A DNA stretch of 33,960 nt from Rhodospirillaceae bacterium Spongia-Bin9 (GTDB taxonomy: Bacteria > Pseudomonadota > Alphaproteobacteria > Bin65), in NCBI GenBank assembly GCA_900197615.1, contig FZLR01000028.1, positions 1-33,960 of the forward strand. Direction: 5' to 3'. The position numbers were made by a program, and so were the translations under genes. The notes below the pieces were generated by a model. The model was given only the letters and a program-made list of their open reading frames with translations, searched no databases and was not told the origin of the DNA. Of this stretch, positions 1 through 33,960 are shown piece by piece (positions within the stretch are counted from its first letter, which is position 1; the number at the start of each line of letters is the position of its first letter).

Positions 1-547
1 GGTAGCAGACATCGATCCCGCCGGCGACTACGGCGATGGTGCCGGTTTCCAGCGAGCCGGCGTGGGCTGCGGCATCGATGCCGCGCGCCAGGCCGGAGGC
101 GACGGTAACGCCGGCGCTGCCGAGATCCTGTGCGATCGTGCGTGCAAACCGCTTGCCGTTGGACGAGGCGTTGCGCGCCCCGACGATGGCGACGACCGGG
201 GCGCCGGCAAGCGACGCTTCGCCTCTGACGGCGATCACGGGCGGCGCATCCTCGGTCGTCGCCAGCCGCCAGGGATAGTCGGGCTCCTGGGCCGCGACCA
301 GCCGGGCGCCGGCCTTGCGGGTCGCGCCGACTTCGGCTTCCGCCGCCGCGACCGAGGCGATGCGCGCCGGTTTCGTTCGGCCGCCGCGGCGCGACAGGTC
401 CGGCAGGGCGTCGAGCGCGTCCGCTGCCGAGCCGAAATGGCGCAGCAGATGCCAGAAGGTGACCGGGCCGACATTCTCGCTGCGGATCAGCCGCAGCCAG
501 CCGATCCGCTCATCATCCGTCAGCGCCTGGCGATGGCCGAATTCCAT
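1..547 (-). CDS. dprA: DNA processing protein DprA, N-terminal part (cut by window edge)
   Basis: Reading leftward from an ATG at 547, the frame stays open to the window edge, giving about 182 residues of the N-terminal part. The start has an AGGAG-type ribosome site some 10 bases upstream. An N-terminal helical domain (roughly residues 5-70) is followed by the Rossmann-like domain: 'VVAIVGARNASSNGKRFA', then 'SGLARGIDAAAHAGSLE' and 'TIAVVAGGIDV', which are the DprA/Smf signature blocks. DprA binds incoming single-stranded DNA and loads RecA during natural transformation; this role comes from the family, not from anything else visible here. In alphaproteobacteria dprA commonly follows plsY and precedes topA. 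Here it is separated from plsY by a toxin-antitoxin pair on the other strand. The C-terminal half lies outside the window. Confidence 0.95.
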   Translation of the reverse strand, partial: MEFGHRQALTDDERIGWLRLIRSENVGPVTFWHLLRHFGSAADALDALPDLSRRGGRTKPARIASVAAAEAEVGATRKAGARLVAAQEPDYPWRLATTEDAPPVIAVRGEASLAGAPVVAIVGARNASSNGKRFARTIAQDLGSAGVTVASGLARGIDAAAHAGSLETGTIAVVAGGIDVCY

Positions 548-660
548 GGGATATCCTGGCTCCTTATTTTGTTCGTAAAATGTTCCATAACCTCTTTCGG
601 CAGTCAAGGGCAGTGTGAATTGGGGGTGAACTGGCAGGTGAGTTTCTTCATTGTTAACCC

Positions 661-690
661 TTGACATCAAAAAGGTAAATAACTATACCT
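661..690 (+). promoter_or_regulatory. Sigma-70 type promoter with overlapping dyad, upstream of toxin-antitoxin pair
   Basis: TTGACA at 661-666 and TATACC at 684-689 are separated by exactly 17 bases, in a markedly AT-rich stretch (about 640-720). An imperfect dyad, AGGTA at 673-677 and TACCT at 686-690, overlaps the -10 box. That is where a toxin-antitoxin repressor site would be expected. The promoter reading is direct from the sequence; autoregulation through the dyad is inference. Confidence 0.6.
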
Positions 691-726
691 ATAAATAGTA
701 ACTGTACCGATTTGAGAAAATTCACC

Positions 727-1146
727 ATGTCGAAATACGATCCCCTGGCCCACCATCTGCGCGAATCCCGGCAGGTCGCCGTGCCGATGACATTCGAAGA
801 AATAGAAAGAATTATCGGAGCCAGATTGCCGCCATCTGCGTTCAAATACAGGCCCTGGTGGTCCAACAATCCATCCAACAGCGTCATCACCCATGCCTGG
901 CTTAATGCGGGATACAAGTCGAGCGAGGTCGACATGCTTGGCCGCACGCTGGTGTTTCGTAAGGCCGCGGAGGGCGAATCCGGGCTCGAAGACGTCGGCA
1001 GTGGGGCAGCTATATACAATTCGGCCGAAGCGCCGCGTACGGGCTTCTTTCAGAGCATTTACGGTGCGCTCAAGGGCACAGTCACGGTACGGCCAGGAAC
1101 CGACCTTACCGCGCCGGACAGCACGGAATGGGACGCAGAACGGTAG
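727..1146 (+). CDS. Probable antitoxin: DUF7662-like N-terminal domain with VapB/Phd-type tail
   Basis: A 139-residue protein from the ATG at 727; a TTG at 712 is the alternative start. Residues 2-85 ('KYDPLAHHL', 'TFEEIERIIG', 'LPPSAFKYRPWWSN', 'HAWLNAGYKSSEVD', 'LVFRK') match the pattern of small DUF7662-type domains, which I recognise from the spacing of WW, AWL.AG and VD. The last 30 residues ('GALKGTVTVRPGTDLTAP', 'EWDAER') look like the toxin-neutralising tail of antitoxins paired with PIN toxins. The stop lies 6 bases before a PIN-domain toxin start, so the pair is most likely a co-transcribed type II module. The function is inferred from context and the tail. The domain fusion is the odd feature, because these tails usually follow AbrB, Phd or short ribbon-helix-helix domains. 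Confidence 0.65.
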   Translation: MSKYDPLAHHLRESRQVAVPMTFEEIERIIGARLPPSAFKYRPWWSNNPSNSVITHAWLNAGYKSSEVDMLGRTLVFRKAAEGESGLEDVGSGAAIYNSAEAPRTGFFQSIYGALKGTVTVRPGTDLTAPDSTEWDAER

Positions 1147-1152
1147 CCGGCG

Positions 1153-1566
1153 ATGACCGAATTTCTGCTCGATACCTGCACGGCAATCTGGATCGCAAAT
1201 GGCGATCCGCTTCGCGAACCGGGAGCAGGCGCGCTTCGCGATGCACGCGAAGAGACCACAAGACTTCTCCTTTCTCCGATGACCGCCTGGGAAGTCGCCA
1301 TGCTGGAATCGAGGGGAAAGCTGGCGCTCACGATCGGCCCGGAAGTCTGGTTCAGCCAGTTCTGCGAATTGCCCGGAGTAGTGCTCGCAGAGTTACCTCC
1401 TGCGGTGCTGATCGCTTCCTGCAACCTGCCCGGTTCGCCGCCTGCCGATCCGGTGGACCGGATTATGGTCGCAACGGCGCGGGCATACAGCTACACGCTG
1501 GTGACCCGCGACCGTCACCTGCTCGATTATGGCGGGGAGGGCCATGTCGCGGTCTTGGCTTGCTGA
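1153..1566 (+). CDS. vapC: PIN-domain toxin, VapC type
   Basis: A 137-residue PIN-domain protein, the normal length for VapC ribonucleases. The acidic metal-binding residues are in place: D7 in 'FLLDTCTAIW', E47 in 'TAWEVAM', D99 and D102 in 'PADPVDRIMVATA', and D120 in 'LVTRDRHLL'. VapC toxins cleave RNA (often tRNA or rRNA) when freed from their antitoxin. Its start lies 6 bases after the antitoxin stop, and its stop converges with plsY only 9 bases away. The subfamily (PilT-like, with an extra loop after the first Asp) is clear; its RNA target cannot be read from the sequence. Confidence 0.92.
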   Translation: MTEFLLDTCTAIWIANGDPLREPGAGALRDAREETTRLLLSPMTAWEVAMLESRGKLALTIGPEVWFSQFCELPGVVLAELPPAVLIASCNLPGSPPADPVDRIMVATARAYSYTLVTRDRHLLDYGGEGHVAVLAC

Positions 1567-1575
1567 TCGGTCCTG

Positions 1576-2226
1576 TCACGGCCCCCCGATCTTCGGTTCC
1601 TCGCCACGCAGGAGGCGGCGGATGTTGGCGGCGTGGCGGATCCAGATCATGACGGCGAGCAGACCCGCGACCTCCGCCATCTGGTGGTAGAGGACCGGGC
1701 TGCCGGGGTCCGGCGCGCCGATCCAGCCGAGTGCTTTGGCGCCGAGCGGCGCAACCAGGAACGCGGCCAGCGCCGACGCGCTGGAGATGCGAAAGAGCCC
1801 GGCGACCAGCAACCAGGTCAGGCAGGCCAGCGCGCCGACCGGCCAGCAGCCCGCCAGCAGGACGCCGAGCGCTGTCGCCACGCCCTTGCCGCCCCGGAAT
1901 CCCAGCCAGACCGGAAACAGGTGGCCGAGAAAGGCGCCGGCGCCGGCGGTCACCGCGATGTCCGGCCCATACAGGCTGTGGGCGATCAGCAACGCCGCGG
2001 CGCCCTTGCCGCCGTCGAGCAGCAGCGTCGCCAGGGCCAGCCCCTTGCTGCCGGTGCGAAGCACGTTGGTGGCGCCGATATTGCCGGAGCCGATCCGGCG
2101 CAGATCGCCCTTGCCGGTGAGCCGGGTCAGCGCGAGGCCGAACGGGATCGAGCCGAGCAGATAGCCGGCCGCCAGCGCCGAGAGCAGATAGGGCCAGGCG
2201 AAGGTCCAGCTGATCGGATCCGGCAT
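1576..2226 (-). CDS. plsY: Glycerol-3-phosphate acyltransferase PlsY
   Basis: A 216-residue integral membrane protein with about six hydrophobic segments. It transfers the acyl group from acyl-phosphate to glycerol-3-phosphate, the first step of phospholipid synthesis in most bacteria. The three PlsY signatures are present: 'GYLLGSIPFG' near residue 21, 'GSGNIGATNVLR' (the phosphate-binding loop) near residue 47, and 'GHLFPVWLGFRGGKGVAT' near residue 101. It starts 20 bases after the pyrC stop, so it is probably in the same transcript as pyrB and pyrC. Its stop converges with vapC, so the usual run-on into dprA is interrupted here. Confidence 0.95.
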   Translation of the reverse strand: MPDPISWTFAWPYLLSALAAGYLLGSIPFGLALTRLTGKGDLRRIGSGNIGATNVLRTGSKGLALATLLLDGGKGAAALLIAHSLYGPDIAVTAGAGAFLGHLFPVWLGFRGGKGVATALGVLLAGCWPVGALACLTWLLVAGLFRISSASALAAFLVAPLGAKALGWIGAPDPGSPVLYHQMAEVAGLLAVMIWIRHAANIRRLLRGEEPKIGGP

Positions 2227-2246
2227 CGTGCGGCCCTACGCCATCC

Positions 2247-3605
2247 CTACGTCATCCGGTCGTGCAGCACCCGTCCCTCGACCACGGTGCGCATTGCAAG
2301 GCCCTGGACCGGCATGTTCTCCCAGGGCGCATTTTTCGACTTGCTGAGGAAGGCGTCCGGATCGATGCGCCAAGGCTTGTCCGGATCGATCAATGCGAGA
2401 TCGGCCGGCGCACCCTTGCGCAGCCTGCCTTCGCCGAGGCCGAGGATGCCGGCGGGCCCGCAGGTCAGCTTGCCGATCAGATCGGCCATGCCGAGCCGGT
2501 CCTTGTGAACCAGCGCCAGACTCAGCGGCAGCAGCGTTTCCAGCCCGACGATACCGTCCTCGGCCTGGGCGAAGGGCACGCGCTTGCTGTCCTGGTCGTG
2601 GGGCGCGTGATCGCTGGCGATAGCGTCGATGGTGCCGTCGGCCAGCCCCTCGACGATGGCGTCCCGGTCTTCTTCCGTGCGCAGGGGCGGAGACAGCCTG
2701 GCGAAGGTCCGGTAGTCGCCGATCGCGGTCTCGTTGAGGGTGAAGTAGGGCGGGGCGGTATCGCAGGTTACCGGCAGTTCCCGCGCCTTGGCGCGCCGGA
2801 TCGCCTCGACCGCCTCCCGGGTCGAGAGATGCGCGGCGTGGTAGCGCCCGCCGGTCGCCTCGACGAGGCGCAGGTCGCGCTCGATCGTCATGACCTCGGC
2901 GACCCGCGGAATGCCCCGCAGGCCGAGGCGCAGCGCCATCTCGCCGCTGTTCATGACACCGTTCTCGGCAAGCGCGGGGTCTTCGGGGTGCTGGACGATG
3001 AGAAGACCGAACGTCCGGGCATAGTTGAGCGCGCGCTGCATGACCCGGGAATCGGCGATCGCCCGCGTGCCGTCGGTAAAGGCGAGCGCGCCGGTCTCGG
3101 CCAGCAGGCCCATTTCGGTCAGTTCGCGCCCGGCCAGGCCGACCGTCGCAGCGGCGTAGCAGAACACCTTGGTCGCCTTGACCTCCCGGGCGCGCCGGGC
3201 GACGAACTCGACGCCGGCGACATCGTCGATCACCGGGTCGGTGTTGGGCAGGCAGATCATGGTCGAGATCCCGCCGGCGCTGGCAGCGGCGCTCGCCGTC
3301 CCGATGGTTTCCTTGTGCTCCTCGCCGGGTTCGCGCAATTGCGTGCGCATGTCGACCAGGCCGGGCGCCAGGATCAGGCCGCGGCAGTCCACGACCTCGA
3401 CCGAAGGCGGCGGCGCGTCGCTGAACAGCCGCGGCCCTAGATCGGCGATTGTTCCGTCGCACGTGACCAGCGCGCCCGGCTCGTCCATGCCGCTTGCCGG
3501 GTCGATCAGCCGGGCGTTGACGTAGGCGACCGTGCCGTTGCGTTCGCCCCCATGATGTTTGCCCCCGTGGTGTTTGCCCCCGTGGTGTTTGCCGGTTCCC
3601 GCCAT
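2247..3605 (-). CDS. pyrC: Dihydroorotase-like PyrC, probably non-catalytic (PyrC' type)
   Basis: A 452-residue amidohydrolase-fold protein of the class I dihydroorotase family. Its ATG at 3605 overlaps the pyrB TGA by one base (TGATG). The metal-binding HxH that should follow 'GLVDM' is replaced by R87-T-Q89 ('GLVDMRTQLREPG'), and the usual 'FTDDG' Asp segment reads 'FTDGT'. Other ligand regions remain: 'QHPED', 'HAAHLST' and 'SDHAPH'. Loss of HxH is known from PyrC' proteins that sit beside PyrB in some proteobacteria; they support aspartate transcarbamoylase assembly rather than hydrolysing dihydroorotate. A catalytic dihydroorotase should therefore lie elsewhere in the genome. The N-terminus carries three GKHHG repeats (residues 5-19) not expected in the family. 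It is transcribed with pyrB and plsY. Confidence 0.88.
   Translation of the reverse strand: MAGTGKHHGGKHHGGKHHGGERNGTVAYVNARLIDPASGMDEPGALVTCDGTIADLGPRLFSDAPPPSVEVVDCRGLILAPGLVDMRTQLREPGEEHKETIGTASAAASAGGISTMICLPNTDPVIDDVAGVEFVARRAREVKATKVFCYAAATVGLAGRELTEMGLLAETGALAFTDGTRAIADSRVMQRALNYARTFGLLIVQHPEDPALAENGVMNSGEMALRLGLRGIPRVAEVMTIERDLRLVEATGGRYHAAHLSTREAVEAIRRAKARELPVTCDTAPPYFTLNETAIGDYRTFARLSPPLRTEEDRDAIVEGLADGTIDAIASDHAPHDQDSKRVPFAQAEDGIVGLETLLPLSLALVHKDRLGMADLIGKLTCGPAGILGLGEGRLRKGAPADLALIDPDKPWRIDPDAFLSKSKNAPWENMPVQGLAMRTVVEGRVLHDRMT
3546..3590. repeat. Three tandem 15-bp units coding a GKHHG repeat at the PyrC N-terminus
   Basis: The unit GCCCCCGTGGTGTTT occurs at 3561-3575 and 3576-3590, with a two-mismatch copy at 3546-3560. 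The unit is a multiple of three, so each copy adds five residues (Gly-Lys-His-His-Gly) and the pyrC frame is kept. This looks like slippage-prone expansion within coding sequence. Confidence 0.85.
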
Positions 3606-4573
3606 CAGCCGTCTTCCGGCTCCGGCAGGTTGCGGGTCAGCACCTCCAGGCAGGCCATGCGCACCGCGACGCCCATCTCGACCTGCTCCTGAATGGCGCT
3701 CCGGCCGATATCGTCGGCGACCTCGCTGTCGATCTCGACACCCCGGTTCATCGGCCCGGGATGCAGGATCAGCGCGTCCGGCTTCGCGTTGGCCAGCTTC
3801 TGGCGGTCGAGGCCGAAGAATCGGAAGTACTCCCGGATCGACGGCACATAGCTGCCCTGCATCCGCTCGAGCTGCAGCCGCAGCATCATCACGATGTCGG
3901 CGTCCTTCAGGCCGCGCGCCATATCGTGGAACACCTCGACGCCGAAGCGCTCCATTGCGCCGGGGACCAGAGTCGGCGGGCCGATGACGCGGACCCGCGC
4001 GCCCATGGTGTGCAGCAGGTAGATGTTGGAGCGCGCGACCCGGCTGTGCATGACGTCGCCGCAGATCGCCACAGTCAGGCCCTGGAGCCGGCCCTTTCGG
4101 CGCCGGATCGTGACGGCGTCGAGCAAAGCCTGGGTTGGGTGTTCGTGGGCGCCGTCGCCGCCGTTGACGACCACGCACTCGACCTTCTGGGACAGCAGCT
4201 TGACCGCGCCGCTTTCGGGATGCCGGCAGACCAGCACGTCCGGGTGCATGGCGTTGAGGGTGAGCGCGGTATCGAGCAGCGTCTCGCCCTTTTTGATCGA
4301 ACTGTGTTCGACCGCCATGTTGACGACATCGGCGCCCAGGCGCAGCGCCGCCAGCTGGAACGATGTGCGGGTGCGCGTCGAAGTCTCGAAAAACAGGTTG
4401 ATCACCGTCCGGCCGCTGAGCGTCTTGCCGGGTGTGCGGGCGATGCGGTTGCGCTCGGCATAATGGTCCGACCGGTCGAGCAGCAGGCTGATTTCTTCGG
4501 CCGACAGCCCCTCGATGCCCAGCAGGTTGCGATGCCGGAAATCGACGTTCGGGTTTTTCAGCGCGGCGACCAT
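3605..4573 (-). CDS. pyrB: Aspartate carbamoyltransferase catalytic subunit PyrB
   Basis: A 322-residue ATCase that condenses carbamoyl phosphate with aspartate, the first committed step of pyrimidine synthesis. The carbamoyl-phosphate loop is '[16 protein letters not shown]' (about residues 61-76). Further signatures are '[11 protein letters not shown]', '[14 protein letters not shown]' and '[12 protein letters not shown]'. Length and motifs fit the class that works with a PyrC-like partner and no PyrI. The gene overlaps pyrC by one base, which implies translational coupling and fits the idea that the inactive PyrC homologue is a structural partner. Only 45 bases separate its start from the upstream transporter gene. 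Confidence 0.96.
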
Positions 4574-4618
4574 TAAAGCCCCCTTATAGGCGCGCCGCGC
4601 GGGAGAGGGAAGGTGGCA

Positions 4619-5545
4619 TCAGGACGGCGCCGGACCGCCGCCGCGCCCGGCGCCTCCGATCTGGCGTTCCCGCGCCCAGATATAGAGGCCGGCCAGCACG
4701 ACGATGCCCGCGCCGACAACGGTCACGGCGTCCGGGTAGTTGCCGAACACGACGATCCCGGCGAGCGCCGCCCAGACCAGAATGGTGTAGGTGAACGGCG
4801 CGAGCAGCGAGGCTTCGGAGCGGGAAAAAGCGATAATCAGCAGGAACTGGCCGGCGCCCGCCGTGACGCCGCAGCACGCCAGCCACAGCCAGGCGAGCGG
4901 CGTCGGGCTCTGCCACAGGAACAGCATGAGGACCGAAGCGACGGCCATGCCGACGACTGGAGTCCAGAACATCGTGGTGAGGGGATCGTCGTCGGCCGCC
5001 ACGGCCCGGGTTATGAGCTGGTAAAGAGCGAAACCGACCGAGGCGCCGAGCGACAGCAGCATGGCCCACTGAAAGGCGCCGTCCGGCCGCATGATGATCA
5101 GCACGCCGGCGAAGCCGAGCGTGACCGCCGCCCAGCGCCGCGGCCCGACCTTCTCGCCCAGGAACAGGAAGCTCAGGATTACCACGATCAGCGGCCCGGC
5201 ATACATGATGGACGCCGCGGTCGCGAGGGTCAGGAAGGAGAGGCCGGCGAAGAACAGCGAATTGGTGCCGTACAGGATGGCCGAGCGCAGCAACTGCAGG
5301 CGCGGCCGGTTCGGCCGGGCCCTCTTGCGGTATCGGGGTAGCAGGAACAGCGGCAGGAAGGCGATCCAGTGGAAGACCATGCGCCCCCAGGTGACCTGGA
5401 ACACGTTCATGTCTTCCGCCACCAGGAATTTGACGAACACATTGGTGGAGACGAAGAAGAAGGTGGCGCCGAGCATCAGCAGGATGCCGCTCGCGTCGGC
5501 GCGCCGGGCGTAGCCGGAGCGCGAGCCGGGGTCGGTATCGACCAT
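4619..5545 (-). CDS. EamA/DMT-family transporter (second of a tandem pair)
   Basis: A 308-residue membrane protein with about ten hydrophobic segments arranged as two EamA repeats of five. Recognisable pieces are 'GATFFFVSTNVFVKFL' (first helix), 'IMYAGPLIVVILSFLFLGE' (end of repeat one) and 'LAPFTYTILVWAALAGIVVF' (repeat two). EamA proteins export or import small metabolites, and the substrate cannot be told from the sequence. The ATG at 5545 was chosen because it lies 23 bases after the stop of a closely related transporter and gives the family length; the frame is open further upstream without coding character. The C-terminus is Gly-rich. The two neighbours are probably an old tandem duplication. 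Confidence 0.85.
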   Translation of the reverse strand: MVDTDPGSRSGYARRADASGILLMLGATFFFVSTNVFVKFLVAEDMNVFQVTWGRMVFHWIAFLPLFLLPRYRKRARPNRPRLQLLRSAILYGTNSLFFAGLSFLTLATAASIMYAGPLIVVILSFLFLGEKVGPRRWAAVTLGFAGVLIIMRPDGAFQWAMLLSLGASVGFALYQLITRAVAADDDPLTTMFWTPVVGMAVASVLMLFLWQSPTPLAWLWLACCGVTAGAGQFLLIIAFSRSEASLLAPFTYTILVWAALAGIVVFGNYPDAVTVVGAGIVVLAGLYIWARERQIGGAGRGGGPAPS

Positions 5546-5568
5546 CCCGATCGCCGGTGCCGGGCCGC

Positions 5569-6462
5569 TCAGGCCGTGTCGGATCGGCCGGCGTGCCGCC
5601 GGGTTTCGCGCCGCCAGATATAGAGGCCGCTGCCGATAACGACGGCTGCGCCGAGCAGCACCCACATGTCCGGCAGATCGCCGAACAGCGACCAGCCGTA
5701 GAAGCCGGCGAAGACGAGCTGGACATAGATGAAGGGCGCCACGGTTGACGCCTCGGCAACCTGGAACGCCTTGATCAGCAGGAACTGGCCGGTAAAACCA
5801 AAAAACCCGACGAATAGCAGGATGAGCCATTCGGTGCCGGTCAGCGGGCTCCAGACCGCAAGCGCCATCGGCGTGGTGACGGCGAGGCCGACCAGGCTGG
5901 TGTAGAAGAACAGGGTGAGCGGGTGTTCGGAGAAGCTGAGCAGGCGGGTCGACACCTGATAACAGGCATAGCACAGGCTCGCGAGCAGCGGCAGCAGCGC
6001 CGCCCAGGTCAGAAAGTCCGTGCCCGGCCGCAAGATGACCAGGACGCCGAGAAAGCCGACGGCGATCGCCCCGCGCCGCCGCCAGCCGACCGGTTCGCCG
6101 AGCACCAGGGGCGACATCAGGGTGACGAGCAGCGGCGCGGAGAAGACCAGCGCCGTCGCTTCGGCGAGCGGCATCAGGCTGATCGCCCCGATGCCGGCCA
6201 GGGTGCCGCCGGCGAGAAACAGCGACCGCAGCACATGCATGGCCGGGCGGCCGGTCTTCACCAGGCGGAACGTCGCCGGCGTCAGGAAAATCGGCACCGT
6301 GAGCAGGAAGTGGAACAGGTAGCGCCCCCATACGACCGTCTCGTAGGGCTGTGTCCGGGTCAGGTATTTCGCGCCGGCCTCCATCGTGGCCAGGCAGAAC
6401 ACCGTGCCGATCATCAGCAGGATGCCGAGCCGGGGCCGGTTTGCGCGGAGGGGTGAGGTCAA
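5569..6462 (-). CDS. EamA/DMT-family transporter (first of a tandem pair)
   Basis: A ten-segment EamA transporter. From the TTG at 6462 it has 297 residues, the usual family length, and begins 'LTSPLRANRPRLGILLMIG'. An ATG at 6627 would add 55 Arg- and Pro-rich residues with no membrane or family character, so I prefer the later start, with moderate confidence. Conserved pieces are 'MEAGAKYLTRTQPYETVVWGR' split around the second helix, 'VFSAPLLVTLMSPLVLGE' closing the first repeat, and 'VAPFIYVQLVFAGFYGW' in the second. Sequence and layout parallel the next gene, with a 23-base gap, so the two are likely co-transcribed paralogues that may work as a pair. Substrate unknown. Confidence 0.82.
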   Translation of the reverse strand: MTSPLRANRPRLGILLMIGTVFCLATMEAGAKYLTRTQPYETVVWGRYLFHFLLTVPIFLTPATFRLVKTGRPAMHVLRSLFLAGGTLAGIGAISLMPLAEATALVFSAPLLVTLMSPLVLGEPVGWRRRGAIAVGFLGVLVILRPGTDFLTWAALLPLLASLCYACYQVSTRLLSFSEHPLTLFFYTSLVGLAVTTPMALAVWSPLTGTEWLILLFVGFFGFTGQFLLIKAFQVAEASTVAPFIYVQLVFAGFYGWSLFGDLPDMWVLLGAAVVIGSGLYIWRRETRRHAGRSDTA

Positions 6463-6699
6463 GACGGGTTTTCGGGGCCGAGCTGTCGGGGCGGAAAGTC
6501 TGGACAGCGGGCAAGGCCGAACTGCCCGCTGGAAAGGAGGGCGCCGCGCGCCGGGGCGGAAACAGGGCCGGCGGCGCAAGCGGGGCTTTGTGGCAGAGCC
6601 GGGGACGGGGAGCAAGCCGCCGGGCATGCCGCCGGCTCGATTCCGAATCCCCGTCTACCTGGTGCCCGGCCTCCGACTCGATCCGCCGCGGCCCGACCG
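6463..6699. other. Gap between the DMT transporter and the broken isomerase-like gene
   Basis: No convincing gene or RNA is seen in these roughly 240 bases. Frames through it translate to Arg-, Pro- and Gly-rich text without domains. It is probably untranslated sequence, perhaps the decayed 3' end of the isomerase-like pseudogene. It is also the left edge of the sterol island. Confidence 0.4.
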
Positions 6700-7455
6700 G
6701 CGTCAAACCGGTAGAGCCACAATCGATAACCCGGAACGCTGTAGTCGCCGTCCACGATCAGGCGGGCCGAGACGTAGATCCCAAGCAGCGCGGACAGCAC
6801 CCATGGGGAATTCAGCGACCGGATGTAGATGTACAAATCCGTTCGGCTGAGCCGGGATTGCCGACCGGCCCCGAAGAAACTGACCCGATAGTCCGACGTC
6901 GCGTAGGCCAGCTGCCAGAACAGCATCGCGCCGACGATGCCTGCAACGGGGGCGGACACGATGTCGAAGGTAAAGGCGCCGACGAGGATCGGCATCGGGA
7001 CCGGAGTCACGAAGGCGTTGGCGATTTCCGCGTTGTAACCGTAGGTGCGCCGGTCCGCGTAGGAAACGTCGATCTCGGCGTACGCCGCCCAAACATCGGC
7101 CCATACCGTCGGGACAATGCCCTCGTCAGCGGAATTTTCCCGGTCAGGAATTCGACGGACGGTTTCCGACCCGTTTCGCGCTGGTACTCGCGCCGGTATT
7201 CGGCCCGCCGTTCGATATAGTCGCGCCTGAGGAACAGGCACATCTCCCAATAGCCGATCCACAGGTCGATCGAAATGAACAGGACCAGCAGGGCATGGAT
7301 GACGTCGATATCCCCGCGGGCCCGTAGCCTGCGCCGATGCCGGCCAAGGTCGGGAGCGCGATGACCGGCGCCGTGAACGACAGGGCCGGAATCGCAAAGC
7401 AGGTCTGGCGGACGTTGGATTCGGAATGCGCTCGGTCGGCTCGATGTTCAGGCAT
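6700..7455 (-). pseudogene. EXPERA/EBP-like sterol delta8-delta7 isomerase, broken by two frameshifts
   Basis: Coding character passes through three frames. From the ATG at 7455 the first reads to about 7330 (a hydrophobic segment 'FAIPALSFTAPVIALPTLAG'). The second reads about 7315-7130 ('DVIHALLVLFISIDLWIGYW', then a basic loop). The third reads about 7125-6735. The third aligns without gaps over about 40 residues to human emopamil-binding protein as I recall it: 'VWAAYAEIDVSYADRRTYGY' followed by 'NAEIANAF', matching 'LWKEYAKGDSRY...CMETITA', with the catalytic Glu kept. Further on, 'LYIYIRSLNSPWVLSALLG' keeps the N-x-x-W pair of 'MNALW'. About five membrane segments result, as in EBP. Both shifts are in the same direction and lie near homopolymers (GCGGGG; GGGAAAA), so sequencing error is a real alternative to true decay. 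It lies 104 bases downstream of the Erg4-like gene, on the same strand. Confidence 0.6.
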
Positions 7456-7559
7456 GGATCCCGATCCTCGTAGACGATACGGCCTTGCGGCTCGCTGTAT
7501 TCTACTCTGCCGGGCGCGCCGGGCGGCAATGACTGCGCCAATTCCCTCCCCGGAAACGC

Positions 7560-8891
7560 CTAGAACACTTTCGGGATATAACGGTAGGGGACCGCTTCGG
7601 TGTAGCGATCCCAGTCGGCGCCGTATTTCCTCTTGCAGCGCGCCATGTCGCGGCGCGTGCGATGGAGGAGGAAGATCACGAAGAACGTCACATAGAAATA
7701 GGGCAGGAAATGATCGACGCCGCAGACCAATCCCCATGACAGCGCCATAAGCACGTCTGCGGTGTAGTGGGGCTTGCGGGCGTAGCGCCACCACCCGTCG
7801 ACGAGCAACTTGGAACCGGCCGCGGTGTCCAGGTAGCGGGGATTTTCCAGAGTGCCCCACGGCAGCTGCGGAAATGCCTTTCGTTTCACATACGAGCCGT
7901 TGAGGCGCATGCGGAAGCGGTTACGCTGGCTGTTTGCAGTGTCCCAAACGTAATAGGCGCCGAACAGGAGGACGAAGAGGAAAACCGTGTACGGAGTCGA
8001 TAACTCAAAGGGCGGTCGGGACGCAATGTACATGGAACTGAAGCAGTAGACGAAGGGCACCCCTGCAAGGTTCCAAAAAATCAGCATCCATCCCCATTTC
8101 TCGTAGAAGATGTCCCAGGTCGTGGGGATGCACTCCTCGCCCTTCATACAGGCGTTGGCGTAGAGGAAATGGGCGATGACCATGAAGATCATGGGAGTGC
8201 TCACCGCACCGTAAGCGGCGTATTGGTGCGCGGCACCGCTTGCCGTCAGGAGAAACAGCGCGATCCACGACACGCGAATTTCCGCCCACATCTTCAGGTC
8301 GAGCGTCCCGATACGCGGGTTGAGCCACGCCCCCTTGAAGAAATCGTAAAGAAAGCGGCCCGACATCCGCTCGGCGTTGCCTGTGACAATTGCTCCGAAA
8401 TACACGGCGAGTGCGACCGCGTTTGCGGTAACGATGGCCGCGACCATGAACGAACCGAACTGTTCGAAGACGGTCTGCAACGGGTAAATGCCGGTAAAGT
8501 GCAGCGACGTGACACCGGCCAACGTCAGGTACCAGGCGGTGGTTCCATTGCAGCGATAAACTAGTTGCTTGCCGCCGCGCGACGGGATCGGCAACCCCTT
8601 GATCTCCAATCCGGGGATAAGGGCCGCCATCGCCCCTTGCGCGACCAGGAACGCCCAATAGATCGCGAACGTGCTCCACGTCGGCGCAGCATGTGTAACG
8701 ACCTGCTCCCAGGTCCGAGCGAGGAACGAGCCCACATCGGAAAGCCCCGCCGGAAAAGGGGCGGCGCCGTCGTTGAAGCGCCATGCAATCCACAGGTAGA
8801 GCATCAATCCGTGCGAGAGGACCATGATGATGGCCGTCCCGAGCGGACCGCCGAATTCTCGTGCGGCTTTCTCGTTCTTATCCGATGTCAT
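7560..8891 (-). CDS. Erg4-type sterol C-24(28) reductase
   Basis: A 443-residue polytopic membrane protein of the ERG4/ERG24 family. It matches yeast Erg4 specifically rather than Erg24: 'REFGGPLGTA' at the N-terminus, 'YRCNGTTAWYLT' (112-123), 'EKWGWMLIFWNLAGVPFVYC' (264-283), 'YYVWDTANSQRNRFR' (313-327), 'LLVDGWWRYARKPHYTADVL' (362-381) and 'RRDMARCKRKYGADWDRY' (413-430). The DTAN-x-Q and HYTAD blocks are the Erg4-like ones. In fungi Erg4 reduces the C-24(28) double bond left by side-chain methylation, using NADPH at the membrane. The divergent neighbour is a sterol C-24 methyltransferase, which would supply exactly that double bond. The ATG at 8891 has a GGGA upstream; an ATG at 8918 would add nine residues. 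Base composition looks less GC-rich than in the flanking housekeeping genes. Confidence 0.88.
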   Translation of the reverse strand: MTSDKNEKAAREFGGPLGTAIIMVLSHGLMLYLWIAWRFNDGAAPFPAGLSDVGSFLARTWEQVVTHAAPTWSTFAIYWAFLVAQGAMAALIPGLEIKGLPIPSRGGKQLVYRCNGTTAWYLTLAGVTSLHFTGIYPLQTVFEQFGSFMVAAIVTANAVALAVYFGAIVTGNAERMSGRFLYDFFKGAWLNPRIGTLDLKMWAEIRVSWIALFLLTASGAAHQYAAYGAVSTPMIFMVIAHFLYANACMKGEECIPTTWDIFYEKWGWMLIFWNLAGVPFVYCFSSMYIASRPPFELSTPYTVFLFVLLFGAYYVWDTANSQRNRFRMRLNGSYVKRKAFPQLPWGTLENPRYLDTAAGSKLLVDGWWRYARKPHYTADVLMALSWGLVCGVDHFLPYFYVTFFVIFLLHRTRRDMARCKRKYGADWDRYTEAVPYRYIPKVF

Positions 8892-9063
8892 GGGCCGATT
8901 CCCGCTTCTTGCAAGCATCCATTCTGTGTGCGTGTCCCTTGCAAGGTCGCAATGCCCCGATGGCCGTGAACAGGCGGCCTGCGAAGGCGGGCAGTGCGAT
9001 CATTGCGGTCCTCCGAAGGCGTCCTGCATCGGCGTCGCGAAGCGGGGTGTCGATTGTTCTGCG

Positions 9064-9092
9064 AATATCCCAGTCTTGGGGAAATTGTTCAA
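9064..9092 (-). promoter_or_regulatory. Predicted promoter for the Erg4-like reductase
   Basis: On the minus strand, TTGAAC (9092-9087) and GATATT (9069-9064) have a 17-base spacer. Transcription would start near 9057, about 165 bases before the ATG at 8891. It overlaps the plus-strand promoter for the sterol methyltransferase, so the two genes probably share a control point. Confidence 0.45.
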
Positions 9093-9104
9093 TTCTGTTA
9101 TAGT
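9076..9104 (+). promoter_or_regulatory. Predicted promoter for the sterol methyltransferase
   Basis: TTGGGG at 9076-9081 and TATAGT at 9099-9104 are separated by 17 bases. The expected transcription start is at or within a base or two of the ATG at 9111, and no ribosome site precedes that ATG, so the message may be leaderless. The box match is good at -10 and weak at -35. Confidence 0.5.
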
Positions 9105-9110
9105 GTTGGA

Positions 9111-10142
9111 ATGGTGAACTCACCCTCCAAACGATCAAGCTCCCGTTTCCTCGCGGATCTCGCTCCGGATGAAGTGAAGCCCACGGTCGACGGATACACC
9201 GCGATCTACGACGCCGGCCTTGAGGGCCGGAAGGAGCATTATCGGTCGTTCGTGAATCGCTATTACGACCTGGTCACCGATTTCTACGAGTTCGGCTGGG
9301 GTCATTCCTTTCACTTCGCGCCCCGGCGCCGCGGCGAGCGTTTCAAGGCGTCGCTGCGCAGGCACCAGCATTATCTCGCCGACCGGCTGTCCCTGAAGCC
9401 GGGGATGGATGTCCTCGATGTCGGATGCGGCGTGGCGGGGCCGATGGGCAACATGGCCCGTCATTCCGGCGCCAGCTTCGTCGGCATCAACAATAACGCC
9501 TACCAGATCGAGCGCGCGAAGCTGCACACGAAGGATGTCCAGCCGTTGTGCCGCTTCATCCAGGGCGATTACATGCAAATTCCCGAAGGCGACGGCAGCT
9601 TCGACGCCGCCTTCGCCATCGAAGCCACGGTTCACGCACCGGACAAGACGGCGCTGTTCCGGGAGATCTTCCGTGTCCTGCGTCCGGGGGCCTGTTCCGC
9701 CAGCTACGAAAGGTGCCTCACCGAAGACTTCGATTCCGGCAACGCCGAGCACCAGCGGATCAAGAACGAGATCATGGTGGGGGACGCGCTGCCGGATATC
9801 GCCGGCACAGGGGAAGTTCTCACCGCATTGCAGACGGCCGGGTTCGAGCTCCTGGACGCGCACGACCGCGCGCCCGAATCGGATCCGCAGACGCCCTGGT
9901 ACCGCGCGTTGCAGGGCCGCGACCTCAGCCTGTCGAGCATCCCGCGCACGCCGTTCGGCCGGGCCCTGACAAATTTGACGTTGCGGGTCGGAGAGAGATT
10001 GCGGGCGTTTCCCGAGGGCTCCCGCGCGGTCAGCACGCTGTTGAACGCCGCGGCGGACGCGCTGGTCGAAGGCGGCAGGTCCGGCATCTTTACGCCGATG
10101 TTTTTCGTCCTGGCCCGCAAGCCGGAGCGTCCGGAAGGCTGA
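9111..10142 (+). CDS. Sterol C-24 methyltransferase (Erg6/SMT type)
   Basis: A 343-residue SAM-dependent methyltransferase that matches yeast Erg6 and plant SMT along its whole length. Sterol-binding region I is 'YEFGWGHSFHF' (59-69), the SAM site is 'LDVGCGVAGPM' (102-112), then 'GINNNAYQIERA' (125-136), 'AIEATVHAP' (169-177; 'EATCHAP' in eukaryotes), 'GDALPD' (224-229), and the C-terminal sterol methyltransferase domain ending 'NAAADALVEGGRSGIFTPM'. It should move a methyl group to C-24 of a delta24 sterol such as lanosterol or a demethylated derivative. One departure: the conserved 'YEWxMTD' block reads 'YERCLTED' (199-206), with Arg for Trp. The ATG at 9111 was chosen because homology starts soon after it and a promoter ends just before; an in-frame start at 8994 gives unrelated sequence. 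It converges on the epoxidase-cyclase gene (46-base gap, no terminator hairpin seen). Confidence 0.92.
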   Translation: MVNSPSKRSSSRFLADLAPDEVKPTVDGYTAIYDAGLEGRKEHYRSFVNRYYDLVTDFYEFGWGHSFHFAPRRRGERFKASLRRHQHYLADRLSLKPGMDVLDVGCGVAGPMGNMARHSGASFVGINNNAYQIERAKLHTKDVQPLCRFIQGDYMQIPEGDGSFDAAFAIEATVHAPDKTALFREIFRVLRPGACSASYERCLTEDFDSGNAEHQRIKNEIMVGDALPDIAGTGEVLTALQTAGFELLDAHDRAPESDPQTPWYRALQGRDLSLSSIPRTPFGRALTNLTLRVGERLRAFPEGSRAVSTLLNAAADALVEGGRSGIFTPMFFVLARKPERPEG

Positions 10143-10188
10143 ACGGAAACGCTTTTGGCCCGGCGAACCTGCGCGGGGCAGCCGACGA

Positions 10189-13100
10189 TCAAGCCGGGAC
10201 ACAGGCAGGCGCCGCTTCGGGCGCGGAAGGCGTCGCGCCGGCGGTCAAGGGAGCCGAAGCGGTCAGATCCGACCGGTCCCGGCGTCGCCGCTCGTAGAGA
10301 CCCAGTGCGTGCAGCGGAAAATACTGCCGATAGAGCACATAGTCCAACAGCGCGGTCCGGAAAAATACCCCGGCCATATCCTGCTTCGGCCATGCCCCGT
10401 CTGCCTCCTGGGATTCGACCAGGAACCTGGCGCCGCGCGAAATCGCGGACCAGTCCGATCCGCCCGCCTCGAGGAGCGCAATCATCGCCCACGCGGTCTG
10501 GATGACCTGGCTTTCCTCGTGCGGGACGTACCGGCCGGTCAGACATCCGCTGTGATGCTCGCCCCATCCCCCGTCCTCCCGCTGGCGGTCCAGCAGCCAG
10601 CGGCAGGCCGAACGCAGCGCCGGATCGCCCGGCCGGGCCCCGCCGGCAAGGAGACCCCTGATGCCGAACAGGGTGCCGTAGATGAACTGAACGCCCCAAA
10701 CTCCGCGCCACGATCCATCCTTTTCCTGTGTCCGGCGCAGCCAGACATCGCCCCGGGCGATGGCGTAGGTCACATCCCGGTCCGCAATTTGCGGAACGTT
10801 CTCTTTGTTCGCGGCGAGCGCCGCGAGACAGGAGGCGGTGCACTCGACGAAAGAATGCTCGGTCATCGAATCGCCGAACATCTCGGCCGGATTCAACCAT
10901 TCCAAACCGAAAACTGAACGGCGCGCCTCGTAGCTGCCGAATCCGCCATCGCGGTTCTGGCTGCGCAGCATGAATGCAGCCGCATCGCGCAACGCAGCCG
11001 CGTTCTCCGCGCCGCGCCGGGCGGCGAATATTCCGAGCGCCGCTTCCGCGGTGCAGTCGCTCACCGGCCAGCCATGCCATCCCCCGGCAAAACACCAACC
11101 GCCCTTCGGATCGGACCGGTAGGCCTCGCGGAACCCGTCGAAGCTTGAATCGATCTGATGTTCGAACAGGAAGTCGGCGCCGCGCCGGAGGGCGTCTTCA
11201 ACCCCGTCGAGCCCGGGAACCGTTGCGAGCGCCTGAAGAGCGAATCCGGTATCCCACGAGGCGCTTCTCGCGCCGGTGACGCGCGCACCGAACTCCTCGT
11301 CTTCCCAGATCCAGCCGTCCAGATTTTCGAGCGCCTGGCGGCAATCGGCGTCGTCCGGGTCGTGCAGCCACAGGGCAAGGATGTTGAGAAGGCCGCTGAC
11401 CGGGGAAATGCTCGTATGGTTGGTGGTCTGCAGCTCCCATTTGATGCGCCGTACGATCGCTTCGGTACATCGGGCGCGCAGGCGCTTGCCGTGGAACCGG
11501 TCGAACAGCCTCGCGATCCCGTAACCGGCCTTGAGCCACCCGCTCGGCCGCGCGTAGAGGTCCGCCTCGCGCAGGCGGTTGCGGGCGGCGGAGAAATCGG
11601 CCTCGGCAAAGCCCTCGGGGAACAACTCCTCCCGCAGCGCCTCGATCGGCGGCGTGACGGGGGCCTGGAACCGGCGCGCGTAAACCGCCGCCATCGCCAT
11701 GTAGATGAGCCTGGTATGGCAGTACCAGTTCGACGGGTGCAGCGGTATCCGGCGCGGAAGGCGCCACAATTCCGGCAGGACGGCGTTGACTCCGCGCCAG
11801 TCGTACAGGTTGAGCAGCGCCAGCCAGAACTTTCCCCAACTCGGAATACCGAGAATCCCTTCGGCCTGGATGAACTGCCGGGCCGGCTCGACCAGGGGAT
11901 CGTTTCGCTCGACACCCAGCAATCGCGCGGCGACATAAACCAGGGCGGTAACGAACAGGTGGGGCGCCGAGTGCTCGTGCAGGCCCCATGCGCCCCCTTC
12001 GAGACGGGTCCGCTCGAAGGAGCGCAGCACACGCCGCCGCCGCCCGGCTTCGAGCGGCTGCCCGATAATGTGGTGCAGCAGCGCGTATTGCGCCGTCAGC
12101 ATGGGGCACCAGACCATCTCGCCTTCCCAGGCGCCGTCCTCGCCCTGCAGGCCCAACAGGCGCGCGGCCGCGCTCTTCAATGCCGGGCCGGCGTCGGGCG
12201 CTTCGACGTCCTTCGGCCGGGCGGACCCGGAGGCTTCGACCGCCGCGGACATGGAATGCAGAAATGCGCGGGCCAGACTGCCGCGGGCCTGCTTGTGCTT
12301 TTCCCCGCCCGCGCCTTTCGTTTCGCGCAGTTGTAGAATTCCGCGCACGAGCCACCAGAGACGAACGACGAACGCACGAAAGATGCTCCTGGCCCGACGC
12401 GAGGAGGCCCGGCGGTTGCTCCGCAAAATCTCACCGACCACCGCCCGGATCACAGTTCCGCTGAACGCGAGGCTCATCGCGGTCGTGGACCGGATTTCGC
12501 AGGCGAGTATCCGCGTGGTCCGGTCGCGGTATGCGGAATTTGTCCGCCAGCCCCGGTAGACTGCGTGTCTGAGCGCCACCGACTCGGCCCGATGATCGGC
12601 AAAGACCTCGTAAAGCCCCAGGGCGAGCAACTCCGGAACCCGGGTCGCCCTGAAACGCCTGGCGGCAAAATTGCGAAATTTTCCGCCCTGGGCCAGCGCA
12701 AGCGCATCGCCGAAACCGAGGGTCATTCCGACCGCCGTCATGGGATGGTAATGCCCGGCCGCGTCGCCTATGAGCACCCGGCGCGAACTCCCGTAAGTGA
12801 CCCGGGGCCTCAACTGATTGGCCGCGGCGTCGAACCGCCCCGCCTGCAACGCTTCGACAAATGCCGGGCCGAGTCCCCCCGGCAGCAAGCCGGCATAGGA
12901 TTCCGACAGAAAGCCGATCCGGTCGCGGGGTGACCAGCGGTCCAGCGGAACATCGACGATCACCCGGATGCAATCTGCTGCCAGACTGTAAATGAGGACC
13001 GGCCCCGGCCCGCCGAGCAGCACATGTCCGAAATTTTCGAACGGCAGGCTCGCCTCCTTCACCGTGACTCCCAGCATCCGAGAGCAGAGCATGGGATCGG

Positions 13101-13614
13101 TCGACAGACCCAGGGATTTGCGCACGATGGACGCCCGGCCGTCGGCGCCGACGATGCGTGCGGCGGTCAGGGACCGTTCCGTACCGTTCAGGGAATAGGC
13201 GATACGTTCGTCTTCGACTGCGGTTACCCGTGCGTGTGGAATGAAATCGACATCAGCCCGGTTCTCGACACCTTCGCGCAGCTTCGAGACGAGCAACGCG
13301 TGATCGCACGCCAAACCCATAGACCTGCCCACATAAGGGAGTACGATCGGTTCGGAGCCGTCTTCCGGAAATACCACGAATCCCTTGCCCACGGTGGTAC
13401 GCGGCAGGGTGTCGAGTTCTATCCCGACGTCGCGCAATATCTCGACAGCAGGCGGATGCAGCCATTCGCCCGCCAGTCGCTCGGACGCCTTGGGATTCGC
13501 TTCGAGCAGGGCCACCCGGGCGCCTTCCCGCGCATGAGCGAGCGCACACAAGCTGCCCACCGGACCCGCGCCGACAATGGCGACGGCGTACTGCCGCGAA
13601 GCGGCGCCGCTCAT
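10189..13614 (-). CDS. Squalene epoxidase-oxidosqualene cyclase fusion protein
   Basis: One uninterrupted 1141-codon frame. Residues 1 to about 430 are an FAD monooxygenase of squalene epoxidase type: 'VAIVGAGPVG' (11-20), 'AGEWLHPPAVEIL' (48-60), 'IVGADGRAS' (154-162), and 'IGDAAGHYHPMTAVGMTLG' (282-300). About 431-475 is a polar linker. About 476-1105 is an oxidosqualene cyclase: 'WYCHTRLIYMA' (630-640), the catalytic 'VSDCTAE' (851-857, acid D853), and five QW-type repeats such as 'SQNRDGGFG' (885-893), 'TQEKDGSW' (962-969) and 'RQREDGGWG' (1010-1018). DCTAE, not the DDTA of hopene cyclases, and Val two residues before the Asp point to lanosterol-type cyclisation. The ATG at 13614 overlaps the CYP51 stop (ATGA). 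An internal ATG at 12252 lacks a ribosome site, so a separate cyclase is unlikely. Predicted: squalene to 2,3-oxidosqualene to lanosterol, at the membrane. Confidence 0.9.
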   Translation of the reverse strand: MSGAASRQYAVAIVGAGPVGSLCALAHAREGARVALLEANPKASERLAGEWLHPPAVEILRDVGIELDTLPRTTVGKGFVVFPEDGSEPIVLPYVGRSMGLACDHALLVSKLREGVENRADVDFIPHARVTAVEDERIAYSLNGTERSLTAARIVGADGRASIVRKSLGLSTDPMLCSRMLGVTVKEASLPFENFGHVLLGGPGPVLIYSLAADCIRVIVDVPLDRWSPRDRIGFLSESYAGLLPGGLGPAFVEALQAGRFDAAANQLRPRVTYGSSRRVLIGDAAGHYHPMTAVGMTLGFGDALALAQGGKFRNFAARRFRATRVPELLALGLYEVFADHRAESVALRHAVYRGWRTNSAYRDRTTRILACEIRSTTAMSLAFSGTVIRAVVGEILRSNRRASSRRARSIFRAFVVRLWWLVRGILQLRETKGAGGEKHKQARGSLARAFLHSMSAAVEASGSARPKDVEAPDAGPALKSAAARLLGLQGEDGAWEGEMVWCPMLTAQYALLHHIIGQPLEAGRRRRVLRSFERTRLEGGAWGLHEHSAPHLFVTALVYVAARLLGVERNDPLVEPARQFIQAEGILGIPSWGKFWLALLNLYDWRGVNAVLPELWRLPRRIPLHPSNWYCHTRLIYMAMAAVYARRFQAPVTPPIEALREELFPEGFAEADFSAARNRLREADLYARPSGWLKAGYGIARLFDRFHGKRLRARCTEAIVRRIKWELQTTNHTSISPVSGLLNILALWLHDPDDADCRQALENLDGWIWEDEEFGARVTGARSASWDTGFALQALATVPGLDGVEDALRRGADFLFEHQIDSSFDGFREAYRSDPKGGWCFAGGWHGWPVSDCTAEAALGIFAARRGAENAAALRDAAAFMLRSQNRDGGFGSYEARRSVFGLEWLNPAEMFGDSMTEHSFVECTASCLAALAANKENVPQIADRDVTYAIARGDVWLRRTQEKDGSWRGVWGVQFIYGTLFGIRGLLAGGARPGDPALRSACRWLLDRQREDGGWGEHHSGCLTGRYVPHEESQVIQTAWAMIALLEAGGSDWSAISRGARFLVESQEADGAWPKQDMAGVFFRTALLDYVLYRQYFPLHALGLYERRRRDRSDLTASAPLTAGATPSAPEAAPACVPA

Positions 13615-15020
13615 CGGAAAACGCTCGGCTCCGAGCGTCGGCGATAGCGGACCAGGCACGGGGTTTCGGGTCCCGTCACCCAGCTGCCGTAGTTCGGACG
13701 CGGAAACCCGGAGCTGAGAGAGAAATCGAAGCGATCGAGCAGAACGGTCCAGATCGCCTTGAGCTGCATGTAGGCGAAATTCTTGCCCATGCAGGCGTGC
13801 TTGCCGCCGCCGAAACCGATCAAGGCGTAGTGATGTTGCTTGTCCTCGCAAGCGGGCGGCGCGAAACGGTCGGGAAAGAACCGTTCCGGATCGGCGAAAA
13901 TGTTGGGTAACCGGTGAGAAACAGCCGGCGACACCATGGCCATGGTGCCGGCAGGCACGACGCGGTCCCGGTACCGCAGGGGTTCGAGCACCTTACGGAC
14001 CAGCAAGATCAGCGGCGGGTGCAACCGCTCGCCTTCGCGGACGGCGTTTTCCATCGCCGGCTGGTGCTGGAGACTGTCGAAGCTCATCGACCCTGCTTTG
14101 CCATAGACCTCCCGCGCCTCGTCTCTTATGCGTTCCACATAGGCGGGTGCCCTGAGGAGCTCCAGACCGGTCCAGGTCGCGAGCACCGCGCTGGTGTGCT
14201 GGCCCGCGAACAGGACAGTCAGCAGGATCCCGGTAATCTCGTCGTCGGACAGGGCGCGGCCGTCCTTGTAGCGGGCGTTCATCAGCGTCTGCATGAAATC
14301 GTCGGGGCCGGTCCCGGATTTCCGGCGCTCCGCCATGATCCCGGTGAAGAGGTCCGCCACTTTCCGCCGGGCCCTGTCGCGGCTTCGATGCGACGCGGTG
14401 GGAAGCCTGGGCAGAAAGAACCCCAGGACGTTGATGCCTTTCTGCAGATCGCGGTAAGCCTCGGCAAATCCTGTGTCCACCCGATCGCGGACCTCCTGGC
14501 CGATCAGGCTGCGGCTGGCGATCTTGACGGTGAGTTCGTTCAACGCTTCCGGCAGATCGATTTCCCCTTCGTCTCCGAGATCGTCGGCAAACCGCCGGGC
14601 CTCGTCGAACATGATGAGGGCAAACCTGCGCATGTTGGCTTCGCGCAGCGCCGGAAACAGGAAGCCCAGCTGCTCCGACATGATTTCGGGAGAGGTGTCG
14701 TACGCTACGCCGCGTCCGAAGATCGGTACGGTGAACCGGTATACGGCCTTGGCGTTCAGCTGCTCCTCGGGCGCCCTGAAATAGAAATCGTGGGCTTCGG
14801 GCCCGGTGAAGAGAGCGAAGTCGCGCGGGCCGATCCGGAAGCGGTAGAGATCGCCATGCTCGCGCCATCCGCGGCTCAACATGGCGATCGGATCCCTTCG
14901 AAATTCCGGCAGTTGGCCGAGCAGCGGCCATCCGCCTGCAAGCGTGGGAGCGGCCGTCGCCGGCGGCGGCGGAAGCTCCGCCGAACTCAGGGTCGCCGTA
15001 CTGTCAGACCGGTTTGCCAT
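13611..15020 (-). CDS. cyp51: Sterol 14-alpha-demethylase, cytochrome P450 CYP51
   Basis: A 469-residue P450 without a membrane anchor. The haem loop is 'FGGGKHACMGKNFAYMQLK' (403-421, Cys410 ligand), the I-helix is 'FAGQHTSA' (271-278; AG-x-HTS is CYP51-typical), and ExxR is E329-R332 in 'REGERLHPP'. The substrate-contact B'-C region reads 'VYRFTVPIFGRGVAYD' (93-108), which is characteristic of CYP51. It removes the 14-alpha methyl of lanosterol in three oxidations. The ATG at 15020 follows a GAGAG ribosome site and lies 8 bases after the sterol reductase stop; an ATG 21 codons upstream would overlap that gene. Its stop overlaps the start of the epoxidase-cyclase gene (ATGA). The redox partner is not in the window. 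Confidence 0.94.
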   Translation of the reverse strand: MANRSDSTATLSSAELPPPPATAAPTLAGGWPLLGQLPEFRRDPIAMLSRGWREHGDLYRFRIGPRDFALFTGPEAHDFYFRAPEEQLNAKAVYRFTVPIFGRGVAYDTSPEIMSEQLGFLFPALREANMRRFALIMFDEARRFADDLGDEGEIDLPEALNELTVKIASRSLIGQEVRDRVDTGFAEAYRDLQKGINVLGFFLPRLPTASHRSRDRARRKVADLFTGIMAERRKSGTGPDDFMQTLMNARYKDGRALSDDEITGILLTVLFAGQHTSAVLATWTGLELLRAPAYVERIRDEAREVYGKAGSMSFDSLQHQPAMENAVREGERLHPPLILLVRKVLEPLRYRDRVVPAGTMAMVSPAVSHRLPNIFADPERFFPDRFAPPACEDKQHHYALIGFGGGKHACMGKNFAYMQLKAIWTVLLDRFDFSLSSGFPRPNYGSWVTGPETPCLVRYRRRSEPSVFR

Positions 15021-15028
15021 GTCCGCTC

Positions 15029-16129
15029 TCAATGAATGAACGGCAGCATCGAGAAACGCGCCCGCTGCGTGTAGCGCTCCCACAACTCGCCATACTTGGC
15101 GCGGCAGCGGCGTTCATCGCGTCTCGAACGGTGCCACAACAGAGCCGCCAGCCACGCCGGCAGCAGGTAGGGCCCCCAGGATGTGAGCCCGGTGGTAAGG
15201 GCAAAAGCGAGGTAAATGCAGATCTCGCCGGTATAATTGAGGTGTCGTCCGATGCCCCAAAATCCTGAGACCAGGAGGCGCCCGTCCAGGGTCCGTGCGG
15301 GTTGGCCCCAGATCGAGACATTGGGATCGCGCTTGAAGCGGTGCTTTTGCTGGTTGGCGCCGCGGAAGAGCCAGAAGCCGAAAACGAACAGCAGGACGAT
15401 CGCCGCGGCGGCGGCCGGAGGCAGCGGATCCGGTGCGTGAACCAGCCACCAGCCGGGGAGACAATAGAAGAACGGCACCAGGACGTAGTCGCCCCAGACC
15501 AGCATCCACCCGAAACGCTCGCTGACGATGTCCCAGGTATGGACCATTCCGTGTTCGAACTGGAAGTAGTTGAGCACGTAGAGGAACGTGAAAATCTGAA
15601 AGAGCGCCATCGCCAGGGTAAGCCCGCCGTAGGTTTCGTACTGCACGACGGCAAACGATGCGTTGAACAGCGCCAGACCGATGAGAGAGGGGCGGTAGCT
15701 GAAGAGCTTCAGGTCCAGCCCAAAGCAGACCGGGCTGGCCTCCACACCGAAGAAGAAACCCCGCCAGGACCCGCGCGACGCATGACGTTCCCGCACGCCC
15801 CGGAAATACAACCAGCCGGACAGCGCGAATGCGAACGCGTTCGCCGCCACGAACAAGGCAACGAAGTGGGTATGCAGCACCGAAAGGGAGAACCAGCCCA
15901 GGACCTGGGCGAGACCGGTCACAGCGGCGGCGATCAGGAACAGGGCGAGGCCGTTGAGCTTGTAGACGCGCTGTTTTCCGTCGGCATCGGGGCCCTCGAC
16001 CCGGCGGCCGGGAAGGAGCGCCGACCCCAGGAACAGCAGGGCGATAAACGCCATCGCCATTGCCGCTGCGTTGAGCAGGTCCCCGCCCGACAGCGCGGTC
16101 AGCGGGACGAGCGGTTCAGACGCGGACAT
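15029..16129 (-). CDS. Sterol C-14 (or C-7) reductase, ERG24/DHCR7 family
   Basis: A 366-residue membrane protein with about nine hydrophobic stretches. Family blocks: 'HTWDIVSERFGWMLVWGDYV' (197-216), the NADPH-binding 'GANQQKHRFKRDP' (257-269), 'LLVSGFWGIGRHLNYTGE' (285-302), and 'RSRRDERRCRAKYGELWERY' (334-353). It is a paralogue of the Erg4-like gene but clearly another subfamily. Directly upstream of CYP51, a delta14 reductase is the needed next step, so that is my first choice. However, 'SIWGQPA' (272-278) recalls the WG-x-x-P block of delta7 reductases (DHCR7), so C-7 activity stays open. It overlaps sdmA by 14 bases and sits 8 bases before cyp51, within one operon. Confidence 0.85.
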   Translation of the reverse strand: MSASEPLVPLTALSGGDLLNAAAMAMAFIALLFLGSALLPGRRVEGPDADGKQRVYKLNGLALFLIAAAVTGLAQVLGWFSLSVLHTHFVALFVAANAFAFALSGWLYFRGVRERHASRGSWRGFFFGVEASPVCFGLDLKLFSYRPSLIGLALFNASFAVVQYETYGGLTLAMALFQIFTFLYVLNYFQFEHGMVHTWDIVSERFGWMLVWGDYVLVPFFYCLPGWWLVHAPDPLPPAAAAAIVLLFVFGFWLFRGANQQKHRFKRDPNVSIWGQPARTLDGRLLVSGFWGIGRHLNYTGEICIYLAFALTTGLTSWGPYLLPAWLAALLWHRSRRDERRCRAKYGELWERYTQRARFSMLPFIH

Positions 16130-17213
16130 CGCCGTTCTCCGAACCGTTTGCCAGATGCTCGCGCCACTTGCGCACGGTCACTTCCTGGAAGGACTGCACC
16201 ACAGGATTGAACTCATAGGGACGGGCGTCCCAATGTTCTTCGTAACCCTGTTGCTCTGCTTCGAGCGCAAACCGGTCCTGGGAGAGCAGGGGAGCGATAA
16301 GCAGACGGTTTGATATCTTCATGACTGCGGTCATGGCGAATCGGGGAATGCGCACCGGTAGGAAAGGTATCTTCAACGACTTGAAGTAGAACAGGAAGAA
16401 CACCCGGGTGGTGCGCTCATCGACGGGGAGCACGAAAAGCCAGTGCTTGATCGCGTCGTCGGTATTCGACCACTGGTAGGGATATTCGTAGCAAAGCTCC
16501 ATGCGATTGGTGTCGAGGCGCTTGTGATCGACGAACAGTCCCGAGATACGCCCGCGTCCGACCCGCGTATCGTATGAGAGGTGCACATTGTCGCCGACCG
16601 TCTCGCAATTGCGGAGTTTGGCCCCGTCGAAGGGCCGGTAGCGGCGGTGCAGATGGGCGTGGGTGAAGTCGCTCACATTGTCGATCACCATCGAATGGTG
16701 CGCCGACCAGGTGAAGCGCAGCGGCACGCAGGTCCATCGGCCGGGGCCCTCGAGCTCGGGGATGTCCGGTATCCGGCGTAGCTCCGCCTGCTCCGGATCG
16801 CCGGGGAAGAGCCAGACCAGGCCGTAGCGGACTTTTACCGGATAGGTCTTGATCGCGAGTCGCGGAAAGCCCCGTCCGTCGGTGTCGTACGGCACCCCGG
16901 CAGGGCGCCCCTCACCGCCGTATTCCCAGCCATGGTAGGCGCATACGAGCCGGCATCCCTGCACGTCGCCGATGGAGAGTTTGAGCTGGCGATGCGCGCA
17001 TCGGTTCTCGATCGCTTGGAAGGTGCCGTCCTTGCCCCGGAACAGCGCAATGGAATGTTTCCAGAATACGACTTCGACCACCGTTCCCGGCTTGATCCGG
17101 CGCACTTCTTCGACCGCGTACCAGTAATTCGGATCCATGCCCGCAGCGCGCGCCTGCTGACGCAGGGTGCCGGCCTCGTCGAAGCCGGGCGGTGCATTCG
17201 GTGCGGGCGTCAT
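16116..17213 (-). CDS. sdmA: Rieske oxygenase for sterol C-4 demethylation (SdmA type)
   Basis: A 365-residue Rieske non-haem iron oxygenase. The [2Fe-2S] ligands are C72 and H74 ('RCAHRQLKLS') and C91 and H94 ('VCAYHGWEY'). The mononuclear iron site is 'DNVSDFTHAHLH' (178-189), with H185 and H189 as ligands. In Methylococcus capsulatus a Rieske oxygenase named SdmA, with the dehydrogenase SdmB, removes a C-4 methyl group of sterols. Here the next gene upstream encodes exactly such a dehydrogenase, with start and stop overlapping (ATGA), so the same role is inferred. Its ferredoxin and reductase are not in the window. A cholesterol 7-desaturase or 3-ketosteroid 9-alpha-hydroxylase type activity is less likely given the neighbours. 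Confidence 0.88.
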   Translation of the reverse strand: MTPAPNAPPGFDEAGTLRQQARAAGMDPNYWYAVEEVRRIKPGTVVEVVFWKHSIALFRGKDGTFQAIENRCAHRQLKLSIGDVQGCRLVCAYHGWEYGGEGRPAGVPYDTDGRGFPRLAIKTYPVKVRYGLVWLFPGDPEQAELRRIPDIPELEGPGRWTCVPLRFTWSAHHSMVIDNVSDFTHAHLHRRYRPFDGAKLRNCETVGDNVHLSYDTRVGRGRISGLFVDHKRLDTNRMELCYEYPYQWSNTDDAIKHWLFVLPVDERTTRVFFLFYFKSLKIPFLPVRIPRFAMTAVMKISNRLLIAPLLSQDRFALEAEQQGYEEHWDARPYEFNPVVQSFQEVTVRKWREHLANGSENGDVRV

Positions 17214-18382
17214 GTCGGGCTCCCGTCGGGCATTAGCCGCATGGCCCGGTCCGGCACGGGGCTTTCGGCCTGTCCCGCGCCATGAGGGTTCGGGGCGGGT
17301 GCGCGCGGTCGTTTTGCACGCGGATTCGAGATCGCACCGCGGCTGTAGTGAAACGCATAGGCTTCATGAACCGCGTCGCGGATCCCGGTCGGCCGATAGC
17401 CGAGTTCCCGTTTCGCCTTGCCGGTGTCGGCGTGGCGGCACTTTCGCAACAGGCGTATCGCGCCGGGGGTGAAGCGCTGGGGAAAGCGCGGGTGGAAACG
17501 GCTCAGATAGAAGCTCGCCACTTCGGAGAAGACGAGCATCAGGCGGGCCGGAATCCGCCGGCCCGGCCGCGGGATGCCCGAGACCTCTTCGTACAGGTCG
17601 ATGATATCCGAAATGGTCTTGTACTCGCTGCTGAAGATGTACTTTTCGCCCGAGCGGCCGTGGCGCATGCACAACAGATGCCCTTCGACAATGTCGCGCG
17701 CGGCGACGAACTCGAACCCGCCATCGACATAGGCGCGGAGCTTGCCGTCGGTGTAGTCGCAGAGGGTTCTTCCCAGCCGCGACGGGAAGAAGTCGGCGCC
17801 TCCCACCACCGCACAACAGGTCGCGACCACGACATCCTGGCCCGTTGCCGCGGCGCGCCAGCACTCCTGCTCGACGAGCGATTTGCTGCGCTCGTAGGGC
17901 ATCGTGCGCTCCATGGGATAGAACTGCATGGTCTCGTTGCTGGGCGCGGAGGGATCGTCCAGATCGTAACCGACCGCGCTGAAAGAGCCCGTGACCACCA
18001 CCCGGCCGGCTTCCGCCTCCCGGGCCGCCTGCAGCACGTTGCGGGTACCGAGAACATTGCACTCGAATAAGTCCCGTCGATGCGCGCGGTTGCCTTCGAT
18101 GGTCGAGACGTAGGCCGCACAGTGATAGACGCCCCGACACCCAGAAAGCGCCTGCCTTGTGGCCTCCAGGTCCCGGATGTCCCCGAACGCGCGCTCGACG
18201 TCGAGGCCTTCCAATCCCTCGTTGTTGTCCTCGTCTCGCAGCAACACCCGGACCCGCACGCCGTCGTCGAGCAGCCGGCGCACGAGATTGGCGCCGACAT
18301 GCCCGGCCGAACCGGTGACGAAAACCGGCGGTACCGATGAGTCCGGCGCTGTGCTCGATCGTGAAGTCATCGGGGCCAACAT
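17210..18382 (-). CDS. sdmB: NSDHL-like 3-beta-hydroxysterol dehydrogenase/C-4 decarboxylase (SdmB type)
   Basis: A 390-residue extended short-chain dehydrogenase. The NAD(P) loop is 'VFVTGSAGHVGANL' (20-33), 'DLFECNVLGTRNVL' (104-117) is the extended-SDR Asn region, and the catalytic Tyr-x3-Lys is Y163/K167 in 'PYERSKSLV'. It should oxidise the 3-hydroxyl and decarboxylate the C-4 carboxylate produced by the Rieske partner. It is the first gene of a five-gene overlapping operon. The ATG at 18382 has no clear ribosome site; an ATG at 18370 is equally possible. The C-terminal 50 residues are Pro/Ala/Arg-rich and look non-conserved. A long intergenic region with candidate promoters precedes it. 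Confidence 0.87.
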   Translation of the reverse strand: MLAPMTSRSSTAPDSSVPPVFVTGSAGHVGANLVRRLLDDGVRVRVLLRDEDNNEGLEGLDVERAFGDIRDLEATRQALSGCRGVYHCAAYVSTIEGNRAHRRDLFECNVLGTRNVLQAAREAEAGRVVVTGSFSAVGYDLDDPSAPSNETMQFYPMERTMPYERSKSLVEQECWRAAATGQDVVVATCCAVVGGADFFPSRLGRTLCDYTDGKLRAYVDGGFEFVAARDIVEGHLLCMRHGRSGEKYIFSSEYKTISDIIDLYEEVSGIPRPGRRIPARLMLVFSEVASFYLSRFHPRFPQRFTPGAIRLLRKCRHADTGKAKRELGYRPTGIRDAVHEAYAFHYSRGAISNPRAKRPRAPAPNPHGAGQAESPVPDRAMRLMPDGSPT

Positions 18383-18894
18383 CCGCTAGTGGGAATGCGG
18401 TTCATATAGGGTTGCGCCGGATGCCGGCACGGTCATTGCGACAACGCCGCGTGCGCCGGCCGCCATTGCGTCGACAGGTGCGGCGAACCGAATCCGCGCC
18501 CGTTCGCGCTCCGAAATTCCCCAAACCCTTCATGCCTTTTCCTCCATCTTCGGAAAGGCTGCGGCGCCGCTCGATCGGTCCGACACCCGACAAAGAGAAT
18601 CTAGGCGGTACCGGCATATAATTTCCAATACCGAATTATCATGTTGTCAATAAGATTTTCTAATGTATCGCCCTGCTGTCGCACGTCCCAGCGTGCAGAC
18701 CCCGACATTCGTCCAGACCCGCCAGGCGACGGAGGTTGGATACTAGGAAAGACGTGCAAGTGTCAATAATCTTAATTAAATCATGTGTTTATCGAAACTT
18801 GACCGATCCGGCCCTGCTTGTCGAGTGGATGCCCGAGTGTGGCGATCCGAACCTCGTATTCCCGGAACGAGGGCCGGCCTGACCTTTGCCGCGC
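18383..18894. promoter_or_regulatory. 512-base leader region of the sterol operon, with AT-rich candidate promoter elements
   Basis: No gene is convincing here. The left part (18400-18600) is GC-rich with no domain-bearing frame. Two AT-rich patches stand out, about 18612-18665 and 18755-18795. Each holds the nonamer TTATTGACA on the minus strand (18653-18645 and 18769-18761), which contains a perfect -35 hexamer facing sdmB. Downstream -10 boxes are weak (TAGTAT 15 bases after the upstream copy; none good after the other). The repeated element may be a promoter, a binding site, or both. If used, the sdmB leader would be about 230-350 bases long. Confidence 0.35.
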
Positions 18895-19839
18895 TCAGGG
18901 CGTCGCGTGGGTAATGAAGCGTTCGGGGACGGGCTCGCCCCACTGGGACTGGAAGCCGATCTCCGCCGGCACGCGGCTGGCCGGGTGGCTGTCGTTGAGG
19001 CGGTCGCTGTCGGTCCAGTGCTCGTGCACCCGGCCCCACGGGTCGCACCAGTAGTCGAAGACCTGGCTGCCGAGCACATGCCGCCCCATGCCCCACATGT
19101 GCTCGTATTTCTCCCGCGCGCGCAGGTGGGCGTTGCCCATCATCACGTCGTCGATGTCGTGAACCTCGAACGCCAGGTGGTTCAGGCCGGGCTTCGGCCC
19201 GTCGATGCACAGGAAGGTGTGGTGGTCGACATAGTCGGCGCCGCCGTCGACCCGGTTGAAGGTCGCGACGACCTTGTCCTCGTCGCCCTCGACATAGACC
19301 TCGTCCGACGGCACGAGGCCGAGGGTCTCGCGGTACCAGCGCGTTCCCGCCCACAGGTCGGTGGTCATGACCACGGCATGGCCGAGGCGCTTGACGTGGG
19401 ACGGGCCGGCCTCGATGCGTGTCAGCTCGCCGGCCCGCGCCAGGCCGGCGCGCGCGGTGTTGATCTCAAAGCGCTTGACCGCGATTTCCGGGACCGGATC
19501 GCGGCCCCGGACGACCTCGACCCGGTAGCCGTGCGGATCGGTCAGGCGGACGCGCCGGCCGCCGCCCGGCTCGTCCATGTCCTCGACGGCCGACGCGCCG
19601 TCCAGCGCTGCGAGGCGGTGCAGGTCGGCTTCGCTCCGCGCCGCGAAGCCGAGCCCGAGAAAACGCGGCTCGCCCAGATGGGTGACGTGGATGAAGGGCG
19701 CCGGGTCCGTGCCGCGCATATAGAGCCGGTCGGCGGTGCGCTCCGCCCGGACCATGCCGAAATCGGTCAGGAATTCCTCCGCCCGGTCCAGATCCGGCGA
19801 CTGCAGCCGCGCGAAGGCGATATCCGAAACCCTGATCAT
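18895..19839 (-). CDS. VOC-family extradiol dioxygenase (catechol 2,3-dioxygenase type)
   Basis: A 314-residue protein with two vicinal-oxygen-chelate domains, the size of type I extradiol ring-cleavage dioxygenases. The Fe/Mn ligands fall in the second domain: H154 in 'LGHAVVMTTDL', H221 in 'LNHLAFEVHD' and E273 in 'VHEHWTDSDR'. It should open a catechol-like ring beside the hydroxyl pair; the true substrate is unknown. The ATG at 19839 has GGGGAG upstream; a longer frame from 19923 adds residues without homology. It is next to the sterol operon but 512 bases away, and I see no other aromatic or steroid catabolism gene, so a link to steroid breakdown (HsaC-like) is only a possibility. Confidence 0.85.
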   Translation of the reverse strand: MIRVSDIAFARLQSPDLDRAEEFLTDFGMVRAERTADRLYMRGTDPAPFIHVTHLGEPRFLGLGFAARSEADLHRLAALDGASAVEDMDEPGGGRRVRLTDPHGYRVEVVRGRDPVPEIAVKRFEINTARAGLARAGELTRIEAGPSHVKRLGHAVVMTTDLWAGTRWYRETLGLVPSDEVYVEGDEDKVVATFNRVDGGADYVDHHTFLCIDGPKPGLNHLAFEVHDIDDVMMGNAHLRAREKYEHMWGMGRHVLGSQVFDYWCDPWGRVHEHWTDSDRLNDSHPASRVPAEIGFQSQWGEPVPERFITHATP

Positions 19840-20021
19840 GCGTCGGTGTCTCCCCAATTCGGCCGCCGCACGCCTGTCTGGTGGCCCGCTATCGACGATA
19901 TGGCCGCGTGCTCTCACGGGCAAGGGCGCGGCGCGGAGAGTCTGGGCCGGCGGCGCGATTGCGTCTTGAAGCGATTCAGGATCGGACCTCGCATGGGCAA
20001 CTCGGTCTCCGATCCGCCAAA

Positions 20022-20051
20022 GGAAAAAGCCGCCGTCCGGGGACGGCGGCT
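20022..20051 (-). terminator. Rho-independent terminator after glnA
   Basis: An 11-bp perfect stem, AGCCGCCGTCC (20028-20038) and GGACGGCGGCT (20041-20051), has a very short apparent loop. In the minus direction it is followed by a T-run (complement of GGAAAA at 20022-20027). It lies 33 bases after the glnA stop. Confidence 0.8.
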
Positions 20052-20083
20052 CATCCGCATTCGAGCGGTAGAGGGCGCAGCCC

Positions 20084-21493
20084 CTACACGCTGTAATACA
20101 TGTCGAACTCCACCGGGTGGGTGGTGTGTTCGAGGTAGTAGACCTCTTCCATCTTGAGGTCCATGTAGCCGTCGATCAGGTCGTCGTTGAAGACCTCGCC
20201 CTTCTTCAGGAAGTCGCGGTCCTCGTCGAGGCTGGCCAGGGCCTCGCGCAGGGAGCCGCAGACCGTCGGGATGTCGGTCAGCTCCTCCGGCGGCAGGTCG
20301 TAGAGGTCCTTGTCCATCGGGTCGCCCGGATGGATCTTGTTCTGGATGCCGTCGAGGCCGGCCATCAGCATCGCGGTGAAGGTGTAGTAGGGGTTGCCCG
20401 AGGCGTCCGGGAAGCGGATCTCGGCACGCTTGCCGTTCGGCGAGGCGACATAGGGAATCCGGCACGACGCCGAGCGGTTGCGCGCAGAATAGGCGAGCAG
20501 GACCGGCGCCTCGAAGCCAGGGATCAGCCGCTTGTAGCTGTTGGTCGTGGCGTTCGAGAAAGCGTTGATCGCCTTGGCGTGCTTCATCACCCCGCCGATA
20601 TAGTGCAGGCAGGTTTCCGACAGGTCGGCATACTGGTTGCCGGCGAAGAGCGGCTCGCCGCCCCGCCACAGCGACTGGTGGACATGCATGCCCGAGCCAT
20701 TGTCGCCGACCACGGGCTTGGGCATGAAGGTCGCCGTCTTGCCCCATTTGTTGGCGATCATGTGGACGCAGTATTTGTAGATCTGCAAGGCGTCGGCCAT
20801 GCCGACCAGCGGGCCGAACTTGATGCCGAGCTCATGCTGCGAGGGCGCCACCTCGTGATGGTGCTTCTCGGTGTCGACGCCCATCTGCTGGATCATGGTG
20901 AGCATCTCGGCGCGCATGTCGGCGCCCTGGTCGACCGGCTGGACCGGGAAATAGCCGCCCTTCAGGCGCGGCCGGTGGCCCAGGTTGCCGTCTTCGTATT
21001 CGGTGCCGGAATTGTAAGGGCCTTCCTCCGAATCGATCTGGAAGAAGGTGTGGTTCATGTCGGCGGCGAAGCGGACGTCGTCGAACACGAAGAATTCGGC
21101 TTCCGGGCCGAAAAGGGCCTCGTCGGCAATTCCGGCCTCGTCCATGTAGCTGATCGCCTTCTTGGCGGTCGAGCGCGGGTCGCGGCCGTAGGGCTGGCCG
21201 GAGGTCGGCTCGAGCACGTCGCAGAACATGATCATGGTCGACTGGGCCGTGAACGGGTCCATCACCGCGCTCGACGGATCGGGCAGCAGCGCCATGTCCG
21301 ATTCGTTGATCGCCTTCCAGCCGGCGATCGACGAGCCGTCGAACATGATGCCGTCCTCGAAGGTGTCCTCGTCGATGGTCTGCGGTGTCTGGGCGGTGTG
21401 CTGCCATTTGCCCCGCGGATCGGTGAAGCGCAGGTCGACGAACTGAACGTCGTCGTCGCTGATTTTCTTCAGTACGGAATTCATGTCTGACAT
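20084..21493 (-). CDS. glnA: Glutamine synthetase type I
   Basis: A 469-residue GS-I, the standard length, making glutamine from glutamate, ammonia and ATP in the cytoplasm. Signatures: '[17 protein letters not shown]' (the Asp/Ser beta-grasp loop), '[18 protein letters not shown]' (ATP/glutamate site), '[20 protein letters not shown]' and, near the C-terminus, '[10 protein letters not shown]', which carries the adenylylation Tyr. Adenylylation control is thus likely. The ATG at 21493 was chosen for family length; a GTG at 21505 would add four residues. It lies 102 bases after glnB on the same strand, the usual alphaproteobacterial glnBA arrangement, and is followed by a terminator hairpin. 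Confidence 0.97.
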
Positions 21494-21595
21494 GTCGGGT
21501 TCCACTCTCTTGAACGGGTTGAGCTTGGTCGGGATGGGCCGGGATAAGCCGGGTCGGGCTTGAACGGATGCGTCTCTCGAAGATTGCGGTTCGGG

Positions 21596-22560
<965 letters not shown>

Positions 22561-22581
22561 CCGTTAGAGGGGCATGGAGAA

Positions 22582-22896
22582 ATGGACGATGGCGACGACG
22601 AACGGGTGGGGCCGATGCTGAACCCGCCGCATCTGGGCGAACTGATCCGCGAAGGCATGGAGGAAATCGGCTGGAACGTTACCGGGACGGCGGCCCGCCT
22701 GAAGTGCGACCGCGGGACCCTGTCGCGCGTGCTGAACGGCAGGGCAGGCGTGTCCGCGAATATGGCGCTGGCTCTGGAAGAAATCGGCTGGGGAACCGCC
22801 GAGCACTGGATGCGTATGCAGGCGAGCTACGAGCTAGCCCAAGAGCGCCGGAGGCGCGCCGCCCGCGCCGGAACGGAGAACGCCGCCTTCGCCTGA
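22582..22896 (+). CDS. higA: HigA-type antitoxin (XRE helix-turn-helix)
   Basis: A 104-residue protein 21 bases after higB. The core 'MLNPPHLGELIREGMEEIGW' (from residue 13) followed by the helix-turn-helix 'TGTAARLKCDRGTLSRVLNG' and 'AEHWMRMQASYELAQ' is standard HigA. Start at 22582 (GGAGA just upstream) or 22618, where homology begins. It neutralises HigB and represses the module. It stops 10 bases before the right-hand direct repeat. Confidence 0.92.
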   Translation: MDDGDDERVGPMLNPPHLGELIREGMEEIGWNVTGTAARLKCDRGTLSRVLNGRAGVSANMALALEEIGWGTAEHWMRMQASYELAQERRRRAARAGTENAAFA

Positions 22897-22906
22897 ATTC
22901 GGCTAT

Positions 22907-22948
22907 TCAGGCAGCCAGCCAGTCCGCCATCCGGTCGATCGCCCGGTC
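22907..22948. repeat. Right 42-bp direct repeat, inside the aminotransferase 3' end
   Basis: The copy begins exactly at the aminotransferase stop codon and covers its last 13 codons. It matches 22197-22238 with one mismatch; the copies are 710 bases apart and enclose only the HigBA module. Confidence 0.9.
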
Positions 22949-24082
22949 GATGTTGGCGGCGCTGTTCGCGCAGGAGAAGCGCAGGAAGCCTTCTCCGTAG
23001 GCCCCGAAGCTGGTGCCGGCGATGGCGGCGACGCCGATCTCTTCCAGCATGCCGTCCTGCATGGCGCGGGCGTTGCGGCCCGTGCCTTCGATGTTCGGGA
23101 AGGCATAGAAGGCGCCGGCCGGCGTCCGGCAGCGCACGCCGGGCAGGGCGTTCAGCCGGTCGGCGATCAGGGTGCGCCGGCGCTCGAAGGCGGCGCGCAT
23201 GGTCTCGACCGCGTCCTGCGGGCCTTCGAGCGCGGCGATGCCGGCATATTGCGCGCTGGCGTTGACGCAGGAGTGGCAGTTGATCGACAGCCGCTCTGCC
23301 GTGTCGACCCAGGCCTTCGGCCAGACGCTGTAGCCGAGCCGCCAGCCGGTCATGGCGTAGGTCTTGGACCAGCCGTCGAGCAGGATAGTCCGGTCGCGCA
23401 GATGGTCGTAAGCGAGCAGGCTGGTGTGGGCTTCGCCGTCGAACGATAGCCGGGAATAAATCTCGTCGCTCAGGATGGCGACATGGGGGAAGCGCTCCAG
23501 CCCGGCGGCGAGCGCATCGATCTCGGCCTTCGGAGTCACGCCGCCGGTCGGGTTGGCCGGGCTGTTCAGGATCATCAGCCGGGTCCGGTCGGTGATCCGG
23601 TCCAGCACCTCGCCGGCGCTGAAGGCGAAGTCCCGCTCTTCGGCCAGTTCGATCGGCACCGGCGTGGCGCCGGAAAAGCGGATGACCGATTCGTAGATCG
23701 GGAAGCCGGGGTTGGGGTAGAGAATCTCGGTGCCGGGCTCGCCGAACATCATCAGGGCGAAGAACATGGTCGGCTTGCCGCCCGGCATGATCAGCACGGT
23801 CGAAGGATCGATCTCGACCCCGCGATGGCGCAGGATGTCCGCCGCCACGGCCTCGCGCAGCCCGGCCACGCCGGCCGCCGGGGTATAGCCGTGATGGCCG
23901 TCGGCGAGCGCCCTCGTCGCCGCCTCGACGATATGGTCCGGGGTTTTGAAATCCGGCTGGCCGATGCCGAGATTGATAATGTCCTTGCCCCCGGCCGCCA
24001 GCGCCGTCGCGCGGGCGAGAACCTCGAAAGCGGATTCGGTGCCGAGCCGCCCGGTGCGGTCGGCAAGCTGCGGTGCGGTCAT
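22907..24082 (-). CDS. Class I/II PLP-dependent aminotransferase (aspartate aminotransferase-like)
   Basis: A 391-residue fold-type I aminotransferase. Seen: 'INLGIGQPDFKTPDHI' (substrate loop), 'HGYTPAAGVAGLREAVA', 'LNSPANPTGGVTPKAEI' (PLP-binding Asn), 'ILSDEIYSRLSFDG', the Schiff-base Lys in 'DGWSKTYAMTGWRLGY', and the carboxylate-binding Arg in 'FLRFSCANS'. The amino donor is not certain; aspartate, alanine or an aromatic amino acid are all plausible. The ATG at 24082 follows GGGGA; an upstream ATG adds 28 Arg-rich residues. It is divergent from the HAD gene (89-base gap). Its last 42 bases are duplicated beyond the HigBA module. Confidence 0.9.
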   Translation of the reverse strand: MTAPQLADRTGRLGTESAFEVLARATALAAGGKDIINLGIGQPDFKTPDHIVEAATRALADGHHGYTPAAGVAGLREAVAADILRHRGVEIDPSTVLIMPGGKPTMFFALMMFGEPGTEILYPNPGFPIYESVIRFSGATPVPIELAEERDFAFSAGEVLDRITDRTRLMILNSPANPTGGVTPKAEIDALAAGLERFPHVAILSDEIYSRLSFDGEAHTSLLAYDHLRDRTILLDGWSKTYAMTGWRLGYSVWPKAWVDTAERLSINCHSCVNASAQYAGIAALEGPQDAVETMRAAFERRRTLIADRLNALPGVRCRTPAGAFYAFPNIEGTGRNARAMQDGMLEEIGVAAIAGTSFGAYGEGFLRFSCANSAANIDRAIDRMADWLAA

Positions 24083-24171
24083 GTTCAAATCCCCGATGCG
24101 CTGGCGCCGGACGGCGCCGGTGCGATACACCGGCCTACGGATAGCCGACAGGAGCGGGGAGGGCAAAGGCC

Positions 24172-24885
24172 ATGCTGCCGGTGAAGGCGTTGACGTTCGA
24201 TGTGTTCGGCACGGTGGTCGACTGGCGGCGCAGCGTGGCGCGGGAGGCGGCGGCGGCGCTCGACCCGCTGGGCTTCTCTCTAAACTGGAACGCTTTCGCG
24301 CTGGCGTGGCGCGCGCGCTACCAGCCGGCGATGGAGCGGGTGCGCAGCGGCGGGCGCGGCTTCGTCAAGCTGGATGTGCTGCACCGCGAGAACCTGCTGG
24401 AAGTGCTGGAGCAATTCGGCGTCGCCGGGCTGCCGGACGCGGCAATCGACGATCTGAACCGCGCCTGGCACCGGCTAGATCCGTGGCCCGACGTGCTGCC
24501 CGGCATGGCCCGCCTGCGCGCGGCGTATCCGCTGGCGGCGCTCTCCAACGGCAACGTCGCGCTGATCGTGAACATGGCGCGCCGGGCCGGTATCCGGTGG
24601 GACGCGATCCTCGGCGCCGAGGTCGCCCGCGCCTACAAGCCGATGCCGGAGGCCTATCACTCGGCCGCCGACATGCTGGGCCTTGCGCCGGCGGAAGTCG
24701 CCCTGGTCGCGGCCCACAACGACGATCTCAAGGCCGCCGCTGCGGCCGGCCTGCGCACGATATTCGTCGCCCGGCGCACGGAAATGGCGGACGAAGGCCA
24801 GACGAAGGATCTCGAAGCCTGGGACGGCGCCGATCTGGCGGCGGAATGCTTCGAGGAGTTGGCGGACCGGATGGGCTGCCCCTGA
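24172..24885 (+). CDS. HAD-superfamily (S)-2-haloacid dehalogenase, type II
   Basis: A 237-residue HAD hydrolase. The nucleophile is D10 in 'LTFDVFGTVVDWR', the Ser/Asn motif is 'ALSNGNVAL', the Lys is in 'RAYKPMPEAY', and the final acidic motif 'AAHNDDLKAA' is the dehalogenase variant rather than the phosphatase DD. Type II dehalogenases hydrolyse 2-haloalkanoic acids, although many relatives have other small substrates. A GGGGAGGG stretch precedes the ATG. It stands between two aminotransferases; no functional link is visible. Confidence 0.88.
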   Translation: MLPVKALTFDVFGTVVDWRRSVAREAAAALDPLGFSLNWNAFALAWRARYQPAMERVRSGGRGFVKLDVLHRENLLEVLEQFGVAGLPDAAIDDLNRAWHRLDPWPDVLPGMARLRAAYPLAALSNGNVALIVNMARRAGIRWDAILGAEVARAYKPMPEAYHSAADMLGLAPAEVALVAAHNDDLKAAAAAGLRTIFVARRTEMADEGQTKDLEAWDGADLAAECFEELADRMGCP

Positions 24886-24950
24886 CCGCTCAGACTGCGA
24901 CGCGGCGGACCCATTGATTTGCGGGCGCGGTTGCAGGCAAACAGGGGCCC

Positions 24951-26111
24951 ATGAAACCTGCAAACGCGATCCTCTCCGGCTACGGCACGACCGTGTTCGA
25001 GGTCATGTCGGCGCTGGCCAACGAGCACAAGGCGGTCAATCTCGGCCAGGGCTTCCCGGACGGCAACGGGCCGGACGATGTCCGCGCCATGGCGCACACG
25101 GCGCTCGACGACCGGCCGAACCAGTATCCGCCCATGTTCGGCCTGCCCGAGTTGCGCCAGGCGGTGGCGAAGCACAACAAGCGCTTCTACGGCCTCGACA
25201 TCGACTGGCCGACCGAGACGCTGGTCACCAGCGGCGCGACCGAGGCCCTTGCGGCGGCGCATTTCGGCCTGATCGAGCCGGGCGACGAGGTCGTGCTGAT
25301 CGAGCCGCTCTACGATTGCTATCTGCCGATCATCCGACGCGCCGGCGCGGTGCCTAGGCTAGTGCGCATCGAACCGCCGGACTGGAAGCTGCCCGAAGCC
25401 GAGTTGCGCGCGGCCTTCTCCGACCGCACCAAGCTGATCCTCATCAACACGCCGATGAATCCGGCCGCCAAGGTTTTCACCCGCGGCGAGCTCGAACTGA
25501 TCGCCGGGCTTTGCCTGGAGCACGACGCCTATTGCGTCGCCGACGAGGTCTACGAGCATCTGGTGTTCGACGGCCGGCCCCATGTCACGATGATGGGCCT
25601 GCCCGGCATGCGCGAGCGCACGGTGCGCATCGGCAGCGCCGGCAAGACCTTCGCGCTCACCGGCTGGAAGGTCGGCTACATCACGGCGCCGCCGGACCTG
25701 ATGACGCCGATCGCGAAGACGCACCAGTTCCTCACCTTCACGACGCCGCCCAACCTTCAGCGCGCCAGCGCCTACGGCCTGGAAAAGGACGATGGCTACT
25801 TCACCGGGCTGGCGCGCGGCTTGGAGCGCAGCCGCGACCGCTTCCGCGCCGGGTTGGAAGAAATCGGCTTCGCGACGGTCGAGTGCCACGGCACCTATTT
25901 CATCACGGTCGATTTCCGGCCGCTCGGCTTCAACGGCGACGATGTCGATTTCTGTCGCACGCTGACGACCGAGGCCGGCGTCGCGGCCGTGCCGGTGAGC
26001 GCCTTCTACCAGCGCGACCCGCCCCGGCATTTCGCTCGTTTCTCCTTTTGCAAGGAGGACGCGACCCTCGACGAGGCGCTGAAGCGTATGCGTGCGTTTT
26101 TCGGGCGCTGA
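24951..26111 (+). CDS. Class I aminotransferase (methionine/kynurenine aminotransferase-like)
   Basis: A 386-residue PLP enzyme of the KAT/YbdL branch. Seen: 'VNLGQGFPDGNGPDDV', 'NQYPPMFGLPELRQAVA', 'VTSGATEALAA', 'LINTPMNPAAKVFT', 'VADEVYEHLVFDG', the Schiff-base Lys in 'SAGKTFALTGWKVGY', and 'HFARFSFCKED' with the carboxylate Arg. Enzymes of this branch transaminate methionine, glutamine, kynurenine or aromatic amino acids; the sequence does not fix which. It follows the HAD gene by 65 bases and may share its transcript. Confidence 0.9.
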   Translation: MKPANAILSGYGTTVFEVMSALANEHKAVNLGQGFPDGNGPDDVRAMAHTALDDRPNQYPPMFGLPELRQAVAKHNKRFYGLDIDWPTETLVTSGATEALAAAHFGLIEPGDEVVLIEPLYDCYLPIIRRAGAVPRLVRIEPPDWKLPEAELRAAFSDRTKLILINTPMNPAAKVFTRGELELIAGLCLEHDAYCVADEVYEHLVFDGRPHVTMMGLPGMRERTVRIGSAGKTFALTGWKVGYITAPPDLMTPIAKTHQFLTFTTPPNLQRASAYGLEKDDGYFTGLARGLERSRDRFRAGLEEIGFATVECHGTYFITVDFRPLGFNGDDVDFCRTLTTEAGVAAVPVSAFYQRDPPRHFARFSFCKEDATLDEALKRMRAFFGR

Positions 26112-26352
26112 GGGACCGCGCGCCACAGCGGGCAGGTACCGGTCCATAGCGTCACCCATGTAACCGGTTGCTCAAACCCTCCCCTACCTGTGTCGGCGCT
26201 CCGCCGGGCGCCTTCGAAACATTGCGTCGGTCCAACGCGCCGCCCTGTCCTGCGGTGCGGATCGTCCCTTACGCGTCTTGACCCGATATGGCCCGGTGCG
26301 TACATACGCGAACCTGCGCCGGCGGGCGGCAGGCCGCCCGGCGCACCCCGGC
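26112..26352. promoter_or_regulatory. Gap before tRNA-His, with a candidate promoter at 26278-26306
   Basis: No gene is seen in the 241 bases. TTGACC at 26278-26283 and TACATA at 26301-26306 have a 17-base spacer and point at the tRNA, whose 5' end lies about 40 bases past the predicted start. The match at -10 is only partial. Confidence 0.45.
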
Positions 26353-26430
26353 GGCGGATGTAGCTCAGTTGGTTAGAGCACCTGGTTGTGGTCCAGGGGG
26401 TCGCGGGTTCAAATCCCGTCATTCGCCCCA
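26353..26430 (+). tRNA. tRNA-His (anticodon GTG)
   Basis: The full cloverleaf is visible. The 7-bp acceptor GCGGATG pairs with CATTCGC (one G-T), with the extra G at -1 (26353) facing the discriminator C, as required for tRNA-His. The D-arm is AGCTCAGTTGGTTAGAGC, the anticodon arm is CCTGG-TTGTGGT-CCAGG, the T-arm is CGGGTTCAAATCCCG, and the CCA end is encoded (26428-26430). Confidence 0.97.
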
Positions 26431-26485
26431 TTTTTCCCTTTGCGATTTTCCGCGCGGCGGCCGGCCTTCGAGCGGCGCCAAAGAA

Positions 26486-26515
26486 AAACGGCCCGCCGTT
26501 ACCGGCGGGCCGTTT
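26486..26515 (-). terminator. Terminator between tRNA-His and the binding-protein gene
   Basis: A perfect 13-bp stem (26486-26498 with 26503-26515) has the loop TTAC. In the minus direction it is followed by TTTTTCTTT, so it is a strong intrinsic terminator for the substrate-binding protein gene. In the plus direction the trailing T-run is short (GTTTGCGGTTT), so it may stop tRNA-His transcription less efficiently. Confidence 0.88.
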
Positions 26516-26540
26516 GCGGTTTCGGACCGCGGGGCTGGCT

Positions 26541-27485
26541 CTACATCTTGGCAGCTGCCACCCAGGGTTTCCACTTCTTCTCGTTGTCCTTCATCCACTT
26601 CGCCGCGGCGGCATCGGCCTCCATCTTGTCGACGTCGACCAGCTTGGCCATGACGGCGATGTCGAGGTTGGAGAAGCTCATCTTCTGCAACAGCTTGTAG
26701 GCTTTCGGCCAGGCCTTCGGGAAGCCCTTCCAGACGCCGAGTTTCAGGTAACCGTCTTTCGGGTTGCCGCAGTCGTAGGCCTTTTTCGGGTTCAGGCCCC
26801 ACTTGGGATCCTTGCGGCACTTCTCGTCATAGGCCGGGAACTCCACGAACTTGCCCTTGTACAGGGCCTCGATGAAGTTCGGCGTCCAGTTGAACAGCAC
26901 GATCGGCGCCTTGCGCTTGCTGGCCGACTTCAGCTCGGCCCACAGCGCGGCGGCGGAACCGGCGTTCACCACCTTGAAGTTCATGCCCAGGCCGTCGACG
27001 CGCTCCTGGTCGTGCTTCAGCCAGTCCACCGGACCGGCGAGGAAGCGGCCTTTCGGCTTGGTGGAGGCGGTCGCGAACTTGGCGGCGCACTTGTTCAGCG
27101 CCTTCCAGTCGGGCAGGCCGGGACAGGCCTTCTCGACATATTCCGGATACCACCACTCTTCGCGGGTCTTGGCCTCGTGGGTGTTCGCCGTGATCACGCA
27201 GCCGTTGTTGAGCTGCTTCTCATAGCTGACGCCGAACGCGCCCTGCCAGACCTCGTGCACCAGGTGGATGTCGCCCTCGCACATCGAGGTGTACACGACC
27301 TGGCTGTCCGCGGAAACGTAGGCGACCTTCTCGCCGACCATTTCCAGCATCTTGCCCACGATGCGTGCGCCCACGAGCTGGCTCGACCAGTTATGAAGCG
27401 GAATCTTGATCGTCTCGGCAGCCGCAGACTGGCCCCCGGCGATCAGCAATGCGGCAGCTCCGGCCGCCATCGCGATTCTTCGCAT
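26541..27485 (-). CDS. Quaternary-amine ABC transporter substrate-binding protein (glycine betaine/proline betaine type)
   Basis: A 314-residue periplasmic protein. The ATG at 27485 follows a strong GGAGGAGG site. Residues 1-22 form a signal peptide ('RRIAMAAGAAALLIAGGQSAAA', cut after the Ala run). The mature part has the ProX/OpuAC pattern: 'KIPLHNWSSQLVGARIVGKM', 'GDIHLVHEVWQGAFG', 'ALWAELKSASKRKAPIVLFN', 'WTP' and many Trp and Tyr residues expected of a cation-pi ligand box. It is divergent from the ATPase and permease genes, sharing the 324-base control region. A betaine-like ligand is inferred from the family; the exact compound is not. Confidence 0.9.
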   Translation of the reverse strand: MRRIAMAAGAAALLIAGGQSAAAETIKIPLHNWSSQLVGARIVGKMLEMVGEKVAYVSADSQVVYTSMCEGDIHLVHEVWQGAFGVSYEKQLNNGCVITANTHEAKTREEWWYPEYVEKACPGLPDWKALNKCAAKFATASTKPKGRFLAGPVDWLKHDQERVDGLGMNFKVVNAGSAAALWAELKSASKRKAPIVLFNWTPNFIEALYKGKFVEFPAYDEKCRKDPKWGLNPKKAYDCGNPKDGYLKLGVWKGFPKAWPKAYKLLQKMSFSNLDIAVMAKLVDVDKMEADAAAAKWMKDNEKKWKPWVAAAKM

Positions 27486-27809
27486 GAATATCCTCCTCCG
27501 GTTTTTGTAGCGCCAGACCAATTCATACCAATTTTGGAGACTACGGCGCAGTAGAATCCATAAACAATCCGAAGTCCAGAGAGTCAACCAATTTACAATA
27601 CTCAATCGACGGCAAATGGTTCATATTGGTTTCAAATGGTGCAACAGGGTTTTGAATTGTGCGACAATGGCATTTCGCGCAGCGCTATATCGTCGTAGCA
27701 TTTGCACGCCGAGTGTCGGGCGCCGGTCATCGAAGCAACGCCGTGCTGCCGGTCGCGAGAAATTGAACGAACCTGCCGCCGGGAAAGCGGCAACAGGGAG
27801 TGCAGGATA
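27486..27809. promoter_or_regulatory. Divergent control region of the ABC transporter, with paired CAAATGGT repeats
   Basis: This AT-richer region holds a minus-strand promoter candidate, TTGACT at 27587-27582 with a weak TTTATG box 17 bases on, for the binding protein. It also holds the near-identical 11-mers CAAATGGTTCA (27613-27623) and CAAATGGTGCA (27633-27643), 20 bases apart, about two helical turns. That is the pattern of a regulator site. No plus-strand promoter is clear; TATATC near 27688 lacks a good -35. Confidence 0.4.
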
Positions 27810-28844
27810 TTGGAAGCCAAAATCGCCTGCCGGAACGTCTGGAAATTGTACGGCAAGGATCCGGAAGGCCTGTTGGATGCGCATGGAGGCAATCCTCCGG
27901 ACGATGCGATCCTCGAAGACGGCTATATCCCGGCGGTGCGCCACGCCACCCTCGATGTCTTTCCGGGCGAGATACTGGTCATCATGGGGCTCAGCGGCTC
28001 GGGGAAATCGACGCTGGTCCGTTGCCTGTCGCGCCTGATCGAACCGACCGCCGGCGAGGTTCTGTTCGACGGCCAGGACCTGTTGAAAATCCCGGCAAAG
28101 GAACTGATCGAAATTCGCCGCCACAAGATGGGCATGGTGTTCCAGCATTTTGCGCTGTTGCCGCATCGGACCGTCCTGCAGAATGTCGCCTTCCCGCTCG
28201 AAGTGCAGGGCATCGACCGCGCGACCCGGGAGAAGCGGGCGCTGGAGGTTATCGAACTGGTCGGGCTGAAAGGGCGCGACGGCTACTATCCGCGCGAACT
28301 TTCCGGCGGCCAGCAGCAGCGCGTCGGCATCGCGCGCTCGCTCGCGGTCGAGCCCGATGTCTGGTTTCTCGACGAACCCTTCTCGGCCCTCGATCCGCTG
28401 ATCCGGCGCGAAATGCAGGATGAGTTCCTGCGCCTGCAGACCATGCTGCAGAAGACGATCGCCTTCATCACCCACGATTTCGACGAAGCGATCCGCCTCG
28501 CCGACCGGATCGCGATCATGAACGAAGGCCGGATCGTCCAGATCGGCACGCCGGAAGAGTTGGTGACGCAGCCGGCGGACGACTATGTCGCCAATTTTAC
28601 GCGCGACGTGGCCCGCGAGAAGCTGCTGACCGTAGCCTCGATCATGGAAGCGCCGGCGGACGGTGAGGCCCTGTCCGATACGGCAGTGCGCCAGACCGAC
28701 AAGGTGGCAGACGTCGCGCGCCGGATAATCGACAGCGAGCTGCCGTTGCGGGTAACGGAGGGCGACGGCCGGGTCATCGGTGCGGTCGGCCGCGCCCATG
28801 TGCTGGACATGCTGTTCTCCGCGGCGGGAGAGGACCGTGGCTGA
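27810..28844 (+). CDS. Quaternary-amine ABC transporter ATP-binding protein (ProV/OpuAA type)
   Basis: A 344-residue ATPase from the TTG at 27810, preceded by AGGGAG; an upstream ATG at 27702 adds 36 residues with no homology. Walker A is 'MGLSGSGKST' (59-68), then the Q-loop 'VFQHFALLPHR' (110-120), the signature 'LSGGQQQR' (164-171), Walker B 'VWFLDEP' (184-190), and the switch His in 'AFITHDFDEA'. From about residue 285 a regulatory CBS-like tail follows, as in ProV. An insert before Walker A ('HGGNPPDDAILEDGYIP') marks a subgroup of this family. It overlaps the permease gene by 8 bases. Confidence 0.93.
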   Translation: MEAKIACRNVWKLYGKDPEGLLDAHGGNPPDDAILEDGYIPAVRHATLDVFPGEILVIMGLSGSGKSTLVRCLSRLIEPTAGEVLFDGQDLLKIPAKELIEIRRHKMGMVFQHFALLPHRTVLQNVAFPLEVQGIDRATREKRALEVIELVGLKGRDGYYPRELSGGQQQRVGIARSLAVEPDVWFLDEPFSALDPLIRREMQDEFLRLQTMLQKTIAFITHDFDEAIRLADRIAIMNEGRIVQIGTPEELVTQPADDYVANFTRDVAREKLLTVASIMEAPADGEALSDTAVRQTDKVADVARRIIDSELPLRVTEGDGRVIGAVGRAHVLDMLFSAAGEDRG

Positions 28845-30831
28845 AGCGGCGATCCCTGCCGGCGAATTGGCGATCCGACGCTGGGTCGCAGGCTCCGGGC
28901 AATCCGGCCTTCGCGTCGCGCTCTTCCTGCTCGCGCCGTTCGTTCTGGTCCTTCTGATCGGCCCGTGGCTGCCGGACTGGCTGCGCATCGTTCCGAAAGA
29001 CTGGTCGGCGCCGTTCGTCGGCTGGATTAACGTGGTCGTGGAGGCGCTGCGCACGGAAGAGATTTTCGGCCTCCTCACCTTCCGGGACATCACCCGGGCG
29101 ATCGCCAACCTGATCGACTATCCCCTCGATTTCGTCGAGGCGGTCCTGGTCGCCGGATTTTCGGATTCGGTTCCCGGCCTGCCGTGGATTGCGGTCACCG
29201 GCCTGGCGGTCGTGCTCGGCTGGTACCTGCGGGGCCGCCAGCTCGGCATCGTCGCCGGCATCTGCTTTGCCTACATGGCGATCTTCGGCAAATGGGAACT
29301 GTCGATGGTCACCCTGTCGGTGGTGCTGGTGGCCGCGCCCGTCGCCGGCGCGATCGGGGTGGCGCTCGGCATCGTCGCCTACAAGAAGGCGTGGTTCGAG
29401 AAGGTGCTGTGGCCGGTCCTCAACGTCATGCAGGCGCTGCCGCATTTTTCATACATGATCCCGGTCGCCATCTTCATCGGCATCGGCCACAAGGCCGGCA
29501 CCATCGCCACCATCATCTTCGCCTTTCCGGTGATGTCGCGCCTGACCATCCTCGGCCTGAAGGGCGTGTCGCCGGAGGTGCGGGAAGCCGGCATCATGGC
29601 CGGCTGCACGAAGCGGCAGATGCTGTGGAAAGTCGAGCTGCCGGCGGCGCGGCCGACGCTGATGGTCGGCGTCAACCAGGTCATAATGCTATGTCTGGCG
29701 ATGGTCGTCCTCGCGTCCTTTGTCGGCGCCAAGGGGCTGGGCCACGATCTGCTGAACCGGCTGCGCTCCCTGTGGATCGGCCAGGCGCTCGAGATCGGCG
29801 TGGTGATCGTCTTCATGGCGATCATTCTCGACCGGCTCAGCCAGGCCTGGGCGGAGAAGCAGCCGGAACATGCCCGGGAAGGGCCGTTCCACGTCCGTCA
29901 TCCCTTCGCGACGGCCGGCATCGCGGTCGTCGTCATTTCCTACATCCTGGCGGCGTTTATCCCGGCGCTGCAGTTGTGGCCGAAGTCGCTGTCCGTCACG
30001 ACGGCACCCATGTGGGATGCGATGATCGACGCCATCGTCGTCTACGCCTTCGACTATCTGGAGCTGATCAAGGATACGCTGCTGGTCCACGTCCTGATCC
30101 CGATGCGCGATCTGTACCTGCTGCTGCCCTGGTCGGCCCTGCTCGTGTTCGCGGTCACGCTCGGCTGGTATTACGGCGGCTGGCCGGTCGCCGGCATCCA
30201 GGCGCTGTTCGCCCTCTATCTCGCCTTTGCCGGCTTCTGGGAGCGGACCCTGATCACCGCCTACATGGTGAGTTTCGCGGTGATCGTCTGCGTCGTCATC
30301 GGTTCGATCGTCGGCGTCTGGGCCGCCGCCGGGCCACGGCGGACGAAGGTCGTCGAGCTGGTCCTCGATACCTTCCAGACATTCCCGTCTTTCATCTACC
30401 TGATCCCGGCGATCATGTTGTTCAACGTCAACGACTTCGCCGCCATCATGGCGATCGTGATCTACGCGACGATCCCGACGACCCGCCTGACCATCTTCGG
30501 CCTGAAGACCGTGCCCCACGACATCGTGGAGGCGGCTATCGCCTCCGGCTGCACGCCGCGCCAGGTGTTGTGGAAGGTGCGCATGCCGCTCGCCTTCCCG
30601 GCAATCATGCTGGGCATCAACCAGACGATCATGTACGCCCTGTTCATGGTCGTGATCGCCGCGTTTATCGGCACCACGGATCTCGGCCAGGAGATTTTCC
30701 GCTCCAAGGCGGAGAACGACGCCGGCAAGTCGCTGGTCGTCGGCCTGTGCGTGGCTTTCATGGGCCTGATGGCCGATCAGCTGATCAACGCCTGGGCCCG
30801 GGAACGCAAGAAAGTGTTGGGGTTGGAATGA
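28837..30831 (+). CDS. Fused double permease of the quaternary-amine ABC transporter
   Basis: A 664-residue membrane protein from the GTG at 28837, overlapping the ATPase stop. It carries two ProW-like permease units in one chain. Each has its own EAA loop: 'EAGIMAGCTKRQMLWKVELP' in the first half and 'EAAIASGCTPRQVLWKVRMP' in the second. Each is preceded by 'ALPHFSYMIPVAIFIG' or 'TFPSFIYLIPAIMLFN', and about seven hydrophobic segments surround each. One polypeptide therefore supplies both halves of the channel that two identical ProW subunits normally form. Its stop overlaps the next start (ATGA). Confidence 0.93.
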   Translation: MAEAAIPAGELAIRRWVAGSGQSGLRVALFLLAPFVLVLLIGPWLPDWLRIVPKDWSAPFVGWINVVVEALRTEEIFGLLTFRDITRAIANLIDYPLDFVEAVLVAGFSDSVPGLPWIAVTGLAVVLGWYLRGRQLGIVAGICFAYMAIFGKWELSMVTLSVVLVAAPVAGAIGVALGIVAYKKAWFEKVLWPVLNVMQALPHFSYMIPVAIFIGIGHKAGTIATIIFAFPVMSRLTILGLKGVSPEVREAGIMAGCTKRQMLWKVELPAARPTLMVGVNQVIMLCLAMVVLASFVGAKGLGHDLLNRLRSLWIGQALEIGVVIVFMAIILDRLSQAWAEKQPEHAREGPFHVRHPFATAGIAVVVISYILAAFIPALQLWPKSLSVTTAPMWDAMIDAIVVYAFDYLELIKDTLLVHVLIPMRDLYLLLPWSALLVFAVTLGWYYGGWPVAGIQALFALYLAFAGFWERTLITAYMVSFAVIVCVVIGSIVGVWAAAGPRRTKVVELVLDTFQTFPSFIYLIPAIMLFNVNDFAAIMAIVIYATIPTTRLTIFGLKTVPHDIVEAAIASGCTPRQVLWKVRMPLAFPAIMLGINQTIMYALFMVVIAAFIGTTDLGQEIFRSKAENDAGKSLVVGLCVAFMGLMADQLINAWARERKKVLGLE

Positions 30832-33197
30832 ACATCCAGACGCCGCAAATGCCGCTGGCGCAGCAGCCCTCGAAGGCCGGCGCCGTCCTGATCCCCGGCT
30901 TGCCCACCCTGGGCTTCGGGGTCGAGCGCTATGTCGCGCAGGGCGGCGCGGCGACGGTCTTTTCCCTCGAACCCGGCGATACCGTCACGGTGCGCGACCG
31001 GGAAGGGCGGCAGGCCGCCGAGATCGCGGCGTTCGCGCCGGACGGCTCGGCCGATACGGAGGCGCTGGGCACGGGGGCCGGCGGAGCGGCCAAAGGCCTG
31101 AAGGCCATCCTCGGCGCCGATAACGAAACCGCCCGCTCGCTGGCGGCGAGCCTGCAACGGCGCGGCCTCGATATCGCGGCGGCGCGTTCCATAGACATCC
31201 TGGGCGGCGAGTCGCGGCCCGGCGACGAGGCGGCCTTCACCGCCGAACGACCGCTGGTCTGCTTCGTGGCGGCGCCCGGCGGCGCGATGCGGGTCGACCG
31301 TCAGGATACGCCGACACCGGTCGAGATATTCGTCGCCCGCGCCAACCCGGCCGCGCCGGACGAACATCCGGTGCCGGAGCCGCTTGCCGATCCGCGCATC
31401 GACCTGCGCGTCGCCGCCCGGACCGCCGAAGCCTACGAGGTCAAGGCCGGAGAGTTCATCCAGATCGTCGACGTGCAGGGCCGGGAGTGTTCGGATTTCC
31501 AGGCCCTGACGGTTGCCGGCCTCGAAAAGGGGCAGGAACTTTGCCTCGATGCGACGGCGACCCGCACCCTGATGGGCAACGCCTATCCGGCGCCGGGGCT
31601 GCTGTCGAAATTCTACGACCAGGATTTACAGCCGCTGCTCGAGGTGGTGCGCGACACCTGCGGCCGGCACGACAGCTTCCTGTTTGCCTGCACGGCGAAA
31701 TACTACGACGACATGGGCTATCCCGGCCATGTCAACTGCACCGACAATTTCAACAAGGTCCTGGCGCCGTTCGGCATCGCGCCGCGGCGCGGCTGGATGG
31801 CGCTCAACTTTTTCTTCAACACCGGGTTCGAGGCCGATCAGGCCGTCTTCGACAATCCGTGGTCGCGGCCGGGCGATTACGTGCTGATGCAGGCGCTGAC
31901 CGACATGGTCTGCGTCTCGTCCGCCTGTCCGGACGATATCGACGGCGCCAACGGCTGGAACCCGACCGACATCCATGTGCGGGTCTACCCGCGCGAGAAC
32001 GTGTTTTCCAAAGCGGTGGCTTATCGCATGACTCCCGACGCCGATCCGAAGCTCACCAGGGAAACCGGCTTCCATAGCCGGTTTGCCGGGCACACAAGAA
32101 ACTTCGCCGAATACAACGGCTACTGGCTGGCCAATAGTTTCACCAACCGCGGCGCGCTGGACGAATACTGGGCCTGCCGCGAGCGGGCCGTCATCATGGA
32201 CCTGTCGCCACTGCGCAAGTTCGAGGTCCTGGGGCCGGATGCCGAGCGCCTGCTGCAATGGACGCTGACCCGGAACGTCCGGCGGCTGGCGACCGGCCAG
32301 GTCGTCTACTCCGCCATGTGCTACGAGACCGGCGGCATGATCGACGACGGCACCGCGTTTCGCCTCGGCGACGACAATTTCCGCTGGATCGGCGGCTGCG
32401 ACTATGGCGGCGAATGGATGCGCGAGCAGGCGGCGAAACTGGGCCTCAATGCCTGGGTCCGGTCGTCGACGGACCAGCTCCACAACGTCGCCGTCCAAGG
32501 CCCTAAGAGCCGGGACATCCTCAAAGAGGTCGTGTGGACGCCGCCGGCTCAGCCCTCGATGGAGGAAATGGGCTGGTTCCGCTTCGCCATCGGCCGGATC
32601 GGCGATCACAACGGCATCCCGGTCGTCGTCTCCCGCACCGGTTACACCGGCGAACTGGGCTACGAGGTGTGGTGCCATCCGCGCGACGCCGGCGCGGTGT
32701 GGGACGCCATCTGGCAGGCCGGCGAGCCGCACGGCCTGTCGCCCTTCGGCCTGGAAGCGCTGGACCTGGTGCGGATCGAGGCCGGCCTGATCTTCGCCGG
32801 CTACGAGTTCGACGACCAGACCGATCCCTTCGAGGCCGGCATCGGCTTTACCGTGGCGCTCAAGACCAAGAACGAGGATTTCGTCGGCCGCGAAGCCCTG
32901 GTCCGGCGCAAGGAGACGCCGCAGCGCAAGCTGGTCGGCCTGGAGCTGGACGGGCAGGAGGCGGCGGCCCACGGCGATTGCGTCCATATCGGCCGGGCCC
33001 AGGTCGGCACGATCACCAGCGGCATGCGCTCGCCCATCCTGCGCAAGAACATTGCCCTGTGCCGGATGGATGTGACGGCCTCGGAGGAGGGGACCGCCGT
33101 CGAGGTCGGCAAGCTGGACGGCCACCAGAAGCGCATCCCGGCAAAGGTCGTACCGTTCCCGTTTTACGACCCGACCAAGTCCCGGGTGCGGGCCTGA
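30828..33197 (+). CDS. DUF1989-GcvT fusion, probable folate-dependent methyl- or aminomethyltransferase
   Basis: A 789-residue protein whose ATG at 30828 overlaps the permease stop. Residues about 195-370 are a DUF1989 domain ('AGEFIQIVDVQGRECSDFQA', 'YYDDMGYPGHVNCTDNFNKV'). Residues 1-190 look like a diverged second copy ('LEPGDTVTVRDREGRQAAEI'). From about 395 to the end is a GcvT/aminomethyltransferase domain ('RAVIMDLSPLRKFEVLGPDA', 'VAVQGPKSRDILKE', 'SRTGYTGELGYEVW', 'GLEALDLVRIEAGLIFAGYE'), the folate-binding fold that takes one-carbon units from amines. Placed right behind a betaine-type importer, it probably demethylates or cleaves the imported amine with tetrahydrofolate as acceptor. 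The reaction and substrate are inferred; a DMSP-demethylase-like role is an alternative. Confidence 0.85.
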   Translation: MNIQTPQMPLAQQPSKAGAVLIPGLPTLGFGVERYVAQGGAATVFSLEPGDTVTVRDREGRQAAEIAAFAPDGSADTEALGTGAGGAAKGLKAILGADNETARSLAASLQRRGLDIAAARSIDILGGESRPGDEAAFTAERPLVCFVAAPGGAMRVDRQDTPTPVEIFVARANPAAPDEHPVPEPLADPRIDLRVAARTAEAYEVKAGEFIQIVDVQGRECSDFQALTVAGLEKGQELCLDATATRTLMGNAYPAPGLLSKFYDQDLQPLLEVVRDTCGRHDSFLFACTAKYYDDMGYPGHVNCTDNFNKVLAPFGIAPRRGWMALNFFFNTGFEADQAVFDNPWSRPGDYVLMQALTDMVCVSSACPDDIDGANGWNPTDIHVRVYPRENVFSKAVAYRMTPDADPKLTRETGFHSRFAGHTRNFAEYNGYWLANSFTNRGALDEYWACRERAVIMDLSPLRKFEVLGPDAERLLQWTLTRNVRRLATGQVVYSAMCYETGGMIDDGTAFRLGDDNFRWIGGCDYGGEWMREQAAKLGLNAWVRSSTDQLHNVAVQGPKSRDILKEVVWTPPAQPSMEEMGWFRFAIGRIGDHNGIPVVVSRTGYTGELGYEVWCHPRDAGAVWDAIWQAGEPHGLSPFGLEALDLVRIEAGLIFAGYEFDDQTDPFEAGIGFTVALKTKNEDFVGREALVRRKETPQRKLVGLELDGQEAAAHGDCVHIGRAQVGTITSGMRSPILRKNIALCRMDVTASEEGTAVEVGKLDGHQKRIPAKVVPFPFYDPTKSRVRA

Positions 33198-33233
33198 TCC
33201 GAATCGCCGGCGGTCCGCCGGCAGGAGCCTTCC

Positions 33234-33960
33234 ATGTCAGAGAAATTCGTCGCCGCCTGCATCCAGAACAACGCTACCCCGGATGTCGACTTCAACATTG
33301 CCACGACGTTGCGGCTGGCGAAGGAGGCGGCAGAGGCCGGCGCCGATCTGATCTGCACGCCGGAATATTTCTCCGGCCTGCGCACAGAGAACGGCCTGTT
33401 CCATCCGGCGGCCTTTGCCGAAGCGGAGCATCCGGCGCTGCCGGCCTTCGCCGAAGCGGCGCGGGAATGGAATGTCTGGTTCCTGCTCGGCTCGCTAGGC
33501 GTGCTCAACCCGGACGGCCGCATTTCAAACCGGTCCTACCTCATCGACTGCACGGGCGGGATCGTCGCGCGCTATAACAAGATCCACATGTTCGACGTTG
33601 TGCTCGATTCCGGTCCGCTGACCGAATCCGCCACGATCGCGCCCGGCGACCGCTCGGTCGTCGCGCAGACGCCGTGGGGCGGCCTCGGCCTCTCGATCTG
33701 TTACGACCTGCGTTTTGCGCCGCTGTACCGCCAGCTCGCCCACAACGGCGCGACCGTGCTGGCGGCACCGGCCGCCTTTACGAAGGTCACGGGCGAGGCG
33801 CACTGGCATGTGCTCAACCGCGCCCGGGCGATCGAGCACGGCTGCTACATGATCTCGCCCTGCCAGTATGGCGGGATCGAAGGCGGCGGCGCCTGCTTCG
33901 GCCACTCGCTGATCGTCGATCCGTGGGGGGCCGGGCCCGCCGCCGGGGGCCCCCGGCGGG
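33234..33960 (+). CDS. Carbon-nitrogen hydrolase (nitrilase superfamily), C-terminus cut by window edge
   Basis: The frame runs from the ATG at 33234 (AGGAG at a good distance) to the window end, 242 codons of an expected 270-290. The nitrilase triad is complete: E44 in 'CTPEYFSG', K116 in 'YNKIHMFD' and C156 in 'SICYDLRF'. The 'IHMFD' and 'CYDLRFAPLYR' blocks resemble the NIT1/NIT2 omega-amidase branch. It is likely an amide hydrolase acting in the same catabolic operon, 36 bases after the GcvT fusion. The last 10 or so codons ('GAGPAAGGPRR') do not look like the family and coincide with a GC palindrome, so the extreme end may be unreliable. Confidence 0.88.
   Translation, partial: MSEKFVAACIQNNATPDVDFNIATTLRLAKEAAEAGADLICTPEYFSGLRTENGLFHPAAFAEAEHPALPAFAEAAREWNVWFLLGSLGVLNPDGRISNRSYLIDCTGGIVARYNKIHMFDVVLDSGPLTESATIAPGDRSVVAQTPWGGLGLSICYDLRFAPLYRQLAHNGATVLAAPAAFTKVTGEAHWHVLNRARAIEHGCYMISPCQYGGIEGGGACFGHSLIVDPWGAGPAAGGPRR
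33940..33959. repeat. Perfect 20-bp GC palindrome at the window end
   Basis: CCGCCGGGGG is followed directly by its reverse complement, with no loop, at the last bases of the window and inside a coding frame that otherwise departs from its family there. It may be a genuine hairpin where an assembly broke, or a fold-back artefact. Confidence 0.6.

Follow-up and report, generated by a model that had tools for sequence, protein, structure and literature searches.

Does the long minus-strand frame described here encode one natural enzyme that both makes and cyclizes oxidosqualene, or are two sterol genes joined only in the assembly, and what would the cell gain from the join? The stretch analyzed (the window, 33,960 nucleotides) comes from a genome of 4.06 Mb in 316 contigs with 95.9% completeness. 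We found that squalene monooxygenase (SMO) and oxidosqualene cyclase (OSC) are fused in a single frame, and that this fusion is real and conserved, but already described. Its predicted product is very probably a genuinely bifunctional enzyme that works in bacterial sterol synthesis.

One frame carries an epoxidase and a lanosterol-type cyclase

The smo-osc frame begins with an ATG at 13614 on the minus strand and ends at a stop at 10191-10189, encoding 1141 amino acids with no internal stop. The original prediction of a 1141-codon frame without a stop between an epoxidase and a cyclase was borne out, with Pfam domains on both sides of the junction. The gene is organized as follows.

10189 to 13614, minus strand: smo-osc fusion gene, 1141 amino acids plus stop (open frame and Pfam/NCBIfam profiles)
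12310 to 13614, minus strand: SMO domain, residues 1-435 (Pfam, motifs and model; human SQLE 6c6r, TMt 0.81)
12193 to 12309, minus strand: linker, residues 436-474, with pLDDT <50 at 458-465
12250 to 12252, minus strand: Met455, sole ATG of the junction; it recurs in the C-terminal tail of SMO and is an unlikely cyclase start
10270 to 12192, minus strand: OSC domain, residues 475-1115 (TIGR03463; human lanosterol synthase 1w6k)
11044 to 11058, minus strand: DCTAE catalytic motif, residues 853-857

Four Pfam matches exceeded their cut-offs: FAD_binding_3 (residues 9-308, E 1.8e-24), SE (PF08491, residues 154-309, E 1.1e-21, spanning just profile positions 5-162 of 276), SQHop_cyclase_N (480-773) and SQHop_cyclase_C (784-1108). 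The first two place the N-terminal half in the SMO family, and its FAD motifs are GAGPVG (from residue 15), GADGR (from 156) and GDAAGHYHP (from 283). The C-terminal half shows both SQHop_cyclase domains (N and C) together with DCTAE, in place of which squalene-hopene cyclases carry DxDD. This domain passed the cut-off of TIGR01787 for squalene/oxidosqualene cyclases (496.1 against 322.7) and scored 731.2 bits (E 9e-220) against TIGR03463, below the cut-off of 851; its assignment as OSC is therefore based on the motif, the best hit and the fold. By sequence, the nearest solved structures were both of human enzymes: lanosterol synthase 1w6k for the OSC half (E 2.1e-131) and squalene monooxygenase for the SMO half (E 6.7e-26).

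Val851, two residues ahead of the catalytic Asp853, aligned with the human Val that precedes S-DCTAE (human position 453). According to the V/I453 rule in the available text of PMC10152446, Val at this position marks a lanosterol-type OSC, which puts the window protein on the lanosterol side rather than the cycloartenol side. The residue was Val in all 29 fused rows of the alignment, although the scan pattern allowed I, V or M; of the 43 rows labelled split (L138 included), 22 had V and 21 had I. Val851 and the presence of both domains make the conversion of squalene to oxidosqualene and on to lanosterol within one chain likely.

The junction is open and conserved within the genus

The GC content of the smo-osc gene is 66%, and one further frame is likewise open over residues 400-500, so a long open frame by itself is weak proof. 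The evidence for fusion is instead that a single frame has homologues to either side of the junction, and that this junction is open in three congeners. Four of the seven genomes of the genus, this one included, contain smo-osc, and the junction is open in all four. The congeners G002, G004 and G006 share 85, 85 and 78% identity with the window protein, and the stop in G002 marks simply where that gene ends (position 1139 of 1141 matched). At E 1e-60, no smo-osc match was detected in the other three genus genomes or in four further genomes of the family, and a protein sampling of the phylum at the same threshold gave one genome of 398, namely the window's own.

Comparison with G002 (= L003) gave dN/dS values of about 0.20 in SMO and 0.14 in OSC, against 0.57 in the linker, which has only 39 codons, indicating two domains under purifying selection and a loose connection between them. 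Alignment of 29 fused proteins showed a recurrent entry into the cyclase, PDAGPAL..A..RLL.LQ.EDG.WEGE, after a variable linker. The only in-frame starts over residues 425-481 were the ATG at 12252 and a TTG at 12180. As predicted for the sole junction Met, no Shine-Dalgarno-like sequence precedes that ATG, and none precedes the TTG.

The fusion gene closes a sterol operon

The smo-osc gene is the last of five genes in the order SdmB-like, SdmA-like, ERG4/ERG24-family reductase, P450 and fusion, with further sterol genes on its other side.

17210 to 18382, minus strand: SdmB-like sterol dehydrogenase/decarboxylase (NF052578, E 4.9e-90, 302.6 bits, below the cut-off of 600)
16116 to 17213, minus strand: SdmA-like Rieske C-4 methylsterol oxygenase (NF052579, E 2.1e-120, 401.9 bits, below the cut-off of 600)
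15029 to 16129, minus strand: ERG4/ERG24-family sterol reductase (Pfam PF01222, 5.2e-71)
13611 to 15083, minus strand: cytochrome P450, presumably CYP51, the sterol 14-alpha demethylase (Pfam p450, 3.6e-58)
9135 to 10142, plus strand: sterol C-24 methyltransferase, convergent with smo-osc (hits to Sterol_MT_C, 1.1e-20, and to methyltransferase domains); the portion analyzed of an open frame at 8994-10142
7560 to 8918, minus strand: second ERG4/ERG24-family sterol reductase (PF01222, 1.7e-128)

The start of smo-osc overlaps the end of the P450 gene by ATGA (13611-13614), in agreement with the predicted coupling of the two genes. No NCBIfam model exceeded its cut-off for the P450, and the name CYP51 was given because of the gene context. 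In this 95.9% complete genome no second SQHop_cyclase_N gene (PF13249) was found; the fusion is thus the only triterpene cyclase detected, with no hopanoid cyclase beside it. Three SQS_PSY genes could supply the squalene. A CYP51 homologue lies immediately upstream in 27 of the 41 fused loci among the matches listed (see below). Eight of the other 14 have too little upstream DNA, and six with at least 1.3 kb shown lack the homologue (L052, L053, L055, L118, L129 and L147), indicating that the operon is not universal.

Fused genes occur in at least ten phyla

Genome contigs of the collection were scanned with the cyclase motif GW.[IVM].DCTAE, and the 119 stretches among the matches listed are a sample rather than a census; the invariance of the letters required by the scan (G-W-x-[IVM]-x-DCTAE) is by construction. 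After extension, these 119 comprised 41 fused loci, 65 loci not fused in the same frame and 13 that were not assignable. The 65 include broken frames (such as L068 and L088) and loci with no SMO in view, and the 41 include L064 (= G002), L091 (= G006), L138, whose 5' end is broken, and L043, L075 and L108, which were counted as fused despite an interrupted or cut cyclase part. Fused ORFs with a usable start numbered 36 and came from different records among the matches listed.

Among the matches listed, fused loci were found in at least ten named phyla: Acidobacteriota, Actinomycetota, Binatota, Chloroflexota, Gemmatimonadota, Myxococcota, Nitrospirota, Pseudomonadota, Rhodothermota and Verrucomicrobiota. 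Confinement of the fusion to this genus was therefore rejected. The fused set includes Polyangium sp. y55x31, a record whose title bears no MAG mark. In the same matches, all assignable Methylococcales, two Methyloceanibacter, three Corallococcus and three cyanobacteria were not fused; Bacteroidota gave three not fused and four not assignable loci, and Verrucomicrobiota seven not fused, one fused and two not assignable. Judging by isolate names, we take many of the bacteria with fused loci to be sponge symbionts, and two congeners of the source genome presumably come from sponges as well. The source bacterium is probably a relative of sponge symbionts.

Other joined architectures were also observed. 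An apparent SMO-OSC-methyltransferase triple fusion was present in one bacterium (L039), and SMO was fused to squalene synthase in Myxococcota. For the latter protein, the 50 listed PDB matches were squalene epoxidase and other flavin monooxygenases, none of which pointed to an identity for its middle domain, and a model from 9 sequences gave a pTM of 0.63, a value that is no control for the window protein (pTM 0.89) given the difference in alignment depth (9 against 94 rows).

The fusion appears to have been split again in one lineage

SMO and OSC trees were built quickly, without bootstrap, and have long branches; they omit L064 and L091, which duplicate L003 and L005, and OSC rows that were shorter than 380 aa or started late were removed, leaving 117 of 121. 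In the SMO tree, all 39 fused rows fell in one set of 41 (98*), in which the only split rows were L045 and L082. The OSC tree placed all 42 fused rows in one half (57 rows) together with 14 split rows and one not assignable row, and required five changes of state, and a smaller OSC tree required four. L138 was labelled split in the larger OSC tree, the SMO tree and the 43-row residue count, and fused in the count of 41 and in the AU test. That test, on the OSC tree, rejected a single clade of fused rows even when the placement of L045 and L082 was unconstrained (p-AU 3.7e-05), indicating that a simple history with a single fusion misfits the OSC tree. One possibility is that the two trees conflict because the SMO next to a cyclase freed from the fusion was replaced.

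Clean pairs of separate genes are found at L045 (Gemmatimonadota) and L082 (Dehalococcoidia). The stop of the L045 SMO overlaps the GTG start of its cyclase (GTGA), and the Met equivalent to Met455 lies inside the SMO C-terminus, before that stop. In L082 the cyclase ATG follows the SMO stop and is preceded by AGGAG. Both trees nest these two pairs among the fused proteins, which makes a renewed separation of the two genes the simplest reading, and the fusion appears to have come apart again in this lineage. In the three cyanobacteria smo lies directly ahead of osc on the same strand, plausibly the state before fusion. Most likely, neighbouring smo and osc genes that already stood in this order were joined in frame to give the fusion, which would then have spread among unrelated bacteria by horizontal transfer.

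Predicted structure and handover of the epoxide

An AlphaFold2 model of the whole chain, for which 94 of 115 listed references were aligned, had a mean pLDDT of 90.7 and a pTM of 0.89, with pLDDT <50 only at residues 1-5, 458-465 and 1124-1141. The SMO C-terminal helices in the model reach approximately residue 450. Foldseek matched it to human OSC (TMt 0.85) and to human SQLE (TMt 0.81 over 481 columns). The 50 best PDB matches reached at most 764 residues in length and 677 aligned columns, so no solved structure of the whole chain was among them, and a search of a viral structure library gave flavoenzyme-type and other partial matches only. Had the two domains been placed at random, the pTM would be expected to lie close to the fraction of the chain made up by the larger one, about 0.6, so the value of 0.89 suggests a definite domain arrangement in the model. 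A defined packing of SMO on OSC is plausible on this basis.

A join created by the assembly, in which an indel or substitution near 12250-12330 hid the stop between adjacent genes, deserves hardly any credence. Spurious read-through is eased by an assembly in 316 contigs and by a gene of 66% GC; against it, the same open junction recurs in three congeners at 78-85% identity, and the 36 fused ORFs with usable start among the matches listed come from different records. A sequencing error at the junction was thus rejected, and it is likewise not the case that homologues are always split, since at least 41 of the 119 matches listed are fused. The idea that one frame yields two proteins, with the cyclase also made alone from an internal start or by cleavage of the linker, is quite improbable, though somewhat less so. 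All four genus members that carry the gene, and many fused homologues, retain the Met455 ATG, and linker residues 458-465 look disordered in the AlphaFold2 model. Neither 12252 nor 12180 is preceded by a Shine-Dalgarno sequence, however, and in L045 the equivalent Met belongs to the SMO, with the cyclase starting later at the GTG; an internal cyclase start at 12252 was rejected on these two grounds.

The predicted fixed 1:1 ratio of epoxidase to cyclase follows from a single polypeptide. What the covalent link does beyond this is an evenly balanced question: the chances are about equal that the fusion fixes only stoichiometry and co-localization on the membrane, with no channelling between active sites. 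The split versions within the fused group (L045 and L082) indicate that the link is dispensable there, and the linker is far less constrained than either domain. On the other hand, most of the group keeps the fused state, and the pTM of 0.89 suggests a defined arrangement of the domains. Of the original prediction, the natural fusion was upheld by the congeners and by 41 of the 119 loci among the matches listed, and direct channelling of the epoxide from SMO to OSC is a hypothesis with which the predicted structure is compatible.

For the bifunctional enzyme, we propose that the N-terminal FAD domain would epoxidize squalene to 2,3-oxidosqualene, a step that requires O2 and a separate reductase. 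A linker of about 20 to 40 residues would lead into the C-terminal cyclase, which would protonate the epoxide through DCTAE and fold it, probably to lanosterol given Val851. Both domains are expected on the membrane, where the lipophilic epoxide could pass at short range between enzymes held 1:1, and the product would then be processed by the P450, sterol reductase, SdmA/SdmB-like enzymes and C-24 methyltransferase of the locus. A wider scenario seems doubtful to us, though worth stating: the join would be a selected device for epoxide handover that holds SMO and OSC in a fixed orientation and passes oxidosqualene directly; one SMO lineage would have carried the cyclase horizontally into at least ten phyla, been split again at least once and been extended by a methyltransferase in one bacterium; and, with the Myxococcota SMO joined to squalene synthase, the early sterol pathway would have been repeatedly condensed into multi-enzyme chains.

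Relation to known systems

The SMO-OSC fusion architecture is already in print, as MsbE (2020) and as "fused SMO/OSC homologs" (2023). MsbE is encoded in the msb cluster (MT026193) of a gammaproteobacterial symbiont of a Melophlus sponge (PMC7074536, 2020). As in MsbE, SMO comes first in one uninterrupted frame in the window protein, and the lanosterol-type valine (Val851 here) is shared. By the description in the available text of PMC7074536, the msb cluster also holds an NAD(P) oxidoreductase, a Rieske oxygenase, a sterol reductase, a C-30 (C-14) demethylase and a sterol methyltransferase, so that the same sterol enzymes lie near both genes. The hosts differ, a gammaproteobacterium against a bacterium whose kin are named Rhodospirillaceae, and the comparison is with this description rather than the MT026193 sequence. 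The open-licence literature yielded no biochemistry of a fused SMO/OSC protein, and MsbE is annotated rather than assayed in the available text of PMC7074536. Brown et al. (2023) mention fused SMO/OSC homologs of the same domain architecture in the methods for their OSC tree; in the available text of PMC10070321 these fusions are mentioned only, neither described nor assayed as such.

The Ircinia CSG, an ERG24-CYP51-LSS operon, was reported in 115 of 537 sponge MAGs from ten phyla (PMC9531527, 2022). Its LSS/ERG7 codon alignment of 3765 positions is long enough for an SMO-OSC fusion, but the gene is named lanosterol synthase only, and the word stems "monooxygenase", "epoxidase" and "fusion" are absent from the available main text. 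From length and synteny, we infer that the Ircinia LSS is an SMO-OSC fusion. The Methylococcales have the same two families and presumably carry out the same two chemical steps, but with two proteins and the OSC gene first, at about 33% (OSC) and 25% (SMO) identity to the window domains. The words "fused" and "fusion" do not occur in the available main text of PMC4919349, and the fusions in the available text of PMC12146001 and PMC13277303 are of other kinds.

Surveys that seek a separate squalene epoxidase can miss the fusion or label the gene "lanosterol synthase" alone; the available text of PMC9531527 suggests that this happened in the Ircinia study. The sterol capacity of bacteria can be misjudged as a result, which bears on steranes that are read as biomarkers of eukaryotes or sponges. 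A natural fusion with split relatives nearby in evolution offers a ready test of whether the link speeds the transfer of the epoxide or protects it, and smo-osc could serve as a one-gene module where sterol production is engineered.

Fused and split smo and osc genes

Cyclases are patchily distributed across the seven genomes of the window's genus (G000 to G006), with the fusion of squalene monooxygenase (SMO) and oxidosqualene cyclase (OSC) found in four of the seven, and G001, G003 and G005 gave no match at E 1e-30. Besides its fusion, G006 carries a second fusion fragment (75% identical) and an extra cyclase with 27% identity, which is perhaps of the squalene-hopene type. The single MAG COS1_bin_8 (JAPOVV01; G585; loci L070 and L078) encodes a fused SMO-OSC together with a stand-alone, divergent OSC that has 57-59% identity to the window's OSC.

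At two loci, L045 and L082, smo and osc are separate genes, yet both are placed within the fused group in the OSC and SMO trees. Their cyclase starts are closely coupled to smo, by GTGA in L045 and by AGGAG followed by ATG in L082, and these loci are apparently a fused gene that has been split again. Two additional Myxococcota frames, L192 (G719) and L201 (G705), hold SMO and OSC together; they were drawn from a different sample than the 119 OSC loci.

Other multi-domain frames

Frames and carriers of other domain combinations
29184-33197 of the window, plus strand: open frame, DUF1989 then aminomethyltransferase in one chain (Pfam)
203-4729 of JAPVWS010000307.1 (L039), minus strand: SMO, OSC and sterol C-24 methyltransferase in a single 1509-aa frame
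Myxococcota loci L040, L044 and L107; genomes G768, G740, G759, G778, G583 and G716: SMO-squalene synthase (SQS_PSY) fusion

Pfam places DUF1989 at residues 742-909 of the window frame and GCV_T and GCV_T_C at 966-1329; the first ~740 residues have no Pfam match, and the real start probably lies further downstream.

The triple fusion was seen in one MAG only, Candidatus Versatilivorator vitaminiformans, and its methyltransferase part matches Sterol_MT_C (2.2e-19). The joining stretch was inspected for starts and contains neither an ATG nor any start preceded by a Shine-Dalgarno sequence; in locus L125 a stop separates the same two genes, both on one strand.

In Myxococcota, squalene synthase is joined to SMO in one frame of ~1000-1200 aa through an alpha-helical middle region, which is weakly OSC-like in some members. 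This fusion is present in 7 of the 282 sampled genomes, including G593, the genome of L040, and one literature search of open-licence papers found none that matched all of its terms. It combines the enzyme of the epoxidation step with that of the preceding step in one chain.
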